From Methanoculleus bourgensis MS2 (lineage in GTDB: Archaea > Halobacteriota > Methanomicrobia > Methanomicrobiales > Methanoculleaceae), in assembly GCF_000304355.2 (NCBI RefSeq), contig NC_018227.2, positions 930,001 to 994,000 of the forward strand: a stretch of DNA of 64,000 nt, read 5' to 3'. The notes under the pieces are model-generated. The model saw only the letters and a program-made list of their open reading frames with translations. It had not been told where the DNA came from and searched no databases. A program made the translations under genes and the position numbers. How positions within the stretch are numbered: position 1 is the stretch's first letter; every line of letters begins with the position of its first letter. This document shows positions 1 to 64,000 of the stretch, piece after piece.

Positions 1-573
1 CCCCTTGGTGCTCGGTACGTCGTCGATCGAGGGGTCGACCGCCACGGCTGCCCGGAGCGCCCTGGCAAACGCCTTAAACGCCGCCTCACAGATGTGGTGG
101 TCGTTCCTGCCCGTGACCGTGATGTGAGCGGTGATCCCTGCCCTCGTGCAGAGACTGGCGAAGAAGTGCTCGATGAGGTCGCCCGGGATGCCCCCAGGGC
201 CCGCCGGCGAGAAGGCCCCCTCGAAGACGAGGTAGCCCCGCCCGCCCACATCGAGCGCCACCCGTGCGAGCGCCTCGTCCATCGGGACCGTGGCGTCGGC
301 GAACCGGGTGATCCCTCTCCCGTCGCCGACCGCCTCCGCAAGGGCCGCGCCGAGGACGATCCCGATATCCTCGATGGTGTGGTGGGTGTCCACCTCGAGG
401 TCCCCTGTCGCCCGGACGGTGAGGTCCATCCTGCCGTGCCGGGCAAACGATGTCAGCATGTGGTCGAAGAACGGTATCCCGGTCTTGATGGTCCCGGTCC
501 CGGTGCCGTCGAGGTCGAGGGAGAGGTTGATATCGGTCTCCCTCGTGGCACGGTGGATCTCACTCCTCCGCAT
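1..573 (-). CDS. hisB: Imidazoleglycerol-phosphate dehydratase HisB (3' end cut by window edge)
   Basis: Cytoplasmic histidine-synthesis enzyme that dehydrates imidazole glycerol phosphate to imidazole acetol phosphate. The ATG at 573 opens a frame that stays open to base 1 (191 codons, ending VPSTKG), so only the last one or few codons should be missing. Metal-binding motifs of the family are visible: FFDHML near residues 35-40, DTHHTIED at residues 62-69 and [11 protein letters not shown] near the end. It overlaps the end of hisA by 14 bp on the same strand, which points to translational coupling in a hisG-hisA-hisB order. This is the short stand-alone archaeal form with no HisN phosphatase domain. 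Confidence 0.95.
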
Positions 574-1279
574 GCGCCACCTCCAGGAGGTCCGAGAGCC
601 GGACTATCCCGGCATAGAGGGCCGAGCCCGGGACCGCGCCTGCCGCCCCGGCATCCCGGAGCGCCCTGACATCCTCTGCGCTCGATATACCGCCCGAGAC
701 CACGACCGGGACCTTCACCCGGAAAAGAAGTTCTTCCACCGGGGCAAGCGCGATCCCCTGCTGGAGCCCCTCCACGTCCACGTTCGTGTAGAGGAGCGAT
801 CCCGCGCCGAGGCTCTCGAACCGCTCCGCCCAGGCAAGATAACTCCCTGCCGGGCGCTCCCATCCCTCGATCATCACCTCGCCCCCCCGGGCATCGATCC
901 CGGCCATCACCCGCTCGCTCCCGAACTCGTCGGCAAGCGTCCGGATCGTCTCCGGTGCCCTGACCGCCAGAGTCGAGAGGATCACCCGGTCGACGCCGGT
1001 ATCGAGCCAGCCTGCGGCGTCCTCCACGCTCCTGATACCCCCGCCAAGTTCGACAAAAGCGTCCGTCTCGCGGATGAACCCGCGGATCAGGTCGGCGTTC
1101 TTCTGCGCCCGGCCAAACGCCCCGTCAAGGTTGACGATGTGGATACCGTCCGCACCCTCCTCGAGCCACCGGCGCGCCCAGGCGTCCGGGTCCCCGTAGA
1201 CCGTCGCCGCCTCAGGCCGGCCCTGCACCAGCTGCACGCACCGGCCGTCCAGAATATCGACTGCAGGATAGATCTCCAT
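560..1279 (-). CDS. hisA: ProFAR isomerase HisA
   Basis: 1-(5-phosphoribosyl)-5-[(5-phosphoribosylamino)methylideneamino]imidazole-4-carboxamide isomerase of histidine synthesis, 239 aa, a (beta/alpha)8 barrel. The N-terminal [15 protein letters not shown] carries the first catalytic Asp (D8), GIDARGGEV holds the likely second acidic residue, and GGIRSVEDA and [12 protein letters not shown] are the two phosphate-binding half-barrel motifs. The ATG at 1279 was chosen over an upstream ATG at 1303 because family members begin with MEIYPAVD and this start lies 4 bp after the hisG stop. It overlaps hisB at its 3' end. Confidence 0.95.
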
Positions 1280-1283
1280 GTTC

Positions 1284-2177
1284 TCAGCGTATGATCCGTT
1301 CAATAGGCATAACTAATATGTCTTTTGCGCCGGCCCGCTTTAACTGGTTGATCAACTGGTAGACACGGTCCTCTTTCACGACAGCGTGAACAGCGACCAG
1401 GTTCTCGTCCGATGCCACGTCCATCACCGTCGGGCCGGAGAGGCCGGGGAGCACCTCTCTCACGTCCGCAAGAGCGTTCCGGTGGACGTTCATCATCAGG
1501 TAGCACTGCCCCTTCGCCCTGATGACGCTCTCAAGGGCAAGGGTAAGTTCATCGATCTTCTCCCTCTTGCCCTTGAGAGCGGCGGGGTTTGCCACCAGGA
1601 CCGTCGTGGAGGTGAGGACCTCCTCGATGACGCGGAGATGGTTCGTCCGCAGCGTCGTCCCCGAGGAGGAGAGGTCGACGATGGCGTCGGCGATCCCGAG
1701 GTGCGGCGTCACCTCGCATGCCCCGCCCACGGTCACGATCGTGACGCCGATCCCGCGCTCCGCAAAGAACGAGCGGGTGATCGACGGGAACTCGGTCGCC
1801 ACCTTCGCGCCGTCCAGGTCGGCGACGGTCCCGATCTCCGACTCCTCCGGCACGGCGACGACGAGCGTCGCGCTGCCTATCTGGAGGTCCAGGACCTGCT
1901 CGACCGCCGAGCCCCGTTCCATGACCATATCCCGCCCGGTGATACCGAGGTCGGCAACGCCGCTCGCCACGTACTCCGGGATATCGATCGGGCGGGCGAA
2001 GAGGATCTCCACGTTCGGGTCGCGGGTCCGGGTGATGAGCCTCCGCTCGCCGCCGTTGACGAGGTGGAGCCCGCTCTTCTCGATCAGTTCGTTGACGGGC
2101 TCGGCGATCCTGCCTTTATTCGGGATGGCGAGGCGGACGAGCCCGGACCCCTGCTGCCTGAATGATGGTCTGCTCAT
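1284..2177 (-). CDS. hisG: ATP phosphoribosyltransferase HisG, long form
   Basis: First and committed step of histidine synthesis: ATP plus PRPP gives phosphoribosyl-ATP. At 297 aa it is the long form. It has the two-lobed catalytic part (LAIPNKGRI near the N-terminus, [12 protein letters not shown], then [12 protein letters not shown], which binds PRPP) followed by a C-terminal ACT-like HisG_C domain (from about residue 220). That domain normally gives histidine feedback inhibition and removes the need for HisZ. The gene starts 24 bp after the MAT stop and ends 4 bp before hisA, so the four genes probably share a transcript. The first dozen residues before [10 protein letters not shown] look like an extension, but no later ATG, GTG or TTG start precedes the core. 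Confidence 0.95.
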
Positions 2178-2200
2178 GGATTACTCCGGAACCGGAGAGA

Positions 2201-3403
2201 TCAGAAGGTAGAGAGTTCTCCCTTGATGACCTTCTCGGTGATGGTGGTGGTCTTCTCCAGCCACCCATCGATGATCCCTTCAATATCGGGTTTGATGGAC
2301 TTGATGGTTGTGCCCGGTTTTGTGAGTACCTGGGCGCTTGCCACATGCGGCTGGTCGACCGGGTAGCCGATCTGGGAGAGGATACGGACGTACATCTCCT
2401 CGATGCCGTCGACCTCGGCAACACAGTCCTGTGCTATCCGGGTCGCGAGGAGGTTGTAGATCTTTCCGATGTGGTTGACCGGGTTCTTGCCGCTCGTCGC
2501 CTCCATGCTCATAGGGCGGTTCGGGGTGATCAGCCCGTTCGCGCGGTTGCCGCGGCCGACTGACCCGTCGTCGCCCATCTCGGCCGAGGTTCCCGAGACC
2601 GTCAGGAAGACGCTGGCGCTCTCGAGGTCGTCTGCGGTGTTGATGGCGACATTGACCTTCCTGTTCGTGAACTGCTTTGCGACAGCCGCGATCTGCTCAG
2701 TCAGGACGTTCTTCTGCTCGATGTACTCGGTGATGCTTGAGCAGTAGCGGTCCACAAACGCCATCGCGATGGTGAGGGTGATGGTGTCGCCGTCGCGCAG
2801 GCACATGATCTTGCAGTCCTGGCCGATGACAGGGTACCTGGGCCGGAGTTTCTCGTCGATGAATGCGGAGACGCCTCTCACGATGCTCTCCGCCTCGCTG
2901 AACGGCGCGTGTCCGACACCAAACGATGTGTCGTTCGCCCGCGGGGCCTTCCCCTCGCAGGACCGGAAGACATCCCGCAGGTCGGTCGATCCCATCCCCA
3001 TCCGGCAGTCGACGATGACGTCGCGGTCCATGTTGAGGGTGGGGAGAATCTTTTTGATGTAGCCCCGGGCCGCCTCGACGGCGATCGCATCCGCGGGGAT
3101 GTTCACGCCGTCAAAGACCTTGGTCGCCCTGCCTGATATGAGGAAGTAGATCGGTTTTGTGATTATGCCGCCGCCGAACTTCGGGATCGACTCCCCTGCC
3201 ACGACCTCACCCTGGTCGGTGTTGTGGTGCAGGACGGTGCCGCACTCCTCCATATATGACCTGCTGAGCGCCCGGCTGATCGATTCCGCAATGCCGTCCG
3301 CGAGGCTGTCCGGGTGCCCGAGGCACTTGCGCTCCACCAGTTCAATCCGCTGTCTCTCGATCGGGATCTGGTCAAGTCCTTCTACGCTGATGTTCCTGGT
3401 CAT
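2201..3403 (-). CDS. mat: Archaeal-type S-adenosylmethionine synthetase (MAT)
   Basis: Makes S-adenosylmethionine from methionine and ATP. The 400-aa protein belongs to the divergent archaeal MAT family (AdoMet_Synthase), not the bacterial MetK type. It starts [12 protein letters not shown], then [17 protein letters not shown], and has the glycine-rich [19 protein letters not shown] and [15 protein letters not shown] stretches. The ATG at 3403 was preferred to one at 3448 because family members begin at MxRNI. A TATA-like box lies about 25-30 bp upstream, so this may be the first gene of a MAT-hisGAB transcript. Confidence 0.96.
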
Positions 3404-3423
3404 CAAATCCACCGTAGTTCTAA

Positions 3424-3438
3424 AGTATGATAAAAGAA
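3424..3438 (-). promoter_or_regulatory. TATA-type promoter for MAT-his genes
   Basis: Read on the minus strand the stretch contains CTTTTATCATAC, a good archaeal box A, centred about 28 bp before the MAT ATG at 3403. The spacing would give a very short or absent leader. It lies between dacZ and MAT. Confidence 0.45.
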
Positions 3439-3463
3439 ATGATTGCAATTCATATAACGATTT

Positions 3464-4276
3464 CTAACCGTCACTCCTGATGCGGATGTCGGAACGGATG
3501 CCGATTTTGCAGATACCGTCCCTGAAGACCCGCACCATGCCTCCGCTCTCGGAGACGGTGATGCCGATGGCCGGGATCTCATACGTGATAGACGCGGTTG
3601 CGCGGTGCCTCCCCCCGAGCCCCCCGGGAAGCGAGATTCCCCGTCCGGTGACGTCCAGGTAGCGCCCCGCCGAGCGTATCTCGCCGCTCTTGTCGATGAC
3701 GAAGACACCGTCCAGCTGGGCGAACTCTTTCACGCTCTCCCAGTTGTTCTTGTTCTTGATGTCGCGGAGGGCGGCGGGCTGCCCCTGATAGGGGTTGAGG
3801 ATCGCCTGATGGGAGTGCCTGAAGATCTCTTCAGGGTCCCCGATGATGAACGCGGTGCCGATGGACCTCCCTTCCCTGCCCTCGACCGCGATCTCGAGAG
3901 CCAGCGTGAGGACCGCGTGGAGTACCTCGCGGGGAACGATATCCGAGAAGTCCTTGAGGTTGATGAAGTTCTTCCCCTCCTCGATGTCGTAGATGATGAT
4001 GGCGTAGGGGAAGACGCCGACGACGAGACCGCTCTCCAGGTTCCGCCGGAGGTAGATGTGGATTGCGGCATCCATCATATGCCGCTCGCTCACCTCCAGG
4101 ATGTCGTGCATGGTGAGGTCTTTTAAGACATCGAGCTGCAGTTCCTGCACCCTGATGATCGGGACATCGGGCGCGCCCGGGGGGACCGGGATCAGGTCGA
4201 CGAACGAGACGACCGCCCGGGCGCCGATCTTCGCCGCCACCTCACAGGCGGTGGCGAGCATCAGGTCGTCGTTCAT
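3464..4276 (-). CDS. dacZ: DacZ-type diadenylate cyclase (c-di-AMP synthase)
   Basis: 270 aa. The C-terminal half is a DisA_N (DAC) domain: LDGVFVIDKSGEIRSAGRYLD corresponds to the DGA/DGV motif and GGRHRATASITYEIPAIG to the RHR motif, which together bind ATP and make cyclic di-AMP. The N-terminal roughly 110 residues ([19 protein letters not shown]...) match the extra domain of archaeal DacZ enzymes and lack the DNA-binding part of bacterial DisA. Its ATG overlaps the sucD stop by 4 bp (ATGA), so it is the last gene of the fum-kor-suc run. The link between c-di-AMP synthesis and the 2-oxoglutarate operon is positional only. Confidence 0.9.
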   Translation of the reverse strand: MNDDLMLATACEVAAKIGARAVVSFVDLIPVPPGAPDVPIIRVQELQLDVLKDLTMHDILEVSERHMMDAAIHIYLRRNLESGLVVGVFPYAIIIYDIEEGKNFINLKDFSDIVPREVLHAVLTLALEIAVEGREGRSIGTAFIIGDPEEIFRHSHQAILNPYQGQPAALRDIKNKNNWESVKEFAQLDGVFVIDKSGEIRSAGRYLDVTGRGISLPGGLGGRHRATASITYEIPAIGITVSESGGMVRVFRDGICKIGIRSDIRIRSDG

Positions 4277-5139
4277 AGCACCCCGCGGATCAGCTCCGGT
4301 ATCTCTGAGGGCCGGGACGCGACCGGGATGTCGAGCGCAGAGAGCCGCCGCACCTTGGAGCGCGCGTCACCTTCGCCGCCCTCGATGATCGCACCCGCGT
4401 GGCCCATCCGCTTCTCGGGCGGGGCGCTCACGCCGGCGATGTAGGCGACGACCGGGAGATCGGTCGACCGGACCCCCTCTTCCTCGAGGTTTCCTCCCAC
4501 CTCGCCGATGACGACGACGGCCTTTGTCTGGGGGTCATCCTCGAACCGTGCGAGCACATCCACAAACGTCTGGCCGATCACCGGGTCGCCGCCGATCCCG
4601 ACGACCGTGCTCTGGCCGATGCCGGCACGGGTGAGTTCGTCGACCACCTCGTAGGTGAGGGTGCCGCTCCGGGAGACGACGCCGACGTGCCCCCGGGTGG
4701 CGAGGTGGGCCGGCATGATCCCGAGTTTGCACTCGCCCGGCGAGAGGAGCCCCGGGCAGTTCGGGCCGATGACCGTGCAGTCGTGGAGTTTTGCGTAGGC
4801 GACTGCCAACATGCTGTCGTGGACCGGGATATGCTCGGTGATGACGACCGCAAGGTCGATCCCGGCATGGGCCGCCTCCATAATTGCATCAGCGGCGGCC
4901 ACCGCCGGGACGAAGATGACGCTTGCGGTCGCGTCGTGCTCCCGAAGCGCCTCCCGCACCGTGTTGTAGACCGGGACGCCGTGGACTTCCTGCCCGCCCT
5001 TTCTGGGCGCAACACCGGCGACGACGCCTCGGCCGCCGACCTCCCGCGCGTAGTCGTTCATCAGTTCCGTGTGGAACCGACCCTGCCTGCCGGTGATGTT
5101 CTGCACGATCACCCCGAGGTTTTTGTCCCCGTAGATCAT
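4273..5139 (-). CDS. sucD: Succinyl-CoA synthetase alpha subunit (ADP/GDP-forming)
   Basis: 288 aa alpha subunit. It binds CoA through an N-terminal Rossmann domain ([18 protein letters not shown]) and carries the active-site histidine that is phosphorylated, in [14 protein letters not shown] near the C-terminus. [10 protein letters not shown] is another family signature. The start at 5139 (MIYGDKNLG) fits the family length and overlaps the sucC stop by 4 bp; the longer upstream reading is just sucC in another frame. In methanogens the enzyme runs toward succinyl-CoA, feeding the adjacent 2-oxoglutarate:ferredoxin oxidoreductase. Confidence 0.95.
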
Positions 5140-6221
5140 GCTGCAACCTCCATCGCCGCCCGGACAGCCGCATCCATGCTCTCGAGCATCCGGTAGCCGT
5201 GCTCGGCGAGCAGTTGCCGTCCTTCCTCCTCGTTCGTCCCGGCCATCCGGACAATGACCGTCGGTGCGACGCCGGCGGCGATGATTCCCTTCGCCACCTC
5301 GTCGCACCGGGTGATGCCCCCGAGGAGGTTGACCACGATCACGTTCACCCCGGGCATGCTCGCGACGAGCCTGACTGCGTGCATCACGCGCTCCTGGTCG
5401 GCGCCGCCGCCGACATCGAGGAAGTTTGCTGCCTGTCCCCGATAGTACTCGATGAGGTCGAGCGTCGACATCGTGAGCCCGGCGCCGTTTCCTATGACAC
5501 CGATGCTTCCGTCCAGTTCCACGTAGGAGAAGCCGTGCTTCTCGGCCTCACGCTCGCGTTCCGAGAGGTCGCGGTTGACCGCTATCCCCTGCCGGGCGAG
5601 GGCGTTGTCGTCGATGATGAGTTTTGCGTCGGCCGCGTAGACTCCCTGCGGCGTCGTCACGAGCGGGTTGATCTCCGCAAGCATAGCGTCCTTCTCCTGG
5701 AACGCGTGGTAGAGACTGTTTATTGTGGGTGCAAGTTCTTTTGGGGCTCCGCCGAGGAGTTCCCGCATGAGAAACGGCGGGATGTCCCGGAGAAGCGGCG
5801 ACACGACGACCCTGCGGACGGCTGACTCGTCGGCCATCGCCGCGTTCTCGATCTCCACCCCGCCTGCGTCGGCGAAGAGGACCACCGGCTGTCTGCTCGA
5901 CCGGTCGACGGCGATGCTGACGTAGTACTCGTGCTCGATTGCGAGCCTCTCCTCGACGAGGATGCTCCTGACCGGGACACCCTTGATCTCCCGGGAGAAG
6001 AGTTCCCGGGCGGTCTCGACCGCCGTCGCGTCCTCTGCCATCAGGACGCCGCCTGCCTTCCCCCGTCCGCCGACGTCCACCTGCGCCTTCAGCACCACGG
6101 CATCGCCGATCCTGGGCAGGTGTGCCGTGACCTCTTCCGGTGCCCGTATCAGAACCCCTTTCGGGACCGGAATGCCGTACTTCGAAAAGATCTCTTTTGC
6201 CTCGTATTCCAGTAGTTTCAT
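5136..6221 (-). CDS. sucC: Succinyl-CoA synthetase beta subunit
   Basis: 361 aa ATP-grasp subunit partnering SucD. It opens MKLLEYEAKEIFSKYGIPVP, the classic SucC start. It contains VLKAQVDVGGRGKAGGV for nucleotide binding, LAEINPLVTTPQGVYAADAK for metal binding and NFLDVGGGADQERV with VNLLGGITRCDEVAKGI in the C-terminal ligase domain. Both ends overlap neighbours by 4 bp (korC upstream, sucD downstream). It is slightly shorter than the usual 380-390 aa, but all motifs are present. Confidence 0.95.
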   Translation of the reverse strand: MKLLEYEAKEIFSKYGIPVPKGVLIRAPEEVTAHLPRIGDAVVLKAQVDVGGRGKAGGVLMAEDATAVETARELFSREIKGVPVRSILVEERLAIEHEYYVSIAVDRSSRQPVVLFADAGGVEIENAAMADESAVRRVVVSPLLRDIPPFLMRELLGGAPKELAPTINSLYHAFQEKDAMLAEINPLVTTPQGVYAADAKLIIDDNALARQGIAVNRDLSEREREAEKHGFSYVELDGSIGVIGNGAGLTMSTLDLIEYYRGQAANFLDVGGGADQERVMHAVRLVASMPGVNVIVVNLLGGITRCDEVAKGIIAAGVAPTVIVRMAGTNEEEGRQLLAEHGYRMLESMDAAVRAAMEVAA

Positions 6222-6748
6222 GCTCGCTCTCCGAGTTCAAATCCGCGTCTCAGTGCTTTTGAGTTCAGGCTCTCGGTGCCCTTCGGGACGCTGTCGAGCA
6301 CCGCGCGCTCGATCGCCTCTCTGCTCACGACCCCGGTTGTGGCCACGAGAGCGCCCATCATGACGATGTTTGCCACGATCTCCCGGCCGAGGTTCTCTTT
6401 TGCCTCCGCCGTCGCCGGGATCTCGTAGTAGCGGCAGCCCGGCCGGGATCGGACGAGGTCCGAATCAAGGACCATGACCGCGTCCTCCCGCACCTGAACC
6501 CCATACTTCTCAAACCCCTGCTGGGACATGATGACGTAGATGTCGGGGTCTGTCACCTCAGGGTAGAGGATCGGCGCATCGTCGATGACCACCTGCCCCA
6601 TCGAGGCCCCTCCCCGGGCCTCCGGGCCGTAAACCTGGGTCTGGACGGCGTATTTGTCGTCGTAGAGCGCCGCCGCCCGCCCGAGGATAACCGCGGAGAG
6701 GATGATCCCCTGCCCGCCGTAGCCTGAGAACCTGACTTCGTGTCTCAT
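6218..6748 (-). CDS. korC: 2-oxoglutarate:ferredoxin oxidoreductase gamma subunit
   Basis: 176 aa gamma subunit of the four-subunit KorABCD enzyme that makes 2-oxoglutarate from succinyl-CoA, CO2 and reduced ferredoxin. The N-terminal VRFSGYGGQGIILSA is the family signature and YGPEARGGASMGQVV follows. It overlaps korB and sucC by 4 bp each. The order korD-korA-korB-korC matches methanogen kor operons. Confidence 0.94.
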   Translation of the reverse strand: MRHEVRFSGYGGQGIILSAVILGRAAALYDDKYAVQTQVYGPEARGGASMGQVVIDDAPILYPEVTDPDIYVIMSQQGFEKYGVQVREDAVMVLDSDLVRSRPGCRYYEIPATAEAKENLGREIVANIVMMGALVATTGVVSREAIERAVLDSVPKGTESLNSKALRRGFELGERA

Positions 6749-7533
6749 TGCTTCACCCCCATCGCAGGCCTCTTCCGCCTGACCAGTTCCCCGACGCTGA
6801 AGGTGCCCTCCGGAATCTCTGCTCCTTCCCTCACCAGGCGATCGTACTTCGAGACAAGCATCGCGTGGCTCCGGAGATACTCGATCATGTCAGGAACCCG
6901 CCTAAGTTTGTTGTGGCGGCCGAAGTTTGTCGGGCACTGGGTCCGCACCTCGATGAACGCAAGCCCCGGTGTCTGCATCCCGGTGGTGATGGCCTTCGTG
7001 AGTTCCTTGACGTGGTAGGAGGTCCAGCGGGCGACGTAGTTTGCGCCAGCCGCCACGGCGAGTTCCGCGAGGTCGAAGGCTGGTTCGCTCGACCCGTAGG
7101 GCGTCGTCGTCGAGAACGCCCCCTCCGGGGTGGTCGGGCTCCCCTGCCCGCCGGTCATGCCGTAGATCTGGTTGTTCATGCAGACCACGGTCATGTCCAC
7201 GTTCCGGCGGCAGGCGTGGATGAAGTGGTTCCCGCCGATGGCGGCAAGGTCGCCGTCGCCGGTGAAGACGACGACGTTTAGGTCAGGCCGTGCCATCTTC
7301 ACCCCGGTGGCGAACGCGAGCGCCCTCCCGTGGGTGGTGTGGAGCGAGTCTGCGAGGATGTAGCCCGGGGCGCGGGACGAGCACCCGATCCCTGATATGA
7401 AGGCCGTCCCATCGCGCTCCCATCCCATCTCCTCCACCGCCGCGAGGGTGCAGTTGAGGACCGTCCCGTTGCCGCACCCGGTGCAGTAGATGTGCGGGAG
7501 CCGGTCTTCCCTGAACCAGTCGGGCGCGATCAT
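6745..7533 (-). CDS. korB: 2-oxoglutarate:ferredoxin oxidoreductase beta subunit (TPP-binding)
   Basis: 262 aa beta subunit. The thiamine-diphosphate site is visible as FTGDGDLAAIGGNHFIHA followed by CMNNQIYGMTGGQ. The N-terminal YCTGCGNGTVLNC and later CSSRAPGY give the conserved cysteines that ligand an iron-sulfur cluster in this family. It overlaps korA and korC by 4 bp. Confidence 0.95.
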   Translation of the reverse strand: MIAPDWFREDRLPHIYCTGCGNGTVLNCTLAAVEEMGWERDGTAFISGIGCSSRAPGYILADSLHTTHGRALAFATGVKMARPDLNVVVFTGDGDLAAIGGNHFIHACRRNVDMTVVCMNNQIYGMTGGQGSPTTPEGAFSTTTPYGSSEPAFDLAELAVAAGANYVARWTSYHVKELTKAITTGMQTPGLAFIEVRTQCPTNFGRHNKLRRVPDMIEYLRSHAMLVSKYDRLVREGAEIPEGTFSVGELVRRKRPAMGVKQ

Positions 7534-8630
7534 CGGTGTGCCTCCAGGACCCGCACAAGTTCGGCGGGGGTGTGGAGTTCTCCCCCGATCTTCGGGATCG
7601 ATATGACCGACTGGTCGACGTGGCGCTGGACCTCGCGGACCATCTGACCCATGTTCAGTTCCGGCATCAGGAAGACTTTCGCGTCGGGAAACTCCTGGAG
7701 CGCAAACTCTGGGAACGGCCAGACGACCCTGAACCTGAGGTGGCCGACAGACTCGTCGGGGTGGTCGCGCATCACCTGCTCGACCGTCCGCGACGGCGGG
7801 CCGTAGGTGACAAAGACCGTCTCGGCGTCGGGGTTTGTGACCTCGTAGTCGGCGATATCGCGCCGCGCCGACTCGACCTTGGAGACCAGCCTGCGCACAA
7901 GCCGGTCGTGCGTCTCCGGGTCGGTTGTGTCAGGGTAGCCCCGCTCGTCGTGGGTGAGCCCGGTCACGTGGACCGACCGGCCTGAGCCGAAGGGCGCAAA
8001 ACCCGGGACGCCATCGTCGCCGGCCTCGTAAGGCAGCGAGCCTTCCGCAAGCGGGGCCGGGGGAGTGATATCGACCGAGTCCGGGATGGTCACCCGTTCC
8101 CGCATGTGGCCCACGACCTCGTCAGACATCAGGAAGGTTGGGACCCTGAACCGGTCGGCGAGGTCAAACGCCTTCACTGTCAGGTCAAACATCTCCTGGA
8201 CGGAGTTCGGGGTGAGCGCGATGGTGCTGTAGTCGCCGTGCGACCCGAACCGGCACTGGAGCATGTCGCCCTGCGCCGCCCGCGTCGGCTGACCCGTGCT
8301 CGGGCCGCCCCGCTGGACGTTGACGATGACGCACGGCGTCTCGGTCATGGCCGCGTAGCCGATGTTCTCCATCATCAGCGAGAACCCCGGACCGCTCGTG
8401 GCGGTCATGGCCCTTGTTCCGGTCCAGGCGGCGCCGATCACCGCGGCGATGCTCGCGAGTTCGTCCTCCATGGATATGAAGACCCCGCCGACCTTCGGGA
8501 GCCTCCGGGCCATGGTCTCTGCGATCTCGGTCGACGGCGTGATCGGGTAGCCGCCGAAGAACCGGCACCCGGCGGCGAGCGCGCCCTCCGCACAGGCTGC
8601 ATTGCCCTGCATGAACTCAACCCTGCTCAA
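7530..8630 (-). CDS. korA: 2-oxoglutarate:ferredoxin oxidoreductase alpha subunit
   Basis: 366 aa alpha subunit with the pyrimidine-binding domain of TPP enzymes (GNAACAEGALAAGCRFFGGY, YPITPSTEIAE) and the transketolase C-like domain toward the end. SMEDELASIAAVIGAAWTG is a strong signature of the KorA/VorB group. It starts at 8630, overlapping the ferredoxin subunit korD by 4 bp, and ends overlapping korB. Substrate assignment to 2-oxoglutarate rather than 2-oxoisovalerate rests mainly on the neighbouring sucCD and fumAB genes. Confidence 0.93.
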   Translation of the reverse strand: MSRVEFMQGNAACAEGALAAGCRFFGGYPITPSTEIAETMARRLPKVGGVFISMEDELASIAAVIGAAWTGTRAMTATSGPGFSLMMENIGYAAMTETPCVIVNVQRGGPSTGQPTRAAQGDMLQCRFGSHGDYSTIALTPNSVQEMFDLTVKAFDLADRFRVPTFLMSDEVVGHMRERVTIPDSVDITPPAPLAEGSLPYEAGDDGVPGFAPFGSGRSVHVTGLTHDERGYPDTTDPETHDRLVRRLVSKVESARRDIADYEVTNPDAETVFVTYGPPSRTVEQVMRDHPDESVGHLRFRVVWPFPEFALQEFPDAKVFLMPELNMGQMVREVQRHVDQSVISIPKIGGELHTPAELVRVLEAHR

Positions 8631-8899
8631 AACTCCACCTCCACTTTGTGTGGCTCAAACGGTTCCTCCTCGACCCAGGTGATCGCCTGGTCGGGGCATA
8701 TCATGTGGCAGACCCCGCAGAGCATCCGCCCGTAGAGGGGCTGCAGCCTGCAGTTTGTGCACCGTTCGGGACGGTCGAGGACCGGGGAGACGACCCCCCG
8801 ACTGTTGAGCTCCGTCCCTTCCTGAAATATCCTGTACGGGCAGACCAGCACGCAGAGGTTGCACCCCTTGCAGCGGCTTTCATCGATGACGAGTTTCAT
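8627..8899 (-). CDS. korD: 2-oxoglutarate:ferredoxin oxidoreductase delta subunit (2[4Fe-4S] ferredoxin)
   Basis: 90 aa ferredoxin subunit that passes electrons to KorAB. The first cluster motif is CKGCNLCVLVCPY; the second, CTNCRLQPLYGRMLCGVCHMICP, has an insertion between cysteines, as in other KorD/VorD proteins. It starts 14 bp after fumB and overlaps korA by 4 bp, so it is the first kor gene of the operon. Confidence 0.93.
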   Translation of the reverse strand: MKLVIDESRCKGCNLCVLVCPYRIFQEGTELNSRGVVSPVLDRPERCTNCRLQPLYGRMLCGVCHMICPDQAITWVEEEPFEPHKVEVEF

Positions 8900-8913
8900 G
8901 AAACGCTATCCTA

Positions 8914-9456
8914 CTAGATATTGAATCGCTGATGAAATTGTGTTTTCGCTTTCTCGCGTACCGCGCGGAAGAGATCGCCGCCGTGGGCGTCGATCCCGAC
9001 CGTCAGCGGCAGGTGATCGGCTTCGATGACCCAGACCGCCTCAGCCATGCCGAGGTCTTCAAAATAGACGCCGCAAAGCCTCATGCGTGCGGCGGCGAGG
9101 GCGGCGCACCCCCCCGTGAGCGCGAGGTAGACAGCGCGCCCCCGGAGCTGCTCGACCACCTCCGGCCCCATGCCGCCTTTGCCGATGAGGGCGCGGACGC
9201 CCGCATCGATGAGGAATCCCGTGAGCGCGTTCATCCGCGCGGACGTGGTGGGTCCGGCGACGACGAGCCGCCCCTCCTGCACCACAGGGCCGCAGTGGTA
9301 GACCACGGCGCCCTCGGGAGCGAAGGGGATGCCTTCCTCCATCATCCGGAGGTGTGCCTCGTCCCGGGCGGTGTAGATCGTCCCGGAGAGGGTCACCCGG
9401 TCGCCCGCCCTGAGGTCGAGGACCTCGTCGCCGAGCGGTGTTGTGAGGTTGATCAT
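8914..9456 (-). CDS. fumB: Fumarate hydratase class I, beta subunit
   Basis: 180 aa C-terminal-type subunit of two-part class I fumarase, interconverting malate and fumarate. It reads MINLTTPLGDEVLDLRAGD from the ATG at 9456, which overlaps the fumA stop by 4 bp, and contains AVVYHCGPVV, AGPTTSARMNAL and ALIGKGGMG, the expected Fumerase_C motifs. A longer frame to 9495 lies inside fumA and was not used. Gene name style varies: these subunits are annotated fumA and fumB in methanogens, not the E. coli paralogues. Confidence 0.92.
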   Translation of the reverse strand: MINLTTPLGDEVLDLRAGDRVTLSGTIYTARDEAHLRMMEEGIPFAPEGAVVYHCGPVVQEGRLVVAGPTTSARMNALTGFLIDAGVRALIGKGGMGPEVVEQLRGRAVYLALTGGCAALAAARMRLCGVYFEDLGMAEAVWVIEADHLPLTVGIDAHGGDLFRAVREKAKTQFHQRFNI

Positions 9457-10292
9457 CGCTCGACCTCCACGGTCGCCCGGCGGCAGGCCCAGCACTGCAC
9501 GTTCACCGCCACCGGGAGTGATGCGGTGTGGCAGTCTGCCCGCTTCACCTTCACGCTGAGCGCCGTCGTATCGCCCCCAAGCCCCATCGGCCCGATGCCG
9601 AGGGCGTTGACGGCGTCGCAGATCTCCTGCTCGTAGTCATCCATGGTGTCGACCGGGAGGAGCAGGGCTTCCTTTGCAAGCGCAGCCACGGTATCAAACG
9701 TCCCGCCGATCCCGACACCGAGGATCACGGGCGGGCAGGGTCTCCCCCCCGCGATGAGCATCGTCTCGGCGACGAACCTCGGGATCCCGGCCGCCTGCGA
9801 GGGGAGGAGCATCCCGATCCGTGATGCGTTCTCAGAGCCCGCACCTTTCGGAAGCACGGTCACCGTGAGCCGGTCGCCGGGCGTCACGTGGACTGCGGGC
9901 ATCCCGACGCCGGTGTTGTCCCCGGTGTTTCTCCGGGTGATCGGATCGACGACGTTTGGGCGGAGCGGGATTCTCGCCGTCGCCCGGCGCACTCCCTCCC
10001 GCACTCCCTCAACGATGGAGGGTGTGAACGGGATATCGGGGGGCAGGGTGAGGTAGACCACCGGTACGCCGGTATCCTGGCAGATCGGCACCTGCCGCTC
10101 TTCTGCGAGTGCGATATTCTCAAGAATTGTAGCGAGTTCGGATCGTGCGATCTCGTCCCTCTCGACCGCCGCCGCCCTCTCAAGCGCCGCGAGCACATCG
10201 CGCGGGAGCCGGATCTCAGCCTCTGCAAGCGCCCTCTCTGTGGCGTCTGCCAGTGCGCCCGGGAGCGTCGAATCTGCCGGATGAACCATCAT
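9453..10292 (-). CDS. fumA: Fumarate hydratase class I, alpha subunit (Fe-S)
   Basis: 279 aa Fumerase domain. The three cluster-ligand cysteine regions are PICQDTGVPVVYL, GGRPCPPVILGVGIGG and the C-terminal NVQCWACRR area; TRRNTGDNTGVGMP is another conserved stretch. ATGs at 10292 and 10289 are both possible. A TATA box about 25 bp upstream suggests a leaderless transcript beginning at one of them. It is the first gene of a nine-gene run (fumA, fumB, korD, korA, korB, korC, sucC, sucD, dacZ), nearly all with 4-bp overlaps, which supplies 2-oxoglutarate by the reductive branch. Confidence 0.93.
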   Translation of the reverse strand: MMVHPADSTLPGALADATERALAEAEIRLPRDVLAALERAAAVERDEIARSELATILENIALAEERQVPICQDTGVPVVYLTLPPDIPFTPSIVEGVREGVRRATARIPLRPNVVDPITRRNTGDNTGVGMPAVHVTPGDRLTVTVLPKGAGSENASRIGMLLPSQAAGIPRFVAETMLIAGGRPCPPVILGVGIGGTFDTVAALAKEALLLPVDTMDDYEQEICDAVNALGIGPMGLGGDTTALSVKVKRADCHTASLPVAVNVQCWACRRATVEVER

Positions 10293-10307
10293 TTATACTG
10301 GTGGGAA

Positions 10308-10322
10308 GAGACTATAAAAACC
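10308..10322 (-). promoter_or_regulatory. TATA-type promoter for the fum-kor-suc-dacZ run
   Basis: On the minus strand GGTTTTTATAGTC gives an archaeal TATA box centred about 23-25 bp before the fumA ATG codons. The distance is right for a leaderless mRNA, and no ribosome-binding site is seen before the start. Confidence 0.5.
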
Positions 10323-10365
10323 TATATTCCAGCAGGTACTTGATCTGCCGCCTGCAGGTCGCCCC

Positions 10366-10380
10366 GCGAAAAAAGGATGG
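10366..10380 (-). terminator. Oligo-T terminator after the L10e gene
   Basis: A run of six T on the minus strand, a dozen bases past the stop of the L10e gene and before the fumA promoter, fits the T-rich terminators of archaea. Confidence 0.35.
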
Positions 10381-10392
10381 ACTGGGGGGCCG

Positions 10393-10905
10393 TTATGCCG
10401 TCGTTTCCCGCTCTTCGACGATCCTTGCGGGGGACGGAAGCTTATAGGTGCCGCGCTGGAGGGCGACCTTCGCCTTCTCGACATACTGGGGGTTTGTCCA
10501 GACGGAGAAGACCTTCTGGCCGGGCTGGACCCGTGCCGCGGTCCCGACGGCCTTCCCGAAGGCGAGGCGCATCCCTTCTGAGACACGGTCCGCTCCTGCG
10601 CCGGTCGCCTGCTTGTTCTCACGGAGAACGTGGTGGGGGAAGGTCCGGAGCTTGAAGCGGTAGTTTGCCCTCCCGACCTCCTTCTGGAGCTGCCGGTTGA
10701 CGCTGATACGAGCGGCCTCAAGGGCCGTGTGGCGTATCTGGCAGGCTTCCTCGACGACGATAGAGAGTTCGACCGGGAAGTCCTGGGTAAGGTTGCCCAT
10801 ATCAAACTGCACGATCTTGCTGCCCGGTACGCCGCCCATGTATTCTCTGCGCGTATATGCCATCTTTGCGAGATTCCTGTACATCTTCGCTGGTTTTCTT
10901 ACCAT
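10393..10905 (-). CDS. rpl10e: Large-subunit ribosomal protein L10e (uL16)
   Basis: 170 aa ribosomal protein of the archaeal/eukaryotic L10e family (uL16), located at the base of the P stalk near the peptidyl-transferase centre. The start [20 protein letters not shown] and the internal [19 protein letters not shown] are near-invariant in methanogens. A GGAG sits upstream of the ATG and a TATA box about 35 bp upstream. It stands alone, with its own promoter and a T-run behind it. Confidence 0.97.
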
Positions 10906-10933
10906 CGTTAAAAACTCCTGCCGATCTATGAGT

Positions 10934-10946
10934 GCTTTATAAAATG
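10934..10946 (-). promoter_or_regulatory. TATA-type promoter for L10e
   Basis: The minus strand reads CCATTTTATAAAGC about 30-40 bp before the ATG at 10905, leaving room for a short leader that includes CAGGAG. Confidence 0.4.
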
Positions 10947-10966
10947 GGGATTTCCTCTAATAAACC

Positions 10967-11728
10967 TTACTGGGTTGTTTCGGTCTCGTTAATCATCTCA
11001 AGCACCCGTCGCCGCACTTCAGCGAAGTCGGCGCTGGTGCGGTCCCGCGGTCGGGGCCAGGGGATGGTGATGATCTCCTGGACCGACCCGGGCCGTGGCG
11101 AGAGGACGATGATCCGGTCGGAGAGGTAGACCGCCTCGTCAACACTGTGGGTGACAAAGACGATCGTCTTCTCTGTCTTTTTCCAGAGGCAGAGCAGTTC
11201 TTTCTGCATCCGGTTCCGCGTCTGGGCATCCAGCGCCCCGAACGGCTCGTCCATGAGGAGGACATCGGGTTCGTTTGCGAGCGCTCTTGCTATCGCCACC
11301 CGCTGCCGCATCCCGCCTGAGAGTTCGAAGGGGTAGGCGTCCCGGAACCGGGAGAGGCCGACCATCTTGAGGTAATACTCTGCCGTCTGCCGGCGCTCCT
11401 CCCGCGAGACGCCCTTCATCTCAAGGCCGAAAGCGATGTTGTCGATGACTCTCCGCCAGGGGAAGAGGGAGTACTCCTGGAAGACCATCCCCCGCTTCGG
11501 GTCCGGGCCGGTGACCGCGCTGCCGTCGATGGTCACGCTTCCCGTGGTCGGGGTCTCAAGCCCGGCGATGATCCGGAGGAGTGTCGTCTTCCCGCATCCC
11601 GACGGCCCGACCAGGCAGACGAACTCCTTGTCCCTGATCTCCAGGGTGACGCCCTCGAGCGCCGGCGTGGCGGTGCCGTCTTCCTTTTTAAAGGTCTTAG
11701 CGACGTCCTTTATCGTAACTCCGCTCAT
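10967..11728 (-). CDS. ABC transporter ATPase, nitrate/sulfonate/taurine (SsuB/TauB) type
   Basis: 253 aa ATPase subunit at the inner face of the membrane. Walker A is GPSGCGKTTLLR, the Q-loop lies in MVFQEYSLFPW, the ABC signature is LSGGMRQRVAIARALA, Walker B is VLLMDEPFGALD and the H-loop is VFVTHSVDEAV. The EYSLFPW form and the length are typical of the SsuB/TauB/NrtCD branch. It is the last of three genes (binding protein, permease, ATPase) on the minus strand, but about 150 bp with a GC-rich repeat separate it from the permease. Substrate is not determined by sequence. Confidence 0.93.
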   Translation of the reverse strand: MSGVTIKDVAKTFKKEDGTATPALEGVTLEIRDKEFVCLVGPSGCGKTTLLRIIAGLETPTTGSVTIDGSAVTGPDPKRGMVFQEYSLFPWRRVIDNIAFGLEMKGVSREERRQTAEYYLKMVGLSRFRDAYPFELSGGMRQRVAIARALANEPDVLLMDEPFGALDAQTRNRMQKELLCLWKKTEKTIVFVTHSVDEAVYLSDRIIVLSPRPGSVQEIITIPWPRPRDRTSADFAEVRRRVLEMINETETTQ

Positions 11729-11810
11729 CCTAATGCTCCAGTGCAGCTAAAATTCCACACGCAACGATGACTCTCACGTTGGGGTGAAGACTGTGCGATT
11801 GCTACGCTCT

Positions 11811-11848
11811 CCTTCGCGGTCTTCGCGGCTTCGCGTGCGGTGGCGATC
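11811..11848. repeat. GC-rich dispersed repeat, copy A
   Basis: A 38-bp stretch containing CTTCGCGTGCGGTGGCGAT recurs at 47,261-47,298 with about three mismatches. Here it lies in the gap between permease and ATPase genes; I see no gene in 11,729-11,879. Confidence 0.6.
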
Positions 11849-11879
11849 TGCCTCACACTCGAAAAGATGCCTCGATACA

Positions 11880-12668
11880 CTAGGCCACCTCCCCCGCATG
11901 CCACCGCAGGAGCCGCCGGTCTACGTAGTTTCGGAAGATCCGGTCGATGATGAGGCCCAGGAACCCGAGGATCAGCATGTAGACGAGGACGTTTGCCATC
12001 GCGTAGTGGTAGTAGTTCTGCCAGAGCGCGTAGCCTAGACCAATGTCGCTCACCCCGAACATCTCGGCTGCCACAAGACACATCCACCCGACGCCCATCG
12101 ATATCCTGATCCCGGACGCGATCGACGGGATCGCCGACGGGAGGGCGATATGGCGGATCAACTCAAACGATGTGTCGCACCCGAGCACCTTGCCCGCCTC
12201 AACGAAGATCTTCGGCACGCTCCGAAACCCGGTGTAGGTGCCGATCAGGATGGGGAAGAACGCCCCGACGAAGATGACGAATCCTGCCGCCTGGGGGGTG
12301 AGCCCGAACCAGATGATGGCAAACGGGATCCAGGCGAGCGGGGGGATGGGCCGGAGGACCTCGATGATCGGGTCGATGATAGCGTCGGCGACCCGGAACC
12401 AGCCCATGATGATCCCGATAGGGACGCCGAGGAGAAGCGCCGCCCCTATGCCGATGGCGAAGTGTTTGAGACTGGTTATGAGGTCGGCAAGGAGCCTTCC
12501 TGACCCCAGGAGGGCGATGAACGCCGAGACGACGTCGGTGAAACTTGGCAGGACGAACGGGTTTGCGACAATCAGGTCGGCCACCGCCTGCCACAGGATC
12601 GCCACGGCTGCAAGCGACGCAATACCGAGGAGCCTCTTTTGCTGCTTTGTATTCACTCTTAGGTTCAT
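11880..12668 (-). CDS. ABC transporter permease, SsuC/TauC type
   Basis: 262 aa inner-membrane permease of the binding-protein-dependent transport family. It shows about six hydrophobic segments, beginning LLGIASLAAVAILWQAVADL. The SsuC-like loop GIIMGWF...IEVLRPIPPLAWIPFAI precedes the EAA-type cytoplasmic motif EAGKVLGCDTSFELIRHIAL, which docks onto the ATPase. The end VLVYMLILGFLGLIIDRIF gives the last helices. It lies between the lipoprotein binding protein and the ATPase on the same strand. Confidence 0.92.
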   Translation of the reverse strand: MNLRVNTKQQKRLLGIASLAAVAILWQAVADLIVANPFVLPSFTDVVSAFIALLGSGRLLADLITSLKHFAIGIGAALLLGVPIGIIMGWFRVADAIIDPIIEVLRPIPPLAWIPFAIIWFGLTPQAAGFVIFVGAFFPILIGTYTGFRSVPKIFVEAGKVLGCDTSFELIRHIALPSAIPSIASGIRISMGVGWMCLVAAEMFGVSDIGLGYALWQNYYHYAMANVLVYMLILGFLGLIIDRIFRNYVDRRLLRWHAGEVA

Positions 12669-12782
12669 GGTTCTGTTCCGCTTGTTTGATGGTGGGCCGC
12701 CCTGGAGATGCCGGCCGGTATGGGGTGTGATGAATGCTCCTTATTTCATCGGTCTTCCTCTAAAATATTCTTTTCCGGAAGA

Positions 12783-12797
12783 AGAAAAAAGGGGTCC
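12783..12797 (-). terminator. Oligo-T terminator after the binding-protein gene
   Basis: On the minus strand, right after the stop at 12,801, GGACCCC is followed by six T and a pyrimidine-rich tail. It may trim transcript levels between binding protein and permease. Confidence 0.35.
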
Positions 12798-12800
12798 GGG

Positions 12801-13790
12801 TCAGGCCCGGGCTTTTTCGTAGAACGAGAGGTCAAAGATGTCGTCTTTGGTGAGGTGTTTGTTGATATACCCAAGTTCGTACTGGATCCGGGCGTAGTCC
12901 TCGACCGAGCCGACGATGAGGTTCGGGTCCGCGGTCCAGGTGCCGTCCCATTCCTTGAAGGACTTCTGGACGTCCGCGAGATCCTGGCCGGTCTTCTTCG
13001 AGTATATCGCCGCCGCTTCGTCCTGGTGCTCGAGGTTGTACTCCGTTGCCCGGATGTGTGTCTTCACGACCTGCTCGACGAGCTCGGGCTGCTCCCTGAT
13101 GAGTTTGCCGCTCGCGACGAGGACACAGCAGGCGTGGTCGGGGGCCATCTCGCCGGAGGCGACGACCGTCCTCCCTGCCCCCTTGCTCGCGATGACGGCC
13201 GGTGCCGGGTGCGGCAGGAAGACGCCATCGATCTGGTCGGCGATGATCGCGGTCGTGGCGTCACCGGGTCCCATGGGTTTTATGGTGACGTCCTTCTCGG
13301 GGTCAAGGCCGTTCTCCTTGAGCCAGTCCCGGAGGAGGGTGTCCTGGATGGATCCCGGCGGGAAGGTGCCGATCGTCAGGCCCTTGAGGTCCTGCGGGCT
13401 CTCGTACGGGATCTCGGGCCGCAGCACAAGGTCTGAGCCCTGTGTCTGGACGGCAGCGACGATCTTTGCGTCAAGGCCGGTTGCCAGGGCGGATATGAAC
13501 GGCGCCGAACCGACGTAGGCGATCTCGATGTTCCCGGCGAGCATGGAGTTCATCTCCGGCGGACCGGTGGGGAAGGAGTAGTCGGTCACCTGGGTGACGC
13601 CGAGGGGTGCGAGGTCCTCCTGCCACCATCCCTTCTCCATCGCGGTCATGTGGGCGACCTGGTGAGTGCTCGGCTGGTAGCCGATGCGCAGGTGTGTCAC
13701 CTTCTCGGTGTCGGTGCCGGAGCACCCGGCGACAAACGCGAACGCCGCGACCAGGGCCACAGTCAGAATAATTGCGGTAAGTTGCTTCAT
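12801..13790 (-). CDS. ABC transporter substrate-binding lipoprotein (NMT1/SsuA-like)
   Basis: 329 aa extracellular binding protein. The N-terminus MKQLTAIILTVALVAAFAF followed by VAGCSG is a signal peptide with a lipobox, so the mature protein should be lipid-anchored at its cysteine. The fold is that of NMT1/SsuA/NrtA proteins: LRIGYQPSTHQVAHMTAMEK near the start, then MLAGNIEIAYVGSAPFISAL and LTIGTFPPGSIQDTLLRDWL. The ATG at 13,790 was chosen because GGAG lies six bases before it. Likely ligands are taurine, an aliphatic sulfonate or a similar anion, but nothing here fixes the substrate. A TATA box and palindromes lie upstream. Confidence 0.9.
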   Translation of the reverse strand: MKQLTAIILTVALVAAFAFVAGCSGTDTEKVTHLRIGYQPSTHQVAHMTAMEKGWWQEDLAPLGVTQVTDYSFPTGPPEMNSMLAGNIEIAYVGSAPFISALATGLDAKIVAAVQTQGSDLVLRPEIPYESPQDLKGLTIGTFPPGSIQDTLLRDWLKENGLDPEKDVTIKPMGPGDATTAIIADQIDGVFLPHPAPAVIASKGAGRTVVASGEMAPDHACCVLVASGKLIREQPELVEQVVKTHIRATEYNLEHQDEAAAIYSKKTGQDLADVQKSFKEWDGTWTADPNLIVGSVEDYARIQYELGYINKHLTKDDIFDLSFYEKARA

Positions 13791-13843
13791 ATGTATCTCC
13801 ATCTGTATGGGTAGTTGTATAATGAGTAATCATCACGCTGTGT

Positions 13844-13906
13844 CAATATATAGTAGTGTCGAAAATTTGCAGTTATTTTATACTATAGTATTAAAATCAG
13901 TTCGAC
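13844..13906 (-). promoter_or_regulatory. Promoter and palindromic operator candidate upstream of the ABC importer
   Basis: A TATATATT box (13,846-13,853, read on minus) lies about 57 bp before the binding-protein ATG. Just upstream is a perfect 12-bp palindrome ATACTATAGTAT (13,880-13,891) enclosed by the inverted pair GTCGAA (13,858) and TTCGAC (13,901). Confidence 0.4.
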
Positions 13907-14328
13907 ATTTTTCCATACTGGGGGAATGGGTGCAGGGTAATGCGAAGGCGCACGTTGCCGGGTGCGGTCGGTCCCGAGATGCCTCTACCGGGACACCCCG
14001 TCGCACTTCCGGTGCTCACGCTCCTGCCCAATGGTCAGTCGCTCTCTCCGCGTGACGACGATATGCGATGGGCGGGAGCGTAGCGAGCGGCCGGAGCAGG
14101 AGCACCGGTAGGTGCGTGGCCCAATGGAAAGACATCTCACCCTCTTTGCCCGGGATATAGTTCAGATGGCAGTTATCCGGGAAATCAGCGCTCTGATAAG
14201 GGCGTATCGAAGGTCCGGAGTTCCTCTTAATTAATCCACAGTATCTTATTTAATCTACTGTACATAGGTAGAATGCCCGGGCATGGTTACCGGAAATAAT
14301 CAATCTGTAAATGTAGGAGGAAGAATAA
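13907..14328. other. Intergenic stretch, no gene seen
   Basis: No convincing coding frame. A GC-rich part (13,940-14,130) with GAGCGTAGCGAGCGG-like repeats gives way to an AT-rich part before the Ric-like gene. CTAC...GGTAG arms around 14,253-14,272 and TTATTTAATC may belong to that gene's promoter. Confidence 0.5.
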
Positions 14329-14634
14329 ATGACAGATATCTTAACATTTAACGAGACGATGAAGAAGCATCTCCAGACATTGAAACAGTATGTGCCGATT
14401 GTAGCAAGAGTTCATGGGGGTAATCGCCCGGAATTTCATGAAGTTCGCAAATTGTTTGATACAATCGTTAAGAAAACAAAAGAAGCGGGTTCAAATAAAC
14501 CTGAATTAAACGAAGAGTTTGCCAGACTGCGGGAGATTACGGATACTTATACAGTCCCGGGAGATGTGTGCGAAAGCTATGAGGCTGTTTACAGTATGCT
14601 GGCCGAGCTAGATAGGGCATATCGTGCTGGATAG
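14329..14634 (+). CDS. Ric-like hemerythrin-family di-iron protein (short form)
   Basis: 101 aa. The stretch YVPIVARVHGGNRPEFHEVRK resembles the iron-sulfur cluster repair (Ric/ScdA) hemerythrin-like family of Firmicutes, with histidines placed to ligand a di-iron site. A strong AGGAGGA ribosome-binding site precedes the ATG. The DNA is visibly AT-rich against the GC-rich flanks. It heads a three-gene cassette with a P1B ATPase and an HMA protein, suggesting a role in metal or nitrosative stress. I identify the family from memory, without an alignment. Confidence 0.6.
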   Translation: MTDILTFNETMKKHLQTLKQYVPIVARVHGGNRPEFHEVRKLFDTIVKKTKEAGSNKPELNEEFARLREITDTYTVPGDVCESYEAVYSMLAELDRAYRAG

Positions 14635-14673
14635 CGCATATCGCGCTTAGATCATTATAATACAGAGAAGACG

Positions 14674-16530
14674 GTGAGCGTTTTGCAGAGATTTATACTG
14701 AGCAAGAAAAATCATATAACACTGATCTGCGCCATTCTAATCGTTCTCGGGTTTACCAGTGGACTGGTTTTTAAAAATGAGATCGTAGCTACCTGGTCCC
14801 TGGTTATCGCCTCAATTTTAGGGGCTGCGCCTATTGCAATCCAGGCCTATCAAGCATTGAAGGTTAAAGTCGTCAGTATTGATGTTTTAGTTACCATCGC
14901 GGTTATCGGGGCGTTTCTCCTCAGGAATTTTGAAGAGTCTGCCATTGTCACCTTCTTATTCTTGTTTGGTGCTTTTCTAGAGCAGCGGACATTGAACAAG
15001 ACGCGTTCGGCCATAAAAGAGTTGACGGAAATGGCGCCGGAAAGCGCTTTGAAACTGATGGATGATGGCGTATTTGAAGAAGTAAATGTTGATGAAGTTG
15101 ATGAAGGCGATATTTTACTGGTGAAGACTGGCGCGAAAGTTCCTGTTGATGGAACCGTTCTGTCAGGAGAAGGTCACATCAATGAAGCAAGTATCACCGG
15201 CGAGTCTGTCCCGGTTGGCAAAAAGAAAGATTCAGGTGTATATGCCGGAACGATTCTGGAAAATGGAACACTTCAAATTGTTGCCGACCGTGTAGGTGAA
15301 GATACTACTTTTGGTAGAATTATAGAGTTAGTTGAAGAAGCGCAGGATTCAAAATCCGAAGCGGAACGCTTCATTGATAAATTTTCTAAGTACTACACTC
15401 CGGCAGTTTTAGGGCTTGCCATTATCACATGGTTATTTTCGCGAGATATTGAACTGGCCATTACCTTATTGGTTCTGGGATGCCCCGGCGCACTGGTTAT
15501 CGGGGTACCTGTTTCAAACGTAGCGGGCATTGGTAACGGAGCACGACATGGCGTTCTTTTAAAAGGCAGTGAAGTTATTGGCGATTTTAGCAAGGTTGAT
15601 ACCATCGTTTTCGACAAAACAGGTACATTAACGGTAGGCAATCCTAAAGTAGCAGACAAAGAATTTTACGCAGACAACGTTGGAGAGGTATTAGGTTATC
15701 TTGCAAGCGTTGAAAAAGAATCAGACCATCCTTTAGCCAACGCAATTGTAGAACACATCGGAGATATACCATTATCTCGAGTAGAACAAACAGACGTTGT
15801 AAAAGGCGCTGGAATTATCGCTTACATCGATGGACATAGGGTTGCGGTAGGCAATGTTACGCTCATGGAGCGGGAGAATGTTCATTTATCTGAAAAGGCC
15901 CGTGCAGACATTGCCCGATTCGAAAAGAACGGAAACTCCCTTGTTTTAACATCCGTCGATGGTGAATTAAAAGCACTGATGGGTATCCGTGACCAGATTC
16001 GTCCGGGTGTAAAAGAAGATCTGCAAAAATTAAAGAAATTAGGCGTTAAAAATCTGGTAGTTCTTTCGGGAGACAACCAGGGGACAGTTGATCTGGTGGC
16101 GGGCGAACTGGGGCTGACAGAAGCGCACGGACATATGTTACCCGGAGATAAGTCGAAATATATTGAAGAATTAAAAACTAAAGGTCATATAGTAGCATTC
16201 GTTGGAGACGGAGTAAATGATAGCCCTTCACTGGCTCTGGCACAGATCGGAATTGCTATGGGAAGCGGCACAGATGTCGCAATTGAAACCTCGGATGTTG
16301 TCCTGATGAATTCGGATTTTAGTCGCTTGCCACATGCACTGGGTTTAGCAAAAGCAACGGCTACTAATATGCACCAGAATATTGTTATCGCAGTAGGAGT
16401 TGTGTTAGTCCTGCTTGCAAGTGTATTTCTCAGTGATTGGATGAACATGTCGATAGCGATGCTGGCACACGAAGCAAGCATATTAGTCGTAATCTTAAAC
16501 GGAATGCGGCTTCTCCGTTACGGATTATGA
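14674..16530 (+). CDS. P1B-type heavy-metal-transporting ATPase
   Basis: 618 aa membrane pump exporting a transition metal. It starts with GTG and has no N-terminal metal-binding domain. Visible are the actuator loop ASITGESVP (about residues 172-180), the membrane metal motif CPG at residues 270-272 instead of the usual CPC, the phosphorylation motif DKTGT (314-318), the SDHPLA histidine motif and the hinge VGDGVNDSP. CPG-containing pumps of this shape occur in Firmicutes beside Ric proteins; the metal cannot be read from sequence. The gene is AT-rich, lies 39 bp after the Ric-like gene and is followed by an HMA chaperone. Confidence 0.92.
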   Translation: MSVLQRFILSKKNHITLICAILIVLGFTSGLVFKNEIVATWSLVIASILGAAPIAIQAYQALKVKVVSIDVLVTIAVIGAFLLRNFEESAIVTFLFLFGAFLEQRTLNKTRSAIKELTEMAPESALKLMDDGVFEEVNVDEVDEGDILLVKTGAKVPVDGTVLSGEGHINEASITGESVPVGKKKDSGVYAGTILENGTLQIVADRVGEDTTFGRIIELVEEAQDSKSEAERFIDKFSKYYTPAVLGLAIITWLFSRDIELAITLLVLGCPGALVIGVPVSNVAGIGNGARHGVLLKGSEVIGDFSKVDTIVFDKTGTLTVGNPKVADKEFYADNVGEVLGYLASVEKESDHPLANAIVEHIGDIPLSRVEQTDVVKGAGIIAYIDGHRVAVGNVTLMERENVHLSEKARADIARFEKNGNSLVLTSVDGELKALMGIRDQIRPGVKEDLQKLKKLGVKNLVVLSGDNQGTVDLVAGELGLTEAHGHMLPGDKSKYIEELKTKGHIVAFVGDGVNDSPSLALAQIGIAMGSGTDVAIETSDVVLMNSDFSRLPHALGLAKATATNMHQNIVIAVGVVLVLLASVFLSDWMNMSIAMLAHEASILVVILNGMRLLRYGL

Positions 16531-16553
16531 TATGAGAATAAGGAGAGATGAAA

Positions 16554-16787
16554 ATGAAGAAAGCAACGATTCAATTAGAAACATTGACCTGCCCATCATG
16601 TGTCCAGAAGATTGAACAAGCAACAAAATCTCAGGTCGGTGTGGAAAAAGAAAGTGTAAAGGTGCTGTTTAACTCAAGCAAAGTAAAATTTGACTTTGAT
16701 GCTGAAAAAATATCCGTTGAGGATGTCGAAAAGGCCATTACCGCACTTGGATACGTAGTCATAAGATCTCAGGTTAGAGATAAGTGA
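16554..16787 (+). CDS. Heavy-metal-associated domain protein (CopZ-like metallochaperone)
   Basis: 77 aa single HMA domain with the metal-binding motif TCPSCVQKIE and a ferredoxin-like beta-alpha-beta pattern ending ITALGYVV. It probably carries metal to, or takes it from, the ATPase encoded 24 bp upstream. ATG codons exist at 16,548 and 16,554. The second is preferred because GGAG (16,542) is only 2 bases from the first but 8 from the second. A tnpB relic begins directly after its stop. Confidence 0.88.
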   Translation: MKKATIQLETLTCPSCVQKIEQATKSQVGVEKESVKVLFNSSKVKFDFDAEKISVEDVEKAITALGYVVIRSQVRDK

Positions 16788-16990
16788 ACTACCCCCGGCT
16801 TTGCGCAGGGGGCTTCCTGCGAGTGTCCGGGGATCTCCGGGATCCTCGGACCTCTTTTGTCGCAGATCATCGGCGAACTGCCGGTAGCCCGTCCACAGGG
16901 CATGTTGTGATAGGAACCGCATCATGATGTTGACCGCACTGTTTTGGTCTCGATCCATGTGGTTCCCGCATTCCTCCTCACTATCCTCGT
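16788..16990 (-). pseudogene. 3' relic of a TnpB-type transposon with its hairpin end
   Basis: On the minus strand a frame reads CGNHMDRDQNSAVNIMMRF then LSQHALWTGY, the C-terminal RuvC/zinc-ribbon end of a TnpB protein. It is followed by a GC hairpin (16,793-16,815, CCCCC...GGGGG arms) ending in the same GTAGTT-AC terminus as the complete element at 41,863. The rest of the gene is gone; argH begins 55 bp later. Confidence 0.7.
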
Positions 16991-17044
16991 GCGTGGTTTT
17001 AATCTCTTCAGGGGCCAAACGGTACAGACAGGACTGTTGATAGA

Positions 17045-18523
17045 ATGCGTTCGGATCAGATTCGGCAGGGCCGTCTCTCCGGCGAACGTTCGGCCAACCT
17101 CGAGCATTTTCTTGCATCGATGGATGCCGACCGCTGGATAGCAGAGGCGGACCTCCTCGTGGACATGGCGCACCTCCTCGGCCTTCGGCGGCAGGGGATC
17201 ATCGACGAAGCCCCGGCCCGTGCACTGATGGCGGCGCTCCTCGACCTCCACGACCACGGCCTCCCGGCGGAGGCGTTCGACGAGCGGTTCGAGGATATCC
17301 ATGCCGGGAAGGAGGCCTGCCTCATCGACCGGGTCGGGGAGGATATCGGCGGCCGCCTCCACATGGGCAGGTCCCGGAACGACGAGGTTGCCACCTGTAT
17401 CAGGATACGCCTGAAGCAGGAGATCATCGCCCTCGTGCGTTCGCTTGCCGACCTCAGGGCGACCCTGCTCGACGTCGCGGCCGGGCACACAGAGACGGTG
17501 ATGCCGGGCTTCACCCACCTGCAGCACGCCCAGCCCACGACGCTGGCCCACTACCTCCTCGCCTACGAGCAGGCCTTCTCCCGCGATGCCGCCCGGCTCA
17601 GGGAGGCCTACGCCCGGGTGGATGCGTCCCCCCTCGGTTCGGCGGCGTTCGCCTCGACCGGTTTCCCGCTCGACCGCGACTACACCGCCCGGCTCCTCGG
17701 GTTCGCCCGCCCGGCGGCAAACAGCATGGACGCGGTCGCCGCCCGGGACTTCGCGCTCGAGGTGCTCTCCAGTATCGCCATCTGCATGACGACGACAAGC
17801 CGGCTCTGTGAGGAGCTGGTCCTCTGGAGCACCTCGTTTTTTGGGTTCGTCCAGCTGGACGACGCCTACTGCTCCTCCTCCTCGATCATGCCCCAGAAGA
17901 AGAACCCGGACGTCGCCGAGATCATGCGGGCAAAGGCCGGGACGGTCGCGGGGGCACTCACCGCTGCGATCACCATCACAAAGGGCCTCCCGATGAGCTA
18001 CAACCGCGACCTCCAGGAGCTGACCCCGCATCTCTGGCGGGGGGTGGAGGCGGCCCGCGAGAGCCTCCCGCTGTTATCCGGTATGATCGGGACCGCGACC
18101 TTCAACACCGAACGGATGGCCGCCGAGGCGGGCAGGGGGTTCTCCACCGCGACAGAACTTGCCGACGTCCTCGTCCGGGAGTACGGACTTGCGTTCCGCA
18201 CCGCCCACCGGATCGTCGGGCGGGCGGTCAGGCACGGCTCGCTCGACCTCGCGACGCTCGAGGGCGCCGCACGGGAGGCGGCCGGCCTCTCGGTCGTCGA
18301 CCTGGGCGTGACCCAGGAGCGGATCGACGCGGTCCTTGACCCGCGTCACGCCGTCGCTGTGCGAACGATCACCGGCGGCCCGGCGCCTGCCGCGGTCGCG
18401 GTGCAACTCGCAGAGCAGAAGGAACTCCTCGCCCGGGACGTGGCATGGGCGAAGGAGACGGAAACGGCGCTTTCGCGCGCGTTTGAAGACCTGATATCAG
18501 AATCACGGAGGATGATAGTATAA
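17045..18523 (+). CDS. argH: Argininosuccinate lyase
   Basis: 492 aa tetrameric enzyme of the fumarase/aspartase superfamily that splits argininosuccinate into arginine and fumarate, the last step of arginine synthesis. Hallmarks are GRSRNDEVAT, TVMPGFTHLQHAQPTT and the catalytic loop SSSIMPQKKNPD. It opens MRSDQIRQGRLSGER, as in methanogen ArgH. The gatD reading begins right at its end. Upstream lies the tnpB relic, so the promoter region is short and possibly rebuilt. Confidence 0.96.
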   Translation: MRSDQIRQGRLSGERSANLEHFLASMDADRWIAEADLLVDMAHLLGLRRQGIIDEAPARALMAALLDLHDHGLPAEAFDERFEDIHAGKEACLIDRVGEDIGGRLHMGRSRNDEVATCIRIRLKQEIIALVRSLADLRATLLDVAAGHTETVMPGFTHLQHAQPTTLAHYLLAYEQAFSRDAARLREAYARVDASPLGSAAFASTGFPLDRDYTARLLGFARPAANSMDAVAARDFALEVLSSIAICMTTTSRLCEELVLWSTSFFGFVQLDDAYCSSSSIMPQKKNPDVAEIMRAKAGTVAGALTAAITITKGLPMSYNRDLQELTPHLWRGVEAARESLPLLSGMIGTATFNTERMAAEAGRGFSTATELADVLVREYGLAFRTAHRIVGRAVRHGSLDLATLEGAAREAAGLSVVDLGVTQERIDAVLDPRHAVAVRTITGGPAPAAVAVQLAEQKELLARDVAWAKETETALSRAFEDLISESRRMIV

Positions 18524-18549
18524 CAGAACCATTTCAGGCCGGAGACCTG

Positions 18550-19755
18550 GTGCGCTACGCGAACGGCGGGACCGCGCTCACCGGCACCTACATCGCTGAA
18601 CGGGACGGGATGGCCGTCATCAAACTGGACAACGGCTACAACATCGGGACATCGCCCCAGAAGATTGAACTGGTCGGGCGCGCGGCCCCCCAGCCCCCGG
18701 CAGGGGCCGGGGTCGTCGTCCAGAACCCCGACCTCCCCGAACTCTCGATCATATCCACCGGCGGGACGATCGCAAGCAGGGTGGACTACCGGACCGGGGC
18801 GGTGACGAGCCAGTTCTCGGCGAGCGACATCCTGCGGGCGATCCCGGAACTCGGGGATATCGCCCGGTACCGTGACCGCCAGGTGGCAAGCATCCTCTCC
18901 GAGAACATGTCTCCGGCGATCTGGCAGGACCTCGCACGGGCGGTCTACGACGAGATCCGGCACGGCGCGTCCGGCGTGATCGTCACCCACGGCACCGACA
19001 CCATGGGCTACTCGGCCGCGGCGGTCAGGTTCATGCTCAAGACCCCGGTGCCGGTCGTCTTTGTCGGGTCGCAGCGGTCAGCCGACCGCCCGAGCTCGGA
19101 CAACGCCATGAACACCCTCTGCAGCGCCGCCGTCGCCGCCGGCGACCTCGGTGAGGTGGCGGTGGTGATGCACGCGACGACGAACGACGACCGGTGCGCC
19201 ATCCACCGGGCGACGAGGGTCCGGAAGATGCACACATCCCGGCGCGACGCCTTCCAGAGCGTGGGATCGGCCCCGCTCGGTTACGTCGACTACCCCTCCC
19301 TCGCGGTCAGCCTCTCTGACGAGGCTGTGCGGCGGGGCACCGGGGAGCCCGAACTCCGTGACGCGCTCGAGGAACGCTGCGCTCTCCTCCAGTACTACCC
19401 GGGAATGCCGCTCTCGGTCCTCGACGCATTCGAGGGCTATGCGGGCCTCGTCCTCTCAGGGACCGGCCTTGGGCACGTCTCGACCGACTGGATACCGAGA
19501 CTCCGTGATATGATCGAGGGCGGGACGGCCGTCGTCATGACATCCCAGTGCCTGCACGGCCGGGTCTGCGACCGGGTCTACAACACCGGGAGAGACCTCC
19601 TCTCGATCGGCGTGATCGAGGGCGAGGATATGCTCCCCGAGGTCGCGCTCGTGAAACTGATGTGGGTGCTCGGGAACGAATCCGACCCAGAGGAGGCGCG
19701 GGCGCTCATGCAGACCGACCTTGCGGGCGAGATCCAGCGGAGGTCGATCGCATGA
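18550..19755 (+). CDS. gatD: Glu-tRNA(Gln) amidotransferase subunit D (GatD)
   Basis: 401 aa from the GTG at 18,550. An N-terminal SH3-like domain (MAVIKLDNGYNIG) is followed by an L-asparaginase-type domain: LSIISTGGTIASRVDYRTG holds the nucleophile Thr and IVTHGTDTMGYSA the second Thr-Asp pair, with a catalytic Lys further on. It releases ammonia from glutamine for transamidation of Glu-tRNA(Gln) by GatE. The frame is coding back to at least 18,520 (ITEPFQAGDL), where only an ATA codon follows a good GGAGG site, so the true start may be non-canonical. It overlaps gatE by 4 bp. Confidence 0.94.
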   Translation: MRYANGGTALTGTYIAERDGMAVIKLDNGYNIGTSPQKIELVGRAAPQPPAGAGVVVQNPDLPELSIISTGGTIASRVDYRTGAVTSQFSASDILRAIPELGDIARYRDRQVASILSENMSPAIWQDLARAVYDEIRHGASGVIVTHGTDTMGYSAAAVRFMLKTPVPVVFVGSQRSADRPSSDNAMNTLCSAAVAAGDLGEVAVVMHATTNDDRCAIHRATRVRKMHTSRRDAFQSVGSAPLGYVDYPSLAVSLSDEAVRRGTGEPELRDALEERCALLQYYPGMPLSVLDAFEGYAGLVLSGTGLGHVSTDWIPRLRDMIEGGTAVVMTSQCLHGRVCDRVYNTGRDLLSIGVIEGEDMLPEVALVKLMWVLGNESDPEEARALMQTDLAGEIQRRSIA

Positions 19756-21611
19756 ACTACCAGGAACTCGGGCTGAAAGCCGGGATCGAGATCCACCAGC
19801 AGCTCGACACCGCCGAGAAACTCTTCTGCCGCTGCCCCACGCTCCTCCGTGACACCGCCGAGCGGACCGGGGAGTTCTCCCGCTACCTCAGGGCGACGGA
19901 GAGCGAACTTGGCGAGATCGACCGGGCGGCCGAGGAGGAGATGAAACTCGTCAGGAAGTTCACCTACTACACCTACGACTCGGTCTGCCTGGTGGAGCAC
20001 GACGAGGAGCCCCCGACGCCGATGAACCCCGAGGCGCTCGAGGTCTGCCTCACGATCGCAAAGATGCTCGGCATGACGCCCGCAGAGCAGGTCCATACCA
20101 TGAGAAAGCTCGTCATCGACGGCTCGAACACCAGCGGGTTCCAGCGGACGGCGCTCGTCGGGCTCTCTGGCGCCCTCCCGGACGGCTGCCTGATCGAGAC
20201 GATATGCCTTGAGGAGGAGGCGGCACAGCGAGTGGAGGGCGAGACCTTCTCCCTCGACCGCCTGGGGATCCCGCTCGTCGAGATCACCACTGCGCCCTGC
20301 ATGCGCACCCCGGAGGCTGTCCAGGAGGTTGCCGGGTACATCGGGATGGTGCTCCGCTCCACCGGCAGGGTGAAGCGGGGGCTTGGGACGATCAGGCAGG
20401 ACATCAACGTCTCCATCGCGGGCGGCGCGAGGGTCGAGATCAAGGGCGTCCAGGAACTCGATCTCATCGCCGAGGTGGTCAGGCGCGAGGTGCAGCGGCA
20501 GGTCGCCCTCCTCGCCATCCGCGACGAACTCCGGGAACGCGGCGCCCGGGTTGACCAGACCGTCGTCGACGTCACCGCCCTCTTCTCGGGGACAAAGTCG
20601 TCCATCCTGAAGAAGGCGAAATCCATCCTGGCCGTCAGGCTCTGCGGGTTTGCGGGGCTCGTCGGGCGGGAGATCCAGCCCGGCCGGCGCCTTGGAAGCG
20701 AGATGTCCGACTACGCCAAAAAGTGCGGTGTCGGCGGAATCTTCCACACCGACGAACTCCCGGCCTACGGAATCACCGCAGAAGAGGTGGCACGCCTGCG
20801 GGAGTTCGTCGGCGCCGCCGAGGAGGACTGCGTCGCCATCGTTGCGGCAGGAAGAGAGCGTGCCGGGTGTGCGGCCGAGCAGGTGATGATCAGGGCGGAG
20901 ATGGCGCTTTCCGGCGTGCCCGAGGAGACCAGGAAGATGCTCGACGAAGGGAGTTCGGCCTACATGCGCCCGCTTCCCGGGGCCGCCCGGATGTACCCGG
21001 AGACCGACGTCTTCCCGGTCGTCATCGACGAGCCCCTCTGGGAGAGCATCACGGTCCCGGAACTCCTCACCCACCGGAGTGAGCGGTTCGTCCGGGAGTT
21101 CGGGCTTGATGAGGACCTGGCACGGCAGGTGGCCTTCTCCGAGCGGCTGCCGACGTTTGAAGCGGCGGTCGCCGCCGGCGTCCGCCCCACCATCGCGGCA
21201 CGGACGCTCCTTGCCACCTGCCGGGAACTCGCCCGCGACGGCGTGGCGGTCGACCGGGTGAGCGAGGACGAGATTCTTGCCCTCCTCTCCGCCGTGGAGG
21301 CCGACCGGGCCGCGAAAGAGGCGATCCCCGACCTCCTCACCGAACTTGCGCGGACAGCAGGCGAGGGTGCCGGGACGCCGCAGGAGCGGGTGGATGCGGT
21401 CATCGCGAAGATGGCCCCCGCCGTCTCGCAGGCGGACGTGGAATCGATCGTGCGCCGGGTTGTCGCCGAGCGGGAGGCGTTTGCCCGGGAGCGGGGCATG
21501 GGCGCACTCGGCCCCCTGATGGGCGTCGTCATGCAGGAACTCCGGGGGAGCGTGGACGGCAAGGTCGTCAGCGAGACCCTCCGGCGCGAGCTTGGGCGGC
21601 TGCTCTCCTGA
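19752..21611 (+). CDS. gatE: Glu-tRNA(Gln) amidotransferase subunit E (GatE)
   Basis: 619 aa archaeal-specific partner of GatD, forming Gln-tRNA(Gln) from mischarged Glu-tRNA(Gln). It starts MNYQELGLKAGIEIHQQLDT, the GatB/GatE cradle signature. It contains RKLVIDGSNTSGFQRTALVG and RLGIPLVEITTAP in the kinase-like core, then an AspRS-like insert and the helical tail plus YqeY-like end (about residues 480-619). The ATGA overlap with gatD implies coupled translation. Large open frames on the opposite strand are GC-bias shadows. Confidence 0.96.
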   Translation: MNYQELGLKAGIEIHQQLDTAEKLFCRCPTLLRDTAERTGEFSRYLRATESELGEIDRAAEEEMKLVRKFTYYTYDSVCLVEHDEEPPTPMNPEALEVCLTIAKMLGMTPAEQVHTMRKLVIDGSNTSGFQRTALVGLSGALPDGCLIETICLEEEAAQRVEGETFSLDRLGIPLVEITTAPCMRTPEAVQEVAGYIGMVLRSTGRVKRGLGTIRQDINVSIAGGARVEIKGVQELDLIAEVVRREVQRQVALLAIRDELRERGARVDQTVVDVTALFSGTKSSILKKAKSILAVRLCGFAGLVGREIQPGRRLGSEMSDYAKKCGVGGIFHTDELPAYGITAEEVARLREFVGAAEEDCVAIVAAGRERAGCAAEQVMIRAEMALSGVPEETRKMLDEGSSAYMRPLPGAARMYPETDVFPVVIDEPLWESITVPELLTHRSERFVREFGLDEDLARQVAFSERLPTFEAAVAAGVRPTIAARTLLATCRELARDGVAVDRVSEDEILALLSAVEADRAAKEAIPDLLTELARTAGEGAGTPQERVDAVIAKMAPAVSQADVESIVRRVVAEREAFARERGMGALGPLMGVVMQELRGSVDGKVVSETLRRELGRLLS

Positions 21612-21698
21612 CGCGCGGGACGGCCGCCACCCCGGCGGCCGGTCTCCCGGGTTACTTTTATCACCGGGCCTGTACATAATCATAAAGGAGTTTTATCC

Positions 21699-21983
21699 AT
21701 GGGAAAGACAGGAACTACACAGTGGGCCCAGGTCAAGGGTGTGAAGGGGCAGATACGGCTCGTCCCTGCAAGTGAAGGCGAAGTGAAAAAACCCGGTCCG
21801 AACCAGCGGTTCAAGCCCGCGTCCGATATCGTCAAGCGGGAGAGCAGGGAAGGTCAGGACTTCCGGCGTGGCCGGCGTGGCGGCCGCGGCAGGGGTCGCG
21901 CCCCCACGATGGATGCGCGGATACGCCGGAGAGTGCCGCGCTCAAAGGCGTCGGCTCTCGGAACCAAGCAGAAATCAAGATAA
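21699..21983 (+). CDS. DUF5350 family small basic protein
   Basis: 94 aa, very rich in Arg, Lys and Gly (DFRRGRRGGRGRGRAPTMD in the middle). The start MGKTGTTQWAQVKGVKGQIR matches a conserved small archaeal family known as DUF5350. Basic composition suggests nucleic-acid binding, possibly RNA or ribosome; this is inference. AAAGGAG sits 9 bp before the ATG and a TATA-like CTTTTATCA about 45 bp upstream, so it has its own promoter. Confidence 0.85.
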   Translation: MGKTGTTQWAQVKGVKGQIRLVPASEGEVKKPGPNQRFKPASDIVKRESREGQDFRRGRRGGRGRGRAPTMDARIRRRVPRSKASALGTKQKSR

Positions 21984-22003
21984 GCCCTCCTGCTCCCCTC
22001 TTC

Positions 22004-22018
22004 AATACTTTTTATATT
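22004..22018 (+). promoter_or_regulatory. TATA-type promoter, likely leaderless
   Basis: ACTTTTTATATTAG is centred about 28 bp before the ATG at 22,039, with no ribosome-binding site between. The spacing fits a leaderless mRNA for the 22,039-22,909 gene pair. Confidence 0.45.
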
Positions 22019-22038
22019 AGCGAGTTCCAGTATGTGGT

Positions 22039-22395
22039 ATGGATCTTAAAATCGCCGTCAGGACGTACCAGTTTGCCGAACGGGCAAAATCCGAACTGAT
22101 CGTCGGGTCGCAGCTGGCGACAGCGCTGATCCAGTTTCCGATTCAGGAGAAGCCCGGCGGAAAACGGATGCTTCTGATGGTACTCGGGTCGATCCGCTCG
22201 GAGCTCGAGTTCGCGTATGGCGATACGGAAAGGAGAGAGTTCCGCACCGCTATCGATCACCTCAACGAAGCGATCAGCCTGACCGAGAGCATGGAACTGG
22301 GTGCCGCAACCGAGCGGCTGAGCAGGGCTGTCAGCGCCGTCACGACCGCAGCACAGGAAGCATGGGATACGCTCAAAGAGCATGAACTCCTCTGA
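22039..22395 (+). CDS. Small helical archaeal protein of unknown function
   Basis: 118 aa; I do not recognise the family. It is predicted to be mostly alpha-helical and soluble, with no cysteine cluster or membrane segment: DLKIAVRTYQFAERAKSEL at the start and regularly spaced leucines and alanines (LNEAISLTESMELGAATERL). The codon use matches the core genome. It overlaps the nitroreductase gene by 14 bp, so the two are probably co-translated. Confidence 0.75.
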   Translation: MDLKIAVRTYQFAERAKSELIVGSQLATALIQFPIQEKPGGKRMLLMVLGSIRSELEFAYGDTERREFRTAIDHLNEAISLTESMELGAATERLSRAVSAVTTAAQEAWDTLKEHELL

Positions 22396-22909
22396 TTTCT
22401 TACGCTTCCTCAAAGCCCGGTCATCGGTTCGCAGCTACTCAGGGGAGCCCCTCGACCCGGAAGAGATCGACTATATCCTGGCCTGTGCGAGCACGGCGCC
22501 GAGCGCCGGCAACCGTGAGGCCTGGGATGTCGTCGTCGTCACCGATGAGGATATCAGGATAGACCTTGCGCTCGCTGCTCTCGAACAGGAGCATATCAGG
22601 GAAGCACCGGCGGTCTTTGTGGTCTGTGCAAACTACATCCGGTCCATGTCGCACTACGGGGAGCGCGGGATCCTCTACGCGCTCCAGGACGCCGCCATCG
22701 CCTGCACCTATATGATGCTCGCCGCACACGCCCGGGGCCTCCACTCGTGCTGGACCGGGGCATTCAACGAAAACGCTGTACGTGAGCTTCTTCAACTCCC
22801 GGAGCATGTCCGCCCGGTTGCGCTCCTCGCGGCCGGCAGGGGGACACCCCCGCTCAGGCCTGTCGGGCGGATGCCGGTGGAAGAACACACGCACCGTGAG
22901 ATCTGGTAG
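22382..22909 (+). CDS. Nitroreductase-family FMN oxidoreductase
   Basis: 175 aa flavoprotein. The N-terminal [21 protein letters not shown] with [18 protein letters not shown] is the FMN-binding signature of the nitroreductase family, and [20 protein letters not shown] closes the fold. Substrate unknown; many methanogen members are small stand-alone enzymes like this. The start overlaps the preceding helical protein gene. Confidence 0.9.
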
Positions 22910-22920
22910 GATACGAGATT

Positions 22921-23259
22921 ATGTCGGATTATCTGGTTACACTTGAATCGGCGTGGATTATTAAAGACGTCAAATCCATGGACGACGCCGTGAGCATCGC
23001 GATCAGCGAGGCCGGGAAACGGCTCAATCCCTCAGCAAAGTTTGTGGAGATCGAGGCAGGGATGAACGCCTGCCCCTACTGTGAGGGGGAGCTGAGCAGC
23101 GCGCTCGTGGTTGCTAATACCGCCCTCGTCGGGCTCATGCTCCAGATCAAGGTCTTCCGGGCCGAGTCAGAAGAACACGCGACCCGGATAGCAAAGTCGG
23201 TCGTCGGGAAGGCGCTCCGCGACGTCCCGCTGAAGGTTCTGGAAGTGCAGGAGATATGA
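22921..23259 (+). CDS. UPF0212 (DUF555) family protein
   Basis: 112 aa conserved archaeal protein of unknown function. [20 protein letters not shown] and [20 protein letters not shown] are typical of UPF0212. The CPYC pair could bind metal. It starts 11 bp after the nitroreductase stop and overlaps the kinase gene by 4 bp. Confidence 0.88.
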
Positions 23260-24146
23260 TATCGGTCGTCGGGCATACCGCCATCGATCATCTCTTCCGG
23301 GTGCCGGACCTCCCCGGGAGGCACAACTCGACCTATATCATGGACCATAAGGTCTACTTCGGCGGCGGGGCGGCAAACATCGCGGCAGGGATAGCGACCC
23401 TCGGCGAGAAGTGCCAACTGATCTCGTCGGTCGGCGGCGATTTCCCGGGGAGCGATTATGACCGCTGGCTCCGGGATCTCGGGGTCGAGCAGGACTTTGC
23501 CGTGGTCGAGGGTGCCCGCACCGCGACCGCGTACGTCTTCACAGACGACGCCGGCGACCAGGAGACCTTCTTTGAGTGGGGCGCCTCGACCGCGTTCGCC
23601 AGTGCAGAGGCCCCTGCCCTCGACTTCGTCCATATGGCGACGGCCGACCCGGATTTCAACGTCCGGGTGGCCGAGAAGAGCACATTCGCCTCCTTTGACC
23701 CGGGCCAGGACCTCCTCTGCTACACCCCGGACCAGCTCGAGATCATCCTCGCGAACATCGAGATCCTCTTCTCAAACAACCACGAGATGGACCGGATGTG
23801 CGATATGCTCGGGCTGGAGCGCGCAGCGCTCATCGCGTCGGTTCCCATGGTGGTCACGACCCGGGGGGCTGAGGGGAGCATGCTCTACATGGAGGGCGAG
23901 GAGTACCCCGTCCCGGCAGTCAGGGTGGAGGCGGTCGACCCCACCGGCGCCGGCGACGGTTACCGGGCCGGGTTCCTCACGGCGTTTTGGAAAGGCTACG
24001 CCCCGCTCGACTGCTGTCGTGCGGGGGCGGTGGTCTCGTCCTTCGTCGTTGAGCAGGTGGGCACCCAGACGAACCTCCCTGACTGGGACCGGATGCTTGG
24101 GCGCTACCGGAAGGTCTTTGGCGAACCCGGGCAAATAATTGCCTGA
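23256..24146 (+). CDS. PfkB-family carbohydrate/nucleoside kinase
   Basis: 296 aa ribokinase-fold kinase. [18 protein letters not shown] near the N-terminus is the PfkB signature 1 region, and [18 protein letters not shown] carries the catalytic Asp of signature 2. [15 protein letters not shown] is typical of archaeal members. The substrate cannot be told; ribose, fructose-phosphate or nucleosides are all possible. It begins inside the end of the UPF0212 gene. Confidence 0.9.
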
Positions 24147-24205
24147 ATTATGGGGTGCACAGCGCTGATCGCCGGCCGTGAAGTGCCGGCATCCGGGGGC
24201 GCCTG

Positions 24206-25945
24206 ATGGAGTCCGGCCCTGATGTGCGCGTTGAGCGGCTCACCCGGTACCTCTTCTCGGCCCCGTCCTGGCCGCGATCGCTCGGTATCATCATCGTGCT
24301 CGGGCTCCTCATCGACGGGGCCGCATACCGGGCCGGGAACGACTACTTCCTGGTCGGCACCCTCGGGTTCTCGGTCCCGGCACTGGTCGCCTTCCTGCTG
24401 ACGGTACCGCTGGTGAGGGCTTCCGGCCGGGTCATAACCCACAACCGGTCTGCCCTCCTTGCCCTGACCTGCACGGTCCTCTCTGTGATCCTGAGCCTTG
24501 CTCCGGCACTGATCTTCGGTCTTGCGCTCTTTCCCGCGCTCTACGCGGGCGCACTCGGCCTGGTCTTCGGCCTCCGGGTGCTGGTCCTCGTTGCCGTGGC
24601 CGACTACCGGATCACCAGGATGGTAATCCCAGCGTTTATCCAGAGCGGAGCCGGGATTGCGGTCGGAGCCTGGATCTTCGACCCCGGGTTCGTCCCCTAC
24701 GCCCTCCTCCTCCAGGTGGTCTTCGGGCTGGTCTTCGTCTTCCTGATCTGGCTGATCGAGCGGCCGCTGAAGAGGGCGTTTCAGATCAGCGGGCTCAACT
24801 TCCTCAATACCTTCATCGCCCACCTGACCGACGGCTCAAAGAGCATGGAGGACTTCTTCCGCGAGATCGGCGAGGAGGTCTACGTCCAGCAGGCCTCGCT
24901 CTTCTTCTCCCGCGACCGGGGGCGGGACGTTCTCTTCACGGTCCCAAACGTCCACCCCGGCCCGATGGGGGATGTCGGCGGCGGCAACCTCCCCCGGGTT
25001 CTCCACGACTCGTTTGAAGCGGAGACGCTGGTCGCTCACGGGTGCGCCACCCACGACTTCAACCTGGTCTCTGAGAGCGAGATTCAAAAGGTCGTCAGCG
25101 CCGTTGAGGCGTCCCGGGAGGGGATCTGTTACTCGACGGTCGCGAGCCAGCCGGTCAGGGTCTCTTCCGGTTCTGTGGAGATCCTCTGCCAGCGGTTCGG
25201 GGATGCCCTCCTGATGGTGAGCACCCGGTCTCCGGAACGGACCGAGGACCTCGATTATGCGATCGGGATGACGATCATGGCGGAGGGGCGCGGATCCTTC
25301 TCCCATGTCGCCTTCGTGGACGCCCACAACTGCATGACCAGCGTGGGCTCCCCGGTCCTCCCGGCGACGCGGATCGCGACCGAGTACATGAAGGCCGCAC
25401 GCGAGGGGTTCCGTGTCGCGCGGGACCTGCCGCTTGAGCCGCTCGCGGTCGGGGTCTCGCATGTCCGTGTCCCGTTCTCCCGGGAGCAGGGGTTCGGGTC
25501 GCTCGGGGTGCAGGTCCTGGCGACTGAGGCCGGGGGGAAACGGGCCGCCTACGTCCTGATCGACGGGAACAACGTGGATGCGGGCGTCAGGGAGCCCCTG
25601 CTTGATGTGGTGCTCAAATTGGTGGACGAGGGGGAGATCATGACCACCGATACGCACACGGTGAACACGGTCAGCGGGAAGAACCCGGTCGGCTACAGGG
25701 TTCCGGTGGAGGAGATCATCCCGTACGTGGAGCAGGCGGTCCGGGAGGCGGTCGAGGATCTTGCCCCGGCTCGGGTCGGGGCGGCAACTGCCTCGTGCGA
25801 GGGGGTCGTTGTCTTCGGGTCGCAGCGGGTCTCGCAGCTCGCAAGCACCGTGAACGCGATGCTCGCGTTCATCGCCCCGATCAGTTTCATGATCCTGGTG
25901 CTCGCGTTCCTGCTCTCGGTCTTTGCGTATATTATGTTGCAGTAG
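24206..25945 (+). CDS. DUF2070 family membrane protein
   Basis: 579 aa archaeal protein. The N-terminal roughly 190 residues hold several hydrophobic helices (IIIVLGLLIDGAAY, VPALVAFLLTVPLV, LVFGLVFVFLIWLIE). A large soluble region follows with conserved NVHPGPMGDVGGGNLP, VDAHNCM and LIDGNNVDAG motifs that look like a metallo- or phosphohydrolase-type site. The last 30 residues form another membrane segment (FMILVLAFLLSVFAYIML). Function is unknown. It is the last core gene before the accessory region. Confidence 0.9.
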   Translation: MESGPDVRVERLTRYLFSAPSWPRSLGIIIVLGLLIDGAAYRAGNDYFLVGTLGFSVPALVAFLLTVPLVRASGRVITHNRSALLALTCTVLSVILSLAPALIFGLALFPALYAGALGLVFGLRVLVLVAVADYRITRMVIPAFIQSGAGIAVGAWIFDPGFVPYALLLQVVFGLVFVFLIWLIERPLKRAFQISGLNFLNTFIAHLTDGSKSMEDFFREIGEEVYVQQASLFFSRDRGRDVLFTVPNVHPGPMGDVGGGNLPRVLHDSFEAETLVAHGCATHDFNLVSESEIQKVVSAVEASREGICYSTVASQPVRVSSGSVEILCQRFGDALLMVSTRSPERTEDLDYAIGMTIMAEGRGSFSHVAFVDAHNCMTSVGSPVLPATRIATEYMKAAREGFRVARDLPLEPLAVGVSHVRVPFSREQGFGSLGVQVLATEAGGKRAAYVLIDGNNVDAGVREPLLDVVLKLVDEGEIMTTDTHTVNTVSGKNPVGYRVPVEEIIPYVEQAVREAVEDLAPARVGAATASCEGVVVFGSQRVSQLASTVNAMLAFIAPISFMILVLAFLLSVFAYIMLQ

Positions 25946-26550
25946 TACATCGATTCTCAATTACCGGCACTCTCAACGGACAGTACTTCGCTCATTTCGG
26001 CATCTGAAATCGACCAATGCAGCCTCGCATAGCGACCTAAAACGGGATCGGCAGCACCCGGGCACCGGACTTCGCGGGCAACGCGTGAGAGCGCGAGAGG
26101 CCATATTGCTATCTTCGCTCATTAACTCACGCGGGAGAACGCGAAGGGAGGTCGATGGTTCACCCTCTTGAAGATTACCTCAACCGTTTTAGCGAAGTAC
26201 TGCCGGAGGAGATCGATCGTGTTTCGCACTGCCCGGGAGTTTGCATCCCCGGGTATCCTCATGCACCGTCCCCGCCCCCCCAATAGCGATATTCCCACGA
26301 TCCACTCCATGGGGAGATCCCGTAGGGGAACCGGATACGGCTCATCCCCGGATATCGCAAGCACTGCCCCCGCCACCGGGTGGGGGAACGGAGAGGAGCG
26401 CTATGGATGGGATGGGACGAAGGCCGGATATGGTCTGTTCGTCTGGAATCGATGCAGTAGTGGAGCGGTTACGGGTGCTGCCGGATCGCGCCTTTTACCT
26501 GTCGGCGGCAGGAACGAGATTCTGCCGGCCCCGGTTATCAGGAGGAATCC
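25946..26550. other. Intergenic stretch with degenerate sequence
   Basis: No supported gene. Around 26,080-26,150 lie GCGTGAGAGCGCGAGAGG and ACGCGGGAGAACGCGAAGG motifs resembling the GC-rich repeat family at 11,811 and 47,211. On the minus strand near 26,180-26,225 a short piece reads IDLLRQYF, similar to the gene tail at 27,416. Confidence 0.4.
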
Positions 26551-26808
26551 TCATATATTGTCGTAAACGTTCTCTCGCTTCCCAACCTTGATGACATATA
26601 CAATCATCGCCTCATCGCTTAAATCCATGATGACGCGATATTTTCCTACCCGCAACTTGAAATATGGAGATCCGTGCAGTTGTTGCAGGCGATCCGGGTG
26701 GTTGTCACAGGTTCTCTCGACGGTCGCGATAATCCTTGCAGCGGTCTCGCGTGGGAGACGTTTCAGGCCTTTAAGGGCCTTTTCGGTCCAGATCACCGCG
26801 TAGGGCAT
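26551..26808 (-). CDS. RelE/ParE-superfamily toxin
   Basis: 85 aa. MPYAVIWTEKALKGLKRLP then RLQQLHGSPYFKLRVGKYRVIMDL is the standard RelE fold pattern: an N-terminal helix pair, then beta strands bearing the Arg and Lys residues used in ribosome-dependent mRNA cleavage. The final NVYDNI completes the domain, so it looks intact. Its ATG follows the antitoxin stop directly (TGA-ATG). Confidence 0.85.
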   Translation of the reverse strand: MPYAVIWTEKALKGLKRLPRETAARIIATVERTCDNHPDRLQQLHGSPYFKLRVGKYRVIMDLSDEAMIVYVIKVGKRENVYDNI

Positions 26809-27051
26809 TCAATCGATTCCGAGTTCCCTCATCAGTTCTTTTGTCGTGTAAACCCTCCCTGCCTTGATATCCTCAATTGCCTCCTCGATATCGCGGATAT
26901 CTTCCTCCGTCAGTTCTTCGGCGGCTTCTTCCAGCGCATCCCGGGTGAGACGATCGATCACCTCGTTGTACGTCTCCTGGGGATACTTCTTCAGCTTATC
27001 CAGCCGCCCCTTCACTTCCGGAGCCACCCTGATCGTTGCTTCCACTGGCAT
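26809..27051 (-). CDS. RelB-like antitoxin
   Basis: 80 aa acidic protein encoded directly before the RelE-type toxin, the usual antitoxin-toxin order. The N-terminus MPVEATIRVAPEVKGRLDKL looks like a ribbon-helix-helix DNA-binding arm, and the C-terminal acidic helices (ELTEEDIRDIEEAIEDIKAG) should wrap the toxin. Autoregulation by the complex is expected from the family, not shown here. Confidence 0.8.
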   Translation of the reverse strand: MPVEATIRVAPEVKGRLDKLKKYPQETYNEVIDRLTRDALEEAAEELTEEDIRDIEEAIEDIKAGRVYTTKELMRELGID

Positions 27052-27153
27052 ACACTATACTACACTGCAAGGGGACATCAAGATTTCCAGCAGGAATTGA
27101 AGCCTGATCATCACGGCGGTAAGGATTGTTCTCTCTGCCAGCCACTCTCCTTC

Positions 27154-27378
27154 TCAGGCATCGGCCGCCTCCACTCCGGCCCACCTGAGGATAAACCGGT
27201 AATCCTCCCCGGGAATATCGCGCATGGCCTGCCGGAGGTGGCCGGACCACATCTTCTTGTTCGTGATGAGCGTGAGGTCCCCGATCAGGGGTTTGAATTC
27301 GAGGGGCCCGGCAAAGGCCGCGACCGGCCGGACGTTCATACGGAAGGGGGAGACCTCGCCGCCCATCTGCGGCCGCAT
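27154..27378 (-). pseudogene. EVE-domain protein fragment (copy 1)
   Basis: C-terminal half only. It reads [20 protein letters not shown] then WSGHLRQAMRDIPGEDYRFI, clearly the same family as the intact EVE gene at 54,858 but with more substitutions. The N-terminal part with the base-binding pocket is missing. Its stop overlaps an ATGCCTGAG that matches the first codons of the gene following the intact copies. Confidence 0.75.
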
Positions 27379-27415
27379 TCATGACAGTTTCCATTATCAG
27401 TTGTTTCATAGAGCA

Positions 27416-27517
27416 CTACCCAAAATACTGCCGGAGAAGATCCGTGATTTCGTCATGGAACTTGCTTCCCCCGTCCTTACGTTTTTGCTGGATCTCCTGC
27501 ACAATCAGGCCGTGCTG
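27416..27517 (-). pseudogene. C-terminal tail of an unidentified protein
   Basis: An open minus-strand piece reads QNQHGLIVQEIQQKRKDGG and then KFHDEITDLLRQYFG before a stop. It looks like a real protein end with no beginning. A related IDLLRQYF piece occurs near 26,200. Confidence 0.35.
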
Positions 27518-27686
27518 GTTCTGGCAACATCACGCATAGCCACGAAGAGCGCGGAAAGTGGTGGGATGGGTATGCTCTTCCCTTTGCGGCCTTCCGCGCG
27601 GGTCAACCCGGGGCTGCCGGCTGCCCGGAGAGCAGCCGGACGCGAATACCCGGCATTTTTTTGTCGGGACGCCCAATACTGGGTAC

Positions 27687-28865
27687 ATGGTTTACCGGTT
27701 TTCTGGTCGGATGGGGCGGGTCCCGGAGTCGTTCCTTGATGAGCTCTTCCGGGTCTCGGCGGTCCCCGGGGTGATCTCGTTTGCCGGAGGGCTGCCGGGC
27801 TCTGCCTACATCGACGTCGAGGGGCTCCGCGATGCTGCCCGGACGGTCTTTTCTGAAGACGGGCGGACGGCGCTTCAGTACACGACGACCGACGGCTACC
27901 TGCCGCTCCGGGAGTTCATCGCCGACCGCTACCGGCGGAGGCTTGGCCTCCCGGCGACGCCTGAGGAGATCCAGATCGTGAACGGGTCCCAGCAGTGCCT
28001 TGACCTGGTCGCAAAGATCTTCCTCGACCCCGGGGACGCTGTCGGGATGGAGCGGCCCGGCTACCTCGGCGCGATCGAGGCCTTCTCCCTCTACGAGCCG
28101 GTCTTCTGCGCGGTCCCGCTCGTGGAGGACGGGCCTGATCTGGATGCGTTTGCGGCGCTTGTCCGGGAGTATGCCCCGAAGTTCTTCTACGGTATCCCGA
28201 ACTCCCAGAACCCCTCCGGGAGGACGTATTCGCAGGAGAAGCGCCGTGGCGTCGCCGAGATCCTCGAGGGCACAGAGACGGTCTTCTACGAGGACGACGC
28301 CTTCGGGGAGCTCTTCTTCGACGGGAAGCCCCGGCCGCCGGTGAAGCGCTACCTCCCTGACTTGGGTATCATGTCGGGGTCGTTCTCGAAGATCGTCGCC
28401 CCTGGTATGCGGATCGGCTGGCTATACGCGCCCGAGCCGATCCTCAGGGAGTTCAACGTCGCAAAACAGGCTGCCGACCTCCACTCGAACTTCCTCTGCC
28501 AGGTGATCCTGCACCGGTACCTTGCGACCCACGACCTCGACGCCCACGTCGCCCGTGTCTCTGCCGTCTACGGCAGGCAGTGCCGGCTGATGTGCGACCT
28601 CCTCGACGACCTGATGCCGCCGGGGGTGACCCACACCGTCCCTGAGGGGGGGATGTTCATGACGGCAGCCCTGCCTGACGGGGTCTCGTCGATGGACGTC
28701 TTCCGCGAGGGTGTCCGCGAGGGCGTCGCGGTCCTCCCGGGGGTGCCGTTCTACGTGAACGGCGGCGGGGAGGATACGATCCGCCTGAACTTCTCGGCGG
28801 TGGGCGAGGAGGAGATCACGGAGGGGATGCACCGGCTGGCCCGGGTGGTGCGGCGGCTGGCGTGA
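27687..28865 (+). CDS. PLP-dependent aminotransferase, class I/II (2-aminoadipate/LysN-like)
   Basis: 392 aa fold-type I aminotransferase. VNGSQQCLDLVAKIFLDPGD binds the cofactor phosphate, YGIPNSQNPSGRTYS is the conserved Asn-Pro loop and GSFSKIVAPGMRIGW contains the Schiff-base lysine. Start MVYRFSGRMGRVPESFLDEL at 27,687 was chosen because the upstream part of the frame is non-conserved and repeat-like. The substrate is not defined by sequence; relatives act on 2-aminoadipate, aromatic or branched amino acids. A short copy of its 3' end occurs at 46,536. Confidence 0.9.
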   Translation: MVYRFSGRMGRVPESFLDELFRVSAVPGVISFAGGLPGSAYIDVEGLRDAARTVFSEDGRTALQYTTTDGYLPLREFIADRYRRRLGLPATPEEIQIVNGSQQCLDLVAKIFLDPGDAVGMERPGYLGAIEAFSLYEPVFCAVPLVEDGPDLDAFAALVREYAPKFFYGIPNSQNPSGRTYSQEKRRGVAEILEGTETVFYEDDAFGELFFDGKPRPPVKRYLPDLGIMSGSFSKIVAPGMRIGWLYAPEPILREFNVAKQAADLHSNFLCQVILHRYLATHDLDAHVARVSAVYGRQCRLMCDLLDDLMPPGVTHTVPEGGMFMTAALPDGVSSMDVFREGVREGVAVLPGVPFYVNGGGEDTIRLNFSAVGEEEITEGMHRLARVVRRLA

Positions 28866-28926
28866 GGGGCGTCGGGCTTAATACGTTTCGTTGATAATAG
28901 GTATGGGTACTCAGGTACTTCTTCGC

Positions 28927-29011
28927 GCGAGGGTAGCCAAGCCCGGCCAAAGGCGGTGGACTTAAGATCCACTCCCGCAGGGGTCCGTGGGTTCGAATCC
29001 CATCCCTCGCA
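28927..29011 (+). tRNA. tRNA-Leu (anticodon UAA)
   Basis: Acceptor GCGAGGG pairs with CCCTCGC (29,004-29,010). The anticodon arm is GTGGA-CTTAAGA-TCCAC, giving anticodon TAA. A long variable arm (class II) follows, and the T arm is GTGGG-TTCGAAT-CCCAT. CCA is not encoded. No intron. A TATA-like CTTAATACG lies about 50 bp upstream. Confidence 0.96.
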
Positions 29012-29311
29012 TTCCGGTTTTGTGCGGTATCGAAAATCTCTTATGGGACTCCGGCAATAGTCTCTGTGTTATACGCGCTACTGTCCCCCTTTGGGACGGT
29101 AGTTTGTTCTTTTTGCACCGTGCTACCCTTAAGGCCTGCAACCATAGGATTCCGGGAAATTGACGCTGGTACCTGGAAGTATGTGCAGGAAAAATCCGAC
29201 CGGAGCCCAGACACCCCGCTCTCACGCCCAGCATACCCTGTTCTCTACGGCGATCCGCTCCCAATCGCAAAGATTGACAGCACATCCCACCTAATTCCCA
29301 AGAGTACAACC

Positions 29312-29584
29312 ATGACCGGCATCGAAGCGGATGTCAGGGAGATCAAGGAGAGCATCAGGGCGCTCACCGAAAAGATCGACGTTCTCCTCCATGATAGGGA
29401 GACCCTGGCGATGATGAAACTCTCTGAACAGTCGCTCTCCAGATTTCTCTCCGAGGAGCCCGACCTCTATACTGTCAGGGAAGGACTGGGGGCGGTGGAC
29501 CTAGGATCTGTTCTCACAGGAGTCCGCGGGTTGAATTCTATTCGTCAGGGGATTGATAAACATCAGAATGACAGACAACTTTAA
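29312..29584 (+). CDS. Small coiled-coil protein, probably 3'-truncated
   Basis: 90 aa from the ATG at 29,312. The first ~60 residues look like a conserved archaeal helical protein: VREIKESIRALTEKIDVLL then MKLSEQSLSRFLSEEPDLY, heptad-like and rich in Glu, Lys and Leu. From about residue 60 the frame runs through the degenerate tRNA-Leu copy (29,489-29,548), so the C-terminus is probably not original. An upstream extension of the frame to 29,066 lacks coding character. Confidence 0.5.
   Translation: MTGIEADVREIKESIRALTEKIDVLLHDRETLAMMKLSEQSLSRFLSEEPDLYTVREGLGAVDLGSVLTGVRGLNSIRQGIDKHQNDRQL
29489..29548 (+). repeat. Degenerate 3' copy of tRNA-Leu (attachment-site relic)
   Basis: This stretch aligns with the last 60 bases of the tRNA-Leu gene (28,951-29,010). 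About 44 bases match, most differences are transitions, and GGCGGTGGAC and GTCCG-GGGTT are intact. A partial tRNA 3' end a few hundred bases downstream of the full gene is the usual trace of a tRNA-targeting integrase. No integrase gene lies between them. Confidence 0.6.
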
Positions 29585-29595
29585 TGAAGTAGTTT

Positions 29596-30468
29596 CTATT
29601 CAGGAGATGTTACTTTATGAACTTTTAGAATTTTCCAATCGGTCACAATTCTCCTTTTTCTCAGTTTCTTTCTTTGATATTCAGCAATTATCTTCGTGCC
29701 ATTTGTGAAAATATATCCCCCAGAATAAACACTTTGTAAAAAATTTTCATCCAATACTTCAGCCCCAAAATCATCTTTTCCGCTGTTATTTAAACTAAAT
29801 CGCCAACCGGTTGGCTTACCATTCAAATTTGATTGTGTCACTGTAAGTTCTGCTACATCGACTATGTCCTCAAGGTCCTCTGGGTCTGGAGGAGAGAATA
29901 TTTCTTTTTCGCTATCCGTAATTACTTCAGTTGGATGCTCTTCACTCGAAAAGCCTATCTCACATATCCCATTTTCGAAAAGAGGCCTCACAACGTCATT
30001 CATACCTTCGCGTACGTTTTTATTTTGATATATTTTTACAGTTGAATTACTGGCGATAAAGACATCTCCACTTACAGTCATGATCTTTATATACTCTGGA
30101 TTTATTTTCTCAGTTTTACTAATCATTTCTCCCTTAGTAGATCTATACAATCGGATCAGAGAATTCGCAGCAACCCCTGCAAAACCGAGAATCCCGGCAA
30201 CATTCGCTATTCCTTGAAATGAATTTGAAGTGACAAGGGTAACAATATCTACCGAAAACGAACTGGGGGTAAATGAACCTCGAACATGCACTTCGATTTT
30301 TGAAAACGGTCCATTTACTATTGCATTAGATTCCTTTAGGACAGAATGAATGCCTGATAGGGATTCAGATAGGATTTTTGCATCAATTTCGTGTGATTTT
30401 AGTGCTTCCCCGTCGTAAGTCACCTTGAAGCAATATTTCTTCTTATCTGGCCATGATAGACCGTCCAT
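29596..30468 (-). CDS. Unrecognised AT-rich protein, 290 aa
   Basis: I do not recognise the family. The N-terminus (MDGLSWPDKKKYCFKVTYDG) looks like a beta-rich domain carrying EIDAKILSESLSGIHSVLKE. A hydrophobic stretch near residues 83-100 (IANVAGILGFAGVAANSLI) may be a membrane or buried helix, and a second beta-rich domain follows, ending LRKRRIVTDWKILKVHKV. The gene is much more AT-rich than the core genome, suggesting recent transfer. It lies alone between tRNA-Leu and the TIR gene, a typical place for a stand-alone defence or cargo gene. Confidence 0.7.
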   Translation of the reverse strand: MDGLSWPDKKKYCFKVTYDGEALKSHEIDAKILSESLSGIHSVLKESNAIVNGPFSKIEVHVRGSFTPSSFSVDIVTLVTSNSFQGIANVAGILGFAGVAANSLIRLYRSTKGEMISKTEKINPEYIKIMTVSGDVFIASNSTVKIYQNKNVREGMNDVVRPLFENGICEIGFSSEEHPTEVITDSEKEIFSPPDPEDLEDIVDVAELTVTQSNLNGKPTGWRFSLNNSGKDDFGAEVLDENFLQSVYSGGYIFTNGTKIIAEYQRKKLRKRRIVTDWKILKVHKVTSPE

Positions 30469-31297
30469 AGCGTTGATTTTTCGTTGGTCCCTGAAATGCC
30501 TTTCTATTTAAGTTCCTTGTTTTATTCATTCTAATCGTTTACACATATGCTTTGGTGCGCGTAAACAGGCTCACCTTTAAGGTCGGGGCAGTTTGGGGCT
30601 CCCGGTACTCGAGTTACATCTCCTCCGGGAGTGGCGTTCCTTTGAGGAGGCGGACCCCTTCTCCGTCATCTCCTGCACGTGAAAATAGCATGATGATCGT
30701 TATAATGGAGGAATTCAGCAGAGCCGATATTTCGTATGCGGAATGGGAAAAGGTGTGATTCTCCATGGGACGCTGCACTACACGAAGGGTGCTAAGATCG
30801 GCTAGCAGAGATATTTATTTTAAGGCAAAAATGGGAGCCGGATTACTTATGTTTACCAGTCGAGCCTGTGGCCAATACAGTCTCATAGACGTTTTAGGAT
30901 GTTCTCAAATTTAAGAAACCCACTTATAATAAGTCAAATCCTTTATATCTGCTGTTAGATATAGTTAGCCAATGATCCCAGGGAAGGGCTGGTGCGCACA
31001 AGCAGAATTAAAAAGATTCACGCAGACCGCCAATAGCCCTGAGGCCATAGGTGTGGGCGCCCGGCATGGGAAAAAGATTCCTGCTCCACCCGATCCTATG
31101 TCTCTCTCCTCAGCGAAGGCATTCATAAAAAATTTGATCTATGAATGGTTTAAAGAAAAACAGATTCAATATAACCTTTGAATCTATGAGATACAGAAGG
31201 TACGCAGAACTTGCTCAGGTGCTCTCTGCCCTGTATTTCTCCGGTTCCGAGGAGAAAACCGTTGGGTGGATGACATGAAGTTACTGGAGTTGCGAGT
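30469..31297. other. Intergenic stretch, no confident gene
   Basis: Only short frames occur, such as 30,552-30,758 and 30,972-31,181 (69 aa, ending AFIKNLIYEWFKEKQIQYNL). The latter could be a small gene but has no ribosome-binding site. A minus-strand tail near 30,612-30,700 reads GEGVRLLKGTPLPEEM before a stop and may be another gene remnant. Confidence 0.35.
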
Positions 31298-32086
31298 GTG
31301 ACAATTGAGACATCGGAGCACCAGACCTATCGCATCTTCATTTCGCATGCGAAGAGCGATGAGAGAATAGCAATCGCACTCAAGAATCTCATCGAATTGC
31401 TCTTTCATGAGCGCGTCGATATATTTGTATCATCAGATGAAAAAAGCATCCCTCTGGGAAAGCAGTGGTTTGATATCATCACCTCCGCGCTCAACCAAGC
31501 AGACAGTGTACTCATTCTCTGTTCCCCAGAGTCCGTAAAGCGATCATGGATAAATTTCGAACTCGGTGGAGCATACTTCCTTGGAAAAGATGTCATTCCT
31601 ATCTGCATCAAGGAAATGAAGTTTGAAGATCTTCCATCGCCATGCAATCTCTTCCAGGGTATTGCCGGAACTGATTACCCTCGATTAATACACTTTTTAG
31701 GTGAGATTGCGCAACATATCGGCTGCCAATTCCGCAGAATCGATATTGAAAACACAGACTACCACTTCGCTGTTCATGGTTTGTCTTCTGAGCAGAATGA
31801 GGACGCATATTTCACCGTATCTGGAGGAGGGGTATACAACAGGGGAGCACCGTTGTATCTCTCTGGTACCATTACAGACGGGAGTGGAATCCTTACGATC
31901 AAAATAATGAGCGCATCTAACCCTTACAAATCGATCAGAGACGTGAATGTCGCAGTGCAGAACGATCAAAGTTTTGAGGTCACCATCGGCACTTCAGGCC
32001 TCTCACCAGGACAGTACTTTGTCTTCGCAGAGACACAGCGAGGGTACATAGCAAAATTGACATTTTTGATTACCCAACCCTCTTGA
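31298..32086 (+). CDS. TIR-domain protein with C-terminal beta-sandwich domain
   Basis: 262 aa starting at GTG with GGAG 8 bases before. Residues 9-150 form a TIR-like domain: YRIFISHAKSDERIAIALKN, then SVLILCSPESVKRSWINFEL, whose Glu in the W-x-x-x-E context is the usual NADase catalytic residue. The tail from about 165 is a beta-rich domain (GAPLYLSGTITDGSGILTIK, SGLSPGQYFVFAETQRGYIA) resembling Ig-like repeats of methanogen surface proteins. No signal peptide or membrane helix is present, so it should be cytoplasmic. TIR proteins act in NAD-depleting phage defence; the sensor here is unknown. Confidence 0.8.
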   Translation: MTIETSEHQTYRIFISHAKSDERIAIALKNLIELLFHERVDIFVSSDEKSIPLGKQWFDIITSALNQADSVLILCSPESVKRSWINFELGGAYFLGKDVIPICIKEMKFEDLPSPCNLFQGIAGTDYPRLIHFLGEIAQHIGCQFRRIDIENTDYHFAVHGLSSEQNEDAYFTVSGGGVYNRGAPLYLSGTITDGSGILTIKIMSASNPYKSIRDVNVAVQNDQSFEVTIGTSGLSPGQYFVFAETQRGYIAKLTFLITQPS

Positions 32087-32133
32087 TAAAGAAAATGTAA
32101 TCTGAACCTTTTGAACCTTTTTGAGGACTGACC

Positions 32134-32274
32134 ATGCCTGAAGAAAAGGTTGTTGTTGTATTGCTGTTTCTTGTGTTAATTTCCAAACTTGTGGGTGGGG
32201 GATATGATGCCGAAGGGCTGCATCGCTCCAATGGGACACAGAGTTCTGGCGGTTCGGAACAGTGCTGGGGATAG
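32134..32274 (+). CDS. Possible 46-aa small membrane protein
   Basis: ATG at 32,134 with GAGG seven bases upstream. It reads MPEEKVVVVLLFLVLISKLV, a single hydrophobic segment, followed by a Gly/Ser-rich tail to the stop at 32,272. It lies 47 bp behind the TIR gene on the same strand and points toward hsdS. The reading has a plausible signal or anchor but no known family. Confidence 0.3.
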   Translation: MPEEKVVVVLLFLVLISKLVGGGYDAEGLHRSNGTQSSGGSEQCWG

Positions 32275-32292
32275 GAGCGCTGGGGCACGGTG

Positions 32293-33492
32293 TTAAAGTT
32301 CCCCGGCAAACGCTTTCTGGAGGAGGCTGGGGATGAGGTCTTCGAGATCATTTTTTGATGTTATCTGGAGGTGTTGAATCTCCTTGATCTTCCCATTGAG
32401 AGCACTTAAATTGGCTAAAAGTTGTCTTTGCTCAAAGAGGGTAGGGACTGGAATTGTAAAATTTAAGAGACTTTCAGTGGGCAGTCGGCGGGTGCCATGC
32501 CCTGACTTCTCCACAAGGCTCAACAATTTATCGTTATAAATCCACAGGCACGCACACAAATATTCAGGTAATAATGAATCATTTACGACAAGTCCTTTCA
32601 TATCCTGATTAATTACTGCCCTATTTTTTAGCACTGCTGAAGGAACTGTATGTACCATAATCATCCCCCGTACGACGATAAGCACTGTATCTGGCTCTAA
32701 AAGTTTGATATTTGTTTCTTTGAGGGCATTCTCAGTAATATGAGCGTCAGAGTCAAGTATCTCTTTATTCTTCATGTTTTTAGGTCGAACCCAGGGTATT
32801 GAACCATCCCAATAGTCTGGATTGCTCTTTGAAGGCGTTCCTCCACTTATAATGTCACATAATGTAGCGATAGATTTGTGGGGATAATCCTTCTTGTTAA
32901 GATACTCTTGCGCGGAGGTTTTTTTAAACACTTTGATAGCCTCCATTGCCGCCTCCCGCTGCCGCCGCGCCTCATCGATCCGCTCCATCAGGCGATCAAG
33001 GATGGCGGCGACGCGCTGCTGTTCGTTGAGGGGAGGGAGGGGGAATGTGATATTAGGTAGTTCTTTTGGTTTCAGTCGCTCTCGACCACTTGTGCCATGC
33101 GAATGGCTTCGGCATTCATCCCAGAAATCCTGATATTTAACATACCATGCGATGTAGGGCGGAAAGACCTTCGTTAAGTCAAACTCAACGACAGGGAAAT
33201 CGTTAGTTACGACGGCACCGTCTAGATGTTTTGGGACTATCCCTGCTGAACCCTTTTGTGCCCATATTCGATTGATTAGCAGGTCATTCTCACGTATCCG
33301 GTACATCTTTTTAGCGGCAATTTCATGCCCTTTTTTAATTTCCCGCCCATAAACTCCCAAACCATACAGTTTACATCCAACTGTTTGGTACATCTCAGTG
33401 GGCTCAATCGGTACTTCGCGTTTTACGATTTTCCCGATCTTCCTGAGTGGGACGCGTTCAATGTTATCTGACAACTTCCCACTCCTTCCCAA
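32293..33492 (-). CDS. hsdS: Type I restriction-modification specificity subunit HsdS
   Basis: 399 aa with two target-recognition domains. TRD1 covers about residues 1-150 and ends ELPNITFPLPPLNEQQRVAA; a helical spacer follows (LDRLMERIDEARRQREAAME). TRD2 begins near SIATLCDIISGGTPSKSNPD and closes with FTIPVPTLFEQRQLLANLSA and a second helix ending LLQKAFAGEL. It sets the DNA sequence recognised by the HsdRMS complex. Its start overlaps hsdM by 29 bp. The TRDs are more AT-rich than the spacers, as expected for domains exchanged between strains. Confidence 0.94.
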   Translation of the reverse strand: MGRSGKLSDNIERVPLRKIGKIVKREVPIEPTEMYQTVGCKLYGLGVYGREIKKGHEIAAKKMYRIRENDLLINRIWAQKGSAGIVPKHLDGAVVTNDFPVVEFDLTKVFPPYIAWYVKYQDFWDECRSHSHGTSGRERLKPKELPNITFPLPPLNEQQRVAAILDRLMERIDEARRQREAAMEAIKVFKKTSAQEYLNKKDYPHKSIATLCDIISGGTPSKSNPDYWDGSIPWVRPKNMKNKEILDSDAHITENALKETNIKLLEPDTVLIVVRGMIMVHTVPSAVLKNRAVINQDMKGLVVNDSLLPEYLCACLWIYNDKLLSLVEKSGHGTRRLPTESLLNFTIPVPTLFEQRQLLANLSALNGKIKEIQHLQITSKNDLEDLIPSLLQKAFAGEL

Positions 33493-35023
33493 TCTCTGCC
33501 TGGATCTCCCGCATCAGTTCCACAATCCGCTGCTCCTTCCCAAGGATAGACGCCACGATCTCCCCCGGCTCCCGGAGGTCCTCGACTACTCCTTCATTTG
33601 GGTTTTTCACATCCAGGTTGTAGTCATTCGCAGCAATGTCCGCAACCGAAACCCGCCAGGCGTGCTCGTTCTCTTCCCGGTTGTTCCACCACGCGAGCAC
33701 CGGCCGAAACTCCGTGAATCGCAGGGGCTTGGTCTTCGTGTACTGCTTCCTCCCCTCCGGGAGCGGAAGGGCGTAATACCAGATCTCCTCGGTCGGCCCG
33801 CCGTGATCGAAGAAGAGCAGGTTTGTCTCGATATCGGTGTAGGGGGCAAAGACTCCTTTCGGGAGCCGGACAATCGTATGCAGGTTGAACTCCCGGAGGA
33901 GGTCCTCCTTGATCCGGGCCGCAACACCGGCACCGAAGAGGGTGCCGTTCGGCACGACCATACCGCACCGGCCCCCCGGCTGGTCGCCACGCTTCCGCCG
34001 GAGTTTGCGCATGATCAGCTGCAGGAAGAGAAGTGTTGTCTCTGAGGTCTGCCGGTCTTCCGGGAAGTTGCTCAGAATCCCCTGTTCCTCTTCGCCGCCG
34101 AATGGAGGATTGGTCAGGATCACGTCCACCCGGTCGGCATCACCGATCTCACGGAGCGGGAACCGAAGCGAGTTGTCGGGGTCGATCCTTGGGTATTCGA
34201 GGCCGTGCAGGAGCAGGTTCATCTGGCACAGAAGATACGGCAGCGATTTCGGTTCCCCGCCGGAGAGCGACCGGCGCTGGATCGTCTCGTAATCGTCGGT
34301 CGTCTTCTCCTGCTGCCTGAGATGCTTAAACGCCTCCACCAAGAAACCGCCCGTCCCGCAGGCAGGGTCGAGCACCACCTCGCCGATTCGCGGATCGCAG
34401 ACCGTGACGAGGAACTTCACCACCGGCCGGGGCGTATAGAACTCACCCGAATCTCCGGCGGCGTCCCGCATCTCCTTCAGCATCGACTCATAGAGGTGGG
34501 AGAGCGTGTGTATCTCCTCTGAAGAGGTGAAGTGGATACCGTTCACCTTGTTGATCACGTCCCGGAGGAGGTAGCCGTTCACCATCCGGTTGAGCGTACC
34601 TCGGAAGACCGTCGCAATAACATCCCGGCGGTCGCCGCCGTTCTCCCCTGAGAGTGACCGCAGGTAAGCAAACAACCCGGCTCCCCTGGTACCGTCCGGC
34701 CTGACAGTCTCGTCCAGGTTGATGAACGCGATCAGGTCGTCGCCCGTGATCCCGGCCGGGTCCTCGGCCCAGTCCCGCCACCGGTAGGGCGATTCAATCG
34801 CCGGTACAAACCGGGTGTCGGCAAGTTCCGCCTCTGCCTCCCGGATCTTCTCGGTATCATCCAGGAATTTGAGGAACATAATCCAGGTCAGCATCGGAAG
34901 CCGGTCGAGGTCGCCGTTTAGCCCCTTGTCTTTCCGCATAATGTCCCGGCAGGACTTGGTGATGCTGGCCAGTTGCTGTGCTGTTGTTGCTCTCTTCTGT
35001 TGCGCCGCTCTCTTCCGTGCCAT
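33464..35023 (-). CDS. hsdM: Type I restriction-modification DNA methyltransferase HsdM
   Basis: 519 aa N6-adenine methyltransferase subunit. The N-terminal helical HsdM_N domain includes DLDRLPMLTWIMFLKFLDD; the catalytic domain has LDPACGTGGFLVEAFKHL (AdoMet binding) and DVILTNPPFGGEEEQG (catalytic NPPF). Methylation of the host sites protects them from HsdR. It starts 13 bp after hsdR and overlaps hsdS, so the order is R-M-S in one operon. Confidence 0.96.
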   Translation of the reverse strand: MARKRAAQQKRATTAQQLASITKSCRDIMRKDKGLNGDLDRLPMLTWIMFLKFLDDTEKIREAEAELADTRFVPAIESPYRWRDWAEDPAGITGDDLIAFINLDETVRPDGTRGAGLFAYLRSLSGENGGDRRDVIATVFRGTLNRMVNGYLLRDVINKVNGIHFTSSEEIHTLSHLYESMLKEMRDAAGDSGEFYTPRPVVKFLVTVCDPRIGEVVLDPACGTGGFLVEAFKHLRQQEKTTDDYETIQRRSLSGGEPKSLPYLLCQMNLLLHGLEYPRIDPDNSLRFPLREIGDADRVDVILTNPPFGGEEEQGILSNFPEDRQTSETTLLFLQLIMRKLRRKRGDQPGGRCGMVVPNGTLFGAGVAARIKEDLLREFNLHTIVRLPKGVFAPYTDIETNLLFFDHGGPTEEIWYYALPLPEGRKQYTKTKPLRFTEFRPVLAWWNNREENEHAWRVSVADIAANDYNLDVKNPNEGVVEDLREPGEIVASILGKEQRIVELMREIQAEIGKEWEVVR

Positions 35024-35036
35024 AATATGTCATCCG

Positions 35037-37370
35037 TCAGGCGTAGACTAAATTCTGCAGTTCGGTCACTGCCTGCTTTAATTTCTGAAGGCCGCCGAAG
35101 ACCGTGGCGATCTCCACCACATTGCCGTGCTCGTTGATCGGCGGCACCTTGAGCACCTGCATGTCTCCGAGATGCTCAAACCCGTATTCGATATATTTGT
35201 CGAGGATTTCATGTAATATCTCCTGTGCGATGGGACTATATTGCGCAAAAAAGTCCGGCCGCTTCCGCTTCACCTGCTCGGCGCGCTGTCTGCGGGTGAG
35301 GATCGGGGTGTTGAATGCCACATGGCAGAGGAGGTCGAAGGGGTCGGCCTCTGCCTGCCCTGTCACCTTAGCGAGGTGGGCAAACGAAATGCCCCGCTCC
35401 TCCAGGCAGTCGAGGATCGCTTTCCGTTCTTCAGCAGAACTCCACTGTGATCGCAGGTCGTCGAAAGAGGCATACATGCCCTGTACCTGCTCGCGGGTGT
35501 AGTCGGTATACTCGATCGTCCTGAGACGGTTTCCACTGCTATCGAGTTCATAGACCAGTTCAGTGCTGATCTCCACCTCCCCGCCATCCACGTAGTACTT
35601 CCGGGTCCGCTCCTCGCGATCATCGGCAAGCACTGATCTCTGGGGAGGTGTGGGGACATCCGGCCTCTCATTATCAGGTATTGCAGGCTCCGCCCCGTCG
35701 ATCTCTTCATCAGTTATCTCAATGGGCTCCCCATCAAACTCCGGATCGGCGAAGAGCCGGGTTGCACTGCCTGTGTAATCAAGGATCGTAAAGAAGAGTT
35801 TACCATAATCCTCGCGGATACGGGTTCCCCGCCCGATCACCTGCTTGAACTCCGTCATCGACCGGATCACCCGGAAGATCGCGACATTCTTGCAGGTCGG
35901 CACATTCACACCGGTTGTCAGGAGTTTTGAGGTGGTGACGATCACCGGCGTCTCCTCCTCGATGTCCATAAATTTTTCAAGGAACCCTCTGCCGATATCC
36001 CCCTCATCAGAGACGACCCGGGCGACGTAATCTGGATAATCTTTCACGAGATCGCGATTCAGGTTATTCAGTGCCCGTCGCATCTCGTCGGCATGCTCCT
36101 GATCCACACAGAAGACGATCGTCTTATCGAATCGGTTAGTCTTGCGCAGGTGCTCGGTCAGGTGCCGGGCGACCGCCCAGGTGCGAGCCCGAAGTGCGAC
36201 AACCCGCTCAAAGTCGGGCGTCTCATAAATGCCGTCCGGGATCGGGTTGCCACGCCGATCACGCTCTCCCCGCTCCGGCCGCCAGCCGGTGGCATCGACT
36301 GAGGTGACCACCCGGTGAACCTTGTAGGGAGCAAGGAAGCCATCTTGAATACCCTGCCGGAGGCTGTAGGTGTATACCGGGTTGCCGAAATAGGCGTAGG
36401 TGTCGCGGTTATCGTCGCGGAGCGGGGTCGCTGTCATCCCGAGCTGTACCGCCGGTGCGAAGTAGTTGAGTATCTCCCGCCAGTTAGAGTCGTCTCGGGC
36501 ACTACCCCGGTGACACTCATCCACGACGATAAAGTCGAAGAAGTCCCGTGCGTAACTGCGGTACAGGCCGGTTCGCCTCTCGTCAGAGGCGATTGCCTGG
36601 TAGGTCGCAAAGTAGAGGTCTCTGCTCTTGACCGCCCGGCGTTCAATCTTCCAGCGGGCATCACCGAAGACGGCAAAGAGATTGTCTTTTGGATCGTCGA
36701 TCAAAATGTTCCGGTCGGCGAGGTAGAGGATCTTCGGGCGCCGATACCCACCATCCCGGTTCCAGCGCTGATTCCAGAGTTTCCAGATGATCTGGAATGC
36801 GATGTACGTCTTACCGGTACCAGTAGCGAGCGTGAGCAGTATCCGCCTCCCGCCCCGGTATATCTCCTTGATTGTGCGGTTGATCGCTATCTCCTGATAG
36901 TAACGGGGCATCTTATTCGGGAGGTTGAAGAACGGTTCGAGGAGTTTCTCTTCGACCTCACTGGGAATCTGCTCATTCTCTTTGAGGCGGCTCCAGAGTT
37001 CGGTCGGTGAAGGAAATGTCTCAACCTGTTGTTCTAGATGTGTGGTATCATCATATTCTATGATCTCATGGCCGTTCGTTGCATACGCAAACCGCAGCCC
37101 CAACATCCGGGCATATTCCTTAGCCTGCTGCATGCCATCTCCAGCAGATTTGTACGCGGCCTTTGCCTCCACAACAGCAATTGGATAGTTCTTCCCTATC
37201 CGTAGAAGGTAGTCAGCCCGTTTCGGCTTGCCCCGTCGAACTCGATCTCCGGAGACCAGAATCTGACCATCAGTGAACGTCTTCTGCTCGCTGATCTGGT
37301 CATCTGTCCAGCCAGCACCGTAGAGTTTTGGTAAGACGTATTTGCGGCAGGTATCGGCCTCGGTGATCAT
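35037..37370 (-). CDS. hsdR: Type I restriction endonuclease/translocase HsdR
   Basis: 777 aa. The N-terminal PD-(D/E)XK nuclease is visible with D53, E68 and K70 (in RADYLL and VVEAKAAYKS). The SF2 helicase core has Walker A LATGTGKTYIAF, the DECH box FIVVDECHRGSARD and motif III GMTATPLRDDN, with motif VI around QVIGRGTRIRED. The C-terminal region is the coupling domain. It cuts foreign DNA after translocation. It is first in the operon; a TATA-like AT-rich stretch precedes it. The gene appears complete. Confidence 0.95.
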   Translation of the reverse strand: MITEADTCRKYVLPKLYGAGWTDDQISEQKTFTDGQILVSGDRVRRGKPKRADYLLRIGKNYPIAVVEAKAAYKSAGDGMQQAKEYARMLGLRFAYATNGHEIIEYDDTTHLEQQVETFPSPTELWSRLKENEQIPSEVEEKLLEPFFNLPNKMPRYYQEIAINRTIKEIYRGGRRILLTLATGTGKTYIAFQIIWKLWNQRWNRDGGYRRPKILYLADRNILIDDPKDNLFAVFGDARWKIERRAVKSRDLYFATYQAIASDERRTGLYRSYARDFFDFIVVDECHRGSARDDSNWREILNYFAPAVQLGMTATPLRDDNRDTYAYFGNPVYTYSLRQGIQDGFLAPYKVHRVVTSVDATGWRPERGERDRRGNPIPDGIYETPDFERVVALRARTWAVARHLTEHLRKTNRFDKTIVFCVDQEHADEMRRALNNLNRDLVKDYPDYVARVVSDEGDIGRGFLEKFMDIEEETPVIVTTSKLLTTGVNVPTCKNVAIFRVIRSMTEFKQVIGRGTRIREDYGKLFFTILDYTGSATRLFADPEFDGEPIEITDEEIDGAEPAIPDNERPDVPTPPQRSVLADDREERTRKYYVDGGEVEISTELVYELDSSGNRLRTIEYTDYTREQVQGMYASFDDLRSQWSSAEERKAILDCLEERGISFAHLAKVTGQAEADPFDLLCHVAFNTPILTRRQRAEQVKRKRPDFFAQYSPIAQEILHEILDKYIEYGFEHLGDMQVLKVPPINEHGNVVEIATVFGGLQKLKQAVTELQNLVYA

Positions 37371-37547
37371 TAAATGTTGATTTGGTTGCAGGCATATAAA
37401 TGGCGCGATCCTTTTTTCGATTTTTCACTGCCCGAAAAGAGAATTCAGGATCTGATTTCTGCTAAATAGTAAAAAATGAGCGAGTAGTTTTCAGTCCCTA
37501 GGGTAACCATAAGAAGCTCATCCCAATACTCTCCCGATCATGACAAC

Positions 37548-38273
37548 TCATGCCACGTGAATCAGTCCCAGGAATGAATGCTCATATCGCTCCTATCGTG
37601 GAACAATCTTCTTAAACGCCTCAATCCAACTGAAGAACCGCTCTACTGCACTGCGCTTCTTGTAGAGTTCCAGATTGAACCGGATTGGTCTTCCCCGCTT
37701 TGGCTGTTTCCGGGATCTCTTGTTGACCGGGATATTGGTCTTGATCCCTCGTTTCCGGTTGTATTGACGAATCTCCCGGGCATCGTAGGCTGCATCTGCG
37801 GAGATGATCGCAGGACGATCCTGAACGCCGGGAATCATGGACATTTGCCGGTGCAACCGTGCAGGCAAGGGGGAGACCGTTCCGATCGACCAGAGCACTC
37901 AACTTGTTCCCGTTCACCTTGTTATAGCCGTCATAGCCGATCGATCCCTGCATTTTGCCGGGATGTCCTTCGTATCCGTCGCACCGTGCGAGAGATCAAT
38001 CTTTCGGATCTCGTAGCCGGATCGGGAGCAGGTCGAGGAAGATCGCCTGGTACACTCCCTTCTCGCAGAGTTCAAGGTGGTACCGGTGTACCGTTGATTT
38101 GGTGCCGTAGTTCGCCGGAACATCGTGTCAGGTACAGCCGTGGCCAGGGCGTACGGGATACCGCTGAACAAGCCGCGGGGGTCACACCGGGGTCGGCCGA
38201 TGTGCGGCTTCGTTGGAGGAAGATAGTTCCGGACAATCTCCCAGAGACCATCGTCGATTTCCCGGAAAACCAT
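37548..38273 (-). pseudogene. IS5-family transposase relic
   Basis: Three minus-strand frames together spell an IS5-type DDE transposase. DDGLWEIVRNYLPPTKPHIG is the N-terminal domain and GNKLSALVDRNGLPLACTVA and AIISADAAYDAREI follow. The end is KKRSAVERFFSWIEAFKKI, then VPR, a TAG stop and YEHSFLGLIHVA to 37,548. At least two frameshifts and one nonsense codon make it non-functional. Terminal inverted repeats were not found with confidence. Confidence 0.85.
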
Positions 38274-38421
38274 GATCCTGAGTTTTATCTGAAAGATCCT
38301 ATAATTTTAGGACCACCTCCTATTCTACACTCCTAGATTATGTAGATTGGTACTTCAGGTTGTATGACGATTTAATCAAAACCGACTTTTGGGCCAATTC
38401 TAAACGGTAACCCTGCCAATA

Positions 38422-38799
38422 CTATTTGTCCTCTATTCGCAATTTATTAAGCAGCTCTTGGACCAGTTTATTATTCTCATCGATCTTTTTTTGAGTCCCT
38501 TCAGACGTTATCATGGTTGCCTTAATTGCATTCATTGAGATTATATCGGTATCTTCTGCAATGTCAAAACTAATCCATGTTAAGAAATATGATGTCCCAA
38601 TGGCAAAGTAGGCAATTCCGATGGACACGAAACTAATAAATGTCGAAGGTGAATTCACATCGTTCTTGAAAAACCCAATTACCATTAAGACAACTCCAAG
38701 CGTACAAAACGCTAATGCTAGAAAATAAACTATGCGGCGAATTCGTTTTCTTTTTCTCTCAGACCGGATGATATACATCATAAAGAGTTCTAGGTTCAT
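38422..38799 (-). CDS. Small membrane protein of unknown function
   Basis: 125 aa from the ATG at 38,799, which has a strong AGGAGG five bases upstream; a longer frame to 38,835 is less likely. Two hydrophobic segments follow a basic N-terminus (IVYFLALAFCTLGVVLMVIG and FVSIGIAYFAIGTSYFLTWI). The C-terminal half is soluble and helical (ITSEGTQKKIDENNKLVQEL). AT-rich. A membrane-helix gene tail ends 16 bp upstream on the same strand, so it may be the second gene of a lost pair. Confidence 0.65.
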   Translation of the reverse strand: MNLELFMMYIIRSERKRKRIRRIVYFLALAFCTLGVVLMVIGFFKNDVNSPSTFISFVSIGIAYFAIGTSYFLTWISFDIAEDTDIISMNAIKATMITSEGTQKKIDENNKLVQELLNKLRIEDK

Positions 38800-38815
38800 T
38801 TTCTCCTCCTGGCGC

Positions 38816-38930
38816 TTACGCATCTTTCCTGACAAATTTCACCAGCACCCACACCTGCATCACAAGCGCCCCGCAAACACCTACTGTCAGCGCGTAGAAG
38901 ACAGTTGCGATAGCCCGTAACCAGCCCCAG
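38816..38930 (-). pseudogene. 3' tail of a membrane protein gene
   Basis: The minus strand reads WLRAIATVFYALTVGVCGAL then VMQVWVLVKFVRKDA before a stop, a single hydrophobic helix with a basic end. The upstream part is cut at the junction with the ArdC relic at about 38,930. Confidence 0.45.
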
Positions 38931-39319
38931 GTCGGCCCGGGCGAGCCGGCCTACTACGCGGCCTTCTCCCACGAGTTGACCCACTGGACCGGGCACGCCT
39001 CCCGGCTGAACCGGCCGGGGATCACCGAGCCGATCCGGTTCGGGAGTGAGCGGTACAGCCGGGAGGAGTTGACCGCCGAGATGGGCGCGGTGTTCCTCTG
39101 TGCCATGACCGGCATAGATGTGCCGGACACCGAGAACCAGGCAGCCTACCAACGTGCGGGTGGCTCAGGCATATCTGGAACGGATCGGCGGCCGACGTGT
39201 TCCTGGCGGCTGCGGATGCGCAAAAGGCCGCGGACTTCCTCACCGGGGGTGGTGGGGAGGCGTCTTCTTTTTCCGGCGGCGTGGTTGGGGGAGAGTCTTT
39301 GCTCCCGGTGGTCCAGTAG
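38928..39319 (+). pseudogene. ArdC-type antirestriction protein relic (zincin-like C-terminal domain)
   Basis: It reads GEPAYYAAFSHELTHWTGHA, an HExxH metallopeptidase motif of ArdC proteins, then REELTAEMGAVFLCAMTGID. After one frameshift near 39,150 it continues WLRHIWNGSAADVFLAAADA and ends at a TAG at 39,317. The N-terminal ssDNA-binding domain is missing. ArdC proteins are carried by conjugative elements to escape host restriction, so this is probably the stub of an integrated plasmid. Confidence 0.8.
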
Positions 39320-39481
39320 AACGTCGTCCGGGTTTTTTTCGGTGTCAGGGATCCTGGATGCCCTCACTCGCTCGCTTCGTGACGGCTGCTCCCTGCCAGC
39401 CGCTCGCATCGCCAGATCCACCGGGCATGCTCGCGGCTGATAGTATGGTATGCAGGATGCCGATACTGCTTCATAACTTTT

Positions 39482-39699
39482 CTACACTCCATGACGCAAT
39501 CGAATCGATCCGATCGCTTCACGGGCATATCTCCGATTGTCTATATCCTGATGATTGGTTAAGGATGACAACAGTTCGAGTGCGCTTGGGTCCCCCCACC
39601 TTCCTAGGACCCGGATAGCAGCGAGCCGTGCCGCCCTTCTTGTAACCGGAGAAGAGATGATATCAGCCAGTTCCGTGACATCTTTCTGTGTGAAGTGAT
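39482..39699 (-). pseudogene. HEAT-repeat protein fragment
   Basis: The minus strand reads [20 protein letters not shown] then ALELLSSLTNHQDIDNRRYA and ends REAIGSIRLRHGV. This is one to two HEAT/PBS-lyase-like helical repeats with no start. It is joined directly to an EVE fragment on the opposite strand. Confidence 0.5.
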
Positions 39700-39900
39700 G
39701 GGCGACGAGGTCTTCCCCTTCCGCATGAAGGTCAGGCCGATCGCGACCTTCCTCGAACCCCTTGAGTTCAAGCCGCTGATCCCCGATCTCAAATTCATCA
39801 CGAACAAGACGATGTGGAGCGGCCACCTCCGCATAGCTATGCGCGAGATCCCGGAGGAGGACTACCGGCTCATCCTCAAGCGGGCCGGAGAATCGTTGCC
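39696..39900 (+). pseudogene. EVE-domain protein fragment (copy 2)
   Basis: Plus-strand piece reading [20 protein letters not shown] then [20 protein letters not shown] and [17 protein letters not shown]. It is the C-terminal half of the EVE family found intact at 54,858, in the opposite orientation to the other copies, and fused to unrelated sequence at both ends. Confidence 0.8.
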
Positions 39901-39984
39901 TCAACTACCTTCCTCGACGCTTTCCGCACAGATCTAACCGGCCTTGCAATCTCGCGCAGTGTATCCAAATGTTTGGAGTTCCCC

Positions 39985-40170
39985 GGCAAATGCTCGAAGT
40001 CGAGCTCCGAACATCCACTCTCCATCGGATGGTGGCCGGGACGGTAGTAGAATGTGCTCCTGCCCGACCCCTCACTCATCAGAAGCCCTTTGTCGACCAG
40101 GCCGTGAAGAGCCGGTAATGTCGTGCGGGTGCTCTTTTGTCACCTCTTTGAGCCTACCGTGGTCTACACA
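39985..40170 (-). pseudogene. Winged-helix tail of an AlbA/ATPase-type regulator
   Basis: The minus strand reads STRTTLPALHGLVDKGLLMS then EGSGRSTFYYRPG, a typical C-terminal winged helix of DUF4062/AlbA_2 ATP-binding proteins. A preceding RLKEVTKE piece is in another frame. No body of the gene remains. Confidence 0.45.
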
Positions 40171-40211
40171 CCCCCTGGAAGGAGGTGACAACCCGCTCCT
40201 GCGTGAGGCGC

Positions 40212-41756
40212 TCACGCTCGCCGACGGTGCTCATCTTCGCCTCCGATAATCTCCCAACGGCCGCCTTTCGTTGGACCTACCCGTCTGAGCCGGCCAGCCT
40301 CTCTCAATCGCCGGATCTGCCACTCAATACCCTTCGGCGTGATGCCGATCTGCTCTGCGAGTTCGTTCATGGTGATGGTTGGGTCGGCTGCGATCAGAGC
40401 CAGGATTTTGTCCCTAGTTTCTTCCCTAGTTTCTTCCCTAGTTTCTTCCCTAGTTTCTTCCCTAGTTTCTTCCCTGGATGGTTGCGACTCTGGCGGCCCG
40501 GCCTGTGGCCTTAGCTGTGGCCCTGGATATAGCCAGGGTCCGGGAGCCGGAGCCCGCCGGATGATCGTCTGGAACCCGTCGCTGACCGCAAATTCCGGCT
40601 CTGGTAGACCTGCCTCGGTGCAACGCCGGATCATGTCCCGTGTTCCCGTGCCCATACGCTCGATGTAGCCGGCGAGATACATCGGCTCAGCGAGGAGCGG
40701 GTTTTTCGGCACCGAGCCGTGGGCCTGCCGGAGTTTTTCGAGCGTCAGGGACGGTGGGAGCGTGCCGGGGTTCCAGACCTCCAGGCGGTCTGCAAAGAGC
40801 ATCACCTGCACGCTGCCGTTGCTGGTGTAGTCACGGTGGGCGACGGCGTTTACAACCGCCTCCGCCACCACCTCCTTCGGGATCTCGTAGCGCACCGGCG
40901 CCTGCGGCCCGGCCTCGCGGGTGCCTACCGAGAGGGCGATCTTGCTGAGGACGAAGTCCACCGCCGCGTCCACGAGATCAAAGACCGTTCCCTTGTAGAC
41001 CTGATAGGACGGGATCGGTTTGGCCACCTCGGTGCCATGAAAGTGGGCGCACTTGATCTCGGAGGAGATCAGGAACCGCTGCGGCTGTTTCCCGAAGAGG
41101 AGGACCGCCGCGTTCGTCACCTGCCTATCATCGAGCAGGTTCAGGTGCTCCAGCAGGTCATGGGGAGATGCATCGGGGGCGAGGGGGAACCGGCGGGTCG
41201 CTCTGGCTGTGCGGATGAACCACGCCATCCGCTCTGGATCCAGGTCTTTTAGTGTCGCCTTCATGCACGGGGCCGCGTCGAAGGGGCCGGAGCGGATGAG
41301 CTGCTTCTCCTCCAGGTACTCGACGAGCGCCGCATACAGCCCGGTGACCAGTTCAGCGGAGGTATTGAACCGCTTCCGGATCAGCCCAGACTCTGCCCTG
41401 CCGATGAGCGCACGCATCTTCGGGTGGCGGGCATCGTTGTCCGTGCCCCTGACGTAGATGAGGCGGTACTTCCCTCCGGCGGTGGCGAGGTCAAACTCCC
41501 GCTCGGTCGGCGAGAGCCCTTCGGCATTTTCGGAGCCGTAATCGTTCCCGAACAGCCCGACATAGATATCGCACCGCCGGACCTCGTCGAGGTACAGATC
41601 GTCCGTACGGCGGTCAGCGGCGGGGATGTCTTCGAAGAGGAAGACCTCAAAGAACCTCCGCATCAGTGCGTCGCCCCGCAGGTAGTCGCGGAGAGCCGCC
41701 CGCTCCTCGGCAAACTCCTTCTGCACGCTGCTGATGAAGATGCGGACGGGGGTCAT
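40212..41756 (-). CDS. DUF4062 / GHKL-type ATPase / HTH protein
   Basis: 514 aa from the ATG at 41,756 (MTPVRIFISSVQKEFAEERA). Residues 1-100 are a DUF4062 domain (FLFEDIPAADRR, CDIYVGLFGNDYG). Residues 250-400 are a GHKL-type ATPase (EVVAEAVVNAVAHRDYTSNG, then YIERMGTGTRDMI). A C-terminal winged helix follows (TMNELAEQIGITPKGIEWQI). Between ATPase and helix lies a tandem of REET units. DUF4062 is a sensor-like domain seen in STAND and defence proteins; ATPase-HTH partners often act as regulators or antitoxin-like switches. The role here is inferred only from context in the defence region. Confidence 0.8.
   Translation of the reverse strand: MTPVRIFISSVQKEFAEERAALRDYLRGDALMRRFFEVFLFEDIPAADRRTDDLYLDEVRRCDIYVGLFGNDYGSENAEGLSPTEREFDLATAGGKYRLIYVRGTDNDARHPKMRALIGRAESGLIRKRFNTSAELVTGLYAALVEYLEEKQLIRSGPFDAAPCMKATLKDLDPERMAWFIRTARATRRFPLAPDASPHDLLEHLNLLDDRQVTNAAVLLFGKQPQRFLISSEIKCAHFHGTEVAKPIPSYQVYKGTVFDLVDAAVDFVLSKIALSVGTREAGPQAPVRYEIPKEVVAEAVVNAVAHRDYTSNGSVQVMLFADRLEVWNPGTLPPSLTLEKLRQAHGSVPKNPLLAEPMYLAGYIERMGTGTRDMIRRCTEAGLPEPEFAVSDGFQTIIRRAPAPGPWLYPGPQLRPQAGPPESQPSREETREETREETREETREETRDKILALIAADPTITMNELAEQIGITPKGIEWQIRRLREAGRLRRVGPTKGGRWEIIGGEDEHRRRA
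40408..40476. repeat. 12-bp tandem repeat inside the DUF4062/ATPase gene
   Basis: About six copies of CCTAGTTTCTTC in a row. On the coding strand they give a REET tetrapeptide tandem, a charged hinge between ATPase and HTH. Unit number is likely to vary between strains. Confidence 0.85.
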
Positions 41757-41862
41757 GCCGCAACTCTTATGAAGTTCATCGCAGGTGCTCCCAAACGAGT
41801 CCAAGCTCCGATCTTTTCGACTGCCATATGCCTCTGATTTCTTTCTGAGTATTCTCCCGGGA

Positions 41863-42040
41863 GTCAACTACCCCCTCCTAACGGAGGGGGCTTGCCACCG
41901 GGGCCCCTTGCGGGGCACAGGGTTGCACTTTAATCTGTGCGAAGGGTGACGGTTCAAAAGTCGTCCTTATTCGCACCGGCCGGTTGACGCGGCCACTACC
42001 GATTATCCGTGGCACCACGGAATCACCGGCTACCTTTCGT
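41863..42040 (-). ncRNA. Predicted omega-RNA (reRNA) at the tnpB 3' end
   Basis: In TnpB elements the guide RNA covers the 3' end of tnpB and the right end. Here that segment is GC-rich, has paired arms (GGGGCC-CCTTGC-GGGGC and the terminal hairpin) and is the part conserved in the deleted copy at 52,311-52,500. The guide would be read from the bases following 41,862 on the minus strand. This is family knowledge plus conservation; folding was not computed. Confidence 0.4.
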
Positions 42041-43302
42041 GCATGGTTCAGAGCACCGTTGACATCAGCGTTGATCAGGGTTCCCAGAGCACTCTGGTAT
42101 AACCCCCGCTTGACCCGCCGCTTCCTTCCATAGGGTGGTTTGCGGATCGGGTCGAGGTTGAGCGCATCGACCTGCGAGGTGTATGCCTCGGAGTGCGAGT
42201 CATCGAACCGGATCCCGTACTGCTCGCACGTGCTCTTCAGTTTCCGCCGGAACTTGTGATACGGAATCTGCACGAAGTTCTGGTTCCCGCGCTTGCCGTG
42301 GTTGATCTTGTCCTTGATCCCATCCCAGCGAGGGAGTACAACCGTCCCGATCCGGTGCTGGAGAGCATAGTCCACGACCCAGGTCACATACCGGTTCATC
42401 GCCTCCTCGATCTGGCAGTCCCGCCGCTTCAGCAACCGTGCCTGCCGCTTCGTGATGCCGCCTATCCCCTGTTTGTCCTTGATGCTCTGCAACCATGCGT
42501 TCTCTTTGTTGTACCACCGGTTAATTGATTTGATACGCTTACCGTCGAGAATGACGGCAGCCCCGGTGGCGGTGTCAACCATCGTCGCAAAGTTGTTGAG
42601 CCCGAGGTCGATGGCAAGGTACTGGTCGGGGTCAAGGGGGTGAGGTTGGGTAGGAACACGGTAACAAAACTCAATCTTGTAGGCCATTCCGTTGTTGACC
42701 GGCAGGATCGTGACTTCCCGGATCTGGTGCGGTTTGATGCACGGCGGGATCGGGAACGTCAGCTCCTTGCCCGTCAACCCGTGCTGTTTCCGGAACTTGT
42801 GGGACATCCCGAGCGTGACAAACCGGCCCCGGATCGCCAGGTGTGCCCGGGGGAACGCCAGCTTGAACCGCCCATCTTTGGGGAGGTACTTCGGGGAACC
42901 GGGGCGGTCTTCGAGCTGCCCGTTGCGGTACAGGGCCAGCAACTCGAAATAACTCTTATACGCCTCTTCGACCGACTTCAGCGTCTGCTGAGCAGCGTCA
43001 CTGTGCAGCAACCCGTAGTTTTCGTTCTCTTTTGACTGCACATAGGTGCTGTACTCTTTGAAGGGGGAGTCTTTCTTTCGCGTGTAGGGGAGGTAGGATC
43101 CAACCAACACCTCAACCCCGGAGGTGAGATCCGGACGGATCCCCTGCAGGATCGCACGGTTCTCTCGGTGCGTTGCAGAGTGCTGCCGGACGTTGTACAG
43201 CCCCACGTTGTACAAGCTCTTGGCATGGTATGCGAGCGTGTCGATAATCTGGAACGTCTTCTTGGGAAGACGCAGATAGTTGCTGACGACCCGCAGTGCC
43301 AT
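41878..43302 (-). CDS. tnpB: TnpB RNA-guided endonuclease (IS605-type OrfB)
   Basis: 474 aa. The RuvC-like active site shows the first Asp in LAIDLGLNNFATMVDTATG, the Glu in SHSEAYTSQVDALNLDPI and the last Asp in LINADVNGALNHARK. This subgroup lacks the CxxC zinc ribbon between the last two motifs. The N-terminal part (LPKKTFQIIDTLAYHAKSLY) is the helix-turn-helix/WED region. TnpB proteins are guided by an RNA made from the transposon right end. The frame is intact, so it may be active. Its C-terminus runs into the right-end hairpin, as usual. Confidence 0.92.
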   Translation of the reverse strand: MALRVVSNYLRLPKKTFQIIDTLAYHAKSLYNVGLYNVRQHSATHRENRAILQGIRPDLTSGVEVLVGSYLPYTRKKDSPFKEYSTYVQSKENENYGLLHSDAAQQTLKSVEEAYKSYFELLALYRNGQLEDRPGSPKYLPKDGRFKLAFPRAHLAIRGRFVTLGMSHKFRKQHGLTGKELTFPIPPCIKPHQIREVTILPVNNGMAYKIEFCYRVPTQPHPLDPDQYLAIDLGLNNFATMVDTATGAAVILDGKRIKSINRWYNKENAWLQSIKDKQGIGGITKRQARLLKRRDCQIEEAMNRYVTWVVDYALQHRIGTVVLPRWDGIKDKINHGKRGNQNFVQIPYHKFRRKLKSTCEQYGIRFDDSHSEAYTSQVDALNLDPIRKPPYGRKRRVKRGLYQSALGTLINADVNGALNHARKVAGDSVVPRIIGSGRVNRPVRIRTTFEPSPFAQIKVQPCAPQGAPVASPLR

Positions 43303-43423
43303 GGGGATATTCTCTGTTTCTCACCTGGTATTAAGAATAGCCATGCAGCGCGAAAGTGTACGGGGCTAGCCCGGGCAATTCCTCCCCCCGCTTGCGCAGG
43401 GGGTCTCCTTGCCCATTCGAGAT

Positions 43424-43793
43424 GAAGAAGAATCTAATGCTGGTTTATGCCAGCAGGGTTGTTTGCTGCTATCGGAACTAGATTCTATCCGAACCGCATT
43501 GATGTTAACGGTTTGCGCCGTGCGGCGTCGGGTGATGGTGGCAATGAGGTGACGTGCCGTTCTAACGAAATATTGAGCGGGTACCGTTCTGCATCATTCA
43601 CCCCTACGGTGCAAACCGATCCGTATCCTCCCTCTCTCGTGTGTTCATTAATCCCAATACTGCCGTGAACCGGTAAAACCCGAAGAGGGTCATCATGTAG
43701 GCGTTCTCCTGCACCGATGCATACACTACCCACAGTAGGTTCCCCACAACCCAGCATCTTAACGGTGGGTTGGATCTTTTCTATCACATCAAT
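43424..43793. other. Unassigned stretch with a long inverted repeat
   Basis: Overlapping open frames exist on both strands (for example 43,485-43,787 minus) but none shows a recognisable domain. CGGTTTGCGCCGTG (43,509-43,522) and TACGGTGCAAACCG (43,605-43,618) form inverted arms around about 80 bp. Confidence 0.35.
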
Positions 43794-43842
43794 CGCTGGA
43801 GCGCGTCCTTGGTAAGGACGGGGTCGCGAGTTTGATTCTCGC
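43794..43842 (+). repeat. 3' fragment of tRNA-Thr (GGT), degenerate
   Basis: The anticodon arm is perfect: CGTCC-TTGGTAA-GGACG, anticodon GGT at 43,811-43,813. The T arm is GCGAG-TTTGATT-CTCGC, with TTTGATT in place of TTCGAAT. The 5' half and acceptor stem are missing. This is how an integrase attachment site looks after the intact gene is left at the other end. Confidence 0.6.
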
Positions 43843-44235
43843 TTAAATTATTCCCGCGTAATCATCGAGTATCTAGCACGATAATCGATGTGGCCTCGTG
43901 GGTTCCTGTCTGCCTCGGCCAACCCGGGTTGGTCTCGCTGAGGGGGAGTGCTCATGACCAATCCGTCGTTTGGTGGCCGCCTGGACCTTGGTGGAAGAGG
44001 TTGAGAGGTACAGCCCCCGGTTCGTAATGCATGACCTCCGTGGTTGTACCCCGACGGAGGATGTTTCCAGGTCAACAAGGGACTGAAATGAAGGACCGGA
44101 GGCATTCCCAAACAAAGAATTCCCTGAGACTGGTCGGAACTATTCCGTTGGGTATCAACGAATGAAGGTATCGGACCGGAGCAAGTATAATCCGCCTGGA
44201 GTACCCACACCTTGCATATCCGGGAGTGTGGCGGC
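43843..44235. other. Unassigned stretch, no gene seen
   Basis: A 129-codon minus frame covers it but has no recognisable motif and looks like low-complexity, structured DNA. I see no promoter or terminator that I can support. Confidence 0.3.
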
Positions 44236-44445
44236 ATGGGAGTGCAGTATATTTACGACGCAGAAGGAAGAAGGGCTGGTGTTATCGTGCCTATCGACCT
44301 ATGGGACACCCTGAGCACCGAGAAACCTGCCGATAAGCGAATCGGGGTTCCTGATCCCAGGAAGTATCGGGGGATCTACAGAGGCCTGAAAGCCGATCTG
44401 AAGGCTGAGATTCGAAGCCTGCGGAACGAATGGAACAGGGTATGA
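44236..44445 (+). CDS. Small antitoxin-like protein
   Basis: 69 aa from the ATG at 44,236: MGVQYIYDAEGRRAGVIVPI then LWDTLS, a pattern common in Phd-like or PIN-associated archaeal antitoxins, which begin with a 'xxYIxDExGxxxxVIxPI' arm. The C-terminal helix (YRGLKADLKAEIRSLRNEW) would bind a toxin. No PIN or other toxin gene follows; instead a DUF4062 fragment lies on the other strand. It is probably an orphan. Confidence 0.6.
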   Translation: MGVQYIYDAEGRRAGVIVPIDLWDTLSTEKPADKRIGVPDPRKYRGIYRGLKADLKAEIRSLRNEWNRV

Positions 44446-44504
44446 GACGGCACCCCACACCGGCGATCCGATATCCGGCGGAAAGATTGCCAGCATGTCC
44501 TGTC

Positions 44505-44736
44505 TCTCCCGCTGCCATAGTGGGAAGTGATCAACCCGAGAAACAGGTCGCAGTTCTCTGTCGCCGTGATGCAGTTCTCAAAAGCGGAGCGGTTCGAAAA
44601 GACCGGGACAGTCCCCTTGTGAGACATCCAGACTTCATAGCCAAACGCGGTTAAAAGTGTAGATCCGATCCGGGAGCTCTTCGATACCGTACACCGCAGA
44701 GGAAACCATAACCGTGAGCTTCTTACTGTCCTGCAT
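44505..44736 (-). pseudogene. DUF4062 N-terminal fragment, frameshifted
   Basis: ATG at 44,736 with an AGGAAGAG site reads SKKLTVMVSSAVYGIEELPD. After a frameshift near 44,655 it continues AFGYEVWMSHKGTVPVFSN and FENCITATENCDLFLGLITS, a clear DUF4062 domain. The remainder of the gene is absent. Confidence 0.7.
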
Positions 44737-44766
44737 CTCTTCCTCCCTGATCACGCGATTTTTCCC

Positions 44767-45750
44767 TCATTTTTTCAATATTTCACGCCGATGATAATCC
44801 AGATACCTGATATGGCGCTCTTCTACCGTTCTTAGTCTCATTCTTGAATGAATCCCAAGTTTATTTCTGTCCCTGTCTTTTAGTACATCACTGATGATTA
44901 TTTTCCCGTCATTATCAAAACTAATATAGCCTCTATCAAAAGCACTGTCTAAGTTAGGGACAAGTAACAGACCATTGTAGTTGTCCAGGCGTTCTGCATT
45001 ATCTGAATCTCTCCAGGGCTTGATATGCGATGCTCTTAACAGATCGAGCGAATCGCACCCTGTAACGGCACATCTCTTCCAATAACCTATCAAACCGGAA
45101 CGAAACACTCCCTGACCAATACGGCTCTGTATTATTGATTCACGTTCCGTCTCAGGCAACTCTTTATTGGTTCTTTTAAATTCTTCAATCTCTTTCAAGA
45201 CATTAGTTTCAGGTGTATCGCTGTAACTTGGGCCGGGAATGCTTTGTCCAAGTTCATTGCTGATATATGCTAATAATTCAGGACTGTGCTTCTTCTGGCT
45301 GTCACTCCTCAACCAAACGTATTTGTTTGCAACTTTTTTTATGTACTCAAAATGAAAATCACGTATGATAGGCCAGATGTCCAGACTCTCCCCTGAGGGA
45401 ACATAATAGCCATTCCTTGATGGGACTGGCTCATACTCAGAATATTTGCCCCTCTCCCACCGCCATGCTTTACTTTTTTCTAACAGGCTCTGCTCATCTT
45501 TCATCTCATTCAGGAGTTGTTTATCAAGAGACAGCCATAATCCCTCTTTGTGAACGGTAAAAACAATCAGGCTGCCGACTAAGAGTCGGACACCTCCACT
45601 ATAGCAGTATGCTCCCCACTTGTCGCTCCCATAGGTATTAGCTTTAAGGAGCGATTCTACAAATAACGACAAACAAACCCTTCTATATTCTTCATTGGGC
45701 AAAAGTGATGATATAGTATGCTCAATTTGACGAATATCAGGATTCTTCAT
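44767..45750 (-). CDS. HNH endonuclease (restriction-type)
   Basis: 327 aa from the ATG at 45,750, which follows GGAG by 8 bases; an upstream ATG at 45,813 lacks such a site. The C-terminal HNH domain is clear: CAVTGCDSLDLLRASHIKPW then RLDNYNGLLLVPNLDSAFDR, with the H-N-D/H metal site. The N-terminal 220 residues are an unassigned, probably DNA-recognition, region. Similar stand-alone HNH proteins serve as modification-dependent or orphan restriction nucleases. AT-rich compared with core genes. Confidence 0.85.
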   Translation of the reverse strand: MKNPDIRQIEHTISSLLPNEEYRRVCLSLFVESLLKANTYGSDKWGAYCYSGGVRLLVGSLIVFTVHKEGLWLSLDKQLLNEMKDEQSLLEKSKAWRWERGKYSEYEPVPSRNGYYVPSGESLDIWPIIRDFHFEYIKKVANKYVWLRSDSQKKHSPELLAYISNELGQSIPGPSYSDTPETNVLKEIEEFKRTNKELPETERESIIQSRIGQGVFRSGLIGYWKRCAVTGCDSLDLLRASHIKPWRDSDNAERLDNYNGLLLVPNLDSAFDRGYISFDNDGKIIISDVLKDRDRNKLGIHSRMRLRTVEERHIRYLDYHRREILKK

Positions 45751-46039
45751 AGAAATTTCTCCATAACGCTTGGTTAATACTGGCTTGTATTCAGAATGGT
45801 TATATATTGCCATTGCTCAATGGCATATCCCGGAACTCATCAAATGACGCTCCCTGATTCGGTGGCACGCTCCTCACCTGAGAAAGTCCCACAGTTCCAA
45901 CCCGGACCCTGCACAATCTTACTGCTCGTGAACGTTTCCCATCTCGTACGTTCTTCTTCGGGTAGTTCTTTGATCCTGGAAGGACGTTCGCTACAAAGGA
46001 TTATAGGTAATTGAAAAAAAGTTAACATTCTACCACACA
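45751..46039. other. Intergenic stretch with a possible gene tail
   Basis: A minus-strand frame (45,840-46,040) contains RIKELPEEERTRWETFTSSK but no family signature. No RNA gene or terminator is evident. Confidence 0.25.
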
Positions 46040-46432
46040 TTAATGCGCTGCCCGCTTTGGTTCTGGGGGGGCTTCGGCAGGATTCTTGATCGTCACCGTC
46101 ATTGACTGTGTATTCTTGCCGCGGACCTCCACCGTGTAGGTACCCGGCTCCGTGAACTTATGCGCGAAGAACGTATACGTCTGTGGACCGCTGCCCACAA
46201 GATCCTGTTTCTTCCCAATGAGCTTACCATCAATCCACAACTCTGCCGTAAAGTGCGTGTCCCAGTCCGAGGAAGGGAGACCTTCGTTGTCAAACCAGTA
46301 CCCGATACTCACCGGGGTGTTCGTATAAAAGTACGGCTTGCCGCTCTCGTCACGGCCGCCGCCCGCACTTCCACTGACCGTAGCAACCGCCTCTATGGAA
46401 TTTATTGTTGCTTCCCGATACGTAGGAGACAT
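46040..46432 (-). CDS. CARDB/PKD-like beta-sandwich protein of unknown function
   Basis: 130 aa. A beta-rich Ig-like domain covers most of it: TPVSIGYWFDNEGLPSSDWD, FTAELWIDGKLIGKK, then FTEPGTYTVEVRGKNTQSMT. There is no signal peptide, so it may be cytoplasmic or a truncated tail of a larger surface protein. GAGGT lies 8 bases before the ATG at 46,432, with an AT-rich TATA-like stretch about 30 bp upstream. I do not know its role. Confidence 0.6.
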   Translation of the reverse strand: MSPTYREATINSIEAVATVSGSAGGGRDESGKPYFYTNTPVSIGYWFDNEGLPSSDWDTHFTAELWIDGKLIGKKQDLVGSGPQTYTFFAHKFTEPGTYTVEVRGKNTQSMTVTIKNPAEAPPEPKRAAH

Positions 46433-46535
46433 GCTGCTACCTCTATAAAAATAGTATAATAAATTTCCTGTGCGGTGGATTGCTGGCGGGGAGGCGGCGG
46501 TGGCGGGCGGGGTTTTTGGGGTGGGGTGCCTGTGG

Positions 46536-46616
46536 CGGGCGGGAGGGTGTCGTGGTCCTCCCCGGGGTGCTGTTCTCTGTGGGCGGTGATACGATTCGCC
46601 TGACCTTCCCGGCGCG
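46536..46616 (+). pseudogene. Aminotransferase C-terminal fragment
   Basis: It reads EGVVVLPGVLFSVGGDTIRL then TFPAR, matching the EGVAVLPGVPFYVNGGGEDT and IRLNFSA end of the aminotransferase at 27,687-28,865 at both protein and DNA level. Only about 80 bp remain, joined to the tandem repeat that follows. Confidence 0.55.
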
Positions 46617-46742
46617 ACATCTCACTGTCAGGAACCTCGACGATTTGCATGACTTCCGTGGTAACTTCCGTGGTAACTTCCGTGGTAACTTCCGTGGTAA
46701 CTTCCGTGGTAACTTCCGTGGTAACTTCCGTGGTAAAGAAAG
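46560..46742 (-). pseudogene. Hinge and winged-helix start of an AlbA/ATPase-type protein
   Basis: On the minus strand a VTTE tetrapeptide tandem is followed by VMQIVEVPDSEMSRREGQ. That is the usual transition in ATP-binding/HTH regulators (repeat hinge, then EMSRxELQ helix). The frame then runs into the aminotransferase fragment. No ATPase domain is recognisable upstream. Confidence 0.4.
46651..46736. repeat. 12-bp tandem repeat
   Basis: About seven copies of GGTAACTTCCGT. The unit length equals that of the repeat at 40,408 but the sequence differs. Confidence 0.85.
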
Positions 46743-47210
46743 TCAGGGTGGCGCCACGGTCGCGTCCTCCGACCCCCGCGGCAGGCCCTCTGGATCAATA
46801 CCAACCTCCGCAGTAAGGGTTCGGGACCTGCAATTTCCTCGTGCCCCTCCGGGAAGTTCGTGATGATCGGTGCATACCCCCCCTCGCCAAACCTGCATCT
46901 CCACCGCCGGAGCACTCGCCTCCCCCATGATTCACCCTATCTTCAGCAATCCAAGAAAGATCAATCTCTCGCACAACTTGTGCGAGTTTTTCAGGACCAG
47001 CGTCTGCCGCAAAAGACGAGCCTCCATACGCCAGAGATTGGGGGATAACTACCGATGCCAGAGACTCCCCCCCTGCAGATCTCCAACCACTGGTTGGACA
47101 ATTGACTCGTTCTCCCGGGTATCGCCAATACCATCGCACCATTACGTTAGTGCAATGCACCGTTGCACTACTGGAGCATTTCATCTAATATTGTCCATGC
47201 AATACCATCT

Positions 47211-47298
47211 CACGCGAAGGGCGCGAAGCCGCGAAGTTCGGTTGCTGGGCGGCATAGTCCCCTTCGCGTCCTTCGCGCCTTCGCGTGCGGTGGCGATC
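47211..47298. repeat. GC-rich dispersed repeat, copy B with inverted partner
   Basis: The segment 47,261-47,298 matches 11,811-11,848 at about 35 of 38 bases. Fifty bases to the left, ACGCGAAGGGCGCGAAGCCG (from 47,213) is its approximate reverse complement, so the unit forms a large hairpin. Confidence 0.6.
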
Positions 47299-47423
47299 GC
47301 TACTACGCATCAGGACCCGCAACATAAGGTGAAATGGTCCACTACCTCTCCCCCGGCGCCCTCCCGGACCTGGTCGGCGCAGACTGCGGTCTGGCAGATC
47401 CAGTGGTCCCCGTTGATCCATAT

Positions 47424-47749
47424 GTTTGCACTTTTGCACCACGTTTGCACCAGAATTCCGGGAAAGTGCAAATGATAAAGATGCCCGGTCTGGTGGTTAT
47501 TGTTGTATCAAAGAGAGATATACAGAGATAGGTACTGATCAGAGTGTTCATTTACACCATTTCCCGGGAACGGAGAGCCCGGCCGCAGGAGTGGGATCTA
47601 TCCCCGGGTGCCCATGAACCCTGCGGTGGTGCAAAGATACGTCGGATTCCTGAGGATCTGCGTCTGATCCCCTGAATGGAGACACAGGGAGGTTTTTCCT
47701 GGTGCAAAGATAGGTGCAAAGAAGTGTAAACGAGTGTAAATGTGCAAAT
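47424..47749. repeat. Iteron-like TTTGCAC / GTGCAAA cluster
   Basis: Three TTTGCAC copies (47,424; 47,433; 47,444) face GTGCAAA copies at 47,466, 47,629, 47,703, 47,714 and 47,742. Two GTGTAAA variants lie at 47,724 and 47,734. The two halves are inverted relative to each other. This resembles binding-site arrays of replication or partition proteins. Confidence 0.4.
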
Positions 47750-47791
47750 CCGGGGGGAACTTTTGATCACTCTTTCACCCGAGGCGGGCTC

Positions 47792-48049
47792 TCAGCCCGT
47801 GGCACCCTCGGTCACCTCAAACGTCGTAATGATTGGCCTTCTCCGCTCCTCAAGCGGAAACTCGGCAAGGTGGAGTTCCGTTGCTTCCTTGAGATTTGCT
47901 ACCGCCTTCGCACCTTCGGTGCTCGAGCTCTCGCCCTACGGCCGGTCGCACTCATCTACCGTCCTGCCCTGGCTCGTGGTGCCGACCTCCGGGCATTCCG
48001 CAATGTAGATATCTTCTTCCTTGTAGAGCACGGCCGCAAACGTCCTCAT
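47792..48049 (-). pseudogene. hicB: HicB-type antitoxin interrupted by a 45-bp in-frame insertion
   Basis: The ATG at 48,049 gives MRTFAAVLYKEEDIYIAECP then EVGTTSQGRTVDE, the HicB N-terminal RNase H-like half. After an inserted 45 bp (47,906-47,950), which brings a TAG, the same frame resumes AVANLKEATELHLAEFPLEE and RRRPIITTFEVTEGATG to a TGA at 47,792. Without the insert the protein would be a normal 70 aa HicB. A HicA partner is not recognisable upstream. Confidence 0.85.
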
Positions 48050-48429
48050 GATCTTACACCTGCTGATCCTCCTCCTACGTCGTGATAACACTGACCGGCA
48101 TCTCTGGAAAGCCTTCTCCCGACCGGCGAGACCACACTCCATCCGCGAAGCACCTGCCCAAACGCGACAAACGCCGACCAGAGACGATAGGATGGCAGAA
48201 CCGGAAAGCAACCCGCTTCACTCATGGTATCCCGTAGCACCCAACGGTTACGGCAGCTCATCTCCGACCGGAGACCCGGCCTCCTGGATGCCATGATGGT
48301 GCACCCGCAGGGAGCCCAGGGCGAGGGGTTCGTCGCCGAGATCCAGGCCGGCCTGTCCTTGCCCATGCACCGCGACAACCCGGGGAAAAGCGTTATCCAG
48401 ATCGAGACGTAATGGGAATATAGTGCGAC
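48050..48429. other. Unassigned stretch, no gene seen
   Basis: A plus-strand frame near 48,224-48,412 (ending LPMHRDNPGKSVIQIET) and a longer minus frame both lack recognisable motifs and ribosome-binding sites. A degraded HicA gene would be expected here but is not visible. Confidence 0.3.
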
Positions 48430-48729
48430 ATGCTCACAGCTGAAAGCATCATCGGAGCGCTGGCAGATCACGAAGAAAGGATCCGGGGGCTTGGCGTCCG
48501 TCGGATTGGCGTCTTTCCTTCGTCCGGGGCGAAGAACGCAAAGAGAGCGATATCGATATTCTCATCGAGTTCGAGGAGGGGAGGCGTTCCTTCGACACGT
48601 ACATATGGACCTCAGGTTCTTCCTCGAAGACCTCTTTGGGAGGAACGTCGACCTCGTCGACCGCGACACCATAAAACCGGGTCTCGCGCCTTACATCCTT
48701 AAGAGCGTCAGGTATGTCCCGGGAATATA
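48430..48729 (+). pseudogene. MNT-type nucleotidyltransferase pseudogene
   Basis: It begins MLTAESIIGALADHEERIRG. After a 4-base loss that destroys the GS motif it reads RGEERKESDIDILIEFEEGR. After a 2-base gain it reads LRFFLEDLFGRNVDLVDRDT and ends at 48,727. Both lesions are clear. The family is the minimal nucleotidyltransferase antitoxin that AMPylates HEPN toxins. Confidence 0.8.
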
Positions 48730-48810
48730 ACCTCTACCCCTTGAGGCTATCGAGAGGATTGAACAGGTGATAATGTTTCCCGGATGGGAATACCGTCATA
48801 GAGGAGTCAG

Positions 48811-49122
48811 ATGCACGCAATCATCCGCAAGAAGATCCCTGAGATCGCCCGTATTGCTGAACGCCGCCGTGTAAGGAGGCTTGGGGTATTCGGCTCGGCA
48901 ACGAGCGGCCGGTTCGACCCGGTAACGAGCGACATCGATTTTGTCGTCGAGTTCGAACCGATGGCCCCGGCCGAGCATGCAGAGGCATACTTCGGTCTCG
49001 CCGAAGACCTGGCCCGGCTCTTTTGCCGCGAGATCGATCTCGTTGAACGATCGGCGATCAGAAACCCGTTCCTTCGCGAGTCCATGGAAGAGACCTGCAA
49101 GGATGTGTATGTCATCGCGTGA
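48811..49122 (+). CDS. MNT-type nucleotidyltransferase antitoxin (MntA-like)
   Basis: 103 aa with an intact GSX10DXD site: RRLGVFGSATSGRFDPVTSD then IDFVVEF. GAGGAG precedes the ATG. It should AMPylate and silence a HEPN RNase toxin; such a gene starts inside its end (49,109) but is broken. It is a second, intact relative of the pseudogene 80 bp upstream, so the locus once held two copies. Confidence 0.85.
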   Translation: MHAIIRKKIPEIARIAERRRVRRLGVFGSATSGRFDPVTSDIDFVVEFEPMAPAEHAEAYFGLAEDLARLFCREIDLVERSAIRNPFLRESMEETCKDVYVIA

Positions 49123-49260
49123 GGGCAGGAAGTTTCTTTACGATGTTATAGAGGCCATAGACTCTATCGCGCAAGGTTTTCCGCCGGCAGAACCTACGAG
49201 GAGTATCGTACCAACTTGCGGCGGGTGGGTGGAGAGCAGGAGGGACAGCGGAGAGTGGTT
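49109..49260 (+). pseudogene. HEPN toxin remnant
   Basis: The ATG at 49,109 overlaps the MNT gene and reads MSSREGRKFLYDVIEAIDSI, the standard HEPN start. After a one-base shift it continues FSAGRTYEEYRTNLRR, then degenerates. The Rx4-6H catalytic motif is missing, so the toxin is dead. Confidence 0.7.
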
Positions 49261-49298
49261 TTAGGGAGTTCTGGTCTCCGGGGACCTGGGCCTGGCAC

Positions 49299-49358
49299 TT
49301 CGGGCGGATGCAGCACCTGGCCTTGTGGGGACGACGCTCGTGGATCTTTGGTGAAGGG
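49299..49358. repeat. 60-bp dispersed repeat, copy A
   Basis: It shares TTCGGGCGGATGCAGCACC and ACGACGCTCGTGGAT with 53,399-53,459, with only a few mismatches. It lies downstream of the HEPN remnant; 49,261-49,554 holds no other feature I can name. Confidence 0.75.
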
Positions 49359-49554
49359 CTACACGTTCTCTTCGATTCGCATCTTCAGGCTTTCGAGGCC
49401 GTGCTCGCTGGTGTCAGAGGTCAGGGTTGTACCTCAGGGCCGGGATCAAGTACCCATCAAGTACGGAAACACCGGCAGATATCCGGATATATGCAGATTG
49501 TCAGCAATATCGCTGACGTTAATTTCCTGGAGTAGGCGCTCTGAATACAATTCA

Positions 49555-51042
49555 TCAAGTATTTCTCCTGTCTGGTGCCGCCCACCACGGGACATACTTC
49601 ATCATCTTTGGAGCAGCGTCTGGATCGTAGGGGACAATCTCACCCATCTCCACCGCCTCTTTGATAAACCGTGAAACTGTTGCACTATTCTTCGTGGAGA
49701 TACCGAATCGCTCACGCAGAGAACTGTTTGTCAGATATTCACGGTTGACATATTTCAGGCAGGCATGGAGGTAACAGGCCCGCACACGGTCAGCCTTATC
49801 CATCCTGGCGAGCAGCCGGGGCGCAAAGAGGATTGACCGGGTGGCCTCTCCCGTAACTTCGAAGAAAGGAGCTGGGAGTTGGTAGAACTCCGTCTGGAAT
49901 ACAACCTTGTCAATACCGCTACCACGTTCTTCACAGATGCCCATGCGCCGCATCAAGGATGCCAGGGTTTCGTTCCGCGACTTTGGGGGTGAATCGAGAA
50001 ACCGTTCGGTTGCCACGAGTGGTATTCCGGGATTGCTTACTTCCATACGATCATCGAATATCTCTACCATCGGGCCGGTACCGGTGAGGGATAAATCCTG
50101 ATGGATCAACGCGTTCACCACCAGTTCACGCACTGCGAGCTCCGGATACATAGGAACGGTCTTGCGGAGGGCTTGCTGAATCACCTCATTAGAAGGTAAG
50201 AGACTGTTGATGGAGTCAATCAATGCTTCAAAGCCGCTCGCATAGCCCTTGTCGATCATCTGTTCCTTTATCGTTTCAATGCGGCTGTTTCCACGGTAAA
50301 GGATGATCCGCATCGCCTTTCGGCGAAGTGTCCGAAAGTCGCTCAGACGTCGGGCAAACGAGAGCGCTCCAAGGTTCGTGATGTTCCAGCCGCCAGCGTC
50401 GGCTGCACGGATGAGGTCGTCGTTCGCCAGCGCGTGCAGGATCCCATCACGACTTTCCGGTAGTGGGATGTTCATCAGGTCGAAGTAGGCGGGATAGTCA
50501 AGCAACCTCAAGACGTCTTCATTTGTAACCCGCTCTGCTGCGACACCCTCCTCGAAGGGCATCTGGTCGAAGATGCGCCACAGTGCCCGTTCTTTTTCCG
50601 GGAAGTCCTTGAGTTTCTTTTTGTAGGATCCTACCCTGATGAACTCCTGGCTCTGGAATCGCACAGGGTGGCAGAAGGCCCGCTCGACCTCCAGCAGGAC
50701 TACCAACCGCCCATCCATAGCCATCTCAAAGAAGCGGAAATTGATCCTGGGCGATAATAAGCGTAGCAGCCAGCTCTCCAACTCTTCATTGCCCATTCTG
50801 GTCTTGTGAGGAGAGAAGGTAGTGCCGACGATTGCATGCGTGCTGTCCTCAATGCCCCAGACAAGGTACGCAGAAGGCTTACCGCACAGAGCAGCAGCAT
50901 TGGCCAACGCCGAGATATATTCACCGATCTCCTGGGGTGCAGCACAACTCTGCTTGAACTCGACCCACTCGGTTTCCCGCGGCAACATGCAGAGCTCCCG
51001 GATAAGGCCTGCGAGGTAATCATCGGGGTAGTCTATCGCCAT
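49555..51042 (-). CDS. AlbA_2 (Schlafen-like) / GHKL-type ATP-binding protein
   Basis: 495 aa. Residues 15-130 are an AlbA_2 domain (ETEWVEFKQSCAAPQEIGEY, then ISALANAAALCGKPSAYLVW). Residues 300-400 are a GHKL-like ATPase (YPELAVRELVVNALIHQDLS, MEVSNPGIPL, GICEERGSGIDK). The C-terminus has a winged helix (SLRERFGISTKNSATVSRFI). Such proteins are frequent in type I restriction and defence operons, often as regulators. It starts within the end of the HsdS-like small frame (10-bp overlap) and is the last gene of the operon that begins at the truncated gene 52,310. Confidence 0.85.
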   Translation of the reverse strand: MAIDYPDDYLAGLIRELCMLPRETEWVEFKQSCAAPQEIGEYISALANAAALCGKPSAYLVWGIEDSTHAIVGTTFSPHKTRMGNEELESWLLRLLSPRINFRFFEMAMDGRLVVLLEVERAFCHPVRFQSQEFIRVGSYKKKLKDFPEKERALWRIFDQMPFEEGVAAERVTNEDVLRLLDYPAYFDLMNIPLPESRDGILHALANDDLIRAADAGGWNITNLGALSFARRLSDFRTLRRKAMRIILYRGNSRIETIKEQMIDKGYASGFEALIDSINSLLPSNEVIQQALRKTVPMYPELAVRELVVNALIHQDLSLTGTGPMVEIFDDRMEVSNPGIPLVATERFLDSPPKSRNETLASLMRRMGICEERGSGIDKVVFQTEFYQLPAPFFEVTGEATRSILFAPRLLARMDKADRVRACYLHACLKYVNREYLTNSSLRERFGISTKNSATVSRFIKEAVEMGEIVPYDPDAAPKMMKYVPWWAAPDRRNT

Positions 51043-51197
51043 GCCACGGCCTCCTCAGTTTCATCGTCGAGGTCCGCGCTTAGCAGACTGTTCATCTTCT
51101 GACAGGTATCCTCTTCATCGAGCGGTTTGGGCACCTCCCCGAGCCATGGCATGCCGGAACCCTTCATCGTGGGGTAGGGTTTAAGATCATGGACCAT
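51033..51197 (-). CDS. 54-aa protein beginning like an HsdS subunit (probable remnant)
   Basis: From 51,197 it reads MVHDLKPYPTMKGSGMPWLG and then EVPKPLDEEDTC. The first ~23 residues match the conserved N-terminus of type I specificity subunits (KPYPxxKDSGVPWLGEVP), but the rest is short and unrelated. It overlaps TIGR02391 upstream (11 bp) and AlbA_2 downstream (10 bp). It is either a leftover hsdS start that preserved translational coupling or a genuine small protein. Confidence 0.45.
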   Translation of the reverse strand: MVHDLKPYPTMKGSGMPWLGEVPKPLDEEDTCQKMNSLLSADLDDETEEAVAWR

Positions 51198-51999
51198 GGG
51201 CGTCCCCCAGCCCTGTTGGCACGCAATCATCCAGCTTCCGGTGTAGAAGTGAGAGCAGTGAAAAATAGTCTGCTGCATCGTCTTCACCTTTCCATAGGAT
51301 CTTCGGCTCGTGAGCCAGAGGGTTCCGTGCGGTTCCGAAGCACCCCTTCAATAGCATGGCAAAGCCTTTGTGCTCCGATTTCTCCGTTTCAGTCTGAAGC
51401 GAGTTAAGAGCAAGGAGTGGTTGATTGATTGCAAACACTTTGTCGACAAGTGCGGCTCCGTCAGCCTGGACCCCGGACATGTTGCGGATCCGCTGTGCAA
51501 GGCCCTTGGTCGCCTCGAAGACCGCGTGGAAGTAGTTGTCCTGCAAGAGCTCGGCACGGCAGTATTTCAGAACCTCGGGGTGTATGCGCCGGCCCCGGAA
51601 CTTAGCCTGAATTGTCTGGACGCGCCTTTCGGCTTCATCAAGTGTTTTTGCAACCCCTCGTTGCCGGAAATTTCCATCAGGGCCGTATTCAAGGCCAGAA
51701 AAAGATAGGATGACGTTGAGATCCCGGCGATGCGCCTCGAAAACATCGCTCTGCCCAGCGAAGCGAACGGGTTTCAAGAAGGATCCGATGAAGTGGAGCA
51801 CGTGATTTGCACATTGATATTGCCTCTGAGATTCGCGAAAGACCCAATGAAGACGCCGCCACTTGGTGGACTGACCGGACTTGTCCACCAACCCACAGTT
51901 GTCTAGCGCACGAGAAATCTCCGAACCGGCTCCGCACTCACCGAGCAAGCGAGCTAGCGCCTCTATCTGTTCATCCGAAAAAGGCGATACGGCGCTCAT
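51187..51999 (-). CDS. TIGR02391 family (Ymh-like, abortive-infection-type) protein
   Basis: 270 aa. The C-terminal half matches the TIGR02391/Hypoth_Ymh domain: LDEAERRVQTIQAKFRGRRI, VFEATKGLAQRIRNMSGV, then FAMLLKGCFGTARNPLAHEP (an RNxxAHE-like HEPN-type motif). The N-terminal part (FSDEQIEALARLLGECGAGS) resembles the AbiJ-N/HTH start of such proteins. These genes commonly ride inside type I restriction operons and are thought to act in RNA-targeting abortive infection. The start overlaps the upstream 38-aa frame by 4 bp. Confidence 0.82.
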   Translation of the reverse strand: MSAVSPFSDEQIEALARLLGECGAGSEISRALDNCGLVDKSGQSTKWRRLHWVFRESQRQYQCANHVLHFIGSFLKPVRFAGQSDVFEAHRRDLNVILSFSGLEYGPDGNFRQRGVAKTLDEAERRVQTIQAKFRGRRIHPEVLKYCRAELLQDNYFHAVFEATKGLAQRIRNMSGVQADGAALVDKVFAINQPLLALNSLQTETEKSEHKGFAMLLKGCFGTARNPLAHEPKILWKGEDDAADYFSLLSLLHRKLDDCVPTGLGDAHGP

Positions 52000-52112
52000 T
52001 GTGATCCGCCTCCGACGGGTTCAAAGGGCAAACCTTCATTCTTGTCCAGCACATCTCCGAGATGCCCCACACCGGAGCCTCTATGCAAAAGATATGGTTG
52101 CAGGACCGTCAT
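51996..52112 (-). CDS. 38-aa coupled small open reading frame
   Basis: ATG at 52,112 after GGAAGG reads MTVLQPYLLHRGSGVGHLGD and ends GGGSQ, with its TGA overlapping the TIGR02391 ATG. It also overlaps the end of the upstream truncated gene. No family is recognisable; it may serve only as a translational link. Confidence 0.4.
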   Translation of the reverse strand: MTVLQPYLLHRGSGVGHLGDVLDKNEGLPFEPVGGGSQ

Positions 52113-52310
52113 TATACCTTCCCTCTTCTGTTTCAGATTCTAACTGAGCAGCGCGGCGGCAGATCGCGGCAAGCAGCCAGAACAACTGCTCTAGAGTGGC
52201 TCTGCTTATGGTCTGGGCGTTTTCGCGGAGTTGTGTGGCCTCCGGCGTCTGCGCCCAGTGAATCCAGTCGAAATCAAGACGGACCCACCCGAGGTCGTAG
52301 ACTGCGTGTG
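52081..52310 (-). pseudogene. C-terminal part of an unknown operon gene, cut by the tnpB-derived element
   Basis: The minus frame is open from the element edge: HAVYDLGWVRLDFDWIHWAQ, then TISRATLEQLFWLLAAICRR, ending GPATISFA at 52,081. Amino-acid composition looks like real protein. Its 5' part is missing, replaced by the element at 52,311. The product may have been a restriction-operon subunit, judging by the downstream TIGR02391 and AlbA_2 genes. Confidence 0.6.
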
Positions 52311-52794
52311 GTCAACTACCCCACCTAACGGAGGGAGCATGCAACGGGGGTCTGGAGACCGCAGGGTTGCAATTGAATCTGTGCGAAGGTTGACGGTTCA
52401 AAGATCGTCCTTATTCGCACCGGCCGGTTGACGCGGCCACTACCGATTATCCGCGAGATCACGGAATCACCGGCTACCTTGCATGATTTGAGGTGAGTTC
52501 CGGGCGGATCCCCTGAAGGATCACACGATTCTCTCCGTGCGTTCCAGAGTGCTGATGGACATTGTACAATCCTACGTTGTACATGCTCCTGGCGTGGTAC
52601 GCGAGCGTGTCGATGATCCGATACGTTTTCCTGGAGAGATGCAAATAGTTGCTGGCGATCCGCAGTGCCATTGAGGATATACTCTATCTCTCATCAGCCA
52701 TGAAGAATAGCCGTGCGGGGTGAAAGTGTAATGCTCTTGTTGGGGCAATTCCTCCCCCCCGCTTGCGCAGAGGGTCTCCTTGCCCACTCGAGAT
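52311..52794 (-). mobile_element. Internally deleted, non-autonomous TnpB-element derivative
   Basis: It keeps both ends of the element at 41,863-43,423: the GTCAACTACC right end with hairpin, and the left-end hairpin around 52,751-52,780. It also keeps the first ~60 tnpB codons and the last ~150 bp including the predicted omega-RNA. About 1 kb of tnpB is missing, with the junction near 52,485. This is a TnpB-derived miniature element. Confidence 0.85.
52474..52671 (-). pseudogene. Truncated tnpB inside the deleted element
   Basis: 65 codons starting MALRIASNYLHLSRKTYRII, collinear with the start of the intact TnpB, then diverging to NHAR and a stop at the deletion junction. The RuvC domain is absent, so there is no nuclease. 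Confidence 0.85.
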
Positions 52795-52862
52795 GGATCG
52801 GTCAGCGCGAATGAGCTTGGTGAGCAAGAGACGGACGATTTCTTTTCATACGAATGATCTTC

Positions 52863-53321
52863 TCAGGCATCGGTTGCTTCCTCTCCGGCCCGCCTGAGGA
52901 TGAGGCGGTAGTCCTCCTCGGGGATCTCGCGCATGGCCTGCCGGAGGTGGCCGGACCACATCTTTTTGTTCGTGATGAATGTGAGGTCGGGGATCAGGGG
53001 CTTGAACTCAAGGGGTTCGGGGAAGACCGCAACCGGTTTGACCTTCATGCGGAAGGGGAAGACCTCGTCGCCCATATGCGGTGGGGTGGTAAAGAGGCGG
53101 GCGTGGTCTTCGTAGGGTTCGGAGACGACTTCGTAGGCTCCGGTTATCGCTGAGGGGAGGATTGTGTCGTCCTCTTTCTCCTGCCGGACGTACACGAGGA
53201 TGGTGTCGCCGGGCTTCACCCGCTGCATGAGGTTTCTGTTCCGCTTTGGAACTCCCCAGATGTGCTTCGCATCGAGGATCTTAGCGTTGTCCCGGTTGGA
53301 AGAGGCGATTCAGTGGGTTAT
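52863..53321 (-). pseudogene. EVE-domain gene (copy 3), inactivated at its start
   Basis: Nearly identical to the intact EVE gene at 54,858, but the start codon is ATA (53,321-53,319) and the fourth codon TGG is TGA (53,312-53,310). From there the frame is open: IASSNRDNAKILDAKHIWGV through [21 protein letters not shown] shorter protein could start at the ATG at 53,228 (121 aa) but would lack the N-terminal part of the pocket. Its stop overlaps ATGCCTGAGAAG, the start of a lost downstream gene. Confidence 0.85.
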
Positions 53322-53398
53322 GTTGATTCATACGTCGGATGTAAAGAAAAATTGTGGTGTTACGTCTCACTGATTGCCTTGCTTGCCGCCCTCAACAT

Positions 53399-53459
53399 TT
53401 CGGGCGGATGCAGCACCCGGCCTTGCGGGTGACGACGCTCGTGGATTTTTGGTGAAGGG
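53399..53459. repeat. 60-bp dispersed repeat, copy B
   Basis: Matches 49,299-49,358 with one inserted base and a few substitutions. It lies between the EVE pseudogene and the nuclease gene. Confidence 0.75.
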
Positions 53460-53506
53460 TTCACCGGGGTTTTGTGGGTGAGGCCGGGTGTCTTCCCCAC
53501 ATTTGG

Positions 53507-54421
53507 TCAGTTTGACTCGTAACTCTGCAGGATCAGGGGGGTTGCTCTCTTTATGTCTGCATCGGAGCGGATCAGTATCTCGAGGTCTCCTGTTCCGTAA
53601 TACCCCTTCCCTCTGACATCCTGGGTGAACCCCGGCTCTAATTCGATCGTGTCGGGATCGAGTTTCACCCGGACGGCGAGCTCCCCTCTCCTCTGGATGC
53701 TGACACAGGCAAAGTTCTTGATCCGCTTGAACGCAACATAGTTCTTGAGCACCTTTGTCTGGACGTCGTCACCGAGTGCCTCGATGTAGGTCTTCAAGAC
53801 CTCAAAGCGGTTCTGGAGCTCCACGTCGAGGCGTGCAAGGTCTTCAGAGAATGTTGGTGCAATGCGGGCTGAACTCGGTCCGGTGCTGCCGCTGGATAGC
53901 ATAGTGGAACTCTGGGCAGCGGTCGCGTTCACGAGTTCTAACAGCAGGAGGTCGTCGTCGAACTTCCGGTAGCGGATAAGCTCGATGTTGCGGTTGATCT
54001 GCTGGACCGCGTGAGTATCGTACTTTGTAAAGTCCCCGGCTATGCAGAGGAGCCGGGGGTTGCTCCAGTCCAGCCTCTCTCCGTAGTCTTCCCCCAGTTT
54101 CTTGAGAACCATCAACTCAAACTCAGCCTTATGGTCGAGGAGCCAGTCCAGGTAGTAGAGCCCCTGGTTGATGACGTTCTCATTGATGGCGCGTTTGTAC
54201 TCGATGATGACGGGGAAACCGTTCTCGTCGATGCCCAGGGTATCGATGCGGCCGCCGTGCGTCTTCCCGGTGGAGTATTCGCTCTCAAGGAACGTGATCC
54301 CGAGCAGGGGTTCCAGGTTCTTCTCGATGTAGATCTGGAGAGACTTCTCGAGTGCGACTGAAGATCCTTTGAGTTCACGGGCTTCCGTGCCGTCGATGCG
54401 GAAGATGCGGATGTCACCCAT
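53507..54421 (-). CDS. PD-(D/E)XK (DUF91/NucS-like) nuclease with C-terminal DUF5655
   Basis: 304 aa from the ATG at 54,421, 4 bp after the DUF365 gene. Residues 20-150 form a NucS/DUF91-like nuclease: GGRIDTLGIDENGFPVIIEY with D60, E74 and K76 as the PD-(D/E)XK triad, then NQGLYYLDWLLDHKAEFELM. After a Ser-rich linker (about 172-188) residues 190-304 form DUF5655 (QTKVLKNYVAFKRIKNFACV, then GKGYYGTGDLEILIRSDADI). Proteins with this pair are common in prokaryotes but poorly studied. Being last of an EVE-DUF365-nuclease set next to BREX suggests DNA cleavage under control of the two PUA-like readers. The upstream extension of the frame is DUF365 shadow. Confidence 0.82.
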   Translation of the reverse strand: MGDIRIFRIDGTEARELKGSSVALEKSLQIYIEKNLEPLLGITFLESEYSTGKTHGGRIDTLGIDENGFPVIIEYKRAINENVINQGLYYLDWLLDHKAEFELMVLKKLGEDYGERLDWSNPRLLCIAGDFTKYDTHAVQQINRNIELIRYRKFDDDLLLLELVNATAAQSSTMLSSGSTGPSSARIAPTFSEDLARLDVELQNRFEVLKTYIEALGDDVQTKVLKNYVAFKRIKNFACVSIQRRGELAVRVKLDPDTIELEPGFTQDVRGKGYYGTGDLEILIRSDADIKRATPLILQSYESN

Positions 54422-54425
54422 GGAC

Positions 54426-54854
54426 TTACCCCCGGAGATACTTCCCCCCGACCGGGACGAACCGCTCGGGTTTCCGGGGTTTGTCGTAGCGGCGGATATC
54501 CTCAAGTTCGAGCGCCATCCACGCCCGCTTCTTCGCCTCGCCCTTCCTGACCCGGATCCCCTGCCACTGTTCCTGGCTCTCCACGTAGGCTTTGACCTCA
54601 TCCCGGGTGAGGAAGACCGCATCCCCAAAGGTCTCGAAGAACGCGAGGGGGTTATCGTTGATAACGATCCGCCTGATCGTCGCCTCCCCGACGTAGCCGG
54701 TCTCCTCCCGGGACTGGTAGAAGACGAGTTTCATGCCGCTCCGGAGTTCTTTGAAGACGGTGGCGGGCTTGATGAAGACGGTTTTTCCTTCGGCAAAGAA
54801 CCGGGGCATGAGGGATTTGGGGACCGGGAAGGTGACGCCGGTGATCTCGGGCAT
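54426..54854 (-). CDS. DUF365 family protein (PUA/ASCH-like)
   Basis: 142 aa: MPEITGVTFPVPKSLMPRFF, FYQSREETGYVGEATIRRIV, AVFLTRDEVKAYVESQEQW and KPERFVPVGGKYLRG are typical of the archaeal DUF365 family. The strand pattern is PUA/ASCH-like, a fold that binds modified bases in RNA or DNA. It starts 3 bp after the EVE stop. Function is unknown; I propose nucleic-acid recognition by analogy. Confidence 0.8.
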   Translation of the reverse strand: MPEITGVTFPVPKSLMPRFFAEGKTVFIKPATVFKELRSGMKLVFYQSREETGYVGEATIRRIVINDNPLAFFETFGDAVFLTRDEVKAYVESQEQWQGIRVRKGEAKKRAWMALELEDIRRYDKPRKPERFVPVGGKYLRG

Positions 54855-54857
54855 CGG

Positions 54858-55307
54858 TTATGCCTCCTCTCCGGCCCGCTGGAGGATGAGGTGGTAGTCC
54901 TCCGCCGGGATCTCGCGCATGGCCTGCCGGAGGTGGCCGCTCCACATCTTCTTGTTCGTGATGAATGCAAGATCCGGGATCAGGGGCTTGAACTCCAGCG
55001 GTTCGGCAAAGACCGCTACTGATTTGACCTTCATGCGGAAGGGGAAGACCTCGTCGCCCATATGCGGCGGGGTGGTAAAGAGGCGGGCGTGGTCTTCGTA
55101 GGGTTCGGAGACGACTTCGTAGGCTCCGGTTATCGCTGAGGGGAGGATTGTGTCGCCCTCTTTCTCCTGCCGGACGTACACGAGGATGGTGTCCCCGGGC
55201 TTCACCCGGTGCATGAGGTTTTTGTTCCGCTTTGGAACTCCCCAGATGTGCTTCGCATCGAGGATCTTTTGGTTGTCGCGGTTCGAGGAGGCGATCCAGT
55301 GGGTCAT
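54858..55307 (-). CDS. EVE-domain protein (modified-base reader)
   Basis: 149 aa from the ATG at 55,307 (MTHWIASSNRDNQKILDAKH). The EVE domain, a PUA-like fold, covers it all: WGVPKRNKNLMHRVKPGDTI, LVYVRQEKEGDTILPSAITG, then [20 protein letters not shown] and SGHLRQAMREIPAEDYHLIL. EVE domains bind methylated or hydroxymethylated cytosine and related bases and are often coupled to restriction nucleases. It lies 64 bp downstream of brxL on the same strand and heads the DUF365-nuclease pair. An upstream ATG (55,337) was rejected because family members begin at MxxW. Confidence 0.85.
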   Translation of the reverse strand: MTHWIASSNRDNQKILDAKHIWGVPKRNKNLMHRVKPGDTILVYVRQEKEGDTILPSAITGAYEVVSEPYEDHARLFTTPPHMGDEVFPFRMKVKSVAVFAEPLEFKPLIPDLAFITNKKMWSGHLRQAMREIPAEDYHLILQRAGEEA

Positions 55308-55371
55308 AAGAGTGGATTGGTGGGGTAGTATAATCAAACTTATTCAGGGAGCGACAACCTGCTCCGGTATC

Positions 55372-57408
55372 TCACTCACCAAGAACCTTGAACAGGGCGT
55401 CCCGTGGATCCTTATAGTAGATGACCATCAGCCGGGACGCCAGGTCATCTGACATCTCGTTGAGTTGCCTCCGGCTGGATACTGGTAGCAGGATTGCTGA
55501 TGCCCCGTTTTCCGCGGCTAACTCCGCCATATCCAGTGCACTATAGACCGGTTCGACCGTCCCGCCCACACTAATACCCCCTGCTACGACCACCCCGCCT
55601 TTGAGACTTCTGCCCAACGCCGCGGAGCAGAGTGCAAGAAGAATTGACATTCCTAGCGACGACGCCCCCTTTACCGCGGTGAGCGCACGGACCTGAACGG
55701 AGAATTCGCTCCCCTTCGGATCCCGGTCGCCTATAAGCGACTTAGCCTGTGTGTAGAGAACCTGTTCTGCAGCGCGGAGCCCCTCGCGAAGTCCGGAGGG
55801 TGCTTTTACATTGATCAGGCGGATGGATGAACCTGGAGTAACCGTGACCTCAATCTTATAGAGGCCGCTTCCTTCGTTCTCGTCACCCGGACCGACTGCC
55901 CAGACCTGACCTGGGGGCAGCGGGTCCTGCCCGATCTCGTTTTCGCTGTGTAACTCCGGGGTTGAAACATACTGTTCAATACCGTCCAGACCGAGCCTGT
56001 AACTGAACATGGTGTTGCGGAACTCGGCAGACCCGATCCGTTTCTGTTGCTCTTTGACCCTGCGGCGACACTCGAGGGCTATGCGCACCGCCCACTCAAG
56101 GGTCTCATCAGATATCTCCATATCTGGTGAGGGGTAGATGAGTTTCAGGAGCCCGTTTACGGTCTTATTCACGGCCCGGCGGTCACGGCCGCTCAATGCG
56201 TCCCCGAAGAAGACACGGTCATTGATGAGGTGGAGCCGGTTCTCGCTTCGAAGCTGTCTCCAGCATTCACTCAGGAAATCGCTGACAAGACCGAAATGTT
56301 CTGTCATCATATCCGGGTGAATCTTCGGGTAATCCCACCCCGGGACATAACTGTGAATCCGGTCCATGAACGCTGTATCGTCGCGGATCTCTTTTGGCAG
56401 CGGGCCGAAGAGGTGGCCCACCCGCTGCTGGTGCTCGACGTCAACGTCGAAGTTGCCGAGCATGACAATGCCACCCTCGGCCCTGATGCTTTCCCTGCCC
56501 CGGGAGAACTCCCCGCTCTCCATGTAGCCCTTCATGATGTTGACGCCGTCTTTCTGGTCAAAGTTGATCCCTGATACTTCGTCGAAACAGACGATGTCGT
56601 ACTGGCATACGAGGCCGCGCTGCCCGGTTGCATTGTTCACGAACATCTTGGCGACCGTTGCCTTTCCGCCGGAGACGAGGTGGGAGTATGGGCTGACCTG
56701 CTGGTAGAGGTAACTCTTCCCGGTTCCCCGGGGGCCAAGCTCGATCATGTTGTAGCCCTTCTCGACAAACGGGACCATGCGGAGGAAGAGGACATCCTGT
56801 GCTCTCGATGATAACGAGGAGGGTTCTATCCCGACACTCCGGATGAGGATATCCTTCCATTCCTGGTCTGACATGCTCTCCCGCCCTCGGGTGACATCAT
56901 TGAGGACGTTCCTCTTTGAGAGCTGGATGGGGCGCAGGCGCATAACCGAGAACGGGCGGTTGCTCTCAGGATCGCCGTATGCGAGTTCGATCTCTGCATA
57001 AAATCCGCCGGTCAGCATCCGCTCATGTTCGTAGACGAGTTCTGATGAGATGTGGACATCGTTCAGGAGGAGAGAGGGGACCGTGGCAAGGAACGAATCT
57101 GACTTGGCATCGAGCCGGGCGGTGATAAGGTCAATGACTTTGACGCTGCCGTGGACCTTTGCCTGCGCTTTGTAGAGTTCCTGCTCCCCTGCACGGACGA
57201 TGCGTTCGCTGAGCTGACGCTGGACAATCTCGAGCCCCTCTCTGATCTCCTCTTCATCGGTTGTGGCACAGTATTTTCCGATGAGGAACTCCGCAACGTA
57301 GGTGGGGACCGGGTAGTTTCCTTTGAACTTCTGCGCGAGGTCTTTTCTGACAACGTAGCCGTCAAAGACGTCGGCAACTAACTGGTCGAGGGCGTCTAAT
57401 TCTGCCAT
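55372..57408 (-). CDS. brxL: BREX effector BrxL (Lon-like AAA+ protein)
   Basis: 678 aa, the usual BrxL length. The N-terminal DUF4357-like region is followed by the AAA+ domain with Walker A LGPRGTGKSYLYQQ (about 240-253) and Walker B DIVCFDEVSGINF. The Lon-protease-like C-terminal domain shows the Ser loop KGASSLGMSILLALC and the GGVVVAGGISVGGTVEPVYS loop. BrxL is a DNA-bound multimer needed for phage restriction in BREX type 1. It follows pglZ by 3 bp. Confidence 0.94.
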   Translation of the reverse strand: MAELDALDQLVADVFDGYVVRKDLAQKFKGNYPVPTYVAEFLIGKYCATTDEEEIREGLEIVQRQLSERIVRAGEQELYKAQAKVHGSVKVIDLITARLDAKSDSFLATVPSLLLNDVHISSELVYEHERMLTGGFYAEIELAYGDPESNRPFSVMRLRPIQLSKRNVLNDVTRGRESMSDQEWKDILIRSVGIEPSSLSSRAQDVLFLRMVPFVEKGYNMIELGPRGTGKSYLYQQVSPYSHLVSGGKATVAKMFVNNATGQRGLVCQYDIVCFDEVSGINFDQKDGVNIMKGYMESGEFSRGRESIRAEGGIVMLGNFDVDVEHQQRVGHLFGPLPKEIRDDTAFMDRIHSYVPGWDYPKIHPDMMTEHFGLVSDFLSECWRQLRSENRLHLINDRVFFGDALSGRDRRAVNKTVNGLLKLIYPSPDMEISDETLEWAVRIALECRRRVKEQQKRIGSAEFRNTMFSYRLGLDGIEQYVSTPELHSENEIGQDPLPPGQVWAVGPGDENEGSGLYKIEVTVTPGSSIRLINVKAPSGLREGLRAAEQVLYTQAKSLIGDRDPKGSEFSVQVRALTAVKGASSLGMSILLALCSAALGRSLKGGVVVAGGISVGGTVEPVYSALDMAELAAENGASAILLPVSSRRQLNEMSDDLASRLMVIYYKDPRDALFKVLGE

Positions 57409-57411
57409 CTT

Positions 57412-59703
57412 CTACTCGCCTCCTATGGTCGTCTGCCGCTGAGCCGTGGTGTTTCCATGCTCATCCAGGATGACGATCATCGCATCCGTTCCTTCAAGGC
57501 CATCGTCCGGGACAACAAGCGCGACATCCCCTTCGGGGGGGATGGGTTTTGCGTCCATAGTGACACTTGTCTTCGGGTCGCCGGGCTTTAGCCGGATATC
57601 AGCAGTATATCCCCCGGCGCCCTTGACTGTGACATAGCAGCGGAGTCCTCTCCAGGCCGGTGTCTGGATAACCAGGTTCCGGGCTCCAGGCGATCCGCGG
57701 GTAACGACGATATCGGGCACGACAACCTCCTGGGGGCTTAAGCCCCCATGGTCATACTCTTTGCCTGCTTCAAAGCAGGTGATGCCGGGTGCGAGGGCAA
57801 CCCGGATGGTTCTATTCCAGAACCACGGTACTGTAGGGAGAGAGACGCTGCTGTCGGGCAGGAGCTCCGCACACCGGCCTTTCTTCATCGCGACGAGCGA
57901 AGGAGGGAGTTCGGTCTTGACCAGACCGCCCGGCAGGAGGAGCCATCCATGGTCGGTGACGACGCGGACCTGCTGCCACCCGGCATCGAGGAGGTCGATG
58001 ATCCGCCGCTCGATCGTTGTGAGTTCGCCGTCCAGGATCACTGGCAGTTCACTGCCTTTATCATGCCCTTCACGGTCGATGTTCCCGCATTCTGTCCATG
58101 CCCTGCCCTCCGGGTCTCCATCATCGTTATCTCCCAATACCTGGATATTCTGCTCTTTCAGGAGCGTCCTGAGTGCGGAGATCTGTGCGCCTGCTCCGGT
58201 CCTGGTTGCCGGGGTGAGGTTCTTCCCTGCAGCAAGTTCCCCGGCGATGGGCATTACGGCAGGTTTTGCGGTCTCGGTGATGGAGGGGAGAGCAGCGAGC
58301 CGGTGGGTCAGGGAGCATGTGCAGCCTGCTCTCGCAAGCTGCTCCTGCAACCGGCGGCCGAGGTCCATACGGAGCCCGTCGACGAAGAGCAGGACCTCAC
58401 CCTGAGGTGGTTTCCATGTTTCTTTCTCCTGCTCGGGGGGAGATGCGAGCCATTCCTCCTGGAATGCCGTGGCGAGCGCCTCAAGCCACGCACGCGCGAG
58501 AGTACGGACTGCAGCGGTGACGGCCGCTCGATCCTCCTTTCTCTCGATCTGAGCCAGTGCCCTGACGATGGCGTCGTCAGCCTTCCAATACTCCTGAGCG
58601 TAGCGCTCCGCCTGCTCGGTGATGGTTCCGCCGAACCTGAAGTCGCCTGTCAGCTCGGCGAGCCGGGCGAGGTGCTGGAGGGCGAAGGCAAGTGGGCTTT
58701 CACCGAGGTCGGCCCAGACCCACGAGCGGCGTTCCCCATGTTCCTCTTCAAGCCGCACGATCTCCTGGCGGGCTTCGCCGTGGGAAGCGCTCTGCAGGCC
58801 GAGGAGGGCCTGGCGGAGGGCTTCTTCCATGGCATCGTTGATCTGGGGCCACGAATCCTTGAACATGGGTAGCGGCGGCATGCGGGCGTTCCGGAGCAGT
58901 GTGGGGATGTTTGGGTACGCCTGGGGATACTCCCTGTACCGCTCCCAGACCTGCGCCCATCGCTGGTCCTGTGAGGCGAGCCGTTCTGCGGCGGTTGCGA
59001 CACCGTCGGTATGGGGATCGAACCCGTAGTCTGTCTTGCACATGTACCGGAACAGCGGCCATTCTTCTGCACCTATCCGTTCTTTCTCTTCCTTTGGAGC
59101 GTTCATCCAGAGGAGGATCTGTTTCCGGTAATCCGGGTGGATGAGGGTGGCGAAGTAGGCGGCGTTGAGGGGCTGGTGCGTCTGGATCGACCTGACAGGT
59201 TCGCTGCAGAGTTTGCCGACCGTGTTTCTGAGGGATTCTTTCGTCTCCTGGTCAGAAGCGGTATCGATACCGAGGTGTGCCTGGAGAAATCCTGCCACCG
59301 TCCAATCCCGCCCGTTCCGGTGGGACCAGATTGCGCCGCGGTACTGGAGTTCGGCGAGAGGCCGGAGGGGTTCGGGGCAGTCCCCGATGTTGCGGAGTTC
59401 GATCCTGGAGTGGCCGGGGAGGTAGATGACCGGCGTTTCATTGTCGGGTAGCCCTGTTCCGGGGAGGGTGTCTTCGACGAGACAGCGGATGTAGATGGCC
59501 GGCCCCTGCCGGCGGTCAGGGGCGTAGTCGCCGAGTGTTATGATCGGCAGTCCCCGCTCCTCCCGCAGCAGGGTTGCCACCGGCTGCCACTCTCCGGTCG
59601 GGTCGGGCCAGAGGAGCGCGGCCGGGGGTACGGCGTCTCCGCGGTCGTAGTTCTTGATTGCCGCCCTGATAGCGTCGTCGATCGCGTCAAGCAAGGTCTT
59701 CAT
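57412..59703 (-). CDS. pglZ: BREX alkaline-phosphatase-like protein PglZ
   Basis: 763 aa. The PglZ alkaline-phosphatase core is visible as EVLLFVDGLRMDLGRRLQEQ (first metal/nucleophile region) and VRVVTDHGWLLLPGGLVKTE (second metal site). The N-terminal half (LLWPDPTGEWQPVATLLREE) and the beta-rich C-terminal tail match BREX type 1 PglZ. It overlaps pglX by 4 bp. Its biochemical role in BREX is a nuclease or phosphodiesterase activity tied to the methyltransferase complex. Confidence 0.93.
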   Translation of the reverse strand: MKTLLDAIDDAIRAAIKNYDRGDAVPPAALLWPDPTGEWQPVATLLREERGLPIITLGDYAPDRRQGPAIYIRCLVEDTLPGTGLPDNETPVIYLPGHSRIELRNIGDCPEPLRPLAELQYRGAIWSHRNGRDWTVAGFLQAHLGIDTASDQETKESLRNTVGKLCSEPVRSIQTHQPLNAAYFATLIHPDYRKQILLWMNAPKEEKERIGAEEWPLFRYMCKTDYGFDPHTDGVATAAERLASQDQRWAQVWERYREYPQAYPNIPTLLRNARMPPLPMFKDSWPQINDAMEEALRQALLGLQSASHGEARQEIVRLEEEHGERRSWVWADLGESPLAFALQHLARLAELTGDFRFGGTITEQAERYAQEYWKADDAIVRALAQIERKEDRAAVTAAVRTLARAWLEALATAFQEEWLASPPEQEKETWKPPQGEVLLFVDGLRMDLGRRLQEQLARAGCTCSLTHRLAALPSITETAKPAVMPIAGELAAGKNLTPATRTGAGAQISALRTLLKEQNIQVLGDNDDGDPEGRAWTECGNIDREGHDKGSELPVILDGELTTIERRIIDLLDAGWQQVRVVTDHGWLLLPGGLVKTELPPSLVAMKKGRCAELLPDSSVSLPTVPWFWNRTIRVALAPGITCFEAGKEYDHGGLSPQEVVVPDIVVTRGSPGARNLVIQTPAWRGLRCYVTVKGAGGYTADIRLKPGDPKTSVTMDAKPIPPEGDVALVVPDDGLEGTDAMIVILDEHGNTTAQRQTTIGGE

Positions 59704-62700
59704 GCGTCCTTCACCGCCGCTCTCGCCTTCCGCTTCGCGTCGAGCGCGAGGTGTAGGTCGTTATGCCGCTCCTGGGTCCCGGACGCGTTCGGCACCGGGT
59801 CTTTCCCGCGGTCTTTCTTCCAGTTAATCCTCGGTTGTGACCGGAGCACCCCGGCTTCGACGAACGGGCGGATGTTGAGCCGCACCCCGTCGTTCGGGTC
59901 GGGGTCCCAGCCGATCGGCTGTTCGTGGAGCGGTTTCCACCGGACGAAGATGTCGTACGGGGCTTCGCCTTCGAGTATCTTTGCGAGCCGTTCCTTCAGG
60001 TCCTCTGCGGCCGCGAGCCGTCGTTCAGCACCCGGCACCTCGTTCTGCACTTCGGCCCGTTGCTGGGCGATCCAGGCGCCGAGGTAGGTGTAGGTCAGCC
60101 GCTCGAGGTTCCGCCTGTCGAGGTTATGGTAGTTAAGGAGCACCGAGAACCCGTCCTTTGTCCCGTCCCAGACCTGCCAGATGAACGGCCGGTGGCCGAA
60201 GAGTTTGCAGTGGGAGGCGAAGAACTCGTCGCGGAGGAACCCTTCGAGGTCGCCTTTGAGGTTCCCGTCTTTCTTTGTGTATCCGATCCCTCGGAGGAGT
60301 TCGTTCTCCGTATTTGGTGACCATGCCGGGCCGTAGGCGGCGGCGAGGAGTTCTCTGAGCCGGTCCACGAGCCTTCCTTCACCCCGGATGGAGGGGATGG
60401 CGACGATGCCGTCCTGGTCGGCGAAGGAGAGGAGTTTTTCGCTCTCTGCCACCCATTCCCTGGCCTCTTTCGAGAGTTCCATCTCCGGATCCAGTTCGGC
60501 GGGCCAGCGATAGCCGAGGAGGCGGGCGATGGCGACATGGAGGACGGCTCCATCGGTGCGGAGCGGCCCGCGGGCGAGCATCTTCGTCTCCTCATCCCAG
60601 ATGACGCTCCCGCAGGGGTGGCCGTGGAAGATCCACTGGGTGGGGTCGTCTGAGTAGGGCTCGGGAAGGCCGTGGGGGTACTTCTCGGCGGCGACTTTTT
60701 GCCAGTGATCGAGGTCGAAGGGGACTTTGACGAGGGTGGCGTTGGTGACATTGAGTTTTTGGTCGATCTTCCGGACGGCTATGTTGTAGTCGGGAGAGGA
60801 GCAGAAGCACCAGATGGCGGGAAGATGGGAGGGATCGTGGGGGAGAACAACTGCGGTATTTTTATCGAATATTTCTCCAAAATACAAAGTCGCGGGTAAT
60901 TCACTCATCTGACTGATTTGGACACCTTTTTTCCTCCATGCCAGCCCCCCGGCAGGGATTGCTAATCCTTTTCTTCCCAGCTCCGCAAGCAAGCCTTTGC
61001 CATTTTGCCAATAGACAAGTTGTTCTTTGCCACCAAAATCGATTGTACGACCAACAGTTGTTGACATTATCTGCCAATCCTCGTTAGGAGCGAACATTTC
61101 CCAAAATTGACGGAAATATCGAGGAGAATCTTTACTTCCAAAACCATGAACTCCGTTAGAATATTCGGATAATAGTGTAGAAGTGCCCTGATCATCTGCT
61201 ACTATCCTTGCATCCGGATTCTCCAGCTGCGCCGCCTGCTCCACACATGCCATCTCTGCATCTAGCAGAGACCGGGCCTTGGCCGCCGCGTCGCGCTCCT
61301 CCGAGACATCCAAACCGCAGAGCAGATGGCCCGCCGGTGGTTTCGTATGGGTGATGTTCAAGAGAATGGCATTAACAACATGCCCGGAGATGGTCTCGAA
61401 TGCACCCGGGCCCAATCTCGCCAGCAGGTCCCAGCGCTCGTTCTTCAGGAGGTACTCCCTGAACCGCCTGTATGATACCAGGAAGAGCCAGTTCTGCGGC
61501 AGGACGATGCTGACCTTGCCCCCCGGCCGGCAGAAGGAGAGGCACCGTTCAAGAAACACCGTTGCAATATCGTTCTTTCCACAGGGATGGTGCTCCTCGA
61601 TGAAGGATTTCAGGAGGTTTCCTTGATTTCCGCTCGACAGGTAGGGAACATTCGTCATGACGTAATCATACCGCCCGGCAAGAAGCCCCGCCGCCTTCAG
61701 CACGCCGTGCCCCGTCTCTCCGAACGTCTCTGCAACCGGATCGCCCGCTTCCTTCTCCCGCCGCAACGCCTGCTCAAACTTCTTCGCCAGGGCGGCCCGG
61801 TCGACGAGGGTCTGTGGGTTCTCTACCTTGATCAGGCTCCCGAGGGTATCGGCGTTCTTGAAGAGGTCGTAGTACTGCTCAAGCACGCCCTCGAGCAACC
61901 CGTCCCCGCCCGCCAGCTTCAGCCACTCCTCCTTCTCCGCCCGGATCGGTATCCCCGTACAGGCAAGGTTCGGGACCGGCAGGTACGACTCCGTCGGCGA
62001 GAACCCCGCCTTCCACGCCTCCAGCGCGATGGAGAACGTCGCGATCTGGATGCACCGCGGGTCAAGTTCGAGCCCATGGAGGTTGTCCCTTACAATATCC
62101 CTGATCGCGTCCTCGGTCTCCTCGCCGAGTTCCCTCCGCATAGCAAGCAGCATATGGAACGCCGCGACCAGGAAGTGCCCGCTCCCGCAGCAGGGGTCAA
62201 GGATCTTCAACTCAGCCGGGCTCTCCGGCCAGGCGGAGAAATCGTGCTGCACTTGCTCCTTGTAGTAGACCCACTCCTCCCGAAGCGAGCTATCAGGATG
62301 GAGGTGAAGCCACCAGGCGCCGAGCGTGTTCTGGAGCAGGAACTGCACCATATAGGGCTCGGTGAAGAGCTGGGTCACCGCACAGATATCATACCCTTCC
62401 ACCTTCTTCCCCGATGCGTTCACCTCCTTCTTCTTCTCCGTCTGCCAGAACTGGTAGGTCCACCCAAGCGCATCCTCGGCGCGGAACGTCTCCTCAGGTA
62501 TCCCCGCAAGGATCGCCTCGAGCGCGGCGGTATCCTCGGTCGCGTACCGAACTTGAGTGAGCGGGCTCTCCTGCCGGAAGATCCCCGGGAGCATCTTGGC
62601 CGCGTAGCCCGCCGCGACCTCCCAGAGATCCCGCCCCTCCTCACGGGCGATCTCCTCACACTCAGCAAGAGTGACCGGCACTCCAAACTCCGGGTGGATC

Positions 62701-62978
62701 AACAGGCGGTTCTCTGCCAGGAACCGTGCAAAGAGCATCCGGTGCCACTGCTCGTAGGCCACCGACCTGACAAGGTCATCAAACGACCCGAGCCTGCGGC
62801 ATTCAGCCCGCAACCGCCTGCGGAGCTCCGCCTGCTCTGCGGTGAGGTATGCCGGCTTCCTCTCCTCCCGAACACCGAGCGCCGAAAGAGCATTCTTTGC
62901 GCCGAGTTCGGCCTTCCTGCGAGCCTCCTGTACCGCTCCATCAAGGGCATTACGTTCTTCCCGGGTGAGCACCGTCAT
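59700..62978 (-). CDS. pglX: BREX adenine-specific DNA methyltransferase PglX
   Basis: 1092 aa. The AdoMet-binding motif LDPCCGSGHFLVAAFHMLLA lies near residue 265. The catalytic region reads YVMTNVPYLSSGNQ near residue 440, an NVPY variant of NPPY. A large target-recognition half follows. It methylates one strand of the BREX site at N6-adenine, marking self DNA. Both ends overlap neighbours by 4 bp (brxC, pglZ). It is a little shorter than the usual ~1200 aa, but no break is seen. Confidence 0.94.
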   Translation of the reverse strand: MTVLTREERNALDGAVQEARRKAELGAKNALSALGVREERKPAYLTAEQAELRRRLRAECRRLGSFDDLVRSVAYEQWHRMLFARFLAENRLLIHPEFGVPVTLAECEEIAREEGRDLWEVAAGYAAKMLPGIFRQESPLTQVRYATEDTAALEAILAGIPEETFRAEDALGWTYQFWQTEKKKEVNASGKKVEGYDICAVTQLFTEPYMVQFLLQNTLGAWWLHLHPDSSLREEWVYYKEQVQHDFSAWPESPAELKILDPCCGSGHFLVAAFHMLLAMRRELGEETEDAIRDIVRDNLHGLELDPRCIQIATFSIALEAWKAGFSPTESYLPVPNLACTGIPIRAEKEEWLKLAGGDGLLEGVLEQYYDLFKNADTLGSLIKVENPQTLVDRAALAKKFEQALRREKEAGDPVAETFGETGHGVLKAAGLLAGRYDYVMTNVPYLSSGNQGNLLKSFIEEHHPCGKNDIATVFLERCLSFCRPGGKVSIVLPQNWLFLVSYRRFREYLLKNERWDLLARLGPGAFETISGHVVNAILLNITHTKPPAGHLLCGLDVSEERDAAAKARSLLDAEMACVEQAAQLENPDARIVADDQGTSTLLSEYSNGVHGFGSKDSPRYFRQFWEMFAPNEDWQIMSTTVGRTIDFGGKEQLVYWQNGKGLLAELGRKGLAIPAGGLAWRKKGVQISQMSELPATLYFGEIFDKNTAVVLPHDPSHLPAIWCFCSSPDYNIAVRKIDQKLNVTNATLVKVPFDLDHWQKVAAEKYPHGLPEPYSDDPTQWIFHGHPCGSVIWDEETKMLARGPLRTDGAVLHVAIARLLGYRWPAELDPEMELSKEAREWVAESEKLLSFADQDGIVAIPSIRGEGRLVDRLRELLAAAYGPAWSPNTENELLRGIGYTKKDGNLKGDLEGFLRDEFFASHCKLFGHRPFIWQVWDGTKDGFSVLLNYHNLDRRNLERLTYTYLGAWIAQQRAEVQNEVPGAERRLAAAEDLKERLAKILEGEAPYDIFVRWKPLHEQPIGWDPDPNDGVRLNIRPFVEAGVLRSQPRINWKKDRGKDPVPNASGTQERHNDLHLALDAKRKARAAVKDA

Positions 62979-64000
62979 CTGAGCACCACCGGGTTCCCCT
63001 TCTCAAGTTCGGCCACCGCCCGTCCGCGAACCTCCTCCAGGTACGCATCGAGGTCATCCCGGGTCTTCACCGTCACCGGCGCCCCGAGAGAGACGACCAC
63101 GGTCTCCGGTTCAAGGATCTTTGCCACCTTCACCCTGATCCGGTCAAGCGCCCCCCTGACCAGCAGAATCCGGCCGTCAAAAGACGTCAGCGGAGTCTTC
63201 CTGAGGTGCTCCACGATCTCGTCATCGGTCCCCGTCCTCAGCGGGAGAGGCTCGTTAAGGTAGTGTGCCCGGACCAGACTCGCCCGCTGCTTCTCATCCA
63301 GCCTGTGCCAGTCTGGGTCGGCATCCAGCGCGAAAAGCACCTCCTGTCGGGTCTCCTCCAACCGGACCGTCCCGGCCTTCAGGGACTCACGCAGCCCCCT
63401 CCGAAGATCAGCAAGCAGTGGTTCGACCGGGTCAGGATCATTGAGCAGGCTCCGGTTCTCACGGATCGCCGTCACCTCGGTCTTGATGTCCGGAAGGTCC
63501 AGAAACCCCTCAGCGTGCGAGATCAGGTGCTGCAGGGCATCCCAGGCAGGCACCCGCTCCTCGATCTTCGCTTTTACCGCTATCCACCGGTCAATATCCT
63601 GTTTGATATCGACACGCCGCGCAACCAGTTCCCGCACCAGCTGGTTGCCCGAGTATGCCCGGAGTTCAGCAAGGTACTGGGGTGACACCCGTGGCGGCAG
63701 CGGGGGATCTCCGCCGGTAGCCTTGACCAGGGAATGGAGGCAGTCAAGGAACTGCACCGCCTCTTCCACCTCACGTCCGGGCTCTGAAGGCAGATCAAAC
63801 TTCGTATAGAGTTCCCGGGCCGCCACCTTCTCCATGGGAGAGAGGACGATATTCTCCGCTTCAAACGTCGCCTTACCTATCTTCGTCTTATCCAGTTCGG
63901 GGGCAGAAACCGGCTTGTTATTGAACCGGGCCTTCAGGTGACCGGTGGCCACCAGCACCATCAACGCCCCGTCCACCGCGTCCCGCGGCCACCCAAACGG
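62975..64000 (-). CDS. brxC: BREX P-loop ATPase BrxC, C-terminal part (continues past the window)
   Basis: The frame is open to the window end (PFGWPRDAVDGALMVLVATG onward), about 340 residues. It matches the C-terminal region of the roughly 1200-aa BrxC ATPase: GKATFEAENIVLSPMEKVAA and LDADPDWHRLDEKQRASLVR. The P-loop lies outside. It is upstream of pglX with a 4-bp overlap, giving the order brxC-pglX-pglZ-brxL expected for type 1; brxA and brxB should follow beyond base 64,000. Confidence 0.9.
   Translation of the reverse strand, partial: PFGWPRDAVDGALMVLVATGHLKARFNNKPVSAPELDKTKIGKATFEAENIVLSPMEKVAARELYTKFDLPSEPGREVEEAVQFLDCLHSLVKATGGDPPLPPRVSPQYLAELRAYSGNQLVRELVARRVDIKQDIDRWIAVKAKIEERVPAWDALQHLISHAEGFLDLPDIKTEVTAIRENRSLLNDPDPVEPLLADLRRGLRESLKAGTVRLEETRQEVLFALDADPDWHRLDEKQRASLVRAHYLNEPLPLRTGTDDEIVEHLRKTPLTSFDGRILLVRGALDRIRVKVAKILEPETVVVSLGAPVTVKTRDDLDAYLEEVRGRAVAELEKGNPVVLR

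Follow-up and report, generated by a model that had tools for sequence, protein, structure and literature searches.

We analyzed a window of 64,000 nucleotides from Methanoculleus bourgensis MS2, in which three genes stand directly behind the last gene of a complete BREX type 1 operon (brxA-brxB-brxC-pglX-pglZ-brxL). The features that matter here, in window coordinates, are the following.

52871..53321, minus strand: pseudogene of a second EVE gene, followed by a remnant of a DUF365 gene start (93% identity to the first copy over 300 nt)
53507..54421, minus strand: PDC-S18 nuclease, 304 amino acids, with a NucS-type PD-(D/E)XK domain and a DUF5655 tail (PDLC04946)
54426..54854, minus strand: DUF365 protein, 142 amino acids, predicted ASCH/PUA-like fold (PF04033)
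54858..55307, minus strand: EVE-domain protein, 149 amino acids, archaeal UPF0310 / PH1033-MJECL36 type, gene 1 of the cassette (PF01878)
55320..55345, minus strand: region of a TATA-like box (TTATACTA), ~26 bp before the EVE start (sequence motif)
55372..57408, minus strand: brxL, final gene of the BREX type 1 operon (PDLC02506, E = 4e-285; TIGR02653 above cut-off)
57412..59703, minus strand: pglZ of the BREX operon
59700..62978, minus strand: pglX of the BREX operon
62975..63976, minus strand: 3' part of brxC of the BREX operon; brxB and brxA lie past the window edge

As a sequence-only reading of this DNA had described, the three genes follow brxL on one strand with gaps of 3 bp (EVE/DUF365) and 4 bp (DUF365/nuclease). 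The brxL gene, which lies upstream, ends 64 bp from the EVE start. EVE, DUF365, and S18 are all outside the core BREX gene set. That description was accurate for the three genes and missed the pseudogenized second EVE copy, which sits downstream of the nuclease gene.

What kinds of proteins do these genes encode? The first matches the EVE family (PF01878) over residues 3 to 143 (E = 3e-26; 92.5 bits against a cut-off of 23) and resembles PDB entries 1wmm and 2p5d by sequence (E ∼1e-42). Among 19 relatives, 39 columns are invariant, and N9, R10, N12, W22, G23, P25, W122, G124, and H125 are among the invariant residues. The EVE domain of the type IV enzyme VcaM4I flips and binds 5mC/5hmC (PMC7897488), and by analogy the EVE protein here may be a reader of modified bases. 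The second protein belongs to DUF365 (PF04033; E = 2e-37; 128 bits against a cut-off of 25.9), and its AF2 model (mean pLDDT of 77.7, compared with 79.5 for the model of S18) predicts a beta-barrel of the ASCH/PUA type. The top structural match was AF2351 (2kku; Z = 15.8), and the best match outside the family was the Zymomonas mobilis ASCH protein 5gus (Z = 12.5, rmsd 2.6, 124 aligned residues). Matches to 2eve (Z = 8.0) and to the YTH structure 9h35 (Z = 7.7) do not set EVE or YTH apart from the remaining PUA folds as relatives of DUF365, since Z values of 7 to 8 are close to noise; the ASCH likeness is clearer. Homology between EVE and DUF365 was unsupported by sequence (BLASTP E = 0.16; hhalign probability of 1%). 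The earlier proposal that both proteins have PUA-like folds that read modified bases therefore held for the folds, through Pfam and the ASCH match. Base reading by DUF365 is not secure, because its best analogue is an ASCH protein reported as a single-stranded RNase (PMC5615036). Residues 13 to 109 of the DISARM protein DrmA (PDB 7s9w/7s9v) also resemble the DUF365 model, at a Z of 8.2 that is near the noise level, and DrmAB may thus carry a PUA/ASCH-like domain.

The third gene encodes a protein that matches the PADLOC model PDC-S18 (PDLC04946) over positions 18 to 322 of 365 (E = 9e-140) and the Pfam family DUF5655 over residues 202 to 304 (E = 2e-10). PDC-S18 is a PADLOC candidate phage defense gene; the PDC genes were collected through guilt by embedding, and validation is still pending for most of them (PMC12988326). 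Residues 24 to 159 of the AF2 model aligned best with NucS of Pyrococcus (2vld; Z = 12.8, rmsd 2.2, 106 aligned residues), with Shedu and other PD-(D/E)XK nucleases ranking below NucS. The nuclease triad D60/E74/K76 and the DUF5655 domain are both present, as first noted from the letters of the window. A lack of conservation of the nuclease residues had been named as grounds for dropping the defense hypothesis; instead, D60, E74, and K76 were invariant among 92 S18 sequences, together with E25, Q86, and Y90 (Q86-x3-Y90). For the DUF5655 part, the model gives a hint of likeness to YdhG/YjbR (CyaY-like) proteins, with Z values of 8 to 9 on 93 to 106 residues against a noise level of 7 to 8. In the literature searched, from which subscription papers were excluded, we found no paper on DUF5655, no reported function for PDC-S18, and, by title, none on DUF365 that concerned restriction, BREX, or EVE.

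Could S18 be a housekeeping DNA repair enzyme, a mismatch nuclease like NucS/EndoMS with no role in defense? Its N-terminal domain is indeed closest to NucS/EndoMS (Z = 12.8 and 12.6). As a whole protein, it fell below the cut-offs for NucS_C (E = 5e-4; score of 20.5 against 24) and for NF003270 (21.5 bits where 216 are needed, with only part of the nuclease domain covered), and we rejected its assignment as a NucS/EndoMS mismatch endonuclease proper. The gene is also spread patchily, occurring in 38 of 232 genomes of the order even when fragments are included. Plasmid copies were seen, copies are found beside restriction-modification (RM), BREX, and DISARM genes, and two have decayed (L075 and L087). 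A repair function is thus extremely improbable.

The region in front of the EVE gene has no Shine-Dalgarno-like sequence and carries a TATA-like box near −26, so the triad is probably transcribed from its own promoter and not only by read-through from brxL; the EVE transcript is probably leaderless. The DUF365 gene is preceded by GGAGG, located within the end of the EVE gene. Among 23 distinct EVE upstream regions, 17 had a TATA-like motif at −38 to −18, compared with 4.7 in shuffled sequences, a count that is supportive rather than a blind test because the motif set was picked after the sequences had been inspected. The motif was absent upstream of S18 (0/13 regions), which suggests that S18 is a later gene on a transcript begun at EVE.

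The second EVE gene has lost its start codon (ATG to ATA), has a stop codon in place of Trp4 (TGG to TGA), and carries a 2-bp deletion at its own stop codon. These lesions rule it out as a functional gene, and an internal ATG could still yield a fragment of 121 amino acids. Most of the differences from the first copy (19/32) fall at third codon positions, as between working genes, so its inactivation looks recent. Judged by its sequence, it is a relic of another EVE-DUF365 unit. Two EVE 3' fragments, at 39692 to 39880 (plus strand) and 27184 to 27369 (minus strand), are leftovers showing that the island once held additional EVE units.

The rest of the island holds several other genes. Past the EVE pseudogene lie a TIGR02391/Hypoth_Ymh gene (PADLOC PD-Lambda-3_B; 51187 to 51999, minus strand) and an AlbA_2-HATPase (Schlafen-like) gene (49555 to 51042, minus strand); AlbA-type genes were likewise seen near EVE-DUF365 in three other loci (L070, L086, and L091). 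Farther away are an HNH_2 endonuclease gene (44767 to 45813), an IS605 TnpB (OrfB) gene (41878 to 43302), and a DUF4062-HATPase-HTH gene (40212 to 41867), all on the minus strand. A tRNA-Leu gene (28927 to 29011, plus strand) is followed by PDC-S42 (29596 to 30468) and, beyond it, by a complete type I RM system, hsdS-hsdM-hsdR (32293 to 37370). The region from the tRNA gene to position 37370 is likely an island near the tRNA.

Do the three genes recur together? A search of the 232 genomes gave 15 near-full-length S18 loci (the window's own and L061 to L074). Rarity of the combination elsewhere had been regarded at the outset as an argument against a common module; the search found EVE within 1 kb of S18 at 11/15 loci, DUF365 at 7/15, and both at 6/15. 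For a handful of EVE genes per 2.5-Mb genome, we estimate the probability of chance adjacency at roughly a fraction of a percent. The co-occurrence spans families f1, f2, and f4. The order was EVE-DUF365-S18 in the window and in L063, L064, and L070 and EVE-S18-DUF365 in L068 and L073, and 3/15 loci had neither EVE nor DUF365 within 1 kb (L065, L067, and L074). EVE-DUF365 pairs without S18 were common (L081 to L084, L086, L089 to L091, L095, L096, L098, and L100) and made up most of the EVE-DUF365 pairs in the order; in L087, S18 is reduced to its first 35 residues behind EVE-DUF365. The idea of the triad as one unit did not survive this comparison: the subsets EVE-DUF365, EVE-S18, DUF365-S18, and S18 alone are frequent enough to rule out a fixed triad.

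The association with defense genes, which the sequence-only reading had wanted scored, was pronounced: EVE, DUF365, or S18 loci lay near BREX, DISARM, or type I, III, or IIG systems in 24/39 cases versus 3/40 random windows matched for size and drawn from the same genomes. A locus was counted only if the matching query came from another genome (Fisher P = 3e-7; P = 1e-8 without two of the three positive control windows, which overlapped islands already counted). Because random windows rather than other genes of such islands served as the control, the result demonstrates linkage to these systems but no functional tie stronger than that of any other gene in an island, and part of the enrichment may reflect the clustering of defense genes in islands.

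The partners were of several kinds. PADLOC identified BREX beside L061, L082, and L098, DISARM-type DrmD/DrmMI beside L064 and L089, type III RM beside L066, type I RM beside L063, L071, and L083, and IIG beside L067; for other loci with homologous neighbors, the assignment rested on clustering or on resemblance to the window's BREX proteins. With five kinds of partner, the notion of a BREX-specific part had to be abandoned. In five loci (the window's own, L068, L085, L090, and L098), EVE starts 9 to 71 bp behind brxL on the same strand. Where the neighbors are DISARM, type III, or type I genes, the unit is in most cases oriented divergently from them, at a distance of 48 to 303 bp. Near-identical EVE and DUF365 proteins adjoin different systems. 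On the DUF365 tree, the partner system changed 11 times, compared with 11.4 times in shuffled data, so DUF365 does not group by partner; one kind of cassette serves many systems, and we rejected the idea that DUF365 is tuned to the mark of its partner. For EVE, grouping by BREX was as tight in 3/500 shuffles, a result confounded by kinship.

We then considered S18 outside the order. GTDB genomes contain at least 551 relatives, the best 80 of which are 55 to 82% identical and belong to many phyla. With profiles built from archaeal members, EVE or DUF365 was detected near S18 at 0/76 loci outside the Methanomicrobiales-type group. These data rule out a dependence of S18 on EVE/DUF365 and indicate that S18 needs no such readers as a rule. 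RM genes lay within 6 kb at 26/76 of these loci, and at 6/76 (L123, L126, L133, L148, L156, and L158) S18 was wedged into hsd operons beside hsdS, hsdM, or hsdR. The embedded copies span bacteria of several phyla, are unlinked to EVE, and take a prrC-like position. In a quick tree, all S18 rows linked to EVE/DUF365 (12/12) fell within one branch of 13 (SH-aLRT of 92), whose 13th member, L101, also has DUF365; it comes from a Methanomethylophilaceae MAG, is 82% identical, and lies on a contig that may be mis-binned. Since linked S18 is confined to this branch, the coupling of EVE/DUF365 to an older nuclease probably arose once, in archaea.

Searching the whole phylum for DUF365 led to a second archaeal family (f9) in which EVE and DUF365 are again close together, with other genes. 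The arrangements are EVE-HicA-HicB-DUF365 (L243), EVE-HicB-DUF365 followed by a PDC-S11 nuclease across a 5-bp gap (L255), EVE-HEC-05-DUF365 adjoining an IIG-type methyltransferase (L248), and EVE-DUF7669 protein-DUF365 (L250). PDC-S11 is, like S18, a NucS-like nuclease. Because this family pairs EVE and DUF365 with other effectors, the constant part is EVE + DUF365, and the effector varies: the slot beside the readers holds PDC-S18, PDC-S11, HEC-05, or HicAB. At three loci of the family (L243, L245, and L254), the genes that separate EVE from DUF365 are HicA-HicB or are small and match HicAB in size. Another neighboring gene in the family is closest to the glycerol-3-phosphate dehydrogenase 1txg, which we take to be from Archaeoglobus fulgidus. 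In family f3, one locus (L259) lacks EVE and carries two DUF365 genes behind the pglZ-brxL genes of BREX.

Are these simply bystanders, three independent defense or selfish genes pooled in islands with no common mechanism? The mixed gene sets described above fit this explanation, as does the window itself, a large island near tRNA-Leu with scattered EVE remnants. However, the gaps of 3 to 4 bp and the common promoter pattern argue against it, as do the recurrence of the same pairs in several families and the pairing of EVE with DUF365 around unrelated effectors in the second archaeal family, and we regard it as unlikely.

The HicAB genes in the slot at some loci bear on a different possibility, a toxin-antitoxin or tRNA-cleaving abortive system in which DUF365 would cut RNA as ASCH ribonucleases do and EVE would recognize modified RNA. 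The best fold match of DUF365 outside its family is an ASCH protein with reported cleavage of single-stranded RNA (PMC5615036), and Bell et al. discuss EVE/ASCH sets as toxin-antitoxin-like (PMC7641849). Yet S18 and S11, the nucleases that recur as effectors, resemble NucS in having a DNase fold, and the partners that were identified methylate DNA. Of homologues acting in tRNA or rRNA metabolism, the remaining ground named at the outset for dropping the defense hypothesis, none was seen. An RNA-directed module is, in our view, very unlikely.

Our data are best explained, with moderate confidence, if EVE-DUF365-PDC-S18 is a separately promoted accessory anti-invader cassette in which two PUA-like readers gate a swappable effector. 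Such a cassette would attach to a defense system that places methyl marks on the host DNA: BREX in this window and, at other loci, DISARM or a type I, III, or IIG system. EVE, and possibly the ASCH-like DUF365, would read the base-modification state of DNA and in this way bring the NucS-type nuclease to invader DNA or release its activity there. The targets would be invaders missed by the partner system, such as those whose bases carry modifications from the start, making the cassette a multigene, type-IV-like second layer and not a core part of BREX. A point against it is that many methyltransferases beside the cassette are N6-adenine enzymes, which leaves room for reading of the mark that the host itself carries. 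The S18 loci that lack both readers, the many EVE-DUF365 pairs without S18, and the RNase activity reported for an ASCH protein also weigh against it.

An alternative is a guard, or backup effector, with the logic of PrrC or PARIS. The effector would be held inactive, through EVE/DUF365 reading host methylation or through contact with the partner, and would be set free when a phage blocks the methylating or restriction system; either the cell or the phage DNA would then be destroyed. No guard is known to us that relies solely on a NucS-type DNase, and DUF365 does not follow the partner system, both of which count against this explanation. The six loci with S18 inside bacterial hsd operons, like prrC inside ecoprrI (PMC12707154), speak for it, as does the presence of HicAB or HEC-05 in the same slot in the second archaeal family. 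BREX loci also carry such backup nucleases, which are widespread there (PMC12839542). We consider a guard somewhat unlikely. For S18 by itself, a guard and a type-IV-like cassette predict opposite outcomes.

A broader form of the gated cassette is possible and clearly more tentative: EVE + DUF365 may be a general-purpose reader pair for any DNA-methylating defense, gating an exchangeable killer (S18, S11, HEC-05, or the HicAB toxin). If true, the pair would add to archaeal immunity a modular layer that has had no name so far, and a constant reader pair with changing effectors and partners would make the choice and gating of backup effectors directly testable in archaea. The cassette would also give context to PDC-S18, a nuclease spread across many bacterial and archaeal phyla, and a first working hypothesis for DUF365.

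How does the cassette compare with known systems? The claim that no system of this composition had been described held for the triad in the literature searched, subscription papers excluded, and the combination EVE-DUF365-PDC-S18 is in that sense new. Its parts had been flagged before, PDC-S18 by PADLOC and standalone EVE in archaea with type I RM, often with ASCH proteins, and with DUF499 systems (Bell, Wolf & Koonin 2020, PMC7641849). Those sets share with ours a standalone EVE beside a methyltransferase-based system, mostly in archaea, and a second protein of the PUA superfamily. Here, however, the second protein is DUF365, which we did not find named in PMC7641849; PDC-S18 joins the unit, BREX, DISARM, and type III RM are among the partners, and the effectors are exchanged.

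BrxU, a type IV (GmrSD) enzyme that complements BREX (PMC8565348), is likewise a nuclease added to a BREX locus, with modified phage DNA as a possible target. BrxU belongs to the GmrSD family, whereas in the cassette the PUA-like proteins are encoded apart from the nuclease, which is a PD-(D/E)XK enzyme of the NucS type; the two showed no relation in sequence, and no GmrSD-type domain was matched by Pfam or PADLOC in EVE, DUF365, or S18. PrrC and PARIS are accessory effector genes inside RM or BREX loci, but they cut tRNA, and S18 has a NucS-like DNase fold with no ATPase partner seen. VcaM4I (EVE-HNH) and the EVE-PD(D/E)XK fusions combine an EVE reader with a nuclease in one chain (PMC7897488 and PMC7641849), whereas here the two are separate genes with a second PUA-like protein. 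Finally, the nuclease is a full-length member of PADLOC PDC-S18, which is listed as a single gene, whereas here it comes third in a cassette, after EVE and DUF365.
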